This document shows, piece after piece, positions 1-64,000 of a DNA stretch of 64,000 nt. A program made the translations under genes and the position numbers. This DNA is from Berberis thunbergii (Eukaryota; Streptophyta; Magnoliopsida; Ranunculales; Berberidaceae): positions 41,158 to 105,157 of the forward strand of contig QNQO01005848.1 of NCBI GenBank assembly GCA_003290165.1, given 5' to 3'. Position 1 is the first letter of the stretch, and every line of letters begins with the position of its first letter. Under the pieces are notes generated by a model. It was not told the DNA's origin, did not search any database, and saw nothing but the letters and a program-made list of their open reading frames with translations.

Positions 1-1930
1 TGAATTCTATGCAACTAAACACACCCTTAATTTATATATATTAGTATTTCGATTATTATATTTTATTCTTATTATTTCATTTTCATGTATTTATAGGAAT
101 TTGAGCGTAAATGATGAAATCGCATTAAGGCGACAATTTAAGGAATGATCAATTTGTTGATTATAGCGGTGGTACAAAGTAGAGGGTTACATATCTAAAC
201 CTAATCCAAATAAACCTAGGTCTATCTAATTTAACCTAAGCCCAAACCCAAAATGCTAACCTAAAAACCCAAGCCCAACGCCTTTTGGAGAACCCAAGCC
301 CAAGAAAATAGGAGAACCCTATTTAACTCTCCCCATTTTGGAGAAAAGCTCTCCCTCTTCTTCCACGTTTCGTTTCTCTTCTTCTCTTTTCCAGCCACCA
401 CGCCAATCCACCCTGCCGGCAATCCTCGCTCGATAGGAGGACCGGCAGTGCGATCATCCTGCCACCACCACCTCCTCCCCGTCCTCTACCATCAGCCGAC
501 ACCTCGCCTTCCTCCCTCACCCGCTCTTCCTCGCTAGCTAGGGAGACGCCACACCCTATCCCTGTCGCAAACAACCACGCAAAACCACCATCCACGACTC
601 CCCTGTTCCTCTCTTCTTCCCCTATTTTCGTGTTTCTCTCTTCACCTCGCCACCGTCTAGCATCCACATCGCCGAGCACCACCATCAGACGCCACCACCT
701 CCTCCTTCCTATTTCTCTTTCTCAGCCACCGCCCTATTCCACCGCTCGACAGAGCTCCACTGCCCTGTCTCCCTCCTCCATTCTCGCCCTGTTCGGTTTT
801 TCTCTCTGCTAATCCTTCTCTCGGTCCTCTCTCTCTTGCAAAGACCGGAGCTCGTCGGAGGAACAAAGAGCTCGCGAGGAGTAGTGGAAACAGGGAGCGC
901 CTCCCTGTTTCACCGTCCCTATTCCTATTCCTCATTCGCGTATTTTTCTCTCTCGTTGTTTCCTCACCCTATCTCTGTCTTCTTGCAGGTACCAGAGCCG
1001 TTTGGAGCGAAGACGAAGGAGCTCGCGAGAAGCGCGGCTTGCTGGAGACGAAGGCGCAGTGAAAACACATGATTTCTGGCGGGAACCAACTGTTTTTCAA
1101 GCAATTTGCTATTGGCACCCCGAGATCCTGTAAGAGCCACCACATCCACCAGCAGTCTTTCTCGGGATTTGTGTTAGTGCAGAGATGAATTCCACCTCCA
1201 TTGATGCTGTGACCACCACCACCATGATCTTCTAGACCCCGCGCCGAGGCGAAGATAAAACCACATGGTTTCCTAGAGTTTGTTGTATTTGAATTTATTG
1301 TTTTCTTTATACTTGAACATTAAATACAGTTGATTTCTGAGTTTCAATAATTTGCTTTCACCGATTATATCCAGATTAGTTATCTAGACTAGTCTGTAGT
1401 TCGAAGTACCCTTTATTGATACTCAAAGCCTGCTTTAATTAATTAATCTGAATCTGTGATTGTGTGTGCTGTAAGAAGACATGCAATGCTAGGGGTTTAG
1501 AATAGTTAAAATAAACCTGTGATTGTGTGTGTCGTAAGAAGACATGCAATGTTAGGGGTTTACACCTTTGCTGAAGTCAATTGCAAATTTAGATTAATTT
1601 TTAGGTTAGTCATGTTAATTCTTGAAAACAATAATTTGGATTACACAAATCTCGAAGAACCTGTGGTGGATTCGATGTCTCGGTCCCCTCTCTTATCATC
1701 ATATCAGTTTAATTTTAGTTGTCAATTTAGTCTCTTCATTTTAGTACTTTACATCTGGTGTAACCTTCAACTCTAAATTAGTTCAAATAACTCTTAGAAT
1801 TCGATTGTTTGTCAATCCTCGTGGGATCAACCTGTATTTGCCACTGTCTACTAGTTAGATAGCCGTGCACTTGCGGTATTACAAGTAGGGTTTATTAACT
1901 TATTAATTTAGGTTAATAAAAACTCCATCA
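1..1930 (+). repeat. 5' LTR of Athila-like element A1
   Basis: This block matches 51471-53407 along its length, apart from small indels, and both end in TCCATCA. It starts with TG at base 1 and ends with CA at 1930, so the window opens at or very near the LTR start. The LTR is about 1.93 kb. It is followed at once by a tRNA-Asp-type primer binding site, which fixes it as a 5' LTR in + orientation. ORFs inside it (323-1149) are chance frames through a CT-rich stretch. No matching 3' LTR follows it here, because the internal region is rearranged. Confidence 0.85.
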
Positions 1931-2755
1931 AGTTTTTGGCGCCAATTGCCGGGGATTGTAACGGTACAATCGAAATCTAGTTTTGTTTTTGCTAGTTTAT
2001 AAATTAGGCTTAATTTTCTTTTTAGAAACAGTGTACGAGTCAGTTTCTTATTTGTTTTATTTGCTTGAGTTTGAATTATTTTTCCATTTATTTTGCAGGC
2101 GGTCAAACACTTAGGAGCTCAAGTGGGAACAAAGTGAAATATTGCGATTTGCGTGGAAACTCTCAGAAATTGACTTCTACCCGGCATCACAAGTAACCCA
2201 AAAGAGATTCTCGCAGGAGGTAACTTCTACCCACCGCATTTGCACGCGGTTTCTGTGTGATCACTTGTGTTTAGCTTGTTCTAAGTAGTATTGCATGCAA
2301 ATTTGAATAGTGGCAGGATTGAGTTGAAACTTTCGTGCCCTCTCCCGCGGATAGGTTAATCACTATTTATTTTAGGGTTAAAAACCTAGACCTTCACTAT
2401 TTAAAATTTGTAGCAAGATAATTATCTAGGACTGGTGTGACGGTCATAGAAACCCTCTTTGGACGTTTGATAGCTTAAATTGTTCGAGTGAAGGAACATA
2501 TCCCATCTGGGAACGGTTCTTGAACTGGCATGTCACTTTGAGCTAGAGAGTGGAAAGAGAGGTAGGAGCAACTTTATAGTGGCGGATTGATAGGAAATTA
2601 CAGTGCCTCTCCCACGGTTAGGTAAATTGAATTGAATTCTAGCTCTACATTAGTAACAAAGATCTAGGGTCGTATGTCATTCATTTTATTGCGCATCATT
2701 TAGGGTTCCATTCTTTTTATTTTTTTTTAAAGTCAAGTCATCTTCATATAGTGGT
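1931..2755 (+). mobile_element. PBS and untranslated leader of element A1
   Basis: A primer binding site sits at 1937-1955, TGGCGCCAATTGCCGGGGA. It differs slightly from the sequence complementary to the plant tRNA-Asp 3' end, which element A2 carries intact at 46908-46925. tRNA-Asp priming is usual for Athila-type elements. The leader to 2755 aligns with 46926-47748 of A2. Similarity stops abruptly after the motif CATATAGTGGT. Confidence 0.8.
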
Positions 2756-5700
2756 CCCCAAACCTATATTTTGCTACTCCTTGAGCAAAACAATAGAAAT
2801 AAAATTCTAACTCACTTTCGCAAGAATCATCGGTTGTACTTACCTTAAATGTGCAACAAGGCTTTAAACCCCTAGATTACCTCTAGTAGACGAGTTATAG
2901 TCTCGTGAGGGTTTCCAGAAATGTTACCCACAAACATTATGACTCAATAAATTTCCAAAACATGGTAACTCAATCACTCGATCTATTATCCTCAAAGTAA
3001 GAATCTAATTGCCAAATTTTTTTTTGAAAACAACTAACAGTGTCACAATAATATATCAAAGAGTCTCACAACAATTTAATAATACCCAAAGGTTAAATAA
3101 ATTTCATCAATTATTCCCTACTCGAAGTGTGTGTGTGTGCATGGCTTTATCAACATAAATTTATTTTTCTCAGCAAAGATACGACTAGATAACCTTTGAA
3201 TTGTACGCTTCGACTACAAATCTCTTTTGTCACTCAGAAATGAATCACTCAAAGATTGGTTAGTTATCACTCAGTTTATATGTGTGAAAGAGAATAAATT
3301 ATGGAAAGACAAACATCTCACATATAATAATCATGAAAAAACGGACTTTCAAATAATGAAATGAATATCTCATGGACATGAATATCAATTACTTTGAGAA
3401 TGTTGAATCACACACCATAGTTCTTGTTTATTTAATCTCCACGTCTATGAACCGAACTTTTACTTAAGATCAATTAGGTCTTTATTAGGTTGTAATGAGG
3501 CTAAGATTTTGGCTAACAATAATGGAAAAGGATACGAGAAAATTCACTGAGAATAGATACACCCTTTAATAAGCACGTGGGGCTCTGAAGAATAAACCAA
3601 TGTTGTACACCATTAATTTTTCTTCCTTCGAAATTCTTCTTCATATATATATATATATATTTTTTTTTTTTCTTTTATAAGATCAACAACATGCTTTCCC
3701 TTTCTGCACAATAAAACATTTCAATCCCGAGGATTCATGGAATATTTAATTTCAACTCTTTTTATTTGCCCATTTCAAAAATACATCAACCATACACATT
3801 CTCAGATACAATGGGTAAGGATAAAAATAGTATGGGATATTACTCCCTAACTAGAGTAGGTACTGGAGATGGGGTTAACAAAGAAAAAGCCTATTTAAAG
3901 GCTCAAAGGGTCGCAAACGGATATTTATCATTAGGTGGGCTAAAAGGCTAAAGAACAGTTCAAAGAAAAAAAAATGCCTATATCACTTCTTAAGCTCTAG
4001 TCGGTATTATGATATCTCAACTAAATAAATCAAGAAGTTCTAGTGTAATAATTCAATTTTAACGACATTCTCAAAGCAATCAATAAAAGAAACAAGAATA
4101 ATGATATCATCAACGAGATAATGCATATTCAAGAAAAGTCAGAGTTTATTTAATAACCCTCAAGAAAAATAGAATGTCTCGAAACTCACAAGAGTTAAGT
4201 CTCCACTATTATTCTAAGGTTTTATAGTTAATATCTTACTGATTAATTCAAATCATGCTAACTCGGCTTATAGTGCAAGAATGGTCGAGTCGAAAAAATA
4301 TCATGAAATATATTTAACTTAAAGATAATATCAAACTTATGTTTTCCTATTAATATATAAAAGTGACAAGTGAAAGCATGTATTCCTCAAATTTAAAGGC
4401 ATAATTGAAAGCACATCCTCTTCATGGGAAAGAAACTTAGATTTTGAATGCATTTTCAAATTGAAAATTTTTCCACACAATCATAATTAACTATGTATTC
4501 AATGGAGATTGAGTAGAATACAATAGTAAATTGTGAAATAAATTTTAGTTCAAAATTTTTTGAAAAATGTAGAAAAACTCATAAATCTCACCCCAAACCT
4601 GAACCAAACACTTCCTCAATGTATAAAATGATGATGATCATGACAAATGCAGGAAAAAGAAAAGATGAGAGTTAGAGTGATATTACCATGGGAAAGTTTT
4701 TACCAATTTCGACGAAATCGTCCACCAATGAACGCTCAACAACATAAGAACTGTGGACTCATCATAATAAATTGATAAAAACAATACAAGACATAAAAAG
4801 ATATACAAATGAAATAATGAAAAAAATTACATGTATCAGTTGTAAGTCAAAATTGTTACGGAGCTAACGAGTATGAGTGAAATGCAACTAGAAAGAACTC
4901 GAAAATCAATCCAGACTAACCATAATGACACAACTGAAGCTAGCTGCCTCCTAGAAGCGTTTGGTTTAACGTCATCAGCCCGACATATATTCTTCCTCAC
5001 AAATGATGTATCATAAAGTGAGGAAGAACATAGCAAACACTCTCCTCAAAAGGGGCAAGGAATCATATAGCAACAACCTAAAGCTAACACATAGTAGTAA
5101 CCACATGCGACACAACGTAAACTAACTCATCCCAAAAACTACGAAGGCTCCATGCAAAATAATAAAGCAAATGCAAATGAACTCGCATTCTTTGAAAATC
5201 CGTGGGAACCTTGAGTAGAAAGGGGTCACAAACAATGATATCCAGCAAATGACTCCTACCTACTCCTAAAAAAGGACATCCTAAGTCAGGTTGCGAATCA
5301 TAAGATTGAATATGTATCACAATAGGGTGGTCAAAACTGAAATCATTTCTTACAGACAATGGATCCACATAGGTAGCATCAGTCAATATGAAAGGGATGG
5401 AACGAGGTATGTCTATAGATATATCGGGTGGTACAGGCTCATCATAACAAAATGAACTACACCAAGATGATGAGTTAGACAACGCAACAACACCCCCAAA
5501 CCTAGAATTAGCACTACCTATGGCATGTAGTCTCTCATTAGATGCGTCCTCCTATAACGACTTGACTATTTCTTGAATTATGGGGTCATTCGTATCGTGA
5601 AAATAGTCGATGTTTGACTCCAAAGAACATTGAGAATTAGACTTTTTGCAAGAGTCACTAGGAAAGCATATGTCGAGTGGGTCATCATGAAAATGTGGGG

Positions 5701-6232
5701 AAAGGAATGGGTCAGGTAGCAAAGTAGTTTCGATCACATTATCCTCAAAAACATCATCTGACTCAGGTTCTGATGTGCTACTAGTTATGAATTGACCCTC
5801 TGAATTTTGAATAGAGTGACTAGGAACTCTTCCTAACTCACTTTCAGATAATGCCTCAGTAATATGATCCACAACTATCTCAAGTCTATTGATGGCTTGA
5901 GATTGGTGTTGAATCATGGCTTTTGACTCTAACATAGCCTGAGAATCATGTTTAAGCAGTCATTTTGTGCGCTGCATAAAACGGTTAATCGTTTCCTTTA
6001 AACTTGATGTGTTGGATGGAGGAGTTTGGTTAAATTGAGGCATAACATGATTAGGGTATTGAGGAGCTTGAGAGAAAATATGTCTCCCTTGGTGTGAGTT
6101 ATGAGCCCAGGAGAGATTTTGATTATTGGCAAAACCAGGGCTGTAATAGTTGGACTTATTATAACCAGGTCACCAATTAGCATTAAAAGAATGGATTTGC
6201 TCAGCAAAATATTCAAGATAATCATATTGCAT
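2756..6232 (-). mobile_element. Inverted internal segment of element A1
   Basis: The segment is the reverse complement of 47977-51465 in element A2. It lies in the opposite orientation to the LTR and leader that precede it. The join at 2755/2756 falls inside the polypurine tract, about 5 bp before the LTR boundary of the A2 sequence. The other end, near 6232, falls inside the gag zinc-knuckle region. The first 2.3 kb (2756-5040) is noncoding and AT-rich; it includes an (AT)n and T-run at 3645-3674. No 3' LTR and no pol domains are present. Confidence 0.85.
5084..6232 (-). pseudogene. Decayed Athila-like gag and downstream ORFs (A1 copy)
   Basis: Read on the minus strand, broken frames encode the C-terminal part of an Athila-type Gag and a poorly known region after it. 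The Tyr-Asn-Pro-Gly and Leu-Ser-Trp signature positions seen in A2 are recognisable at 6080-6150. After a frameshift, 5552-5935 reads MLESKAMIQHQ onward, and 5084-5482 encodes the same unknown C-terminal protein as 48854-49246. Stops and frameshifts separate the pieces. No protease, RT or integrase follows. Both copies in this window share this gene order, so the missing pol is a family property rather than damage to one copy. The function of the post-gag region is unknown. Confidence 0.7.
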
Positions 6233-6403
6233 TGGAAGAAATAGGTTTTACCATCTCAAGTCACTTACACTCCCATGTCAACTAAGGCATGGGTGGAAGA
6301 AACAAGTTCACCATCAAGTTTCTCCCCATTTTTTTTTCGATTTTGCATCCTCTATCCTCGCTGCTCTACCCCTTTACATTCTAAATAACTGCATCCCTTC
6401 CTC

Positions 6404-7563
6404 TCATCTTAAGCCATTGACAAAAGCCAGCAATGAATCCTCATCACTCTGCTCAGATTTGCACTTGATGGGCTGGGAAGTGTGATTGGGAAAGAAGAGT
6501 ATTGTTGGGAAGCTCCCTAGTTGAAGTTATTGTTGTGCGTATACTTTCTGGTCTCCATCTGCCCTAAACGTGCTAACCTTCACACTTGAACCTTCCAACT
6601 TCAACGCCAATTATGTGTATGATCCTTCCATAGCCTGTGTCTAGAGGAACCAAACAATGGTTAGACTCTAAATACACAACAACGAATACTTGCCTCACAA
6701 TAACTAATGTGAATTAAATAAATTGAAAATGGACATTACCTGGCAGAAACAACTCCAAGGCGCATACAAAACGACTAGCCATGGTTCTACCCTCTGTTCT
6801 AACTTGGCCAAATTCTCTACCCCGGGCCTGCTAAGACTCACGATACTTTGGCTTTCAAAGATGTAAGTCGTAGAGGCATTTCCATTTGCAAGGGTAGCAC
6901 CTCCATTTACACCATTGAGCCGAGCTACCTTTTTGATGTTTCCCTTGTGGAGTCCACATTCCTTGGCCTTGGCATCCTCTCACACCACCACCGTCCTTCT
7001 CTTTCATGTTGCCCTGGCAACACTGTCCTAGTACAGGGTTCGCAACTAATTGAAACATATCCCTATGAATGGCTATTGTTGACATGGATGTTCATGGCAC
7101 GCATGAAGTTCCATATGTCGATACCCTCAACATTGGCCACTGGGTTCCACTTGATCAAGTTGCCAACCCCACCATCTAATCCTTCAAACACTGGGTCAAC
7201 TTGGACAACATGAATTTCAGACCGAGTACCAGGTGACTGATCATTTCTTTGTCCAGTGATCCAAGCCTTAAGACCCTTCAAGGCTTCTCTCAATGGCGTC
7301 ACCTTCCTGACTGTGTAGCATTCCTGGTGCCCATCCTAATAGAAAGATACGAGGCCCTTACTTCAACTAGTCCTTGCACCTCAATTGCATCGGGGAACAT
7401 GTACTCAATATGGATATTGTAGTGTTTTTTTACTGTGTCAAAAGCTGGTAGGTCTTTGGGTTTAGCCTTCTAGTGTCCATGCTCAAAACCCTAAATGGGC
7501 GACCGATCAAATGTGCATACTCGATCAAAGCAACATCCTCCCCCCATTGCACATAGCAAGAAA
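6404..7563 (-). pseudogene. APR: 5'-adenylylsulfate (APS) reductase pseudogene
   Basis: Plant APS reductase reduces APS to sulfite in plastids. It has an N-terminal reductase domain and a C-terminal thioredoxin-like domain. Conceptual translation on the minus strand recovers most of this: [14 protein letters not shown] near 7500, [16 protein letters not shown] and [10 protein letters not shown] at 7110-7220, CEPCTR and [12 protein letters not shown] near 7000-7050, and KECGLHKGN with the catalytic Cys near 6950. An intron (6641-6739) with GT-AG ends splits the thioredoxin-like domain. The last exon ends FVNGLR then TGA at 6404-6406. Damage is heavy: several frameshifts, in-frame stops, an iron-sulfur Cys-Cys pair changed to Cys-Tyr, and a thioredoxin WCPFC motif changed to WSCFC. 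The transit peptide and N-terminal exon are not recognisable upstream of 7563. The retained intron indicates a DNA-level duplicate rather than a processed copy. Confidence 0.85.
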
Positions 7564-8189
7564 GATTTAGTTTATAGCTCATTGTTTGGTTAGCCACATA
7601 ATCAAAGATAATCTGATTCGTAAAATTTTCCCAGCAACTGAACTGGCCAAACGACTAGTATGGATAAAATGCCTGCAACCCAAGCTGCCCTCAACAAATT
7701 TGCGACCCCTATCTCCATTGTATGAATGAAAATAAAAAATGAATGATAAAAATAGAGGGATTAGATCATAAAAGAAAAAGAAATGTTGAGTTTGTCGAAG
7801 TAGTAGTTACTTCTCTACTGTGCACATGAAGTGGTGATTTGTTTTGCTTTGTTCATGAAGATGGATAAGAATAGTAGACGCGATGGTGGTGGCGGTGAAG
7901 CGATGAGTGTGGTATCTGCTGTAGAGAAGAAGAATATGAAGAAGAGAAGTAAGAGTAGAGACGGAAGAAGTTGTAAAAAAAAGAAGAAAACAAAGAAAAA
8001 GGAAGAAGAAAGGGCAACTTAACCCTTGCGTGCTTGGCACATGAGCGTATTTTGGGCATTTAAAAAATCTAATATTTTCTACTAGTCAGCCCAGCTAACT
8101 TAACGATCAAGGGTTAAAATGGGAGTTAGACAAAATTTACACAATTAGTGGCACCCATCTAGGGTTACACCTTAATTAATGGGGGCTAA
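7564..8189. other. Unassigned DNA between APR pseudogene and Tat-like element
   Basis: No gene is recognised. The stretch 7830-8025 is A/G-rich, and its open frames on both strands are low-complexity artefacts. Bases 7564-7700 could hold decayed upstream APR sequence, but I could not align it. Confidence 0.5.
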
Positions 8190-8422
8190 AAGGTAAATAA
8201 CCGAAAATATTTTTAGATGCAATCTAGATAGTTTTATTGGACGCTTTAGCTTGACCGTTTCTTTGTGAATACCAAGGAGTTGAATTATGTCAGTTGATGT
8301 CATGTTCTTCAAATAAGAGAGTAATTTTTGTTCCCGCAAATTGAAGACCATTGTCGGTCACAATGGAATGCAGAATACCAAATCAGCAGATTGTGTTCTG
8401 CCAAATAAATTTTTACATCTTC

Positions 8423-8723
8423 CTACTTGGTAGAAGCGATGGCTTCAGCTTCAATCCATTTTGTGAAATAATCAATTGCCACAATCATCATATTCTTCTG
8501 CGCTAGAGCCATTAGCATTGGGCCTACAATGTCAATTGTCCATTGCATGAGCTGCAAATTCAATTCTTCTGCGGGCTGAGTAGGATTGGTTTGAACCATT
8601 GGCATTTGTTACATCTCTATACGAAGTTTCTTGCATCTTCATGCAAGGTTGGCCAATAGTAACCAGCACCCAAAGTTTTTGTGCTAGTGATCTACCTTTA
8701 GAATGATCCACAAGATCCTTCAT
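8423..8723 (-). pseudogene. Integrase fragment (Tat-like)
   Basis: Two overlapping minus-strand frames give part of a retroviral-type integrase core. The run DIVGPM followed by VAIDYFTKWIEAEA is the usual Ty3/gypsy pattern around the first and second catalytic Asp. The preceding frame, 8532-8723, covers the linker from the HHCC domain. A frameshift separates the two. Downstream catalytic sequence (8220-8420) is only faintly visible. The fragment cannot be functional. Confidence 0.75.
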
Positions 8724-9134
8724 GAATGTTACTCAAAACTTCAAGTACTGCTGGAGAACTAATACAGGGGAGGTCTAGCCCCAAATATGACCGGCGTAGA
8801 GCTTTTCTTTCTTCACATAATAGCTTGCAACCTTCTGTTGGAAATTCTTGGCTTGTACCTTATATCTGCTGGCACATTACCATTTAGTAGAAAATCAATA
8901 ATGGGATCTTGCCAAGTAGGAGTAGCATCAATCATCATCTTTTTCGGATTTTTCTTTTTCAATACTTGGCATTTCCAGGTGCTAACAAGGGATGGAACGC
9001 TTGAATTGATAATCTAAGGTTGATCCCAAGTTCACTAATGCAGCTGCATGAGAAGTTTTTGCTCTAGGGACCTACTTAATTGTGAAAATTGGAACAACCT
9101 TCAAAAATTTCTTGGACTTTGTCTAAGTAAAGGA

Positions 9135-9398
9135 TCATCCTTGAGTGTTTGTGATGTATTCACTAGATGTTTGACTGGTTATAAGCTGAGAATCTGAATA
9201 GATGGTTAGCCTTTTAATGGACAACTCCTTTGTTAGGCGTAGACCAACAAGCAAGACATCATATTCTGCTTCATCATTGGAAGCTTTAAAACCAACTGTA
9301 ATGGCTTGTTCTGCCATGGTTCCATTGGACGTGAATAAAACAAGTCCCGCTCCGACATCCTTGTAATTTGACAACCCATCTACATATAAGTGCCTCAT
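9135..9398 (-). pseudogene. Second RNase H domain (Tat-type)
   Basis: The minus frame starts with LYVDG and continues with GAGLVL, DEAEYD, LLVGLRLTKEL and YSDSQL. These supply the Asp-Glu-Asp residues of an RNase H fold. The domain lies between the canonical RNase H and integrase, which is the arrangement known for Tat-lineage elements. It is open for 87 residues but isolated by stops on both sides. Confidence 0.75.
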
Positions 9399-9524
9399 AT
9401 CTTTGGGCTGACCTACCCCTGTTTCAGAATGAACTGAGGAATCTTATGTTGTTGAGGGGTGCGACATTGATTTGCTAGCTGAGTTTGTCTCATTGGCTAA
9501 GGAGGGTGTGAATTATGCTATGAA

Positions 9525-9773
9525 TCATTGAGAAGCATTCAGGTTGTGAAGGACTGACCTTAAAAGGTATTCAGTCATGATAATCACTTGATGAGCTTGA
9601 AAATAAGGCCTTAACTTCTTTGCCGAAACCAAAAGTGCCAAAATTAAAATTTTCATTTTTGGATAATTGGTCTCAGTATCGAGAAGAGTTTTAGATATGT
9701 AAAATACGGGAAGTTGTACCCCCAACTCTTTTCTGATGAGAGTTGAGCTAACTGCCACATTTGAAACTGCCAA
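9525..9773 (-). pseudogene. Canonical RNase H fragment following RT
   Basis: The minus frame contains VFYISKTLLDTETNYPKM and LRPYFQAHQVIIMTEYLLR. This matches the pattern of the RT-connected RNase H in plant Ty3/gypsy elements. It lies just downstream of the RT fragment and just upstream of the second RNase H, in the expected order. It is broken at both ends. Confidence 0.7.
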
Positions 9774-10039
9774 GTAGAGTTACAATTTCTCTCCCGGCTG
9801 AGGTTTCGACAATAGAGAAAGAGAATATAAGTAAGTCTTTAAATTTTGATATAAAGTTTCACACTCTTCATCCCATTTTTTTCTTCATCTTTTTTTTGAA
9901 TGCTTTAAAAATGGTTTATATTTGTCTATTGATCTACTCAGGAACCGATTCAAAGTTAGTTCTGAGACTTTGGATTTCCTTTGGAGTTGATGGTGAGTTC
10001 ATAACAATCATGGCTTTGTTTTGATTCGGATGAGCTTCA

Positions 10040-10409
10040 ATTCCTCTGTAGTTAACTAAATATCTCAAACATCTTCTCTACAAAACTCCAAAAGTGCACC
10101 TCTCTAGATTCAACTTCATTCGACATTTCCTTGGAATTCTAAATGTTTCCTCAAGATTTATGATGTGATCTGCCCGGTGAGGAGCCTTGATTAGCTTGTC
10201 GTCTAGGTAGACCTCCATGGTTTGCCAATTAAATTCTTGAAGATTTTGTTCATTAACCTTTGATAGATCGCTCTAGCATTTTTTAAACCAAAATGCATTA
10301 CCTTGTAGCGGTAAGTCCCCCTTTCGATGATGAATGAAGTTTTGGCTTTGTCGGGTTCATATATCATAATCTGATTATAACTTGAATAAGCATTCAGGAA
10401 GCTGAGCAA
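10040..10409 (-). pseudogene. Reverse transcriptase core fragment (Tat-like)
   Basis: The first frame gives FLNAYSSYNQI and ERGTYRYKVMHFGLKNA, which is the palm region of a Ty3/gypsy RT. A frameshift follows. The adjoining frame then gives EVYLDD at 10198-10215, the catalytic Tyr-Leu-Asp-Asp box, and continues toward GIEAHPNQNKAMI with one in-frame stop. N-terminal RT sequence between 10420 and 11100 is strongly eroded. Confidence 0.75.
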
Positions 10410-11115
10410 TTAGTTGCCAGATATGGAATCTACTAGTTGATCAATGTGAGCTAGATGATAGTTGTCTTTGGGCATGCTTTGTTGAGGTCAGTGTAATCTA
10501 CACAAACTTTCCATTTTTTTTTTGTTCTTAACTAATATTACATTTGCCAACCATTCGGGGTCGGATACCTCCTCAATGAAATTGGCTGCAAAGTGCTTGT
10601 CTATCTCGGGTTTAATGATTGCTACTCTTTCTAGGGAAAACTTCTGCATCTTCTGCACGATAGGCCTAAAGGTCAGGTATACATGCGGTTTGTGCTAGAT
10701 CACACTTGGATCAATTCCGAGCATGTCGGAGGCTGATCAAGCAAACATATCTTTGTTGCTTTGAAGAAAACTAGTAAGCAATGCCTTCTCATCTGCACTG
10801 AGGCGGGAGCCAATTTTTGCATTTCTTTTAGGCAGATAAGGTCAAGGATCACAAGTTTTGCATCTTCTTCAGGTCTCCATCCCTCCACAACTAAGGTTTC
10901 GAATTGAAATTCTCCTTCCCGATCCTGGTGTTGTAATTGTTATTGGGAGATAGAAGACTTCTTCCGTTTCACTTCGGCTAAAATGACGGGAATAAATTCC
11001 TTTTGTTTTTTTTCATTCAAGACTCGGGCTGCACACCTCCTTGCAATGGCTTGATTACTTTTTATTTTTTTAACTCCATCTCCTGGGATTGGATATCTAA
11101 TTTTTTTGGTGCAGA

Positions 11116-11683
11116 CAAGGAATGAGATTTTGCGATATCTCACGAAATTTCACCAAAAATTTCATTTTTTGGAAATTAAAAAAAAGGGCTAAAGAAATAA
11201 TTACATTTTTTGATAGTATTTCGAAAATATTCAAGGTTTTTTTTTCGTAAATTTCGAGATTTTTTCATAAAAATGCAAAAACCAGGTACCAAAATTTACA
11301 TTTTTTCGAGAGATTTTTTTTAATTGGAAAATTTTCATAAATTTCGAGGGTTTTTCTAATTATTAATTTACTTTTGAAACCACCCTTGATATTATAATTA
11401 TCATTTCTTCTATTTATATATAAATTTTTGAAACCACTCCCAAACTTTCTAATTATATATTGATTTCATGTTTGATTCATTTCATAGTATTTAGGCTTCA
11501 TTTAATGTGCTTAATAGATTAATTTAATTGCCCCTTATTCTTCACATATTTCAAATACTCTCAAAATTCATTATATATATTTAATCCATCCTCAAAATTT
11601 TTACATTTTTTCTTTACACACCAAAATATTTCTTAAAATCGAGAGACCGAAATTAACTCAAAAAAATGAAATCACAATCCTTG
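11116..11683. mobile_element. hAT-like MITE, copy 1
   Basis: This is a 568-bp AT-rich element flanked by a perfect 8-bp target duplication, GGTGCAGA (11108-11115 and 11684-11691). Its imperfect terminal inverted repeats begin CAAGGAATGAGATTTTG and, read from the right, CAAGGATTGTGATTT. The first bases fit the hAT terminal pattern. It matches the element at 28401-28918. It has no coding capacity. It lies between the protease and RT parts of the Tat-like element. Confidence 0.85.
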
Positions 11684-11691
11684 GGTGCAGA

Positions 11692-12032
11692 TAAGATGTG
11701 ACTGCATCAATTTTAGTTATCCATGGTCTCCTCAAAAGTACAATGCAAGGAGAAGGCTCATCTATTATTGTAAAGGTTCGCAAGTAGGTGACTGGTGGCG
11801 AGTAAATGTTTAGAATCATAGTGTCAATTGTTACTGATGTAGCCCCATTAAAAACAATCAAGACTTTTGCTTTTTTGTTGATAAGTGATTCTAAATTCAT
11901 TTGCTTGACAACCGAAAATTGAAGTATATTAACTGCACTTCCCTCATCTACATGAATTCTATCAATCATCGTATGAGCGATCTGAATGTTGAAGACAAGT
12001 GCATCATCATGTGGTAGATCAAGGCTCTGCAA
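11692..12032 (-). pseudogene. Retropepsin-like protease fragment (Tat-like)
   Basis: The minus frame begins LPHDDALVFNIQIA, has a DEGSAVNIL active-site region where DGGSSVNIL is usual, and ends near SPCIVLLRRPWITKID, the counterpart of the common NAILGRPWLH motif. The hAT-like MITE inserted at its 3' side cuts it off from RT. Confidence 0.7.
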
Positions 12033-12204
12033 GTGGCTTTTAGTTTAGTTGATAATCTAATTTTCGGTTGAGGAGCTAGTTATGGGACCATCGACTAAGG
12101 AGGTGATTAGCATTGGGCAACCGAAGTTGTTTGTTTGATCTTTTGGTTCCTTTCATTATTAGTGAAACCAAAGAGTTCTGATTCAACAAAAATTTCATTG
12201 ATGC

Positions 12205-12426
12205 TTATGACTTCTTTGGGGGTTCCTTGGCTGCATCCCTCTCCTCAATTTGTTGAATGTCTTTTTTGATTACACACTTTGTGTAATGCCCTGCTTTGAC
12301 TAACTCTTCAAAGTGGTACTTCCATGCTTGACATTCTTTTGTCAAATGACCAGTGGCTCCATGGAATGCATAATATTTATTCAGGCCTCTTTTTGAAGGA
12401 TCTCCCTTCATTGGTGGTCTTTTCAA
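12205..12426 (-). pseudogene. Gag zinc-binding fragment (Tat-like)
   Basis: The frame contains KYYAFHGATGHLTKEC, then QAWKYHFEELVKAGHY. This is the usual end of a Tat-type Gag, CxxHxxxGHxTxxC followed by an amphipathic helix. The first Cys of the knuckle is replaced by Tyr. It sits directly upstream of the protease fragment. Confidence 0.65.
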
Positions 12427-13302
12427 CCAAGGTTGGTTCTATATCTCGAGGAAAATTTGATTGATTGGAACGGATAACTCTGTATATATTCTATTGGTAG
12501 AGGAGTCTCTTATTTGGGAGCATGCTCTACGCTTGTCACCCGTGCTCTTTTTCATATTCTTTTGATCTGTATTATTTTGGGCATGTTGGCTATCTTTTTT
12601 TAATGCATTAGATACCTTAGAACTATTTTTTCATCATCCCATAATGAGTAATGCTCTGCCATAGTGAAGACTTCTACAAGAGTTTTTTACGGTTTCATGG
12701 TCAACTCGCCATACAATGGGTGATATGTGGGCAGACCCTTCTTGAAAGTTGAGGACGCAATTTGGTCATCACACCCATTATGGTCATTTTTTCTACCTTG
12801 AATCTTTTGATGAAGACTTTGAGCAATTCATTTGACTTCTTCTTTATGTTGAAGATGTGGTTAGCATGTTTTTTATGGTGCGGTATGATGAATATTATTT
12901 TGTGAAGACAAATGAGAGATATTTAAAGTTGTTGATCGACTGGGGGTTAAAGTGTGGAACCAATCTTGAGCTACTCTTTGTAAAGTTATATCAAATACTT
13001 TGCACATAAGTGGGTCATCATTTTTGTGCAGAGTCATAACGCTTCAACAATGTTTTAAGTGTCTCTCAGGATCAAAATCTTTTTTTAAAGGGGTAAAGGT
13101 TGGTGTGTTATACCTTGCCGGTGGAGAAGCCCCTTCAATGTTATCTGTAAATGGCGAAGTGTTCACCAATGCCACTTCTCTATGTAGAGTATCATCTGGA
13201 TTTTCCATAACTTGTAATCCTCAACTGCTCCATGACTATCTGTCTCACATCATCTGCCCCCAAATGTCTGAGTGTATTCTGTTGATAAGTTGTATGGTGG
13301 TT

Positions 13303-13913
13303 TCAGTTGCGATTATCAGCTATAGATAAGTCCTCATATTCTGAGTTTGGTTGTGATTCACCTGCATGTGAATGAGGTAGAGTCTCAATGGGATTCACCT
13401 TAAAGCTCCTTTGGATTTGACGAGTTTCTGAATGTGGTATTTGGGACAAATTAGTGTAGTGATCCAGATCTGGTCTTCTGTGTTGTTTGCATCCATCGGA
13501 ATTTTGTATTCTATGTCGACCACTTATATTTGGCATCATTTGCAGCCCCAGCTTTAAGTGCAAAGTTGCTTGGGAGTCAACCTTGAGAAGACTCTCGTTT
13601 GAGGCTCGAGTCTAGAGTGCATATTTACTCGTGGCCCAAATCTCGAATGAATTCTTCTAGAGGGATTATTTCCCTTTGACAGATGACTACTTCCACTTTC
13701 ATGTGCCTGGTCTGATGGTAGATGGCAATGTGTCATCTGCTTTGGTTGTTCACTCACCAATCGTTTTACCACTCGAGTCTGTTCCTCCAATATTTTAGTT
13801 AAATTGGCGATCTGTCCTGCAAGATTTTCTTGTTGTGTCATCTCCATTGGGCTTGGTTGTCGGGTAGAAAGTTGTAATTTATGGACAACAGGCGGTGGCA
13901 GACCTACTACCAA
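13303..13913 (-). pseudogene. Gag N-terminal fragments (Tat-like)
   Basis: Two minus frames, 13554-13913 and 13303-13563, cover a Gln/Ser/Arg-rich Gag N-terminus with a short leucine-rich stretch (NLAGQIANLTKILEEQT). They overlap by a frameshift. The main Gag domain between 12430 and 13300 is visible only as scattered pieces. Assignment rests mainly on position in the element. Confidence 0.5.
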
Positions 13914-14149
13914 TGGGTTGTCTGACCGATAACGGCTGAACCTGTGGCGATGATAGCGGCTTAGTATGGGAAGGGGACTTTGCTACATTATGTTTGCTAG
14001 TTTGTTTTTGAGTTCCCACTAGTGTATTGAAATAGAACTTTGAAAATAAAAGTATTTGTGAAAGGAAATTTAAAATGAATAAATGAAAGTATTATTTATC
14101 AAAGGAAGAGACCTTGCAATGAGTTTGATTCAAGCTCTCATTGAAAGAA

Positions 14150-14530
14150 CCAATTTGGTGGTGCAAATTTCCACCGGATCACGTGTTGATCATGCTTAGC
14201 AATCTGCATAAGATAGAAATTAATTCTTGACATCAGTGTGGTGCTTGCCAGGGAGACTCTGATGCCAAAGTTAGAACATTATATTTAGAAATTTGTTTAT
14301 TTCTCTGTATTTTAATAGGGACTTTTAAGTGAGACACGTGCCAGATGAGTGAGTCATCCGTTTGTAGACGGTTGTAACTTCTCTTAGCTAGTTGTAACTT
14401 CCGTAGATGGTTGTAACATCTCGTTGCTGGTTGTATGTCACGCTTCGATTTTTGAGAAAACGAAATCCTTATATCTATGTAGGATTATCCGTTTCCTCCA
14501 AATTCGTGACGTGAAAATTAACAACAAAAA
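14150..14530 (-). repeat. Probable partial 5' LTR of the Tat-like element
   Basis: On the minus strand the stretch contains ACTTTGGCATCAGAGTCTCC, a sequence type common near the 3' end of Tat-lineage LTRs, close to the expected PBS position. Short direct repeats built on GGTTGTAACTTC recur at 14370-14440. No second LTR is available for alignment, so the boundaries are approximate. Confidence 0.45.
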
Positions 14531-15070
14531 CATTTATAAAAAGTAAAATTGAAGTATACAAAAATTATAACCAGAAATCCTTTTTATCAATGCTGCCTCC
14601 AAAACTCTCTAACCTGAGAAAGACTAATTGACTACGTTCCAATAAGAAAGTACATAAGAAGCATAAACTTACTTGGGTCAACGAGGTACCTGGTATGAGT
14701 AATCCTCAACTCAAATAAATAATATAAGTTACATAGATTTAAGCAACAACTCACAAAGATGTGGTTCCTCAACGAGGCAAACTTTTCATACTAATAAGTT
14801 TATTCATACTCGAAGTAAACATTTATTTATCCAACACTTACAATGTAAAGGTTGTACATGGTAAGTCTGATCCTGCATAAAGTTTAGTAGACTTACCATC
14901 CTGCAAGGAATGGTTAGAAACAAATGAATAAAATTTCTAATTTATATGTCTTCATAAATACCATTTCTTTTGAACAACAATACACATCATAATAATAATA
15001 CACCACTATTGAAATATCAACAAAATACATTTTACCTTAAGGAAAACATATAGTTCCCATTCAATGATTG
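14531..15070. other. Unassigned AT-rich DNA
   Basis: I see no coding, RNA or clear transposon features. The last 5 bases, GATTG, are the left target duplication of the next element. Confidence 0.5.
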
Positions 15071-15752
15071 TGATGTAGTCGAATCATGCTCTACTTGATC
15101 TTGACTTTGACTTTGACTTGCACAGGGAATACACGTGAGCCAAGGACCACCGTTGTGGTGGTCGATGGCACACCAATGCTAAAGTCAGAAAAGGCTTGAG
15201 AATGACTTAAAGCTGTCATTTGGGTTTTGTAGCGTACATTTGTTCATCAAACTTGTGTCTTATTTATAATGTGAGAGTCCTTGTTTGGCTAGGCCTTTGG
15301 TGGCATAGTTTGGGGCAAGAGATCTTCATGGAAATCATTTCCTAGTTTGGAGTCATCTATGTAGGTGAGTGTCCCTACATGACTTGTGATCCTAGATATG
15401 GGGAGAGATTTCCCTTTTGGAGTGTTCTCCAAGCAAGGAAGTTTTTATGCATGACTTAACTCTGGTGTTTGTTTCCTAGTCAGACCCAATGTACTGCTAG
15501 CCTGCCCGTCTTACGTCGATCTCCTAGATACTTGCTTGACTAAACCTTACGGGTATTGAGCTTGATCAAGTGTTGTGTGGGCTTAGTAGGGCATTGCAAT
15601 TTGGATCCAACCTTCTGGATTATGCCAAAATGAGCTTAGTGTTGTCAAGGCTTTGTCAAATTGGGTAGGCAATCAGGCTCGATTTGCTCTGTTGAAGATA
15701 TCATCATGACACACATACGACGCAGATTAAATGACGGTTTGGTGTATCATCA
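15071..15752 (-). repeat. 3' LTR of short Tat-like element
   Basis: This LTR is 682 bp and aligns with 17924-18593. On the minus strand it begins TGATGATACACC just after the polypurine tract and ends CTACATCA. Confidence 0.88.
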
Positions 15753-15772
15753 GCTACTCCCCCCGAGTTGGT
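15753..15772 (-). promoter_or_regulatory. Polypurine tract of short Tat-like element
   Basis: Read on the minus strand, ACTCGGGGGGAGTAGC abuts the 3' LTR start. This G-rich tract is the expected primer for plus-strand DNA synthesis. Confidence 0.75.
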
Positions 15773-16173
15773 GGGCTACTTCGTCACCCCATCAAGTCAT
15801 GTCGTAGAGGACCAGAGCGGTCATGATTTGTTTTGAGTCTGAATCGTCTCCTTGAGCGGCACGCTTCATTAATTAGGCGTGAGTCTGCTCTAAGAAGAAA
15901 AAAACGAGAATTTTGTTTTCTATAAAGATCCCTGTATCTGCAGAGCTTATTTTTTTTACTCTTCGATCTTAGAAACTCTACTTTGTTATCTCTCTTTCTG
16001 CGCTTTTTACTTTGCTTAACTTCTGTGATCAAAAGTTTGTACGTTCTTCCATAGAAGGCCATAATCAGCTTTCTAATGAACTGTTTGCTAAAGATCATAA
16101 GTTTTTCAAGGAGATGTCAATCTCTTAGTCGAATCTGGAAGGCCTTCGTGAGACATATGAGATCTGTAATGAT

Positions 16174-16584
16174 ATGATGTTCTTCACATTGGGCCCTGAT
16201 CAGACGACGTTGTCTCCTCCAGAAGGATTTATATGCTTGCACCGAGGTATGCTCCAATCGAGCATCGTTTTTCCTGTCATCAAGGAAATTTGGAGCTTCC
16301 TGGTGTACCTCGACATTGCGTTCGCTCAGGTGGTGTTGAACGGGTACAAGACGGTGATCGTCATCCTAGTTATGGCAAAGGACGTTGGGGTTCAAGTATC
16401 TCCAAGGGTGATCCAACTGCTTACCTCTCCTCAGATAAACAAGCATGTTGTATGCGTGTTGACTTCGTTGGGCTATTTTGGCAATATACCTAACGATTTC
16501 AAGTTCTGGAAAAAATATTGTTCTATGGCTTCTGTGGACACAAAATATTTTGAACTTCCTGGTTGTCTGATCGCCTTGACTTAA
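16174..16584 (+). pseudogene. Antisense extra ORF of a Tat-like element
   Basis: A 136-residue + frame runs opposite to the element's own genes and lies between the protease remnant and the 3' LTR. It reads SPPEGFICLHRGMLQSS, then AFAQVVLNGYKTVIVILVMA. The PPEG start and the spacing of later hydrophobic blocks resemble a plant protein type found as antisense ORFs in some Tat-lineage retrotransposons. The role of such ORFs is not established. This copy is short and probably truncated at both ends. A host gene fragment is the alternative, but the position and orientation favour the retrotransposon explanation. Confidence 0.5.
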
Positions 16585-16876
16585 TGCATTGGTGCAGAAT
16601 AGATACTATTATTTCCATATGATGAAGCCAAGGCCTCCCCAGGATGATGTTGTAGGCGGACGGAACATCGACCACCATGAACTCTTGGACAAGGTACTTC
16701 TGTAATTGTGGCTCTTCTGCTACTACCATTAGGCTAATTTTCCCAATAGGGAAGCATTTCTCTCCGCTGAGCTCGACCATGAGGTGTTTGGTGGTCGTTA
16801 AGTCCTCCTTCTTGAGTTGCATATTGAGGAACTCGTATAGAAACATGACGTTTAGAGAGTTTCCTATGTCCACCAA
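16523..16876 (-). pseudogene. Protease-like fragment of short Tat-like element
   Basis: The minus frame contains VDIGNSLNVMF where the aspartic protease DxGSS motif is expected, then LSGEKCFPIGKISL and VDVPSAYNIILGRPWLHHM. The last run is the typical end of a Ty3/gypsy protease. The Gly-Ser after the catalytic Asp is changed, so activity is unlikely. No RT follows. Confidence 0.75.
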
Positions 16877-16899
16877 TGCCCTTTTAACTTCCTACTTTG

Positions 16900-17900
16900 A
16901 AACGAGAACCGAGATGACAAGTGCGTCATTGTGAGGAGAATGAACACCTTGGATGTCATTGTCTGTGAACGTCAATGGTGGGATCAGGCTCTAAATATGT
17001 GCATACTGCACTTGTCTATCTTCGCAGATGGGTTGTGTTCGCATTTCGAGAAGCATCCTATTGTGGGAACTATTGGACTGCTCGCTTTCAGAGCTGACTC
17101 CATGAAGTACATATATGATGTCAGGAGCTTCTTTATCTATCTCCTTAACGACATTTTCCTTTACTTTTACTTGGTCCTGCCTTTTTCCCAGGCTCAGAAA
17201 CTCCTTGAGTTTCCCCTTCCGAATCCAGTATTATATCTCGCTCCTAAGACTTTTGCAGTTCTTAGTTTCCTGCCGTCCTCTTTGTGAAATGAGCAATATT
17301 TTATGTTATTGTGTCAAGAGGGGTATCTCCACTGTTTTGCGTGCACTCTCCCCAATTCTTGATGAAGCTGAGGATGTTGAACAGACTGGAGTTGACAGGA
17401 GTAACGGATTTAGACCAGACGAAGTTGCATTGCCTTGCACGGCCAGAGTCGAGCTTGCTATCATTGCGCTTCCTCTTACTGTCATCGTCATCCTATATTT
17501 TCTCCTCCTTCTTGTCTCTTGACCCAGAGGGTTTCTTTTCAGACTCCGACTCCTTCTTGACAGCCAATATTTCATGGAAAGTAATGTATTTCTAGGCACT
17601 CCTTAATAACTTCGCAATATCGATTAGAGGCTCTAGAGTAAAGAAATCATAGAACCACCCTAAGCATCTTCACGACTCATGCAATTTGCTGCATCTGGGT
17701 TGACAGTAGAACCACCCTGGGGTCCATCGTGGCTGCTACTGCCACAGGGGTTGATTTTGTTCCCTCCGCGGTGCCAGAGCTGCCAGAACTGACAACACTC
17801 TTCCAGTATGAGCGTTCGAGGGCTCAGATCATGATCTCGTTGTCACCATCTCTTTGTACTATGAGGAAGGGTGATATCATTGTTTTCATGGAACTTCGCC
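16900..17900 (-). pseudogene. Gag remnant of short Tat-like element
   Basis: The region lies between the PBS and the protease fragment, where gag belongs. Only broken frames remain, such as 17306-17599, which is Ser/Arg-rich. I see no intact zinc knuckle. Assignment is by position. Confidence 0.4.
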
Positions 17901-17901
17901 G

Positions 17902-17921
17902 TTCCCCACGGACGACGCCAA
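17902..17921 (-). promoter_or_regulatory. Primer binding site of short Tat-like element
   Basis: On the minus strand TGGCGTCGTCCGTGGGGAAC follows the 5' LTR by 2 bp. It has the TGGCG...GTGGGGAA form common in Tat-lineage elements. Confidence 0.75.
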
Positions 17922-17923
17922 AT

Positions 17924-18593
17924 TGATGTAGTCAAATCCTACTCTCCTCGACCTTGACCTGCACGGGTAACATACTTGAGCCAACGACCACCGTTGTGTG
18001 GCCGATGACACTCCGATGCTAAAGTCAGACTAGGCTTGAGAAAAGCTTAAAACTGTAAATTGGGTTCTATAGAGTACCTTTATTCATCAACCATGTGTCT
18101 TATTTATAATGCAAGAGTTCTTGTTTGGCTAGGCCTTTGGTGAAGTAGTTTGGAGAAAGAGATATTGCAGGAGATCCTTTCCTAGTTGGGAGTTGTCCAT
18201 GTAGAAGATTTTTCCTACATGATTTGTGTTCCTAGATTTGCTGGTGATATTTCCCTTTTGGAGTGTTGTCCATGCAAATAAGTTTTTATGCACTACTTAT
18301 ACTCCGGTGTTTGTTTCCTAATCGAACCCAATGTATTGTTGGCATGTTCATCTTAGGTCGATCCCTCAGATACTTGTTTAATTAGGCCTTACGGGTATTG
18401 GGCTTGACCATGTGACGTGTGGGCTTGGCAGGATGCTGCAATTTGGATCCAACATTCTGGATTCTGTCAAAATAGGCTTAGTATTGTCTAGGCTTTGCCA
18501 GATTAGGTGAGCAATCAGGCCTGATTTACTCTACTGATGGGATCATCATGATACGTGTACACGCGAATTAAAGGACGATTTGGTGTATTATCA
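17924..18593 (-). repeat. 5' LTR of short Tat-like element
   Basis: This LTR is 670 bp, paired with 15071-15752. The two differ by many substitutions and small indels, so the insertion is not recent. Confidence 0.88.
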
Positions 18594-18598
18594 CATTG

Positions 18599-21291
18599 AA
18601 TGAGTATTTAGTTTCATCCCTTAAGACAATCATGCATATGTACAAAAATCTCACTTCTTTTCCACAATTGCACTACCCTCGTTGTGCTGAACACATCTCA
18701 CCCAAGTGTGTTTCTCCTTTGCCTTCGAAACCATTCAGAGCGTACATGTCCCAAGAAGGGTGCCACATCGAGGAGCATGTCATCTCACCCAAAGTTTGAT
18801 CATGGTAAGTACATTCTAATAATTAGGCATACATCTGAAATCACATGGAACAGTGTACCCAATATGCAAGTAAGTCTGCATACTAAAATCATATATCAAG
18901 TATACAAACTAGTATGTATACTAAAATCATATTTTTTTTTTCACATATTTTTGGAGTTGCGGAAAAGATCACAAAAATATACTAAACTCAATTACAGCTT
19001 AGCAAGTCAAGTTGCATCACAATCAAATACTCATATTCACCCTAATGCATTAACATATATTCTCCGACCCTTAACATTTCAAGGATCACCATGAAACCAC
19101 AAGTTAATTTGCATATCTATCAAATTTAAGTCATGATATGCACATACCAAATTATATAATAATACACAAATTAATCTCATCAAGGGATGAATCCTCATAA
19201 TTTAATTTCAACGTACTTTACAACTTCATCCTCTAAAGGTGAACACGCACCAAAATCTAAATTTGCAAAGATTATCACAATTCATCATGTATACCTCTAA
19301 TTTAAAAAAAAAACTAAATTCAATACTATACTCATATAAAATTTGCACATTATAGATTCACTTGATTTACAAAGATTAATTATCCCAATAGTTTAGTTCA
19401 AAACATATTATTAATTGCAAATACTATTGATCAACATATATACTTAAATAAAGTTAATGTGAAAATTTAGCAAATATCTACTAAATAGAATGCTACAATT
19501 CCTCAAATGGGACTAAATAAGATTCAGTGTAAGTTATCGTGAAACTTGTAAATTATAAAGAAATGACGTATCAATTTTGTATATATTGAAGTAGATTTTA
19601 GGTGCTAAAATAATTTGACTATACAGTACTTAACTTTCTTTCCACTCTATTAGCCTCTCAAAAGCACAACTCGAGCAAATTGAAGTTCAATTGCACAAAC
19701 ACTATTTCCATTGACACAATTATTTGCAATACAGATAACAAAACTAAACTCGTAGACAAAGGAATTGGCACTTTCTATAATAGGGATATTAGGTTGGAAG
19801 ATTTAAAATACTTTTCAAAATCCCCTTTATTTTTATTTTCAATATAGATTGAAAGAAAATAAACCAACTCAAGACAAACAGACACATAATCAGTAGGTAG
19901 TAGCCTGGAGAAGAGGATACATAATTCGTATGGTAGCTTATAACTATAGGAATGCTAGAAGAATATAAGATAACAAAAGAAAATAAAACGAAAACAATAT
20001 ATACTAACATCATTCAAGAACACCGAAACAACATTGAGACTTTGGATTATAAAACGAAAACACTATATTCATCTTCTTCCCCTGGCAACCGCCCACCACC
20101 ACTACTTCTACCTTTCCTCCTCCCTTCATTTCATCTTTTTATTTCCAACCCTCACCCACTCTCCCAATTCTCAAACGGTCACCAAAACCCTTCCTTCCTC
20201 TCTTCTTCACCTCCCTGCTGAACTCATCTCAAATCTCCACTCCTTCACTTGCATCAATAGTTTCGAGAGGCTCACTGTGGAATACAAATAGCTCCTCCTT
20301 CTTCATATCAACAAACATCCAACACTCGAGCAAGCAAGAGAACTCACACTTCTTCAACAACACCTTCTTCAGTTCTTTTTCTGACAACTTCAACAATCTC
20401 CACTAGCTTTAGACACAACTCCTCCTTTGCTGCTACTGTTGTTAATGTTGCTTCAACCACTCAAATTGATTCATCAAACAACACTGAATCATCTGCTTCA
20501 CCGCCTCTATCGGCTCATCAAAAGACAAATCAGATAGAGAACCAAACGATCGTCTGAGATATTTCTATTATTTGTCGAGCGATAGCCACCACCTCCATCG
20601 GCTCATCGAGAGTCGATCGATCGTCTGATATCTCTCTTTTCTTCATTTTCTTCCTCTTCAAACTCTTTTTCGAATTTCTGCTTCTGCCCTTCTTTGTGTA
20701 TTGGTCGAAGCGTCTCTACTTCTTGGAGACGAGAGGAAAAAAAAAGTGTGTGTGTGAGAGAGAGAAAAAATGATTTTTTATGAGGAGGACGAATGGGTAT
20801 TTTGAGGAGTGTGTTTTCGAGTTAGTTCGTTTAATGGTGGTGTTGAGAAAAAAAGGGGAGGTGTAATGTAAGGGGAAAAAGATGGGGATTTATTTAAATC
20901 GTACCAATAACCTGTCCTCGAGATTTGTAATAGTTTTCAAGGTGTAATTTGCATAATTTTTTTTAATGTCATTTTAATTTTGTGTTAATGAAAACCGTTT
21001 ATTTTGCCTCCTTAAGGATAAGTCTAACTTCCTTAGGGATTTATTTGCCTCCCTAAGGATTGTCAATCCAGAGGATAAGTCTAATTTTCGATCTTTAAGG
21101 GGGGTTTCCCTATTGGGTATTATGAATGGAGGAATGTCTAATTGTCCTAAATCAAATGCACTGAGAACCAAACGCTAAAGTTATATGAAGAGCTGCAAGA
21201 TGACAAGAGTTTGGTAAAAGTGTCATACAAGCAGTTCACCAATATACAGATAACACCTCTGTCTAGCTAACATAAGTGAAGGACAGAGCAC
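18599..21291. other. Unassigned AT-rich DNA upstream of the GST inverted repeat
   Basis: No recognised gene or element. Bases 20040-20700 are CT-rich with short frames and two copies of a motif around CGATCGTCTGA (20549 and 20613). The frames look like low-complexity noise, not a gene. Confidence 0.5.
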
Positions 21292-22732
21292 TTAGAAAAA
21301 TTCTAGCTGGCCCGTCCTCACAGCCCGCCCTATGGGACGGACCCTCCCAGGCACGTGGTCCTGCGTCGTCCCTCGCACGTGCTCCTGCGTCGATTAAAAA
21401 AAATGAAAAAAAGAGGGAATCGAAATTTTTGGGGAGAAAAGGAGGGAACCTCTCCCTCTCCCCATTTCCATCCCCACAGAGACAGAGAAGAGAGCCACTC
21501 CCTCTCCCCCAACGAAGACCGAGGAAGCCCTCCCTCTCCCGCTCGAGCCAAAGAAGAAGCCACTTTTGGCTCCAAAGAAGAAACCAAAGAGAAAGGTCTC
21601 GTCGATCTCTCCATCCTCCCTTCTTTCTTTCTAGCGAAATAGGTGAAAAGATGGTAAGATCTCTCACTGTGTCTTGAAAAATTGAATCTTTAACATGATT
21701 TCCCCATCTGTTGTTTTGAGTTTATCTATTTCAAAGTCAAATTTTTTGCTTTTTTTTTCTACAGTTTTGATGATGGGTTTTGTAGTTCCTTTCATGGGGT
21801 GTTTTTGATTTGTTGGTTTTTTTCTTCTTGTAGTTGTTGTTCTCCTACTTCAAGGATTTGGTGGGCAGAGAAGTGACGGTAGAGTTCCAATCCATATCTC
21901 TGTCACCCTCACAATTTTTCTGCGAATTTGATCAATGGGGATTCTCTAAATCCAGGCAAATTTGCTTAAAATCTCTCTTTGGGGTTGTTTCTTTTGTGCA
22001 AAATTTTGACCCCTTTGTTTATTTTATTCTGCAGAGATGTGCAAGAGGTTTTTCCACCTATTCTGAACTCAACTTCAGAGCCCCCTCCTTTGTTTGATGG
22101 AACAACAAGGTGAGTTTCAGAACCCCATTTTTTCTTCTCTATGTACTTGGGGTTTAATAGTGTAGATCTCAAATCCCAGAATCTGCATAACAAAATTTTT
22201 GTGGGTGTTTGATTGTTTATTCTAATTGTTTATCCTTTTGAAACCCAAACTTAAAAATCAATAAGAAAGCAACTTGACTATCTGAAGGAATATTTTTATT
22301 AGTAATGTCTGCATCCTTGATTTTAGAATGAGTATATGTATTATTTTAGTTAAAATAAAGATTAGTTTAGTGAATGGTTTTTTTTTTTTTTTGGGTGTGT
22401 GTGAAAATTGGTACCAAATTTCAACAATGTTGATATACTGCTAGGCATGGTTAAGGTTCTATTTCTGGTGAAAGAGAAGAAGGATCAAAGATGATTTTCT
22501 TGTGGGGTTATTGGGATCATCCCAAGTTCGCAACCCACAATTGGAAAATGGGAATCGGAAGGGAATTGAGAAAAGAACAAGAGAGATTGTCCTGATTGAA
22601 CAAACCATATAATTTAGAAAACGTGACCAAACTTATTGGTGTTCACATCTCATACGGGACAAGCCATCCCTTATCGAACAAACATAAACTTCAGCAATTG
22701 TGACCCATGTCAGTTTTTCTTCTTGTGTTCAT

Positions 22733-22794
<62 letters not shown>

Positions 22795-23121
22795 TAAACG
22801 TTCTCATTTATTTGCAATTTTCATGTTTGTAGGTTGTATACCTCTTTCATTTGCCCATATGGCGTTTGCTGAAGAATTGTTTGCCTACACGGACACCTTC
22901 AGTGTAGAGGTTATTGGTGCACTTAAAGGGAACTCGGATGCAGGTAAGATCGAACACCTTCTTTCCTGAAAAATTAAAATTGTTAACTTAGAAATAGGCT
23001 GATTTGCATCGTTTACGCATGTGCATTCAGGTTCTACATTTGATTGCCTAGAAAAAGCTCTTTCCAAATTCGATGATGGCCCTTTCTTTCTTGGTCAATT
23101 TAGTCTGGTAAGTTACCATTT
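21292..23121 (+). repeat. Left arm of GST inverted repeat
   Basis: This 1.83-kb arm is nearly identical to the reverse complement of 25577-27363. It starts with AAATTCTA and GGCCCGTCC and ends just after a splice donor, at ACCATTT. The arms differ by scattered substitutions and by a (CA)n tract that is long here and short in the right arm. Confidence 0.9.
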
Positions 23122-23848
23122 CCATCCCTTTCGTGTTACTTTACAAAAATTGAGGAATTTATCACAATTACGTCTCTGTATATATTTAACTTGGTTCATT
23201 ATCTTTCTCAAGGATTTTCATATTTAATGTTCAGGTGGACATTGCCTATGCTCCGTTCGTGGAAAGATACTCTCTTTTGTTGTCTGATGTCAAGAAGTAC
23301 GACATCACATCAGGAAGGCCTAAGCTGACATTGTGGATCGAGGTACACTCTGCTGCTCAATATTATTTATATTACTTGAGATCTATGTAAGGATTAAGTT
23401 GTAGTTGAATCTGGCACCTATAAAAAAGAGAAGGATCACTACTGATTCTTTTGCTTAGAATTTCACACAATGTTAAGAGGCGAGCCAGGAAATGCACATT
23501 ACTGAGTCTTATATAAGATTTTTAGCACCTAATTTTGAGAGTAGGAAGGCTGACAACATACTGCCTTAGATGATTACTTTTGATGCCATCACAAAGTAAC
23601 CTCTTCTTTAGTGACTAGAAGGATGATATTGATGTCAAATATGTTTTACCTTGTCATGCAGGAATTGGAAAAGATTGAGGCTTATAAACAAACAAAATGG
23701 GATTCGCAGGTGCTAGTTACAGGTCTGAAGAATCACCTCGGGGTAAGCTCTCTTAACTGTATTTCTGATTTATGATTTGTTTTTAGTTAGCTATAATTTA
23801 CAGTCTCAATGATAGCTGAGCTCCTCTTCTTTATTCTATTGCAGTTGA
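22035..23848 (+). pseudogene. GSTL: Lambda-class glutathione S-transferase, exon-deleted copy
   Basis: Lambda GSTs are cytosolic or plastid thiol transferases that use a catalytic Cys in a CPFAQ motif. Exons seen on +: 22035-22109 (VQEVFPPILNSTSEPPPLFD), 22833-22943 (FAEELFAYTDTF), 23031-23107 (KALSKFDDGPFFLGQFSL), 23235-23342 (DIAYAPFVERYSLL, YDITSGRPKLTLWIE), 23662-23742 (KIEAYKQTKWD) and a stop at 23846-23848. All introns have GT-AG ends. The exons for the N-terminal thioredoxin-fold domain, including the CPFAQ motif, are missing between 22109 and 22833. The ATG near 21653 does not splice in frame to the first coding exon. Only the helical C-terminal domain is encoded, so a working transferase is not expected. 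It may still be transcribed. Confidence 0.85.
22734..22792. repeat. (CA)n microsatellite
   Basis: About 29 CA units lie in the intron before the second coding exon. The matching site in the right arm (about 25909-25924) has about 8 units, so the tract expanded or shrank after duplication. Confidence 0.95.
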
Positions 23849-25576
23849 ACTGAGGAACTATGCATGAACCGCAACTACCTTACTATGGTGTTGTCTTAGG
23901 AACAAGTCAGTAGCACACCTCATGCAGGCTCAAGTGTGGTACACAGACTATGCTTTCGGTGTTTACTGCTTTAAGAAATGTGTTTAATGTACATGCTTAG
24001 CAAGTGATGTGTTCTGAAAGTAAGTAAAGAAATAACTTGAAATTTTTATGTGATTGGCTGGTTTTATGATGTCGATCCTTCTGGATATTAATTGTATGTC
24101 GGATATGAAATATCAATATAGTTATGAATTATCAGTTTCGACAACGGTGCATTATTCAAATTATTCATAGCTTTTCATCAGGTTTATAGCATTTACAATA
24201 CTGTATAATTTCCAGTATCAAGCTGCAAAGTATGTGAAGCATTACTAAAATTCGACAGAAAGAAGCAACTGGCAAGGTAACTTGCGACAGTGACTTAAAT
24301 TAGGATTGCCTTTTATAGCAGATAGTACAAGTACATTGTAACTCAAGGAAATTGAAGCTTTTTCTGCATTTTGTGTCAAGCACTCCCCTTGGTGCTCACT
24401 AAAACAACCCGATTAGAAGAAAAACAAGCACCCAGTGGTCCCTATAAATAAGAGATTAGCAAGAGCAATAGAATTCATTCATTCTGTAATAAACTTTTGT
24501 ACATTGAGCTTTGCTCATAAGGGAGACTGGCAATCTCAAATTCTATTCTGCCTGTTACAATTCATTCTTTTCCATTGTAATCTTTACAATCCATTCTATA
24601 CAAAATTCCATCATTTCAGAATCTGGCTTCATTGTTCAGAAACTCTTTTGGCTGTTCTTATCTTGATTGTATCTTGCAAGACTCCATTGCTTCCAGGGAT
24701 CAGCAACTCTGACATTGGTTCCATTGCTTCCAGGAATCAGCAACTCTGACATTGGTACTGAATATTGCATTGCTTTGGTTCTTCAATCCTGCAGAAATAT
24801 AATCAAAACTAGATCAGTTCATAACAAATTGTATTGTACATGACTAGATCAATAATGAAGATTATTGTCCAATCTGCCTGGTTACCAGTCATCAAATTGT
24901 GATGAGCTTTGTTGGCCAATGAATTAATCGATCCACTGCTGAAGATTATACACCAGTTTTTTTTAGTAAGCAGACTTTGCCTATGTTGCAAGCTTAAACC
25001 CACTCAATCCATATTGGCCTAAAAGCCATATTTCCCATCATAAGCATAAAGAGATTCAAATAAGGAAACAACATGCTTTGCAATAAGGAGTGCATACCAT
25101 CAATTCAGATCTAAATAGAGAGAAAGAGAAGCCTATTGATGATGCCCACTAAACCTTCCTAATGAAGGTGAAGGCATTTAATCTCTCCCACGAACCTTTT
25201 GAGTACAAAAATTAAACACTTAATTTATCAAACATCTAACATGTTGTAACTTCATAAACAAATTAAGGTTAACTTCATACTCTTAAGCCTATCTAATTAG
25301 TGCACATACACAAGATTCTGAGGTTGTTCAGCAATATGTTTATGGCAAGTGTCAATATCGAGAAAAGTGATCAAAATGAAAATGTTTAGAACATAATTTT
25401 CTTTGCAAATCTCTGCAGCAAAGTGTTGAAATGCATTTTCTTAGAGTTTCACATATGTTTCCAAGAGCCTTCCAAATTTCAGAACTTGATTACATCAATT
25501 TCTCATAAAGGCATCCGAAGATATACTTTAGGGAAACTCAAGTGACATGAGAATTCTAGGCTCTAGCTTAATGTGG
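23122..25576. other. Spacer of the GST inverted repeat
   Basis: The first 730 bp hold the last exons of the left GST copy. From 23849 to 25576 I see no gene. A 37-bp direct repeat lies in tandem at 24684-24720 and 24721-24757. Bases 24470-24760 have a look of LTR-type sequence, but no partner was found. Confidence 0.55.
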
Positions 25577-26640
25577 AGAAATGGTAACTTACCAGACTAA
25601 ATTGACCAAGAAAGAAAGGGCCATCATCGAATTTGGAAAGAGCTTTTTCTAGGCAATCAAATGTAGAACCTGAATGCACATGCGTAAACGATGCAAATCA
25701 GCCTATTTCTAAGTTAACAATTTTAATTTTTCAGGAAAGAAGGTGTTCGATCTTACCTGCATCCGAATTCCCTTTAAGTGCACCAATAACCTCTGCACTG
25801 AAGGTGTCCGTGTAGGCAAACAATTCTTCAGCAAACACCATATGGGCAAATGAAAGAGGTATACAACCTACAAACATGAAAATTGCAAATAAATGAGAAC
25901 GTTTACAGTGTGTGTGTGTGTGTGCTTGAACACAAGAAGAAAAATTGACATGGGTCACAATTGCTGAAGTTTATGTTTGTTCGATAAGGGATGGCTTATC
26001 CCGTATGAGATGTGAACACCAATAAGTTTGGTCACGTTTTCTAAATTATATGGTTTGTTCAATCAGGACAATCTCTCTTGTTCTTTTCTCAATTCCCTTC
26101 CGATTCCCATTTTCAAACTGTGGGTTGCGAACTTGGGATGATCCCAATAACCCCACAAGGAAATCATCTTTGATCCTTCTTCTCTTTCACCAGAAATAGA
26201 ACCTTAACCATGCCTAGCAGTATATCAACATTGCTGAAATTTGGTACCAATTTTCACACACACACCCAAAAAAAAAACCATGCACTAAACCAATCTTTAT
26301 TTTAACTAAAATAATACATATACTGATTCTAAAATCAAGGATGCAGACATTACTAATAAAAATATTCCTTCAGATAGTCAAGTTGCTTTCTTATTGATTT
26401 TTAAGTTTGGGTTTCAAAAGGATAAACAATTAAAATAAACAATCAAACACCCACAAAAATTTTGTTATGTAGATTCTGGGATTTGAGATCTACACTATTA
26501 AACCCCAAGTACATAGAGAAGAAAAAATGGGGTTCTGAAACTCACCTTGTTGTTCCATCAAACAAAGGAGGGGGCTCTGAAGTTGAGTTCAGAACAGGTG
26601 GAAGAACCTCTTGCACATCTCTACAGAATAAAAGAAATAA
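25577..26640 (-). pseudogene. GSTL: Lambda-class GST, truncated inverted copy
   Basis: On the minus strand this repeats the left GST copy. It has a VQEVLPPVLNSTSEPPPLFD exon near 26640-26560, a FAEELFAYTDTF exon near 25860-25755, and KALSKFDDGPFFLGQFSL near 25665-25590. It stops just after that exon's splice donor, so the DIAYAPFVERYSLL exon and everything beyond are absent. The thioredoxin-fold exons are missing here too, which shows that they were lost before the duplication. The first exon (EVLPPV) looks closer to ordinary Lambda GSTs than the left copy (EVFPPI). Confidence 0.85.
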
Positions 26641-27363
26641 AGGGGTCAAAATTTTGCACAAAAGAAACAACCCCAAAGAGAGATTTTAAGCAAATTTGCA
26701 TGGATTTAGAGAATCCCCATTGATCAAATTCGCAGAAAAATTGTGAGGGTGACAGAGAGATGGATTGGAACTCTACCGTCACTTCTCTGCCCACCAAATC
26801 CTTGAAGTAGGAGAACAACAACTACAAGAAGAAAAAACCAACAAATCAAAAACACCCCATGAAAGGAACTACAAAACCCATCATCAAAACTGTAGAAAAA
26901 AAAACAAAAAATTTGACTTTGAAATAGATAAACTCAAAACAACAGATGGGGAAATCATGTTAAAGATTCAATTTTTCAAGACACAGTGAGAGATCTTACC
27001 ATCTTTTCACCTACTTCACTAGAAAGAAAGAAGGGAGGATGGAGAGATCGACGAGACCTTTCGCTTTGGTTTCTTCTTTGGAGCCAAAAGTGGCTTCTTC
27101 TTTGGCTCGAGCGGGAGAGGGAGGGCTTCCTCGGTCTTCGTTGGGGGAGAGGGAGTGGCTCTCTTCTCTGTCTCTGTGGAGATGGAAATGGGGAGATGGA
27201 AAGGTTCCCTCCTTTTCTCCCCAAAAATTTCGATTCCCTCTTTTTTTTCATTTTTTTTAATCAACGCAGGAGCACGTGCGAGGGACGACGCAGGACCACG
27301 TGCCTGGGAGGGTCCGTCCCATAGGGCGGGCTGTGAGGACGGGCCAGGTAGAATTTTCGAAAT
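25577..27363 (-). repeat. Right arm of GST inverted repeat
   Basis: This arm is the reverse complement of 21292-23121. It holds the same 5' flank, untranslated leader and exons, so the two gene copies point toward each other. Confidence 0.9.
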
Positions 27364-27598
27364 AAGAAGTGGTCACACAATAACTAACACTCCATTAATT
27401 CAACATATATACTTACCATGCATTGGTCAGTCGAGTGTTATCTACAATGTTTTGAGTTTTTTTCACCACCACCCAGGGAGTTAAGGTGTCTTTCCTGATC
27501 TTAGTTGTTCGGAGTCAATTGTAAATAGCTAGTACCAAAATCAGAACCATTCTAAAGATTTAGTTTTGATCCCAAATAGCCAATACCATATCCATAAC

Positions 27599-28361
27599 TA
27601 GGGGTGGGCATCCCATCTCGCGATCCCGTTTCTGTTCCGATCCCGTCCCGTCCTGTCCCGATTTTTTTGGGTCTTAATGGGATTGAATAATTCTATCCCG
27701 ATCCCGTCTCGTCCCGATCTAGAATGGGATGGGATAGGATGAAGATTTGCAATCCCGCCAATCCCGTCCCGTCCCAAACTAATTTTTCAATATTTATTAT
27801 TAATATTTTTTATTTATTTATTTATTTTAGGATTGCAATATTTGGATGGCTATACAAATTCTCTGATGCATATAACATTTTAGCATCTAAAATTCTCAAT
27901 GTTGTTAGGCTATCAACTCATATTTGAAGACCAATTTGTTTAATTGTATTTAACTAGAGTACATTCGACTTCATTGAAAACTTTGGATACTCAACCTATA
28001 ATACAATTTAATATGTTCCTAGTATCATCTCATTTGCAAGGATAGATATGCATGAAAATTAAACTCTGTGAGAGATTTCAATGACAGTTTCATGTGATTA
28101 TTATGGCATAGGTTACATTATGTTTAGTTGATTGCATTTTGGTTTATTATTTCATTTTCAGCATGGTTATGTGTGAACATGCAATTTGCTAAAGATCTAT
28201 TTTAGTTATTGAAATTGCATGGTCAATTTGAAACACGCTGATCCCGTCCCGTCCCAAACCAGTTTGGGATGGGACGAGGTCGTGATGGGGTTTATCTCAT
28301 CCCATCATGTCCCGTTCCCGTATGAACGTGATGGGTCTATCTCGTCCCGTGCCCACCCCTA
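27599..28361. mobile_element. hAT-like non-autonomous element, TAGGGGTGGGCA family
   Basis: This is a 763-bp element with 8-bp target duplications TCCATAAC (27591-27598 and 28362-28369). The ends are TAGGGGTGGGCA and TGCCCACCCCTA. Subterminal regions are filled with repeats of CCCGTCCCGTCC type. The centre is AT-rich. No transposase is present. It shares its centre, in the opposite orientation, with 38340-39171. Confidence 0.9.
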
Positions 28362-28400
28362 TCCATAACTATTTGTTTTTCTGTTAACCTACATTAGTAC

Positions 28401-28918
28401 CAAGAATTGTGATTTTGCGAAATTATACGAAATTTCTTCGAAGATTTTGTTTTTTTTAAATTACGTAAAGAAAAAGGGCGAAATAAAAAAAATTTAATTT
28501 TGGGTTTTTTTAGAAAAATTTTGAGGTTTTTTCATATAAATACAAAAGCGAGCTACTCAAATTTACACTTTTTTTAAGAAATATTTTGAGATTTTTTTCG
28601 TAAAATTTGAGTTTTTTGTCTTCTACTTATCATTTATTCTAATTATATATTATGATTTTTGAAACCACCCCCTAATTTTTTAATTATCACTTCTTCTGCC
28701 TAGATATTGATTTTTTAAATTATAAATATTGGTTTCATTCAATGTGTTTAATACATTTATTTACTTACATATTATTTTTTTCACATATTTAATATACCCT
28801 CGAAATTCATATATATTTTATGTATCCTCGAAATTTTTACATTTTTTTGTTACACATCGAAATATTTCTTAAAATTAGGAAACAAAAATTAACTCGAAAA
28901 ACAAAAACTCAATCCTTG
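28401..28918. mobile_element. hAT-like MITE, copy 2
   Basis: This 518-bp element matches 11116-11683. It is flanked by the perfect 8-bp duplication ATTAGTAC (28393-28400 and 28919-28926). Its ends are CAAGAATTGTGATTTTGCG and, read from the right, CAAGGATTGAGTTTTT. It starts 39 bp after the preceding hAT-like element ends. Confidence 0.85.
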
Positions 28919-28926
28919 ATTAGTAC

Positions 28927-29469
28927 TCAAATTGAATAAATAAATAATTATTTGAGTTATAGGATGGAATTCTACGTTAGTAATGCATGCTCAAAGAGCG
29001 CTTTAGAATAATCTATCAAACAAAACAAATCCAGCGTAGAATTATCTCCTCTATATACATAATTGGTGCAGTCCATATTCATCAAACAAAGATTGAGGAT
29101 ATTTTGACGATCCAATGGTTACGACTTATTTGTGGAGTTTAAAACTGTCACGCCCCATTTTTTAAAAAGACGAATAAACAAAAATCTATCCGACCTTCCC
29201 GAAAATCAAGTGGTACAATTATGTTTGTTTAGCTTTTTATTTATTTTAACTTGAGTCGATAATCATCAGTGTTTTACCCCATTAGAGATCATTGGCTGTA
29301 ATTTTTTAGTTCTTTATTTTGTCAATAGGCAGTTTGAACAATTGTAGTGGTTGAACCATTATAAAGTTTTCTAGTTAGTGATGGTCTGTTTTCTTTGGTA
29401 AGTCTTACTCCTCGTGCTTTGAACATTTATTATATCAGATTGGAAATGTCGAAACAAATTCTCTTTTCG
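28927..29469. other. Unassigned DNA
   Basis: No supported feature. It is AT-rich and non-coding. Confidence 0.5.
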
Positions 29470-29477
29470 ATTTTGGG

Positions 29478-30672
29478 TAGGGATGGCAACGGGGCGGATT
29501 GGGGCGGATTTGAACAAATTCATCCCCAATCCGTCAGTAACATCGGATCCCCAATCCGCCCCGCAAATCCGTTTGCAATTTTAAATCAAAATCCATAACC
29601 ACCCATTGCGGATGCGCGGATATCCGCCCCAACCCGCAAATCCGCACAAAATTATAACAAAAAATTTTTAAAAAAAATCACTGAATTGGTAAAAAAAAAT
29701 ACAAAAAATTTCGAATTACAGAATATTCTGAATTATACACAGAATTCGTACAAAATATTACAAAAAAAATTCTTAATTACAATTTACAAATAATTCGTAC
29801 AAAAAAAAAAATTTCAATCTCTGGATCTGAAATCAGATCAGAGATCTCGGATCTGATCTCGGAATCGGATGAGATCTCGGATCTGATCACGGAATTGGAT
29901 GAGATCTCGGATCTGACCCTTGATCTGATCGGATCTGACCCTTGATCTGATCAGATCGATCTTGATCTTAGATGTGGATCCAAGAGATAAGATCAGATCA
30001 TCAGAGAAGGAGAAGGAGATTCGGAGAAGGAGAAGGAGAAGGGGCGAACTCTGTGATTCTTACTGACGGATTTGAAGGGAGAACTCAGAGAGGGAGATTT
30101 CTCGATTCTCTCTGTGAGGGAGAGGGAGAGGGAGAGGGAGGATCTCGCGGCGTGAAGGGAGAGGGAGGATCTCGCGGCGTGCACTGCTCTGCTCCTCGAC
30201 GCTGCTCTGCTCCTCGACGTGGGCTGTGAGGGAGGACGAGGACCTTGCTCACTGTTTTGAGTGAGGGGAGAAGAAGGGACAGCGACAGGCTCTTGAATCT
30301 TGATCTCCTCGACTTCGAAGTTCGACTCCTCTCCTCTGGCTCTGCTCTGGTTTGTGGGGGGAGATGAAATGAATTATGAGGGAGAGAGACAGAGCGTACG
30401 TAGTGTTTGTGTTTTACTGTTTTTAGGTTTTTTTTTTTTTTTTTTTTGCCAGCACATAAACGGTTGGTGGTTGAGGGTTTTTTTGTAATATCCACACTTA
30501 AACGGATATCCGTGGGGCGGATATGGCCAAATCCGTATCCGCCCCAAATATTTAATGGATGTTGTTTGGATATCCGTATCCGCCCCAAAATCCATTTAAG
30601 CATATCCAAAACCGCCCCAAACGGATTGGGTGGGGCGGATATCCGTAAAAATCCGCCCCACTGCCATCCCTA
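29478..30672. mobile_element. hAT-like non-autonomous element, TAGGGATGGCA family
   Basis: This is a 1195-bp element with perfect 8-bp duplications ATTTTGGG (29470-29477 and 30673-30680). The ends are TAGGGATGGCA and TGCCATCCCTA. Subterminal repeats are based on GGGGCGGATATCC. The interior has GATC-rich repeats (29815-29990) and GA-rich tracts (30000-30160). The minus-strand frame at 30085-30609 runs through these tracts and is not a believable gene. Confidence 0.9.
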
Positions 30673-30826
30673 ATTTTGGGAAGGTCGAGTGGAATAAAAG
30701 GTTGAATTTTTATTTGTCCCGCTATTTCCAAAGATCGAGGTGTGACAAAAACCATGAAGACTTCTCACTTTCTCAAAGCATTTGGCCAATTTTGGTCGAT
30801 GTGTTTGATTATTCCCCAATTCTAGC

Positions 30827-30983
30827 CAGCCCGCTCCCATGGCCTGTTTTCACAGCCTTGGGGGGCGAAAATATGATTTTGCCCCCCTTTTTAACCACCT
30901 TCTCAAAAAAATGTTTAAAGAAAGGGGGGCAACATTGTATTTTCGCCCCCAAGGCTGTGAAAACAAGCCATGGGAGCGGGCTG
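30827..30983. mobile_element. Foldback element with near-perfect 45-bp arms
   Basis: The left arm begins CAGCCCGCTCCCATGG and the right arm is its reverse complement, with one or two differences over about 45 bp. A short loop of about 65 bp separates them. Flanks TCTAGC and TGTAGC agree at 5 of 6 bases and may be a target duplication. It has no coding capacity and its superfamily is unclear. Confidence 0.7.
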
Positions 30984-31249
30984 TGTAGCAAAGTTCTTGA
31001 TTATTCCTCCAACTTTTTTTTTTGGGCTAAAAAAACACTATGAGCATAACTTGGTTATTTGATATACTTTGGAGAACCAAATGGCGTACTTATTTCTTGC
31101 TTCGATGGAGGTAGTTCATGCTTATTTGACTAATTTGTTTCTATAAACATTAACAAACAATGTAGGCTATGCCAAAATTTCAAGATAACCAACATTATGG
31201 TTGTCAGACACATAATGTTATTTTTGAACAAAGGAAAAAAATAACTGGT

Positions 31250-31277
31250 GCTTTGCTTATAGCCTAAGTTGGTTTTA
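31250..31277. repeat. LINE target site duplication, left copy
   Basis: This 28-bp sequence matches 41599-41626 at 26 of 28 positions. It contains GCCTAAGTTGGTTTTA. It abuts the poly(T) that marks the LINE 3' end on the minus strand. Confidence 0.85.
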
Positions 31278-31464
31278 TTTAGTTTTTTTTTTGTGAAATC
31301 TAAAAAGCTTTAATTAAAAATAAGAAGGGTTACATAAGGATAGTCCAACTTCATGAGCCAAGTTATGGGCCTCTGAATTGATTTCCTGATTAATAAATTT
31401 ACATTTCCATTCAGGGAGCAAAAGAAGTAACCTTCTAATATTAGTAATAATAGGTCTCCATGAC

Positions 31465-33159
31465 TAGGGGTGGGCACGGTCCGGATCGGTTCCAAATTTG
31501 AAGGAACCTAACTCGAACCGTTTAAAAATAACGGATCCGGTCCGGTCCGGATCCCCTCATTTTGAACATTGGAACCGAACCTGACTCGAACCGTTTGGAA
31601 CGGTCCGGTTCCTACGGTTCCAAACGGTTCCAATGTTCAAAATCTGGGGATCTTCTTTAAAATGAATCCAAACCAGAAAGCAGAGATTGGTATTCAGATG
31701 TCAAAATCTTATAATTAGATTCACTGAATCCAACAAACAGAACAAACCCATGGTCTCAATTTTCTCTCAGAAAATTAAAATGAAAGAAACAGAGAAAGAG
31801 GTGAATCAAGAACAAAATTATTACTCCTATTTGAAAAACAAACATTAAACATTTGATAGTGCCCTAGATCAATACTACAGTACATCAAGAACAAAATTAC
31901 AAAAGATTAAACATTTTTCTTACTTCCTCTTGGTGAAAGAGTTGAACTTTGGTGGGCGAGAGAGAACAGTTGAAGCACGCACATGAAAATGGAGAAAGGA
32001 GGCAATGGAGAAAGAAACAGAGATCAACTAATTACCACCAAATCCATCAAATCAGATCTCAAAACCATCATCACTTCCATCCATCTTTCCTTCAATCCCT
32101 TTCAAAATATCAGGTAGGAACCTCACATACACCAACCCAACACCCTGTAAACATCTTGCAGATTACAAGCACAAGCATGGTAATAGGTTCAACTCGGTCG
32201 AAAACAGTATCAAAACATCCCCAAATTCGATCAGGTTTTCTTCTTCAGGGAGTGCAAGTTGCCCCATTTCAACATCGATCGATCCCGCTTCAATGACCTT
32301 CAAGGCCTATTTCTTCAAATCAACATAACTGAGAAACGATTTGGTCATCAGATCATTCATCTCTTCTCAGTTCCAGAACAGCAAAACAGGGGAGAAACAT
32401 CAAAGAGAGGAGAGACCTCTTCTTCGACAGACCTCATCCCTTCGACAGACCTCTTCTTCGACAGACCTCTTCTTCGACTGATCTCATCCCTTCGACAGAC
32501 CTCTTCTTCGACAGAGAGAGAAGAGGAGAGGAGATCTCCTTCTCGAGACAGAGAGCAGAGAGAGGAGAGGGAGATCTCGCTGATCTCTTCTTCGACAGAC
32601 CTCTTCTTCGACAGAGAGAGGAGACGAGAGGAGAGGAGATCTCCTTCTCGAGACAGAGAGCAGAGAGAGGGGAGGGAGATCTCGCTGATCTCTTCTTCGA
32701 CAGATCTCATCCCTTCGACAGACCTCTTCTTCGACAGAGAGAGGAGAGGAGAGGAGAAGGAGATCTCCTTCTCGAGACAGAGAGAGGAGAGGAGAGGAGA
32801 TCTCCTTCTCGAGACAGAGAGCAGAGAGAGGAGAGGGAGATCTTCCTTAGGTTTTGCAGAGACAGAGACAGACAAAGAGAGGAGAGACAGGTCACAGAGA
32901 GGAGAGTTTGGCTTTGGCTGTTTAGGTTTATGTTTGGTTTGGTTTATGGTTTTATAATTTATAGTAAATGGGATTTGAAACGGTCCGGACGGGTCCAACC
33001 CGGACCGTTTCATTTTTAAAATTAGGAACCGGGACCGGACCGTTTTATAACGGATCCAGACCGTATCTAAAAACTTATAATTTAAATCCGGACCGTTTAG
33101 AGGAAAACGGTCCGGTTCGAGTTGAATCCGCGGATCGTCGACCCGTTTGCCCACCCCTA
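31465..33159. mobile_element. hAT-like element with internal GA-rich tandem repeats
   Basis: This is a 1695-bp element with perfect 8-bp duplications TCCATGAC (31457-31464 and 33160-33167). The ends are TAGGGGTGGGCA and TGCCCACCCCTA. Subterminal repeats are CGGTCCGG and AACGGTTCC types, unlike the CCCGTCCCG family. It sits inside the RNase H part of the LINE ORF2. The centre holds a purine-rich tandem array at 32390-32870. No transposase is present. Confidence 0.92.
32390..32870. repeat. GA/TC-rich minisatellite inside a hAT-like element
   Basis: About three to four imperfect units of roughly 110 bp, built from CTTCTTCGACAGA, GAGATCTCCTTCTCGAGACA and GAGAGGAGAGG pieces. The array keeps long frames open on both strands (32259-32957 on +, 32357-33175 on -). 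These reflect repeat periodicity, not coding. Confidence 0.8.
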
Positions 33160-36100
33160 TCCATGACCAATACATAGCAAAAGAATTAGATCTGTCCTCC
33201 TAAATGGCAAGCAAAAGATTAGCCGAATCCCCTAGCAAAAGGCATTTTCTTCCATATTTGCGGATGTATCAACTCCAAAGCCGCTTCTGCCGCATAGGCT
33301 TTAGCCACAGTACTGTCGGTGACCGTCTTAGAAATATGACAAGAAAGAGTGGAGACAATCACCCCACGCAAATCCATCACCACAACTCCTATTGCACCCT
33401 ATTTGGAGTTTTTAAAAAAGTATGCATCAAAATTAACAATCAAAGAGTGTGGGTGAGACATAAGGTAAAGATCGGCCGTCAGAGATCAGTTGGAATTCAA
33501 GTGGTGGCTAGCGACCACTCGCAGCTGAACTAGCATAATACCCCGTCTAGCTGTGTCCTCAACTAAGGTGTGCTTGACCTGCCTAGAACAGTCAATAATT
33601 GAGGGTAAGGCAGGCTGCTGAAAATGGCAGTCTTGAATAGCATTTGCAACAATCTGGGGGACATAGCTATGTTGCAAAAGCCCTATCTGTCCTCCTTTGA
33701 ACCAGCAATTATACTAGGATATCCAAGTGCCATGCAACATCTTTCCGAAGAGATGGAAGTCTGTTTTGATATCTTTGAAGACGAATGAGTTACAAAACCT
33801 CCAAATAGATAAAGAGTGGTAGTGAATTAGGACATAAGTTCATCACTCTCATATGCTATACATTTAGTAGTTGTCCAAAGGAAAAGGAAAAAGTCCGAGA
33901 GAGAATTGAGACCTGGGTTTGCCTGCTGTCAGTCAAAAGGGGTCATGGAGCTCCGCCAGAACCTCAACGAGACCGAGCAGCGGAAGAAGAGGTGTACACC
34001 GTCCTCCAGGGCAGAGATACATAGTGGACACACATTTTCAAGAGAGATGTCAGCACGAACAAAATTTGACAAAGTGGGGAGAAGGTCTTGTGAAAGCTTC
34101 CACATATAAAGGATAGCATTAGGTGGGGCTTTGATATGCCAGAGAGATCAGATAAGGTAACCTTGCAAAGAAATTGTCGCGGAGGTGGAGGTTTCAAACT
34201 TTGCCGAGGAGAAAGCTTTGGTGGTGTTACTAACAAAGAACAGTCCCTTCCTATTGGGAGTCCAGATAAGCTTGTATGGGCAAGAGGAGTGTCTGATGAC
34301 AATAGAAAGAATATCGCAAGCCACTGGATACGGGAGAAAAGAGTGGAGCAGATCGGAATTCCAAGACATTGTGTTATTTGGGTGGAAAGTCCAGATATCC
34401 GAAAGGTATTTTGGAAGATTAGGATTAGACTGGTAATCAGGGATGCAATCAGCCAGTCTAAATCCTAGTTTAATCTAGGAGTCGACCCAAAGGTCAGCAT
34501 GTTCACCAGGGAAGATTTGCCAGCACGTAAACTGACGAATGAGGGGAAGAGTTTTAAGATGGCCACGCCAAACAAATGAAGCCACCGATGGTGTTTTATC
34601 GAGGTGAAGGATAGCCTTATTCTTGAAATATAAGGCTTTGAGAAGAAAAGCTCTCAGAGAGGCAAGGTTTGTCATTATCTGCCAAAGGATTTTTGCCAGA
34701 AGAGCAAGGTTTTTAATTCTAGTAAGGGGAATACCCAAACCTCCCAGAAAGTGGGTTTAGAGATTCTATCCTTCGAGCAGCTGTGTTTGGAGTGACCTTC
34801 CATCGTGCCATTCCACCATAAATATCTGGAAAGATTGTCCAGGCGGTTTACAATACTGGAAGCTAACAAGAAGGTTTGCATAGTATAGACGGGAATCAAA
34901 TTCATGACCGATTTGATCATCACCATCCAACCAGCCTGGGATAGGACCTTGAATTTCCAAGCAGCAAGTCTAGTGTTCATCTTGTCAGCAAGAAACTGGA
35001 AATCTTTACTTTTGTTTTTAGGGAGAAGAATAGGTGACCCAAGATATTTATCTTTAAGATTGTAAAATTTTGAGCCAAGGATCCGGGTAATCATACGAGC
35101 ATGGCGGTGGTAGACATTGGAGCTGAAATAGACAGAGGACTTATCAAAATTGACTGCTACTGAGAGAGAATAGTTTTGGTGTTGTGTGCCTTTGCTAAAA
35201 AAGCTCTACAAAAGAGGATGAGGTCGTCTGCGTAAAGCAGATGACTAATGGAGGGGGCATGAAGTCTAAGTTTGAGACGTTTAATGAGATCATTTGATTC
35301 TGTTTTAGGCAACAATCAGAAAAGGGCCTCCGCCACCAAAATGAACAGATATGGATGGAGTGGGTCCCCTTGACGCAGACCTCTAGAAGGTTTGATAGAG
35401 GAAAGAGGGGATCCATTGAGGAGAACTCTGAGGGAAGTCGGGGAAATGCATTGTTCAATCAAGCATATCCATCCTTCCAAGAACCCCAGTTGACGAAAAA
35501 GTTGAATCAGGAACGGCCATTCAACACGTTCATATGTTTTAGCCGTATCAATTTTTACAGCCATCCATCCCTTTTTTCTCTTAAAGTGATTGAGCTGGAA
35601 GAAAGCTTCATGAGCCATAGAAACATTATCCGAAATGCTACAACCTCGAAGGAAAGCTCCTTGGTTGGGGGAGATAATGTCATTAAGCAGAGGCTTGAGT
35701 TTATTAGCCAGAATTTTTGAAATCACTTTGTAAATGACATTACATAGGCCAATAGGATGGAACTTGTCCGGAAAAATCAGACTGTTGACTTTTGGAATAA
35801 GAACAATGAAGGTCTTATTCAGCTTGGGGTTGATCTCCTTAGTGAAGAAGAAAGATTGCACCACCTAGATGACATCAGTTTTGACAACATCCCAGTAATA
35901 TTAGAAGAAGAAAACGTGAAAACCGTCCGGACCAGGGGTCTTATGTTTCCCTATGTCAAACATGGTGTTCCGAATGTCAAGGGCTGAGGGAATGGCTAAA
36001 AGTTGTTCATTAACCTCCAAAGATATCATCGGTTGAAACAGGGAAAGAATTTCCTGATCCTGAGCTGGCATGGAAGACTGGAAAATGTTCTGGAAATAAT

Positions 36101-38339
36101 TATTAAGGACATAGCTCATCCCCTCAAAATCTGAGTGCCAAATGTCGGAATCATCTTTAAGTCGGAGGATGAGGTTGCGTTTCCTACAGAGGGATGCATA
36201 GAGATGAATTTTTATTTTTGTTACGGTCTCCTGCCTCGAGCCAAGAGATACCTGATTTATTTTACCAGAATATTTCTTCTCTAATCAAGAGTTCCTCTAG
36301 ATAATCTTCAAGTATCTTAATGGCCACCACATTCTTGGAAAAGGGGCGTTTATTTTGAAGAGCATCCAGGGTCGAGGTGGTTTTCGCGATATTTCTCTGA
36401 ATATTCCTGAAGTCACGATTGTTCCATTTAGAGAGTTGATGGCTCAATTTCTTAGTATTGATTTGAAAATGTTGTGTCGGGGTCAGATGTCTATGGGGAG
36501 TCCAAGTTGATTGAACCAGTTGGTGAAAGCTAGGGTCCCTGGTCAACATATGAAATAATTTGAAAGGTTTAAACTAGAAGAGAGGAACCCGATCCAACTT
36601 AAGAGCCCTATGGTCCAAAGAGGACATGTGAATGCTTGAACCAGTAGCATTTGGGAAGAAATGTAGCCAGTCAGTCAAGGCCAAGATCCTATCCAGTTTG
36701 GCTTTAATTCCACCACCAGCACCCTTTTTATTGTTCCATGTGAACTGAGAACCATGGAGAGGGAGGTCAATAAGGTGGCGAAAATTAATGAAATTTCTTA
36801 GATAACTAAGGTTGGTTAAGGTCAGAGTGTTTCCTCCCAATTTGTCCTCAGGATTAAGTATTCACATTTGTTGGCACGGATTGAAGAGCATACAGTTGTA
36901 ACATTTGTTGCCAGAAAATGTTCCTGTGAGCAAGGTTAGGTTCACCATATACAAAGATAATATAGACCACAGAAAAGTAGTAAAATAATCATCAACAACA
37001 CAATTAACGAAATATTTACAGGAAGATAAAACATGCAAGGTAATACCTTCCTTCCAAAACAAAGCAAGTCCGCCAAAGAGTCCTAGAGCAGGTATGGAGC
37101 ATCCATGTCTGAATCCAAGTCTCCGATGCAGGCGGTCCATTTTGGAATTGGAGGCTTTGGTTTATGAAATAAAGAGAATATCACAATTGGACTTTAGGGA
37201 GCAGGCCTTTAGGTTTCGGAATGCTCTGGAAGACCCCATCTCGCGCGCATTCCAAGAGACTATCATGGGCACCGAGACGACCCCTCCCGAGTGGTCGTCG
37301 CTGTCATGTGGCCCTGTGAAAAGCCTGAAGTAGAAAGAAATGTATCCACAACATGTGGGTCTGTTTGCAAAGTAGAAGATATGAGCTCAAGGTGCTCCAT
37401 TGAATTTGGCACAGAGGGAAGATCAACAACTCTGTGTCGCTTGTGAGATGCCTTGATATGATCATTAACATATTGGAACTGCTCTTCCAATTGATTTGAA
37501 CCCAGATAAATGACTTTCCTCTTACTGACTTTGAGGGTCGCCTCCCTACGAGCAACTACTTTCATGCTCCCTTTGATATTTCTTTTTTGGACTCTCGCTG
37601 ATTTGACCGGGACAGGAGGTGGAGAAGAGATATTGGTAGTGGTTGTTTACTGGAGCGATTGAGACTCTGTGCTGAAGAAAAATGTGTGACTATTACTAGC
37701 CTCCTTATTCATAAGAGATTGCCAAGATTCTTCCAAATCTATATCTATGATTTGCTGAGCAGAGCTTGATTGATGGAAGTAGAGGGAGTGAGTAAGTTTG
37801 TCTCGAAATCATTCTTAGCAGTAATCACTGTTTGTTGGCATAATTGGACGTCTTGGAACTCTAGATTCACCTCACTAACCGGGTTCTCCAAAACATTGGA
37901 AGCGAGCTGAAACTCTGTTTCTGGAGCAATCTCTGCATTCTAAAAACTTTGTAATTCCTACCAGTTTTCTACTTGAGCCTCTTGAGCAGGGAAGGGAGTT
38001 GGAGACTGGGTTGCCCATACAGATTCAGAGCAATTTGTATTGTGAATCGTCACTTGTGTATTAGTAGAATGATATGATTTTTCAGTGGAGAAGAACCTTT
38101 GTGCATTAGGTTGTTGTTGAGTCGACTCAGTACCGCACATTTGAACTCATTCCAAACTATTATCTATGAATGTGTTCACCCGGTTGTGGGGTGGATAAGA
38201 TTGAAGGTTTGATTTCCCCGACCAAATTGATAAGGATGCGGTTGAGGGAGGAAGGGGAACACGTGAGGAAAATGTTGTGGAGCTACTGTGGGGATGAGGA
38301 TGGGTCTCATAGTCGTTTGGTTTGAGAAGGCATGGTCTT

Positions 38340-39171
38340 TAGGGGTGGGCACGGGATGGGACGAGATAGACCCATCCCTATCCCATCCCGTTCATACGGG
38401 ATCGGGACGGAATCATCGTGCTCTCATTTTTTGACAAATTACTGCTTACCCAAGACCCAACTTTCTTAGTTGAAAAGAGGCAAAGGCAATTCGTAGAACT
38501 ACACATAAATGATAGTCTTAGATTGAGTATGCAACGTCATAATAAACTACCATAAATGATAGCTGAAATTCACCCTGTAATTAAGATTTTTGCAGAGTTT
38601 TGAATGACTAAGAGGTGGACAGTATAATGGCAATGGTGGACCTACTCTACTGTTTCAAATAGTAAACAAAAGGATGAGTAGATTTGGGGGGCTAAGAAGA
38701 ATGTTTCATTATTGCTTTTAAAAAAAACAGTCATTAAATTCATTATCTTGACACGAAATAAAACTCTCCAATGTAGTTAACAATCCCATTTTGAGTTTTA
38801 AAGAGTTTGCAATTAAATAATTCATTTAGAACTCTAGAAATAAACCAATATCAAGTAGTTGCAGCTATAGACTAATATCAATTACACTGATTTCAACTAA
38901 ATTCATTTTTCTTCAATTATACTAATATTGCAATCCTAAAATAAATAAATAAATAAAAATATTAATAATAAATATTGAAAAATGAGCTTGGGACAGGATG
39001 GGATTGGCGGGATTGAAAATCTTCATCCCATCCCATCCCATCCCATTCTAGATCAGGACGGGACGGGATCGAGATGAAATTATTCAATCTCATTAAGACC
39101 TGAAAAAATCGGGACGGGACGGGACAAGATCAGGATGGGAACGGGATCACGGGATGGGATGCCTACCCTTA
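38340..39171. mobile_element. hAT-like non-autonomous element, second copy of TAGGGGTGGGCA family
   Basis: This is an 832-bp element ending TAGGGGTGGGCA and TGCCTACCCTTA. Its flanks ATGGTCTT and CTAGTCTT match at 6 of 8 bases. Subterminal GGGACGGGA-type repeats and the AT-rich centre match 27599-28361 in reverse orientation. It interrupts LINE ORF1. Confidence 0.85.
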
Positions 39172-39513
39172 CTAGTCTTTGTTTGATAGAGGACCCATAA
39201 ATGCAGAGTAAAGATGGGATGAAGGCCCAATAAAAGGCCCGCAGCTGCAGGAACCAAAGGGAGAGCAAGCCTTAAGATAGGCTGAATTGTTGTAACCTTG
39301 TTGGCACCAGTTGGGCCGAAGAACTACTAAAAAAAATGGGTACGAGTCTAGTAATTGATACTGGCCCAGCTCTTCCGCCATATTATGTTGAGGTGATGCT
39401 GGGAATTGGGCCAAGGTGCCATAGTTTGCAAGTGGGCCATGATGGGGATAATTATGAGGATGTAACAGTATAGAGTCATTAGGAAGAGTGGGTTGTAGAG
39501 GTGGTGGGGATCC

Positions 39514-39535
39514 GGGGGGGGGGGGGGGGGGGGGG
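39514..39535. repeat. G22 homopolymer
   Basis: A run of 22 G on the + strand reads as a polyproline stretch in LINE ORF1 on the minus strand. Runs of this length are often miscounted in sequencing, so the reading frame across it is uncertain. Confidence 0.9.
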
Positions 39536-40971
39536 AGCAGGAAGCACAGGAGGAGGTCCTGTGCACATTTTTGAGCCGTCGGCGGTTGGGTATTAGAAGG
39601 ATTGTAATTGATATAATTGGCATTCAAGGTCACAGAAGGCTGTCCTGCAATAGTAGTATCAGTGGATAGGTTAGCATCTTGAATGTTCACTGTAGCTACA
39701 GTGCTACGAGCTTGGTTTACCACTGTTTCATTTACTGTAGCATTGACAACGAATTGTTGCCCATCAGTGGGAGGAGGATGAGAAGTCCCCTCAGAATTAG
39801 CTGGATGTTGAGGAAGAGATGGTGGTATGATTGAGGAGTATTTTATTGGCTCTATGGGGGAAGGTTGATTAGAGGCGGAGCAAAGCTGCTGTGAATTGTG
39901 GGGTATAGCTAGGGATGTGTTCGGGTGAAGGGTAGGGTTATAACTTGCATTGGGAGTGGAAGAAGGAGTCATTGTAAACGTTTTGGAGGATTTTGGAAAA
40001 GAGAAGAAGGCACTTGGTTCAAAGGTTTTGATCCTACAGGATAAGTTGAAAGGAAGGTGGAGCAGCTAATGAGCTTTTTTCTTGTACAATATTTCATAGT
40101 GGCAGGAGTTCTGGGGAACATAGGGCATTCCAGACCAAAGACGTGTTGCGCCCTTCCACAAGCAAGGCAAAATTTTGCGGGATCCTCAAAGCAGAATTTG
40201 ACTTTGTATTTTCTACCATTGGGGATTCCAAAATCTGTATCCATGGAGCACGACGTGGGTCTGTTCACATCCAACCAAATCTTGAAACGGATGAACGAAA
40301 TCTTTGTATCTTCCACTGATTCGGCATCAATCTCCATTACCTCACCAATGCTATTGGCCAAAGTATAAACTGTGTCGAGTTTAAGTTTACGACTGAGGAA
40401 TTCGTGAAGCCTAATCCAACAGGGAAATTTTGCAAAATCAATTGCCATGTAATCTTCTTGCCATTATTTGATGGATACCAGCCATCCAAGAACCTGCATT
40501 GAGAGCTAAGTTCCAATATTCTTTTCTGTTAAACCTGATGAAATAATAGTTATTACTAAGATCGTTTTTGCGAGGCAGACCATCAACTTGGTATTCCTGA
40601 AAATTATTCCATGGTACTACAAGGCGCTTCGCAAAGAGTTCTGTTCCCAGCTTCTGATGGTGCATATATTTGGCCACCACTTTGTGTTGAAAAGAGTATT
40701 CAGGTTCTTCCAATCCTTCTCCAAAACATGGAGGTGGTAATTTTGATTGTGAAGCAGCTTGTAAACCCAAGTTGTGGAACAATAACTCCGTATCGGATAG
40801 GGTGAGAGATGTTGGATTTGGATTGTCAGCAGTGGTAGGTGTAGTTGGTATAGTAGTCGAAGGAATCACTAGAGATGGTTGAGTCTGTTGGATAGAAATT
40901 GGTGATATTTGGTGGTTGTTGTTAGGCGGGAGAGCGAGGGGGAGGGCATATTGTGTATTCGGATCCATCAA

Positions 40972-41598
40972 AACCGAATGGAAATAGAGGTGTTATTGTT
41001 GGGGATGAATTACATTGCCATTCGATAATGCAGGAAAATGTTGGTGTTGGTTGGGATTACTAATAGCTCTGTAGGACTATCTCTGAGAGATACAAACTCT
41101 CTTAATTGAGAATCTGATGTGATTATGAAAACGGTGAGGGGATCCCATGATGAAATACTGAAACTGATTGATTTTATGTGTAGAAAATAGTAATAAAGAG
41201 AAGGTTGGGATTTAAATAGGGGAATGTAGGGGGGAGTTGGGGATTATAAACTGGAGATGAAGAAGGAGGAGGTTAAGAGATTTCGAACCGCTCTGAGCAT
41301 GAGACCTGCAAAAGATAAACAAACATGAAAAAAAAGCTACCACCTGCTTGAGGAAACCACAGCGGAACTTGGATGTCAGGAACAGGAACGAAAGCAGAAA
41401 GAAATGGTAAGAGGAAGGTGTTGAGGTATGGATCTGGTTTCAAAGAGGTAGAAGAGAAAGAGAAGACACAGAAAGGCTATTGAAAAAGGAAAGAGATTGT
41501 TTCATACGCTGAGTTTTTTCTGGTTTCAATGTTGAGTTGAGACACACAATGTGCTTTCTGAATAATGGGAAAAACAGAAAAGGAGAAACAAAACGGTT
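40972..41598 (-). other. LINE 5' untranslated region
   Basis: About 0.63 kb lies between the ORF1 start and the 5' target duplication. This is where the internal promoter of a full-length LINE would be. No specific motif was identified. Confidence 0.6.
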
Positions 41599-41626
41599 GC
41601 TTCGCTTAAAGCCTAAGTTGGTTTTA
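41599..41626. repeat. LINE target site duplication, right copy
   Basis: It matches 31250-31277 at 26 of 28 bases and marks the LINE 5' end. Confidence 0.85.
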
Positions 41627-42244
41627 CTCAATTATTATTCCCTCCCTATGTTGAGGTTTTTTCTGATTTCAGTGTTGAGGAGGTACTATATAGGACGTAG
41701 TTCTACACAAAACAACGTTTTTTTGTATATTGTGATACGGTGAATAGTTTTTAAAGACCGTACACTATAGTAGATGTGTAAGATTTAATTTTGTATAACC
41801 TCAAATAAGGTTATCTCTAATTTGGTATTTTTCATCGGAAAAACTTACACATCATTGGGATATTTTTAAGATTATATTTCTTGATTATTACGTCTGTTTG
41901 GTTCCCTCATTTTTAACATATCAATGAAAACATGGCTGCTCAGTCAATGTCTATTTTGTGCAATAGGGGATGCCAATGTTGATTGTGAATTTGGAAATGA
42001 AATTATATTATTTATATTTCTTTGGAAATGAACATGATGCTCATGACTTTCCATCCCGATGAAGTATTGTATTTAGTTTGAGTTGAGGTTAAGCGTTAGG
42101 TATCTATTAGATAAACTTGTAACGTGGGTTTGTACTAGAGATATTGGAAGTACTTGAAGTTTATCCACTTTTTAATAATAGGGTTATTTTCTATTCAGTC
42201 CTCATTCGTTTAATTATGTCTTTTTGACCCCCATTAGTTTTTCT
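41627..42244. other. Unassigned AT-rich DNA
   Basis: No supported feature. Confidence 0.5.
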
Positions 42245-42815
42245 ATTGCAGTCTACCCCATGATCGCGAGTTCAACTACGTTGACTCACAAACTTCATCC
42301 AAAATTTTCAAAATGACCAACTTACCTTTTATGCATGAGTTTGCACAAGTTTTTAAAATGACTAATTTTGTTTTTTTTTTAACAAATGTGGGGGCCAATT
42401 AGGAATTATACAAACTAATGAGACTTTCCATCCAAATTTTTCAAAATGACCAACTTACCATTATGAACGTGGATTTACACATGTTTTTAAAATGACAATT
42501 TTTTTTAACAAAGATGGGGCCAATTAGGAATTATATACAAACGAATGAGACTCACAAACTCCATTCAAAATTTTTAAAATGACCAACTTACCTTATGCAT
42601 ATGGTTGCACTTGTTTTTAAAATGACTAATTTTTTTTTTTAACAAAGATGGAGGGCAATTAGTTTGTATATAATTCCTAATTGCCCCCTATCTTTGTTAA
42701 AAAAAAAAACATGTGTAAACTCATGCATAAGAGTAAATTGGTCATTTTGAAATTTTTGGATGGAGTTTGTGAGTCAACGTAGTTGAACTCACGATCATGA
42801 GGTTAGACTGAAATA
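42245..42815. mobile_element. Snapback repeat with internal tandem units
   Basis: The outer arms are inverted: GTTCAACTACGTTGACTCAC near 42270 reappears reverse-complemented near 42772-42793. Between them, a unit of about 130 bp containing AAAATGACCAACTTACC and AACAAAGATGGGGCCAATTA occurs about three times direct and once inverted. It is probably a foldback or MITE-type element. No target duplication was resolved. Confidence 0.65.
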
Positions 42816-43099
42816 AAATAACTAATATATATGGTTTGCAAACAATGTTATGACTTGCATTAGGAATGATCTTATTCATATTATTACAGGTAATCATATG
42901 TTTTAAATTGTGAAAAATATAATAAACACTATCAAATTTTTTGTAGAATTTATTTATGTTTGAATCATATGTATTGCTTTCCAGCGAGCCAAATAGCATA
43001 CAAAAGGCCATGCCGAAGGCACGAGTGGGAAAGTGTGTGGCCACATCACGACTGATACACTAATGAAGTTATATAATTCAACATTCAAAAAAATTGTGT
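42816..43099. other. Unassigned DNA
   Basis: No supported feature. Confidence 0.45.
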
Positions 43100-43116
43100 G
43101 TTTCACCATAAACATT

Positions 43117-46100
43117 TTTTAAAGCATTATGCATATTAAACTATGAAAGTTCATACAGACCCGCTAAAGCTGGTAACTTAAGAGCCTCGATATTGAGGTA
43201 TCTACGAATATATTTGCATTGCAAATTAGAAAGCAAAATGAGAAGACGCCTAATATTCCAAAAAAGTGGACGTCAAACCCAATCCAAAGCAAAAGTCGAG
43301 CTTGTGGCCTCTGAGAATAGCGTCTCCAGCAGGGTTGTAGAATCACAAAAAATAAGATCAGACCTCTATTGTTGGGCCTGGATCAACAGAAAGGTCGCCT
43401 CTTCTGCGTAGAACTCAGCCATTGTGTTGTCCAACACCCTTTCCTGAATCGCACTAGTGACAGTAGCTAAGATGTTTCCATTCAGATCCATCACAATGAC
43501 TTTGACTGCCCCCGTTTAGTATGAACAAAGAAGCAAACATCAAAGTTAACAATCACAGTATCTGGATCCAGAATCCATGGGGGAAACAAGGGAGGGAGAG
43601 AAGCGGAGATTAAAGCTATGAGTATTGGCAAACTTGAGTTGAGCCTGTAAAAGATTAATTCTACTAGCTACGGGTGTTGTAAGGGGGCCAAAATACGGCT
43701 AGATTGGGGAGAGATAAACCCAGGGTGGGAATGATCAACTTTCCTAACCGAACTGAAGATGAGAGGGACGGAGTATAGAGTGAGTCTGGGAGCCTCCCTA
43801 TTATGCCGAAACCACTGAAAAGACCAGGTATTATTCAGAAGAGAAGTGAATTCAGTAGTGTGGAAGTTAGCTATGTTGAAATTATATTATTTGCAGAGGC
43901 GCCAAATGGATAAAAGGACGGTCGTAAACAGGGAGAACATCTCCTCAGTGGGATAGATGGCGGAATAGATGCCTTAGCAGAATCAAATTGGTCCTTAGCA
44001 GAATCAAATTGGTCCTTAGCAGAATTCAACAAAATTTTGAAAAAGCCAGGAATAGATGGCGGTGAATAGTGGGATTGTGCCAGTCAATGGATAGTGAAGA
44101 GAGCAGCCAATGCCGACTAGAGATCGAAAAAAGAAAAAACAAATGCAGAACATCCTCAGTATGATTGTTACAAAACACAACAATTTTTTATAAGAACATG
44201 TATTCTAACTAAATTGGTCATGGTAGGAAGAAAATTTTGACTAACTTTCCAGAGGAAAAAGATGGCACTGGATGGGGCCTTGATGCACCAAAGATGACAA
44301 AGAATTTTGGGTTCCAAGAGCGAGGGAGGAGGGTTCGAGGAAGAACCATTATTATGATCCTCAGAGAAAACTTAGGTGACATTCTTGACCGAGAAGATGC
44401 CTTTTTTGTCACCTAGCCAGATGAGTCTGTCAGGACGATCAGTTCTCCTGAGGCAAATATCGATAATATCTTTTGCAATAGGAGTCGGGGAAAGGTTCAG
44501 ATAAGGTTGGTCTTCCAGTGGATCAAATTTAAAGAAAATACCATCTAAATGTCTGAGATAGAGGAATGACGACCCGGTGCCAAAGGATCCAACATACAAT
44601 CGGTCAACAATAAACCTGATTTAATCCAGGTGTTATGCCAAAGGTCAATCTGGTCACCGGAGAGCACTTGCCAAAGCAAATAGTGTTTCACCTTAAAAAA
44701 AAAACCTTGGTGGTGCCTCGCCAAGTAAAAGAAGCTTGGGAGGGAGGCTTGCAAATCTGGAAAATGCTCTTAGAATTTTAGTAGATAGCCTTGATCTGAC
44801 AAGCTTTCGGAGAATAGGGAGCAGAAAAAGCATTCCACACATTTTTTTGCCATTAGGGAAAAATTATTGTTCCTAGTAGAGGAATATTAAGAGCCCCAAG
44901 ACGGCGAGGCTCGACAATTCTATTCCAAGTACAGAGATGTTTTGCTTTGTTATTTTCTGTACCATTCCACCAAAAATTGCGAGCAAGAGTATCCATTTGA
45001 TTAAAAATTCTGGAGGGAAGAAGGAAAGTTTGCATAGTAAATACAAGAATATAATTGAGAACTGCTTTGATCATCACAGTGCAGCAGCCAGCTTGGGAAA
45101 AGACTTTAGATTTCCATGCCGCTAATTTTATAGTGAATTTGTCAATCAAAAATTGGAAATTTGTGGCTTTGTGCTTAGAGAGTAATAAGGGGGTCCCAGA
45201 TATTTGCCCTTAGAATTATATAATCTAGATCCCAAAATCCTATTAATTATCTTAGATGTTTGGGGTGCACATTGCAGCTATAGAAAATTGAAGACTTGTC
45301 CAAATTAACTCCCTGTCCAGAGGCCAGACAATAATGTTGAAGATTATCTTTAACCGAGTGAGTTTCGGCTAAGGAAGCGCTGCAGAACATCATAAAATCA
45401 TCAAAATAGAGGAAAACTGAGAGAAGGGGATTGGAGCCTGATTTTAACTCATTTGAGAGTGACATTAGCTACGGCATGAGCCAACATGTGGGAGAGAGCT
45501 TCTGCAACCAAAATAAACAGATAAGGATAGAGAGAGTCGCCTTGTCTAATTCCTTTGAAAGGCTTCAAGGAAGGGAGAGGAGAACCATTCAAAAGAACCC
45601 GAAGGGAAGAAGTGGAGATACATTGCTCGATCAATTTTATCTATTCCTCTGCGAAACCCTATTGCTTGAAAATTTTGGAGAAAAAAAAACCATTCCACTC
45701 TTTCATAGGCTTTGGCCATATCGATTTTGATAGCCAACCAGCCCTAAGATTTTCGCCAAAAATGTTGTATTTCAGAAAATGTATCATGAGCTAGTCCGAT
45801 GTTATCAGTGATGGACCAACTTTTAAGGAAAATGCCTTAGTTGGGAGAAAAAATGTTGTCAATTAACGGTTTCAAACTGTTGGCTAGGATCTTAAGGATG
45901 ACCTTGTAAATAACATTACATAGCTTGATGGGTTGAAATTTATCCGACATGACCAGATTTCCAATTTTAGACAACAAGGCTATGAATGTCTTATTAAGTT
46001 TAGGGTCCATCTGTCTGGCCGAAAAGAAATTTTGGACCACTTCAATGACATAATGTTTGACAATGTCCCAATAGTGTTGGAAAAAGAAAACATGAAAATC

Positions 46101-46438
46101 GTAAGGACTAGGGGCCTTATGACTGCCCATAGCAAAAATAATGTCCCTGATATATTCAACATTAGGGATAGCCAAGAGAGCATCAGTGTCAGCCAAAGAT
46201 ATGATCGGGTGGAAGAGCTGAAAGATGTCATGGCTCGGAGAAATAAGCGAAGACTAGAAAACGTTGATGAAATAATCATTCAGGACATGATCTGTAGTCT
46301 TAGGCTCAGAATACCAATTGTTGGCCGAATCCTTGAGTCGCATGATATAGTTAGTTTTTCAGCGCATAAGGTGAAAGAATTTTGTGTTTTTATCACCATC
46401 TTGAAGTCGGTAAGCGCCAGACTTATTACACCAAAGTA
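43117..46438 (-). mobile_element. 5'-truncated plant L1-type LINE
   Basis: A 3.3-kb minus-strand LINE piece is flanked by a perfect 17-bp target duplication, GTTTCACCATAAACATT (43100-43116 and 46439-46455). It begins in the linker before RT and lacks ORF1 and the endonuclease, as 5'-truncated insertions usually do. A short T-run sits at its 3' end. It belongs to the same broad family as the LINE at 31278-41598 but is clearly diverged from it. Confidence 0.88.
43200..46400 (-). pseudogene. LINE ORF2 fragment: RT and RNase H
   Basis: RT frames on the minus strand include FQPIKLCNVIYKVILKILAN, WMAIKID-type sequence near 45730, GIRQGDSLYPYLFILVAEAL near 45535, and YFDD near 45400 where YADD is expected. 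The thumb region is at 45149-44853. The zf-RVT region is at 44.75-44.2 kb and a weak RNase H at 43.5-43.2 kb. Many frameshifts. A 23-bp repeat with CCTTAGCAGAATCAAATTGGT is tandem near 43973-44020. Confidence 0.8.
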
Positions 46439-46907
46439 GTTTCACCATAAACATTATTGTATCAACACTACACAAAAAAAGTCAATTCAGCAACGGCGTT
46501 TAACAGTTGCTAATTATCAAAAACCATAGCTAAAATGAATCAGCAACAGCTCAACGACCATCGCAATACCGTAGCTATTTGAATCAACAATGGTGAACTT
46601 TTCAGTAGCTAATTGGCAACGGCTAAAAACCGTCGCTAAGTTGCAAAAATTTCATCGCTGATTCCGTCATTTTATTTGAGACAACAACAATAACAACGGC
46701 TTTTAAAATGTTTGAGAGGGCTAAGGCTATCGCAAATTGAAAAAATAGAGATGGTTTTTGTCGTGGCTATTTAGTGACGGCCTCAAACCGTCGCTAAGTT
46801 GAAAATCAAATCGACAAAACGGAGACGACATTTGTCGTGGATATTTAGCGACGGCTTCAAACCGTTGCTAAGTTGCAAACCAAATTAACAAAATAGTGGT
46901 AAGTTTT

Positions 46908-46925
46908 TGGCGCCGTTGCCGGGGA
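46908..46925 (+). promoter_or_regulatory. Primer binding site of element A2
   Basis: TGGCGCCGTTGCCGGGGA is complementary to the 3' end of plant tRNA-Asp and is typical of Athila-type elements. Confidence 0.85.
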
Positions 46926-47749
46926 TTGTAACGATATAATCGAAATCTAAAGTTGTTTTTGCTTGTTTATAAATTAGGTTAAAATTTTTTTTTAAGAACA
47001 ATGTTACGAGTCACTTTCTTATTTGTTTTATTTGCTTGAGTTTGAATTAATTTTTTCATTTATTTTGCAGGCGGTCACACACTTAGGAGCTCAAGTGGGA
47101 ACAAAGTGAAATATTGCGATTTGCGTGGAAACTCTCAGAAATTGACTTCTACCGGGCGTCGCAAGTAACCCGAAAGAGGTTCACGCCGAAGGTAACTTCT
47201 ACCCATCGCATCTACATGCGGTTTCTGTGTGATCACTTGTTTTTAGCTTGTTCTAGGTAGTACTGCATGCAAATTTGAATAGTGACAGGATTGAGTTGAA
47301 ACTTCCATGCCCTTTCCAGCAGATAGGTTAATCACCATCTATTTTAGGGTTAGGAACCTAGGCCTTCATTGTAGCAAGATAATTGTCTAGGACAGGTGTG
47401 ACGCTCATAGGGACCCTCTTTGGACGTTTGATAGCTTAAAGTGGTCGAGTGAAGGGACATATCCCATCTGGGAACAGTTCTTGAACTGGCATTTCACTTT
47501 GAGCTAGATATTGGAAAAAGAGCTATGAGCAACTTTGCAGTGGCGGATTGATAAGAAATTACCGTGCCTCTCCCACGGTTAGGTAAATTGAATTGAATAT
47601 CAGCCCTGCATTAGTAAAGGAAAGCTCTAGGGTCGTCTGCCATTCATTTTATTTGCGCATCATTTAGGTGTCATTTAGGGTTCCATTCTTTTTATTTTTA
47701 TTTATTTATGTATTTAGAGTCGGGTCATCTTCATATAGTGGTTAGACAT

Positions 47750-49250
47750 GCATATATTAAAAAAAATCTTGAAACCAAGGAAATGGCTGAGGAGAAAGCC
47801 TTTAAGGATTACTTCTCCCCTTCTACCTCGAGGTTTGAAACAGTTCTTATGACGATGACTCAGAAATTAGATGCACTTATGAATTTGAATCAACCCCTAC
47901 CTCCCACTAATGTTTCATTTGAGGGTTGTGTTGCATGTTCGAGTCCTAGTCATTCTACAGCTGATTGTGATTTGCAATATGATTATCCTGAATATTTCGC
48001 TGAGCAAATCCATTCTTTTAATACTAATTGGCGACCTAGTTATAATTCAAAGTCTAACTATTACAACCCTGGTTTTGCCAATAATCACAATCTCTCCTGG
48101 GCTCATAACTCACACCAAGGGGGACATATATTCTCTTTCAGGCTCCTCAATACCCTAATCATGTTATGCCTCAATTTAACCAAGCTCCTCCATCCAACAC
48201 ATCAAGTTTAGAGGAAACGATTAACCGTTTTATGCAGTGCACAGAACGACTACTTGAACATGATTCTCAGGCTATGTTAGAGTCAAAAGCCATGATTCAA
48301 CACCAATCTCAAGCCATCACTAGACTTGAGATAGTTGTGGATCATATTACTGAGGCATTATCTGAAAGTGAGTTAGGAAGAGTTCCTAAACACTCTATTC
48401 AAAATTCAGAGCATCGACTCTAAATAAATAGTAGCACATTTTTCATAACTAGTAGCACATCAAAACCTGAGTCAGATGATGTTTTTGAGGATAATGTGAT
48501 CGAAACTACTTTTCTTCTTGACCCATTCCTTTCCCCACATTTTCATGATGACCCACTCGACATATGCCTTTCTAGTGACTCTTGCATGAAGTCTAATTCT
48601 CAATGTTATTTGGAGTCAAGCATCGACTATTTTCACGATACGAATGACCCCATAATTCAAGAAATAGTCAAGTCGTTATCGGAGGACACATCTAATGAGA
48701 TACTACATGCCATAGGTAGTGCTAATTTGGGTTTGGGGGTGTTGTTGCTTTGTCTAACTCATCATCTTGGTGTAGTTCATTTTATTATGATGAGCCTGTA
48801 CCACCCGATATATCTATAGACATACCTCGTTCCATCATTTTCATATTGACATATTGACTAATGCTACCGATGTGGATCCATTGTTTGTAAGAGATGATTT
48901 CAGTTTTGACCACCCTGTTGTGATACATATTCAATCTTCTGATTTGCAACCTAACTTAGGATGTCTCTTTTTAGGAGTAGGTAGGAGTCATTTCCTGGAT
49001 ATCATTGTTTATGACCCCTTTCTGCTCAAGGTTCCCACGGATTCTCTAAGAATGCGAGTTCATTTGCATTTTCTCTATGAGTTTGCATGGGATTTGTTAG
49101 TATACGTTGTGTCGCATGTGGTTGCTACTATTTGTTGGATGGATCCTCAACTTTTTAGGTTGTTGCTATATGCTTCCTTGCCCCGTTTTGAGGAGAGTGT
49201 TCGCTATATGTGTATTCCTCGTCATTTCATGGTATATCATTTATGAGGAA
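47750..49250 (+). pseudogene. Athila-type Gag C-terminus plus unknown downstream protein (A2)
   Basis: The first frame contains a CX2CX4HX4C zinc knuckle (CVACSSPSHSTADC) and NYYNPGFANNHNLSWAHN, an Athila-type Gag signature. The larger N-terminal Gag domain is missing, because the leader joins directly to the region before the knuckle. A frameshift near 48125 leads to a second frame rich in Gln and Glu (48166-48423). Two further frames, 48496-48819 and 48854-49246, are acidic and then hydrophobic and do not resemble pol. The same arrangement is found inverted in element A1. The likely product is a non-autonomous element's Gag-like protein. The downstream part is unrecognised. Confidence 0.65.
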
Positions 49251-51456
49251 GAACATATGTCGGGATGATGACGTTAAACCAAGCTCTCCTAGGAGGCAGC
49301 CTAGCTTTAGTTGTGTCATTATGGTTAATCTGGACTGATTTTCGAGTTTTTTCTAGCTGCATTTCACTCATACTCGTTAACTCCGTAACAATTTTGACTG
49401 ACAACTGATACATTTAATTTTTTTCATTTGTCCATTTGTATATTTTTTGTATCCTATATTGCTTATATCAATTTATTATGATGAGTCCACAGTTCTTATG
49501 TTTTTGAGCATTCATTGGTGGACGATTTCGTCGAAATTAGTAAAAACTTTCTCATGGTAATATCACTCTAACTCTCATTTTTTCTTTTTTCTGCGTTTGT
49601 CATAATCATCATTTTATACATCGAGGACAATGTTTGGTTTAGGTTTGGGGTGAGGTTTAAGAGTTTTTTCTGCATTCTTTGAAAATTTTGAAATGAAATG
49701 TATTTCACAATTGACTATTGTATTCTACTCAATCTCCATTGAATACATAGTTAATTATGACTGTGTGAAAATTTTCGTAAATGCATTCAAAATCTAAGTT
49801 TCTTTCCAATGAAGAGGATGTGTTTTCAAGTATGCCTTTAAATTTGAGGAATACATGCTTACACTTGTCACTTTAATATATTAATAGGAAAACATATGGT
49901 TTGATATTATCTTTAAGTTAAATATATTTCATGATATATTTTCAACTCGACCACTCTTGCACTATAAGCCGAGTTAGCATAACTCGAAGTTAATCAGTAA
50001 GATATTAATTAGAAAACCTTAGAATAATAGTGGAGACTTAACCCTTGTGAATTTCGAGACATTCTACTTTTTTTTTTAGAGTTATTAAATAAACTCTGAC
50101 TTTTCTTGAGTTCGCACTATTTCGTTGATGATCTCATTATTCTTGTTTCTTTTATTGATTGCTTTGATAATGTCGTTAAAATTGAATTATTACACTAGAA
50201 CTTCTTGATTTATTTAGTTGAGATGTCATAATACCGACTAGAGCTTAAGAAGTGATATAAGCATTTTTTTTCTTTGAACCGTTCTTTAGCCTTTTAGCCT
50301 ACTTAATGATAAATATCCATTTGCAGCCCTTTGAGCCTTTAAATAAACTTTTTCTTTACTAACCTCATCTCCATTGCCTACTCCAGTTAGAGAGTAATAT
50401 CCTATACTATTTTTATCCTTACCCAATGTGTCTGAGAATGTATATGGTTGATGTATTTTTTAAATGGGCAAATAAAAAGAGTTGAAATTAAATATTCCAT
50501 GAATCCTCGGGATTGAAATGTTTTATTGTGTAGAAGGGAAAGCATGTCAAAAAAATATATATATATAAATGAAAAAAAAATATGAAGAAAATTTTCGAAG
50601 GAAGAAAATTAATGGTGTACAACATTGGTTTATTCTTCAGAGCCCCACATGCTTATTAAAGGGTGTATCCATTCTCGGAGAATTTTCTTGTATTCTTTTT
50701 CCATTCTTATAAGCCAAAATCTTAGCCTCATTACAACCTAATAAAGACCTAATTGATCTTAAGTAAATGTCTGGTTCATAGATGTGGAGATTAAATAGAC
50801 AAGAACTATGGTATATGATTCAACATTCTCAAAGTAATTGATATTCCTGTCCATGAGATCATATTCATTTCATTCTTTGAAAAATCTGTTTTTCATGATT
50901 ATTATATGTGAGATATTTGTGTTTCCATAATTTATTCTCTTTCTCATATATAAATTGAGTGATAAATAACCAATCTCTGAGTGATTCATTTCTTAGTGAC
51001 AAGAGAAATTTGTAGTTGAAGCGTACAATTCAAAGGTTATCTAGTCGTATCTTTGCAAAGAAAAATAAAGTTATGTTGATAAGGCCATGCACACACACAC
51101 ACACACTTCGAGTTGGGAATAATTGATGAAATTATTTAACCTTTGGTATTATTAAATTGTTGTTAGACGTTTTGATATATTATTGTGACACTGTTAGTTG
51201 TTTTCTGAAAATTTTGGCAATTAAATTATTTCTCTGAGGATAATAGATCAAGTTACCATGTTTTGGAAATTTATTGAGTCATAATGTTTGTGCGTGACAT
51301 TTCTGGAAACCCTCACGAGACTATAACTCGTCCACTAAAGGTAATCTAGCGGTTTAAAACTTTGTTGCACGTTTAAGTTAAGTGCAACAGATGATTCCTG
51401 CGAAAGTGAGTTAGAATTTTATTTTTATTGTTTTGCTCGAGGACTAGCGAAATATA
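49251..51456 (+). other. Noncoding 3' internal region of element A2
   Basis: This is AT-rich, without open frames of note, and conserved in inverted form at 2765-5080. It is where pol would be expected to end in an autonomous relative. Confidence 0.7.
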
Positions 51457-51470
51457 GGTTTGGGGGTATT
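51457..51470 (+). promoter_or_regulatory. Polypurine tract of element A2
   Basis: GGTTTGGGGGTATT lies immediately before the LTR start TGATATTCAC. It is also the point where the A1 inversion breaks. Confidence 0.65.
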
Positions 51471-53407
51471 TGATATTCACGTAATTATTACATAATATAT
51501 CCCTTAATTTATATATGTTAGTGTTTCGATTATTATATTTATTCTTATTATTTCATTTTTATGTCTTTGTAGGAATTTAAGCGTGAACGATGAAATCACA
51601 TTAAGGCGACAATTGAAGTAATGATCAATTGGTTGATTCTAGCGGTGGTACAAAGTAGATGGTCACATATCTAAACCTAACCCAAATAAACCTAGGTCCA
51701 CTTAGTTTAACCTAAGCCCAAACCCAAAATGCTAATCTAGAAACCCAAGCCCAACGCCTTTTGGAGAACCCAAGCCCAAGGAAATAAGATATTTAGGTCT
51801 TCCCCATTCTTAGAGAAAACTTCCCCTCTTCTTCCACGTTGTTTTTCTCTTCCTCTCTTTTCCATCCACCACGCCAATCCACCTTGCGGCAGTGCGATCA
51901 TCCCGCCATCACCACCTCCCCTCGTCCTCCACCATCATCCGTCACCTCGCCTTCCTCCCTCACCCGCTCTTCCTCGCTCGATAGGGGTGACGCACCACCC
52001 TGTCCATCGTAGACATCATCAACTTCTTGTTTCACATAACCACCGCCCCTATCCCTGTCGCAAACCACCGTAACAACACCGCCCACGGACCCCCCTGTTC
52101 CTCTCTTATTCCCCTGTTTTCGTGTCTCTTTCTTCACCTCGCCATCGTCCAACATCATCACCGCCGAGCACCACCATCAGACGCCACTACTCCTCCTTCC
52201 TGTTTCTCTCTTTCTCAGCCACCGCCCTGTTGCACCATGCGACAGAGCTCCACCGCTCTGTCTCCTTCCTCCATTCTCGCCCTCTTCAGTCTCTCTCTCT
52301 TTGTTAATCCTTCTCCCAGCCCCCTCTCTCTCTCTTGCAAAAACCGGAGCTCGTCGGAGGAACAAAGAGCTCGTGAGGAGTAGCGTAAACAGGGAGCGCC
52401 TCCCTGTTTCCCTGTTTCACCAACCCTGTTCCTATTTCTCCTTCGCGTATTTTTCTCTCTCGTTGTTTCCTCACCCTCTCTCTGTCTTCTTGCAGGTACC
52501 GGAGCCGTTTGGAGTGAAGACGAAGGAGTGCGGCTCGCTAGCGACGAAGGCGCAATGAAAACGCGAGATTTTTGGCGGGAACCAATTGTTTTTCAAATAG
52601 TTGGCTATTTGCACCCCGAGAGTCTGTAAGAGCCACCACAGAGCATTTGTAACTTATTCTCGGGATTCGTGTTCGTGCATAGATGAATTCCACCTCCATT
52701 GATGTTGTGACCACTACTACCATGATCTTCTAGACCCCACGCCGAGGCGAAGATGAAACCACAGGGTTTCTTAGAGTTTGTTGTATTTGAATTTATTGTT
52801 TTCTTTATACTTGAACGTTAAACGCATTTGATTTCTGAGTTTCAATAATTTGCTTTCACCAATTATATCCTGATTAATTATCTAGACTAGTCGGTAGTTA
52901 GAAGTACCCTTTATTGATATTCAAAACCTGTTTTAATCAATTAATCTGAATCTGTGATTGTGTGTGCCGTAAGAAGACATACAATGCTAGGGGTTTAGAA
53001 TTAGTTAAAATAAGCATGTGATTGTGTGTGCCATAAGAAGAAATATACCTTTGCTGAAATCAATTGCGAACATAGATTAATCTTTAGGTTAGTCATATTA
53101 ATTCCTGAAAACAATAATTTGGATTACACAAATCTTGAAGAATCTGTGGTGGATTCAATGTCTCGGTCCCCTCTCGTGTCATCCTATCAGTTTAATTTTA
53201 GTTGTCAATTCATTTTCTTAATTTAGTAATTTTCATCTGCTGTAAGCCCCAACTCTAAATTGGTTCAAATAAGTCTTAGAATTCGACTATCTCGTCAATC
53301 CTCGTGGGATCGACCTGTATTTGTCACTGTCTACCAATTAGACAACCGTGCATTATTACAAGTAGGGTTTATCAACTTATTAATTTAGGTTAATAAAAAC
53401 TCCATCA
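51471..53407 (+). repeat. 3' LTR of element A2
   Basis: This LTR is 1937 bp, starts TGATATTCAC, ends TCCATCA, and aligns with 1-1930. Frames inside it (51898-52558) mirror those in the A1 LTR and are not genes. Confidence 0.88.
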
Positions 53408-53920
53408 ATCAACAATGGTAAACTTTTCCGTAGTTAATTGACAACGGCTAAAATCCGTCGCTAAGTTGCAAAAATTCCGTCGTTTTATTTGCAAAAATTT
53501 CGTCGTTTTATTTGAGATAGCAGCAATAGCGACGGCTTGTAAAATGTTTGAGAGGGCTAAGGCTGTCGCAAATTGACAAAATAGAGATGGTTTTTGCCGT
53601 GGCTATTTAGTGACGGCCTCAAACCGTCGCTAAGTTGAAAATCAAATCGACAAAATAAAGACGACATTTGTCGTGGCTATTTAGCGACGGCTTCAAACCG
53701 TTGCTAAGTTGCAAACCAAATTAACAAAACAGGGACGGCTTTTGCCGTGGCTATTTAGTGACGGCTTCAAACCGTTGCTAAGTTGCAAATCAATTTAACA
53801 AAACAGGGACGGTGTTTACCGTGGCTAATTGGCGACGGCTTCAAACCGTTGCTAAGTTGCAAATCAAATTGTCAAAATAGAGACGACATTTGTTGTTGCT
53901 AACACTAACTTGTTGTAGCT

Positions 53921-55575
53921 AAAAAAATTACTAATGAAAATTCATTTTTTATAATGAAATTAGTTCTTTTTATTAATTTTCAGATTTCTCATTGCCTTTT
54001 ATTTGTCATTCAGAATAACATTTCAAACCTAAACATAATTATATTAATTTCCGTATAATCAATAACTTGTCCATTACAAAAAAATACAATCCCAAACACT
54101 TTATACATAAATACAATTTTAATTTGAGATATAACTGACTTAAACATAAATCATAGTGATCGTCTATGGGACATACAACAAAAATTATACATACAACAAT
54201 TCATGTGATCTTGCACACCATATTGATTATCCCACAAAATGTGTTCTACTTCAAAACCAATATCAATTCAGCCACACCTAAACCTATAAAATTTGAAAGT
54301 GTGGTGCATGAGAAATGTATTGAATGTTTAAGCTATGTAATACAAATCTCATAAAGTTGCAATTTCAAATGGAGACTCTCAGTTACAACTAAGATGCTTT
54401 TTTACATTACTAATCAACATCTTATTAGATAGAATAAAATATTCTTTTCTATTTTGAGTTGGCACATTTGTAGGATCGACAAAGGTTAGCAGAACATATT
54501 AACAAGGTGAAATAAATAAATTTAAATGCTACGATGCTGAAATTTAAACGCTGAAATGTTGAAATAAACACTGAAATAAATGTTGAAATGCTTAAATAAA
54601 TTCAAACAACGTACTGGCATTGAAGCAGCATTCCAATTAGCATTCAAACTAACATTCCTACTAGCAGCATACTGGCATTCCTACTAGCAACATACTGGCA
54701 TTCAAGTTGAGCAGACAAAGTAAAAATATTGCATATCAGAATTATGGCGGAATGTTCAACCAAGTTGAGCAGAAAACAATCAATAAGCTTATCTAAAGCT
54801 TATGTTCAACCAATAAATAAGTTTGTAGAATGTTCAACCAATTGAGCAGGAAAGTTATGTTCAATCAATAAGTTGGCAGAATGTTCAACCAAGTTGAGCA
54901 GGAAAGTTAAGTTATTATTTTCTTATCTAAAGCTCATAATTCAACAATCAATAAGTCTCTGACACCAACTTAATTCCTGAAGCAAGATGGCCACTAGAAT
55001 TTCACTAGGATTGCGTGTTGGATTACAAGTAAAACATATAGTCATGCACAATACAAGACATGATATTGACTAAATGAAAAAGATTCAAGTTTTTTTTTTT
55101 ATAAATTAAACCTCCGGTAGGGAGGGGAAACTATGGGATTCCAAACCTTTATTACTTATCAAAAAATTTGATTTACAAGCTGAACGGAGGTACATTACAG
55201 ATGCTAGCAAACTATAAGTTTATTTCTAGAAAATTATATTCGGATGTTTATGCAGCCAATCAACCAAATTTCAGTGGGGGAACATGCGGATGCTAGCAAA
55301 CTAATGAAGAATCATGTAATCGCCGCATTATAGACAACAGTATCATATGGGAAAAACCCCATTACAACCACTCATTATTGAAGAATCGATACCCACTATG
55401 AAAGGGATATATATGAAAACAAAATCGCTATGACCACAGTAAATGATCAAGAAGTGGTCTTCCAAGTATGAAAAAATATTGGTAAGCATACAAGAAATCT
55501 AACTAGTGTGATAGTCAAATGATCTCATGTTCTGATGTCGTCTACAACTCAATGGTTGCTTTAAATCCTACTTGA
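53921..55575. other. Unassigned DNA
   Basis: No gene recognised. Bases 54530-54600 hold short GCTGAAAT-type repeats, and 54600-54920 hold irregular repeats of ACTGGCATTC and TTGAGCAGRAAA. Confidence 0.5.
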
Positions 55576-55846
55576 GTCTCTCCCGAAAATAAATTTCCTA
55601 GTCCAATCTGTAACCACCAGCATCCTTGTGCGCTAGCTGACTTGCTTACTGCAAAAGATGCAAGACAATCAAAGAGAATAAATATTATGTTCATTCAAGG
55701 TAAAGATGAAACATTTCAATAAAATTCATAATTGTAATAGCGAACACACCTTCACAGCGTGCTCTGCTGATTTCCTGGCATGATCAGCTTGCAGGTAACT
55801 GCAATGCAGGCATTCCCCTCGTTGGAAGTAAAAGATCCATACTGCT
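55576..55846 (-). pseudogene. C-terminal exon pair of an unrecognised gene
   Basis: Two minus-strand pieces appear to belong together. The first (about 55846-55750) reads [20 protein letters not shown] then SAEHAVK. The second (about 55645-55576) reads SKSASAQGCWWLQIGLGNLF then SGETQVGFKATIEL and a stop. The sequence between them has a splice-like acceptor (TTTTGCAG), but the donor phase is not clean. I do not recognise the family. The first piece continues the frame of the AGC kinase fragment without a break, so it could be an in-frame fusion made during capture. Confidence 0.45.
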
Positions 55847-56284
55847 CTACACATACTGCTCTTTCCACTCTCAACTAAATCATGATCACTAATCTTAGTG
55901 CTTCCACTGGTTTTGCGGAGACTGTTGGCTCCATCACTAAATTTTGCAGAAGCTGAACTATATTTGACACTCCCAGGCTCAGATATATTCTTCTCTTGAT
56001 CCCCTCCACCATCTAGTGAGCACCTAATTTCTTTTACAGAAGCAGCATTTACTTGTGTAGGCAACTGTTCTAACAATTCTGGAGGAAGAATTTACACCCA
56101 ACTTATTGTCTATTTTCTTGTTCTCTGAGGCATAGGCAATGACCAGCTCTGCAACAGCTTCTTCAACAGAATTTTGCAAATTTTTAGGCGTAACTGGTTT
56201 TGATTTGTTGGTTTTTGTGATTAGCAATGGTGAAGGTTTGCGCCTACTTTTCTCTACTGTTTGATTACCAAGCTTTGATGCCAT
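55847..56284 (-). pseudogene. N-terminal fragment of a D6PK-type AGC protein kinase
   Basis: The minus frame starts MASKLGNQTVEKSRRKP at 56284. After one frameshift near 56090 it continues [15 protein letters not shown] and ends [10 protein letters not shown]. The SGKSSMCR motif comes directly before the Gly-Ser-Thr-Ser-Ser-Asp-Val stretch in D6PK/G11A-type plant AGC kinases. Here it is cut just before that stretch. No kinase domain is present. Intact members phosphorylate PIN auxin transporters at the plasma membrane; this fragment cannot. It is one of the chain of captured pieces in the 55.6-61.8 kb interval. Confidence 0.65.
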
Positions 56285-56564
56285 TGAAGAATATTTCCTT
56301 TAAAGTCGAGCAAACCCATTATTAACTCCCAGCTCTCTCTGTCCAAAGAAAAGGTTCGATACTAATCGTGATCTTCGCAGTGAAGTTGTCATAACCAGAA
56401 GCAGCAGATGCAAAACTAACACCAGTCAATAGCTCTTCCTTCTTCAGCGTTGGGTCCAGGAAGGCTGGAATGCTCATTTTCAATCCCAACGATTCCGTTA
56501 CACAAACAAATCAAAGAATAAAGAACACCCAAAGAGAAACCATTCAGTTTGAACGACATAAAGT

Positions 56565-56850
56565 GATATAGAGGAGCAAACCAGTGAAGTCTGTGGGGAG
56601 TCTTCCATTGCCGAACCTTCCAGTAAACTGACCATTGAAGAAATTCTTCCTGTAAGGTGCAAAGTTTGCCTTAAATGTTGTATTAAGCCTATTGCTGTTT
56701 CCAGATCAACACTTGAATCACCAAACACCAAAATGCATGAAACATTTTTTGGAGCAACGCCTACACCATGTTGTCCGCTGATGGATTCAGCACAAGTGAA
56801 ATGGTAAACATAATGACAATAAGCAGCACCACCACCATGGTTGCCTTCAT
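56565..56850 (-). pseudogene. GDSL esterase/lipase first exon fragment
   Basis: A minus-strand ATG at 56850 opens a typical signal peptide (MKATMVVVLLIVIMFTISLV). An in-frame stop follows, and a frame change leads into NVSCILVFGDSSVD, which is block I of GDSL lipases with the nucleophile Ser in GDSS. A second frameshift is needed to read NRLNTTFKANFAPY and GQFTGRFGNGRLPTDF. The fragment ends near 56565, about where the first intron of such genes often lies. Only the N-terminal quarter of a protein of about 360 residues is present. Intact members are secreted hydrolases. Confidence 0.8.
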
Positions 56851-56884
56851 GGTCATATGCGAAGTTTGCACACACAAATTGCAC

Positions 56885-57401
56885 AAGAGAACTGATAGGT
56901 TTATCTGTGCAAAAAGCTCACTTTATCTGGCAAATCTTTAGGGAATGAGGGTTATTTGATGTTTTGACTGAACCTAGATAGCTAACACACAATTCATATT
57001 GAATGACTTCATAAAAAAAATTTCATATTGATTGCTAACATAACCAAATCCAGCTTACATTTCAGATATTATTCACTTGATTTATGGGTCAAAATATTGA
57101 TTTTTGAATCCATATCAGAGGTTAGGGTTCCCAGAATATAGAGAGCACAATAACCAGAATTGCCGCCATAAAAAGATAATACTTAAATGAATATGAATGG
57201 CAATACAACTTTGACTTATGCACAAATGCACATGCAAAGATTGTAATAAAAAGAGTAACGAGTGAGAACTCACAGCCAAAAAGCTTATCATAAAAAGGAA
57301 CCCCTAGGAGAATGACCAAGTCAAACCCCAATCCCTGAAAATAAACAAAAAATCATCTACTGAAAAATGTACATAAGAAGTAAGCCAAGAGCATTACTTA
57401 C
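56885..57401. other. Unassigned DNA between captured fragments
   Basis: No certain exon. A GGATTGGGGTTTGAC stretch near 57330 on the minus strand follows a TTTTCAG acceptor and loosely resembles the next MCTS1 exon (GIGVD), but similarity ends there. Confidence 0.35.
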
Positions 57402-57469
57402 ATATCTTTTGCCGACATCTTTGTATAACCTATTGCAAGAGCGTGTTGCTTTCCTTCAGCCATTATGGC
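57402..57469 (-). pseudogene. MCTS1/MCT-1-like (PUA domain) exon fragment
   Basis: A 68-bp minus-strand exon flanked by CAG and GTAAGT reads AIMAEGKQHALAIGYTKMSA then KD. This is the C-terminal PUA region of MCT-1-like translation factors, which with DENR help re-initiation and ribosome recycling. The exon is open and its splice sites look normal, but no other certain exon of the gene is nearby. It lies between NOP2 and GDSL fragments in the same orientation. Confidence 0.75.
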
Positions 57470-57874
57470 CTGGAAGATTTAAGGGAACAGACAATAAGAA
57501 AATTATTGATTCTAGCAACTAAACAAAGCATTTAAGGCATAACTTAGATTTAGTGATAGAATAGTCGTTAGCTTGATGTCTAAATCACAACAAAATCAAA
57601 CTTGCTCACAAGCAGCATATGCTACCAGACAGATCAAAATCTCCTTTGACTGCCTAAGATACATTTCAGATTCATTATGCCTTGGTTTGAGAACAAAATC
57701 TACTAATAACAAGCCGAGAAATGAAACACTGCAATAAAACAGGAAAAAGAAACAGAAATACAATGTCGCATTGATCGCGTTTATGAAATGGAGGTATTCT
57801 CATATTTGACTTGAAAACAAAGAAGAGGGTGTATATTATAGCACCAATAAACCCTAATGTGAACTGACACATAC
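57470..57874. other. Unassigned DNA between captured fragments
   Basis: No exon recognised. Confidence 0.4.
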
Positions 57875-60608
57875 CTTCTGTAGCAATGCACAGTTCTGAA
57901 TATCTTCAAAACTCTTAGATGATTTAACAGATTCATCCTGGAAATAACCTAAAAAAACAAAAGTACATGCTCATTTAGCATAATCAAGCTGTAAGAAGAG
58001 TTTGTCACTAAAATCAAATGTATATTAAAAAAGTTCAGTTAATTTACCCCAGTTCCACTGCATGGTGCATCTAACAACACTCTGTCAATTGAATTTTGTC
58101 CCAAGACCTTGGGGAGCTGTTAATTGAATAAACATCCTATCAGGCATGAAATTCATGAATGCTGCCATTAATATTAGAATTACAATTATTATTTCCCAGA
58201 ACGTTAAACTAACCTCCTTTCCATCATAGTTACACACAATGGTGTTTGTCACACCCATACGTTGCAAATTTGTTGTAAGAGACTTCAACCTAGGCTCTTT
58301 GATTTCATTTGCATATAAAATTCCTGGTAAAAATTGAACTGTATAAGAAGAATAAAGGTAAGCACTCATGCCAACATGTAGATTCTGATGTATTAGGTAA
58401 CATTATCAAAAAAAAAAAAAAAAAAGGAATTTAATTGATAGGAATTGTATCTCAAAGTGTCATCATTTCAGGGTTCATTCTGGTATCAAAGAAATATTTT
58501 ACTAGAGATAAGGTAGCATTAAGTATTTTACAAGGCATTCCTAGTTATGATTTATTTCACTTTAAACAAGGTTAAAGCCTCACACTGGAATGGGTTGTTG
58601 TTTGAGTTTATGAATGAGAATTGAGTTAGGATTGAAGAAATTTATCGCCCATTTATTTATTGGCAGTTAATTGTACAAAATTTAGCCAATAAAACCTAGG
58701 GAAGATACCGTTGAAGGAAATAATCAATGACATCAAGAGATGTTCAAGGTGGGCTCATGTTTTGTATCCATTTCTCAGCTTTTGTCTAATCAAGAGAGGT
58801 TCAAGATGGGCTCATGTCCAAGTCTTGTATCCATTTCTCAGCTTCTGCTCAAGGACCCAGCTCATTAGTCTTTTAAAATGACACCACCTCGCACTTCCTA
58901 TAATATCCTATTTCGACAGAATTCTCCTTCAACTTCAATGTTTCTACTACACGTAGTCTTGAAAAAGTTTGACTGCATCATGTGGTGTTTAGACACTAGG
59001 GCTTTACAATCGTTATGATCAACAAAAACTGACTTTATGCAGAAAAAATTTTAGGCTAACAACTGCTCGTACATTTTTCAGAGGTTTCTTTCTTGAAGCT
59101 TGAAGGACGAACGTTTCTTAACCAAATTAGGGAGTATGATAGGATGTGCATCCTTTAGGTTAGGCATAGTTTCACTTAAATAAGGCGAGGGCCTCGCACC
59201 ATATTTTTTTTTTTTTTCAGTTTACAAATTGAAACTTCAGTTAAGGCAGGAAGCTTTTAAACCATGGATCAGCACAGTAGTATCCCACCTACTGGTTCAA
59301 AAGACATAATGAATGGAAAACTAAGATTTTCTGCCTTCCTAAGTCGGAGAATGGTTTCATGTATTAAGCTAATTATTGAGATTCTGGCTGCATACAAAAT
59401 ACAACCTAATATATAACTTCTATTTAGTATTACCCAAGTAACAGTCATCCATTTTCTTGAATGAAATAACTTTATATACAGAATACCATACTGCATGGAA
59501 CAACAAACTAGATTGTGACAAAGTTAGCACATACCACTATTCTTCATAAGAGCTGCAATGTATGTTGTTTTTCCACTAGGTGCTGCTTTGAAACAAGAAT
59601 AATGCAACCTCGCATCATAATTCAAATATTCACGAAGGTACAGTAATGGATAGGATGCATCAGCTATCAATATTTATCAATTTTCATTTTGTTTTGTCAA
59701 GTAATAAGCATATTGTTTAAAAAGATAGAAAATATCTATTTATAAAATTTAGACCGATTAATTTTGATTAATCCTGATTAATCTCATAACACTCTTGAAT
59801 CGATTAGGGGTTGATTAACGATTTAACTACATAGCATAGCCACCAACAATGTCAAAAGTTTACTCTAACAGACGAATAGAAAGATGTATATGAGTTATGT
59901 TTCAACTTTTTTTATTACTTGAAAAGTTGATCAGTGGATATGGAACCTAAGGATGTAGTGTAAATTTTTTATCGGTCAATAGTTACTTCAACTAATTTTA
60001 TAGGATGTAGTAATCCTTTTGTTACGAGTCTGAAGTACTTATGCCATATCCACAATTCGCTCCCTCTCCTGAGGAGCAAGGGCCATGACAATCAAGAATG
60101 AGCTAGCACTTTGCAGCTATGAACAATGAAAAAACATTATTAAGAACTAGACAAGAATAGGGGACAACAATGGTAAATAAATAAATAGACATGATGGGCA
60201 TCTAAATTACCATATTATGACCAGCCATATATTCCGAAGTGGCACCAATTGGCACTTGTGAATCGTAAACAACAAGTCCAACCTAAAAATCATGATATCA
60301 GCACAAATTTTCGATGGTAAAACGTAAAACTGGAAGCTATATCAAGAATATGGTGTTAAATTTACCTTAGACCACTTGCTTAAAGGATCTAAGTTTACTC
60401 CTCTGTTTAAGAGAACATCGGCCAAATCTCTCCTCCGAGTCTAAAGTAATAAGAAAGCAGTTAAGCGGTATGTTTATTACAAGAAAATTTTGAAACAATA
60501 TTCAGAATAACTGTGTCTTTCTAACTTTAATGTGTTCGTCCTTAAGCAAATAGGCCGAGGCTTTTCATAAGCTTCAATTAGTTCTAAAAGTTCTACAACT
60601 GGAAACAT
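57875..60608 (-). pseudogene. NOP2: NOP2-type 25S rRNA m5C methyltransferase fragment, eight exons
   Basis: NOP2/NSUN1 methylates large-subunit rRNA in the nucleolus. Minus-strand exons: 60608-60526 ([14 protein letters not shown]), 60440-60366 ([20 protein letters not shown]), 60282-60211 (VGLVVYDSQVPIGA), 60116-60042 (LQSASSFL, ALAPQERERIVDMA), 59587-59535 (APSGKTTYIAALMKN), 58323-58214 ([25 protein letters not shown]), 58116-58048 (VDRVLL-type, DAPCSGTG) and 57948-57875 (DESVKSSKSFEDIQN). Most introns keep GT-AG. The piece spans the middle of the catalytic domain only; the N-terminus and the exon with the second catalytic Cys motif are absent. Defects: the SAM-binding APGGKT reads APSGKT, one intron has lost both GT and AG, and the last exon has a 1-bp deletion. 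It is a DNA-level capture of a genomic segment. Confidence 0.9.
58407..59534 (-). other. Large intron of the NOP2 fragment
   Basis: The intron between 59535 and 58323 contains an A-run at 58410-58425, a near-repeat of AAGAGRTTCAAG and GGGCTCATGT (58736-58830), and a T-run at 59205-59217. No gene or complete element was identified. Confidence 0.5.
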
Positions 60609-60918
60609 CTGTAGCCAACAGGAATGCGTATTAGATATACCCAAAGGCATAGTATCATTAATCAAGAAGTTCTGCTCTCTATTGAAATGAAAATTAGCTA
60701 ATATTTGTTTCTATCTCTTAAAAAATTTTAAAAAACGACACTCCCAGTCCTCAATTCCTCATCTTAAGCCTTTAGAATAGTGTTTGCATCAATAACGATA
60801 ATAAGTTACCTCCACTAAACCCCAATTAGGAATTCATTGTACCCATAGTAAGAACTCAAATTTCTTTTAAGCTACCCAATGTAGTCCTTCCTTGTTGCCC
60901 CTTCTTGTCTCAACGTCT

Positions 60919-61164
60919 TCAAGGAGGTGCTTCCTCTGACCCAGCAACACCAATCTCTCAACATACTTCGTCCAAAGTCAGCTTCCATACAAATCTATTA
61001 AGCAGAAAAAAATATTGTAACAATACAACAATTGTGATCAAGCATGCAAAGCTAAGAGAATACAGACAATAAGAAGATAAACAAACCTAGCTTTTGATCA
61101 TTGCAGGCAATTGACATTCATCACCAACTAGTATTGCATGCTGGATACCTGGAAGTAGTAGAGC
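60919..61164 (-). pseudogene. SEN1-like superfamily 1 RNA/DNA helicase fragment, two exons
   Basis: Exon 61164-61087 reads LLLPGIQHAILVGDECQLPA then MIKS and a TAG where Lys is expected. The VGDxxQLP run is helicase motif III of UPF1/SEN1-type helicases. Exon 60994-about 60919 reads EADFGRSM then, after a 1-bp deletion, ERLVLLGQRKHLL, the stretch that follows motif III. The intron between them has AG at its 3' end. Motifs I, II and IV-VI are absent. Intact relatives unwind RNA-DNA hybrids in the nucleus. It lies upstream of the NOP2 piece in the same orientation. Confidence 0.8.
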
Positions 61165-61526
61165 CTAACAACATGCAATCAGAACCACCAAATTATGCAG
61201 AAATGAGAACTAATTATGCAGAACCACCAATTCAAATCCCACAGAGGACATACCTCAAACACTATCATAAAAATTAGAACCTCCACCCCATTTAGTCGGT
61301 TTTGCTTCTTAAACTTCATTCCTTTTCAAAGTCATTCAAAACAAATACAATCAACCAAACCCACGCCAAAATCCACCTAATCAACTCCCATTCACATAAT
61401 CACCCAACAAACCAACACCCCCAGATATCAAAATTCAACAAAAACAACCAAAATCCAACATGCAAATTCACAATTAACACAAACAAACCAAAACCCATAA
61501 GAAAATTAAACCATAAACACAATTAC

Positions 61527-61774
61527 CTTCAAAATAGCAGGTTTTGCTGACAAACCATTGGGGAGGCTCTCAAGCTCAATAGCTCTCCTTGCAATCCGAA
61601 TGGGGAGCTCCTTGTGAAGAAACTGAGCAGAGATGAACAAGTTTTTCTCAGTGGGTTCAGACCCAAACTCCATCATGTACTCAAGCTGACCCCAATCTGT
61701 TTCATTCCACCCCATTTCTGTACTTCCTCAATCAGAGCCTTGGAGAAGGTCTCAGATAATTTCTTGACCGCCAT
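61527..61774 (-). pseudogene. PDK: Mitochondrial pyruvate dehydrogenase kinase, first exon
   Basis: The ATG at 61774 (minus) opens MAVKKLSETFSKALIEEVQK then WGGMKQIGVSLS. A 1-bp deletion then shifts the frame before YMMEFGS. The second frame reads PTEKNLFISAQFLHKELPIR then IARRAIELESLPNG and ends AILK at a GTAATT donor. This is the conserved first exon of plant PDK, which phosphorylates and inactivates the pyruvate dehydrogenase complex in mitochondria. No later PDK exon follows; helicase exons come next. About 250 bp upstream (61775-62060) may be the captured PDK leader and promoter, so this exon could start a chimeric transcript. Confidence 0.88.
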
Positions 61775-61879
61775 GGCTGAACAGTGAAGATGAAAGGGCT
61801 GAAAGGGGAGAAGAGGAAATTTGAAAGAGGAATTAAAAACCCAGCATAGACAGAGAAGACCAACAGAGGTTACAAAGAA

Positions 61880-62060
61880 GAGGTTACCATGCGCAGAGTC
61901 AGTGAGCAACAGTTGTGGAAGAGAGACGCAGAGAGAGAGAGCTGCTCGAATGAGATGAGAGGTGAGCAAGAGATCGAGCAGAGAGAGGCAAGCAAGAAGG
62001 AGATGGGAGGCGAGCAAGAGGTCGAGCAGAGAGGTGAGTTCTGTAGTGAATGGGGGGAGA
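61880..62060. repeat. Imperfect GA-rich direct repeats upstream of PDK exon
   Basis: A motif of about 35 bp with GAGCAAGAGATCGAGCAGAG and GAGGCAAGCAAGAAGGAG variants occurs about three times. Frames through it on both strands are artefacts. Confidence 0.6.
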
Positions 62061-62079
62061 GGAGAGATAAAGTCACGAA

Positions 62080-62233
62080 ATACCCAAAAATTTTGGGAGC
62101 GCCAAAACGCCCGCCAATTGATTATAGCGTTTTTTTATTTGCAAAGTCATTCAAAATTGACTTTTTATAGCATATTTATAAAAAAAAAAACGCTATCGGG
62201 CAAATGCTATCAATGAGCATTTGTGTTGTAATG
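62080..62233 (-). mobile_element. CACTA-like terminus beside the captured-fragment chain
   Basis: Read inward from 62233 on the minus strand, the sequence is CATTACAACACAAATGC, one base from the CACTACAA start of CACTA transposons. It is followed by short inverted and direct copies of GATAGCG and GCTAT motifs and then TTGGCGGGCGTTTTGGCGC, a composition typical of CACTA subterminal DNA. A matching left terminus was not found between 53920 and 55575. The element boundary and superfamily are therefore provisional. Confidence 0.5.
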
Positions 62234-62679
62234 TGTATACTATAGAAATTAAGCTCTAACCTAGCGATTTTTTATAGCTAAAAAGAGAATATATATATGA
62301 AAACACCACAAAGCAACACTCACTGATATCCTAATTCCAAGTAAAAGAACACACTAAACAAATGCAAACAAGAGCTTAATCCAATGACGTAGTTCAACTA
62401 AAAACATTTCAACAACACAACGATCATGAAGGTAAAATAGAACTAATTGAACATATCTACCGATCTATATATTGAATCCTAAATGGCGCTCTCTTATCCA
62501 CTCACTTTATTCAAATTTTAGCCTACAAAAACATGAATAAATAGGGTGTCACTTTGTTGGTGCAGTGATATAGTATGCAAATTCCTCAAGTTGGGATGAA
62601 TTGACCAATAAGCATAATCACCCATTTGTTCCATCATGTGACGGACTTGGAGTTAGCCGCTACAAGAAGCATAATCACC
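62234..62679. other. Unassigned AT-rich DNA
   Basis: No supported feature. Confidence 0.5.
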
Positions 62680-63100
62680 TAGGGGTGGGCACGGGACGGG
62701 GATGGGACGAGATATATCCATCCCTATCTTATCCCCGGTCATACGGGGATCGGGACGGGATCAGTGTGCTAATCTGGACATATCAACTAGAATACATTTT
62801 GAACATATTATCAAACTAGAAGTCTAAAGTTCTAAAATACATAGAACATATTAAAATCAACTCAATTTTGCTGGAACATAATCAATTCTGCTGGAACATA
62901 CTCAAAAAATACATAATCAAATATGCTGGAACATACTCAATTCTGCTGGAACATATTAAATACATATTCAATTCTGCTGGAACATACTAAGTCTGCTGAA
63001 ACAGTTTTAATATGAGCATAATGTTGGAACAGTCTGAGTCTGAGTCTGAGCATAATGCTGGAACATACTAAGTCTGAGTCTGAGTCTGAACACCTGAAAA
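62680..63100. mobile_element. Partial hAT-like element, third copy of TAGGGGTGGGCA family
   Basis: The left end is TAGGGGTGGGCA at 62680, followed by GGGACGGG-type repeats that match the start of 38340-39171. No right terminus was found before the window ends. Inside, a motif TTCTGCTGGAACATACTCAA recurs about seven times at 62860-63070, along with GTCTGAGTCTGAG repeats. The end coordinate is approximate. Confidence 0.6.
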
Positions 63101-63204
63101 AGGAAAATAAGGATGTCAAGTAAGTTAGCTAACAGTAGTTGCAAATGTTCTATTGAGAACACCCAAGTGCTAGGACTAATACAACCAAGCTGTCACAATC
63201 CTTA

Positions 63205-63370
63205 CTGCTGGGAGATGATTGCAAAAGCAGTTGGGGAAAAAACTGTCCCAGAAGTCCAGCAACACTACCAACTGCTCATCCATTACATCTAGGTTATAGA
63301 ATATGGCATTGTTCCTCTCCCAAATTACAGAGACAATGAGAATGGACTTTAAATCAAGGATCCTGAACAG
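63205..63370 (-). pseudogene. Possible LINE zf-RVT fragment
   Basis: The minus frame contains VIWERNNAIFYN. A Trp-x-Arg-Asn-x-x-x-Phe pattern is common at the end of the zf-RVT region of plant LINEs. The piece is about 55 residues long and has no RT nearby. Recognition rests on this short pattern. Confidence 0.4.
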
Positions 63371-63373
63371 AGG

Positions 63374-64000
63374 TAAAGCTACATTCTTTCATTTTTTTCC
63401 CTCTCATAGTTGTTTCAGAATCCTCTTGACCATCCCAATTATCTCATTACAATCCTAGTTTTTTTTCTTTTCAATCTAAATTTGATCTTATACAAATTCA
63501 ATTTAAATTTGATCTCATTAAGGAAAATTAATTGTAGATCTTATACAAATTCAAACTAAATTTGATTTCCTTTTCTATTTTTTTGCAAGGTCAAGAACCT
63601 GAAAGTCTAAGGCAAAGTCTCGGGAAGTAGAGATCCATTTGTTTTGGTTCTCATTGTTCTCTCTTCATGTAATAGATGTTTGATTGGAAGGAAATAAAGT
63701 TGCTAATCCCTTTTAGTAGATTTCAAGTTTTGCTTTCTTAATGAACATATTTCTTTCACATAAGTTGAGAACAAAGTTTCACATCAAAGACTGAAATATA
63801 AGAATAAAAGCAAGAAAACATATTTGATTGCAGAATCATAAAAAAGAGATTGAGGTTATATGGACATGTACCTCACTTCTTCCTTCCTTTGGGATCCGAA
63901 ACTGAACTTATATGTTCTACATACACAAAAAACACACAAATTAATCAATCTAAAGTTTTAAAGAAATTAATAAATATTTAAAATTAAAAAGGAGAAGCAA
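63374..64000. other. Unassigned AT-rich DNA
   Basis: A motif GATCTTATACAAATTCAA occurs at about 63483 and 63537, each followed by a similar TTAAATTTGAT stretch. Nothing else is recognised. Confidence 0.5.

Follow-up and report, generated by a model that had tools for sequence, protein, structure and literature searches.

Gene fragments at the locus

The window, a 64,000-nucleotide stretch of Berberis thunbergii DNA, contains a chain of exon pieces from at least six unrelated host genes. Read from the 5' end on the minus strand, the order is PDK, helicase, NOP2, MCTS1, GDSL lipase, D6PK-like kinase and a C-terminal piece (Table 1). Every piece is in sense orientation and keeps its introns. The original prediction had described such a chain from the sequence, and it was confirmed piece by piece and on a second contig, C94, which is 98-99% identical and bears the same chain, speaking against an assembly artefact. 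C94 presumably represents the other haplotype of the locus. The predicted limits, 62233 to 55576, were revised to about 62235, the CACTA 5' end, and 55213.

Table 1. Parts of the element in order from its 5' end, with positions in the window
Feature	Position	Strand	Basis
CACTA 5' terminal region, with hairpins of ATAGCGTTTTT type subterminally	61991..62235	-	genome matches, copies, fold
PDK exon 1, its 5' flank and its donor splice site; frame shifted by 1 nt here	61527..61774	-	
SEN1/UPF1-like helicase exon; 5' part absent at 61163/61167 compared with other copies	61088..61167	-	
Helicase exon 2, frameshifted, fused within the exon to NOP2	60919..60995	-	
Middle part of NOP2 (26S rRNA cytosine-C5 methyltransferase) in nine exon segments, introns kept	57875..60918	-	
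Fusion junction between NOP2-bearing cargo and MCTS1/GDSL-bearing cargo	57557..57558	-	
MCTS1 exon, part of PUA domain	57398..57470	-	
GDSL lipase exon 1, broken frames	56585..56858	-	
GDSL lipase exon 2	56360..56478	-	
D6PK-like kinase (D6PKL2) 5' part	55845..56340	-	
C-terminal piece of gene(s) without family match; two exons with a stop codon near 55600	55599..55844	-	
3' flank of the C-terminal piece, followed by ~23 nt from the start of the CACTA 3' subterminal region	55213..55598	-	

The identity of the pieces is supported to different degrees. PDK exon 1 matched Pfam with an E of 7e-13 and Thalictrum PDK at 87%, with no PDB match at E 0.01. The NOP2 piece gave an E of 6.4e-42 in Pfam and 1.2e-98 in PDB, and the AGC kinase piece was identified as D6PKL2 (E 1.5e-26, best match Camellia). 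The helicase piece matched UPF1 in PDB (E 0.0043) and Pfam AAA_11 below the cut-off (E 1.9e-4), and is firm only in longer relatives, with AAA_11 at E 2.8e-17 and AAA_12 at E 1.1e-27. The MCTS1 exon matched PDB over 23 residues (E 2.3e-5) and Pfam PUA below the cut-off (E 0.048). GDSL exons 1 and 2 combined reached an E of 0.0024 in Pfam, also below the cut-off; singly they had no Pfam match, and the PDB search returned no GDSL match. The C-terminal piece had no Pfam family match; over 16 residues it resembles rice monodehydroascorbate reductase, at E 1.2. No identity was found for a further piece of 20 residues at about 57275-57335. In the gene models, the original prediction was right on NOP2 in identity but not in its count of eight exons, and on GDSL exon 1 but not on its standing alone; both predicted helicase exons were found, but not apart from NOP2, to which the second is joined.

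Several cargo frames are broken. PDK residues 1-84 match without a break in the C94 copy, compared with the frameshift in the window copy, and four lesions were counted by eye in the NOP2 piece. Among otherwise invariant sites, 6 of 147 are changed in NOP2 (orthologues, 0-3 of 148-151), compared with 0 of 43 in PDK and 1 of 20 in D6PK, which indicates no decay in the latter two pieces by this test. Splice sites are largely intact, at 13 of 14 donors and 14 of 14 acceptors (by eye). With the pieces in sense and their splice sites kept, transcription from the PDK 5' end, or from further upstream, could possibly yield a chimeric spliced RNA.

Donor genes were sought for PDK, NOP2 and D6PKL2. The likely PDK donors are multi-exon genes at C249 and C71/C5592, and other PDK exons are absent at 65 of 69 exon-1 places among the matches listed (counted by eye). 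The likely NOP2 donor is a gene on C1212, and the likely D6PKL2 donors, at C1212/C2580 and C2385/C872, continue into the kinase domain. On one strand, 15-20 kb separates the NOP2 and D6PKL2 genes, whose order is opposite to that in the element. Parent genes adjacent in the element's order, which the original prediction had named as evidence against capture, were not seen among the likely PDK, NOP2 and D6PKL2 donors. In trees, the NOP2 piece was placed next to Coptis, Thalictrum and Aquilegia, the support being modest (88/76), while those of PDK and D6PK did not resolve placement. A processed retrocopy was ruled out by the presence of introns and by the match of the NOP2 piece to the C1212 gene through introns at 93-96%.

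CACTA termini and related copies

A search of the 2.24 Gb host assembly revealed many related copies of the element. The assembly apparently holds both haplotypes, so that counts of places include pairs. The 5' end and the cargo blocks recur across many copies, which supports the predicted capture of genomic fragments by a transposon, and the CACTA-like terminus noted at one side proved to be the element's own 5' end. Independent insertions with no shared outer boundary had been named as evidence against capture, and the copies do share the outer 5' boundary: of 1292 first-look candidates 40 were scored, and 38 of these start at query 57-71 of 261, i.e. near 62233, 36 of them at query 64-71. 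Four copies without PDK have only 62236-61991 in common with the window copy, which is evidence for the CACTA 5' terminal region. The fold of the window 5' end has a z of -4.24.

Ten related copies were found with both ends. All ten start with CACTA, and their 3' ends read GTAGTG (eight), GTAGAG (one) and GTCGTG (one), so that inverted CACTA...TAGTG termini characterize the relatives, while the window copy has an altered 5' end and no 3' end. Identical 3-bp target duplications flank nine of the ten copies, corresponding to seven of eight distinct sites; the exception, L029, has unlike flanks, AGG/AGC. The start of L039 was set by hand, the automatic start being two bases early. By eye, motifs of the AGCGTTTTT type lie at either end of the relatives, in keeping with the direct and inverted subterminal repeats expected of CACTA elements.

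The outermost 5' bases of the window copy are CACATTACAACACAAATG, the family version being CACTACAACACAAATG. The 3' terminus, present in the C7178 copy, is absent from the window copy, in which homology to the family member ends at 55213 and the last ~205 bp are missing; a target duplication therefore cannot be demonstrated for the window copy itself. Within the window the best alignment score for a left terminus was 30, compared with 31, 27 and 32 in three shuffles, and no such terminus was found in 41 kb of contig to the left. Two other candidates were discarded: the CACTA end at 46466 differs in its end sequence, and an 18-nt inverted match at 55089-55106, equalled in 1 of 800 simulated sequences, is a poly-T/poly-A stretch.

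Helitrons commonly carry fragments in sense with their introns, and capture by rolling-circle transposition would suit the several such fragments seen here. Near the 5' end the minus strand also reads TCTATAGTATA at 62246, which is somewhat Helitron-like but follows a T. Helitrons are marked by a 5' TC, a 3' hairpin-CTRR and insertion between A and T without target duplication, a set that was not found at this locus. Hairpin-CTRR sites number three on the plus and four on the minus strand of the 64 kb, compared with 4, 2 and 2 in three single-strand shuffles, with none at the left end, and a fold made without control gave no stable hairpin there. Together with the CACTA ends and 3-bp duplications of the relatives, this makes a Helitron highly improbable. 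Capture by a Pack-MULE is still less credible. Multi-gene chimeras are known for Pack-MULEs, but these have long terminal inverted repeats and 9-bp duplications; here no long inverted repeat flanks the chain among the longest pairs listed, and the duplications of the relatives are 3 bp.

The chain is best read, with a probability of about 0.9, as a defective Pack-CACTA, probably no longer mobile: a DNA transposon of the CACTA (En/Spm) superfamily, non-autonomous and filled internally with fragments of at least six host coding genes. Points against this reading are the window copy's CACATTACAAC in place of CACTACAAC at the 5' end, its missing 3' terminus, the unlike flanks of L029 and the lack of decay in the PDK and D6PK pieces at invariant sites. 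No transposase family was found among the 10 window ORFs scanned, and family members would move by cut and paste, with transposase supplied in trans and acting on the terminal and subterminal repeats. Pack-CACTA is a known kind, and not the uncharacterised capture element that had been suggested.

Junctions and order of assembly

The helicase-NOP2 junction at 60919 is spanned at 21 other places of 40 scored, 17 over the whole shared stretch and four over part; 17 others have the helicase only. The NOP2-MCTS1 junction at 57557 is spanned at two of 40 scored places, the window and C94, and 38 have the MCTS1 side only. The GDSL and D6PKL2 blocks occur in the same order in five other contigs, with a spacing of 0.83 kb in four and 2.3 kb in one. 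Judged by these copies, the junctions differ in age, 60919 being widespread and 57557 confined to the window and C94, so that two types of cargo-bearing element seem to have been fused in the window copy and the product trimmed afterwards by deletions and loss of the 3' terminus. The window copy is thus not the one intact shared mobile unit originally envisaged.

On this reading the cargo came in steps: an element already holding PDK exon 1 and a helicase took up the NOP2 fragment at 60919, and a separate lineage bore MCTS1-GDSL, with D6PKL2 in at least five other contigs. The window copy would then have joined both lineages at 57557, most likely through neighbouring or recombining elements mobilised as one unit. 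Compared with other copies it has lost ~600 bp at 61163/61167, probably at least 0.8 kb at 56340, and the 3' end, losses that should have left it immobile.

Patchwork repair DNA, or serial independent insertions, would instead explain why, among the scored places, the junctions 57557, 56340 and 61163/61167 are peculiar to the window copy and C94, and why the 3' end is lost. The blocks, however, recur in many places in the same order and orientation, and the 5' boundary is common to many. Such an origin is mostly excluded and improbable for the chain as a whole, but possible for the single step at 57557.

A search with the real family termini revealed no clear remnants of internal termini in the cargo: its six hits all fall where the trimmed terminal regions begin or end (none in 10 shuffled sets), so that a footprint of simple tandem insertion is disfavoured. 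Two spacers show short motif likenesses, equalled by 4 and 58 of 3000 simulated sequences; of 17 stretches tested, two, both of them spacers, had a p of at most 0.05, as did the left flank. The motif TTGAATGACTT occurs exactly only at 62144, 61329 and 56999 within the 64 kb; with one mismatch it has five matches, a count in line with chance (3.8 on average, and at least five in 31 of 100 shuffles). These data hint only weakly at tandem-insertion footprints inside the cargo. A tentative and rather doubtful extension of the Pack-CACTA reading is a modular cargo system, in which cargo-bearing elements of the host genome would be fused to each other, invariably in sense behind a shared 5' end that itself includes the 5' flank and first exon of a host gene, giving ever longer spliceable chimeric genes by traceable steps.

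The Pack-CACTA reading explains the puzzling multi-gene chain as transposon cargo, with the warning that many PDK, NOP2, GDSL and D6PK fragments in the host genome are not genes. The copies offer a natural series, from helicase alone, to helicase and NOP2, to helicase, NOP2 and MCTS1-GDSL-D6PK, that could be used to date the successive gains of cargo. How CACTA elements capture genes thus becomes testable by copy comparison, rather than inferred from single elements.

Comparison with known systems

The kind of element is already known, and its stepwise assembly from older elements is readable here. Maize Helitrons differ from the window element in their ends, their insertion mode and their lack of target duplication. 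They resemble it in holding several host gene fragments per element, with 0-12 fragments and a mean of 3 in helA Helitrons (PMC3288121).

Tgm-Express1, a soybean CACTA element, contains fragments, introns included, from five unrelated host genes (PMC1947982), and is like the window element in being a CACTA with intron-keeping host gene pieces. Tgm-Express1 lies within a gene, and its transcription and splicing into chimeric RNAs have been demonstrated, whereas the window element is defective and only possibly transcribed; its cargo recurs in many copies, unlike that of Tgm-Express1. The Tpn1 family of Ipomoea nil comprises 339 mostly non-autonomous CACTA elements with a mean of 7,081 bp, in which captured host genes replace the internal sequence and insertion leaves 3-bp duplications (PMC5105172). 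It shares with the window element family the non-autonomous CACTA structure, host-gene cargo and 3-bp duplications, and differs in host, ends and cargo; the parts of the Tpn1 description cited here make no mention of cargo joined between members (PMC5105172).

Pack-TYPE elements of Arabidopsis, maize and rice carry cargo from several loci, with the highest number in maize Pack-CACTA, and Pack-Mariner elements fused from two smaller ones have been reported (PMC8903248). Acquisition through re-mobilised neighbouring insertions was proposed for Pack-TYPE elements (PMC8903248). At the window locus, in distinction from these, the order of joins is shown at a single locus through copies sharing each junction.

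A family of related elements in the host genome

The host assembly (2.24 Gb in 11,732 contigs) was searched with the 5' end of the element, which gave 1292 first-look candidates; 40 of them were scored and all matched. A shared 5' boundary was found in 38 of these 40, whose matches begin at query positions 57-71 (36 at 64-71 and two at 57), near 62233 of the window. The remaining two are the window itself and contig C94, where the match continues through the flank. This C94 sequence (1301400-1324400) is a 98-99% copy of the region including its flanks and is probably the other haplotype.

For 17 of the 38 boundary-sharing places, 10 kb was extracted. PDK-bearing sequence is common to 13 of these copies, in seven of which the PDK match comprises residues 41-84 only, and four copies share 62236-61991 alone with the window. 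Both ends were found inside the 10 kb in 10 of the 17, giving elements of 5.9-9.0 kb; all 10 start with CACTA and nine have identical 3-bp flanks. Because two pairs of copies (L024/L025 and L037/L038) share flanks, the ten represent eight sites, seven of them with matching flanks. The relatives sharing the window's 5' end are a Pack-CACTA family.

Sister copies carry other cargo. The copy L037 on contig C5937 bears a firmly matched piece of a plastid-type ATP/ADP transporter (Pfam TLC, E 1.6e-42). Weaker matches, below the cut-off, were to an HCO3-transporter piece in L034 (C564) and a cyclic-nucleotide-binding piece in L032 (C1826), the 3' end of L032 not being found within its 10-kb extract.

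The 3' end of the window copy is lost. Homology to a copy on contig C7178 runs to 55213, after which that copy continues for 205 bp up to its CTTGTAGTG end; the window sequence departs from it at 55212, and no 3' end was found farther left in the window or in 41 kb beyond.

Several other repeats lie in the window. A second, different CACTA element (46466-53922) starts CACTACACAAAAAAAG at 46466 and has GACGG-type subterminal arrays; it contains retroelement-like DNA (46901-53408) flanked by a direct duplication of about 320 bp at 89%. This DNA and 24-6231 are two copies of one repeat at 83-89% identity; the order is permuted between them, and the middle block is inverted. An inverted duplication of 1.8 kb (21297-23122 and 25578-27357) has 95.6% identity. 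Ends taggggtgggcacggg at 62680-62770 and 38340-38422, which we take to be hAT-like, are 82% identical, and one lies just outside the CACTA end. Non-LTR retroelement remains occur at 35319-35864 and 39972-40463 (reverse transcriptase, E 5.4e-21; DUF4283, E 3.7e-4, below the cut-off).

Gene pieces and their likely donors

The chain of gene pieces spans about 62235 down to 55213. The identity of the helicase piece is clear in its longer relatives, and family searches matched no family to the last C-terminal piece. After the MCTS1 exon, 57275-57335 holds a 20-residue open stretch between splice-like sites (GLGFDLVILLGVPFYDKLFG).

Blocks of the window element in chain order
Feature	Position	Strand	Remark
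CACTA 5' terminal region	from ~62235	-	first block of chain
PDK exon 1	61774-61527	-	family support strong
SEN1/UPF1-like helicase, two exons	61167-61088, 60995-60919	-	support weak in window alone
NOP2, nine exon segments	60918-57875	-	family support strong
MCTS1, one exon	57470-57398	-	family support moderate
GDSL lipase exons 1 and 2	56858-56585, 56478-56360	-	support weak in window alone
D6PK-like AGC kinase (D6PKL2) N-terminus	56340-55845	-	family support strong
Short C-terminal piece and 3' flank	stop codon near 55600	-	last block of chain

Multi-exon PDK genes at C249:399670-403439 and on C71/C5592 are likely donors. Among 69 places listed with PDK exon 1 (from 111 scored out of 578 candidates, with the two haplotypes and C94 in the count), 65 were judged by eye to lack any other PDK exon nearby. 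For NOP2 the likely donor is the gene at C1212:142000-147252, which matches the piece at 93-96% through introns and has downstream exons; a second NOP2 copy on C2385/C872 shows 78-87% identity. Likely D6PKL2 donors on C1212/C2580 (94% DNA identity to the piece) and C2385/C872 (96-97%) extend into the kinase domain; the fragments in the window, in C94 and in five copies of the element all break off near one common residue. The NOP2 and D6PKL2 pieces are each closest to a different genomic region. In both paralogous regions (C1212; C2385/C872) the two genes are separated by 15-20 kb on a single strand with D6PKL2 first; NOP2 comes first in the element.

Probable order of assembly, and decay

With 60700-61250 as query (40 of 285 candidates scored), the helicase|NOP2 junction at 60919 was spanned at 21 of the 40 places besides the window and C94, and the helicase side alone was present at 17. 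With 57350-57760 (40 of 267 scored), the NOP2|MCTS1 junction at 57557 was spanned by the window and C94 only, and the MCTS1 side alone was present at 38 of the 40. Any junction-spanning copy should rank near the top, even with these fractions scored. PDK exon 1 and NOP2 occur on C1270 and C10111 in the order and orientation of the window; GDSL and D6PKL2 blocks follow the window's order on C64, C135, C6180, C285 and C7178, spaced 2.3 kb apart on C64 and 0.83 kb on the other four. From this junction sharing and block order, the simplest reading of the window copy is that a PDK-helicase-NOP2 element became fused to one carrying MCTS1, GDSL and D6PKL2. A deletion at 61163/61167 is likewise the simplest reading, and another probably lies at 56340. 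In the PDK block, the window has diverged by 6.7-7.4% (K2P, 1017-1049 sites) from five other copies, two of which (L033 and L034) are at one site.

PDK exon 1 has a one-base frameshift in the window copy and is unbroken in C94; frameshifts or stops also occur in the second helicase exon, NOP2 and GDSL. At sites invariant among 24 orthologues (from 120 NOP2 proteins listed), the NOP2 piece is changed at 6 of 147, and each orthologue at 0-3 of 148-151. The same test gave 0 of 43 for PDK (21 of 120 listed proteins taken) and 1 of 20 for D6PK (12 of 28), and therefore no sign of decay for either piece. By eye, splice dinucleotides are intact at 13 of 14 donors, the broken one following the fifth NOP2 exon, and at all 14 acceptors.

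Proposed mechanism and known systems

The ends, duplications, cargo, junction sharing and 3'-end loss are established. A transposase acting in trans would move such elements, and capture may have occurred when insertions lying next to one another were mobilised together, as in the capture model of PMC8903248, which is also described in a review (PMC13317346). Such capture can leave internal terminus remnants; none was clearly found inside cargo, and short motif matches at two spacers are suggestive only.

Among the titles and abstract openings listed by literature searches, none showed a Pack-CACTA family in Ranunculales; a Ranunculus genome paper (PMC12448783) names CACTA once. Earlier publications describe CACTA elements with several gene fragments, families that number hundreds of copies and carry captured genes, and Pack elements formed by fusion (PMC1947982, PMC5105172, PMC8903248). 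By analogy with the chimeric splicing reported for Tgm-Express1 (PMC1947982), the window element might also be spliced chimerically. Its type is already known, and the element itself is a further member.
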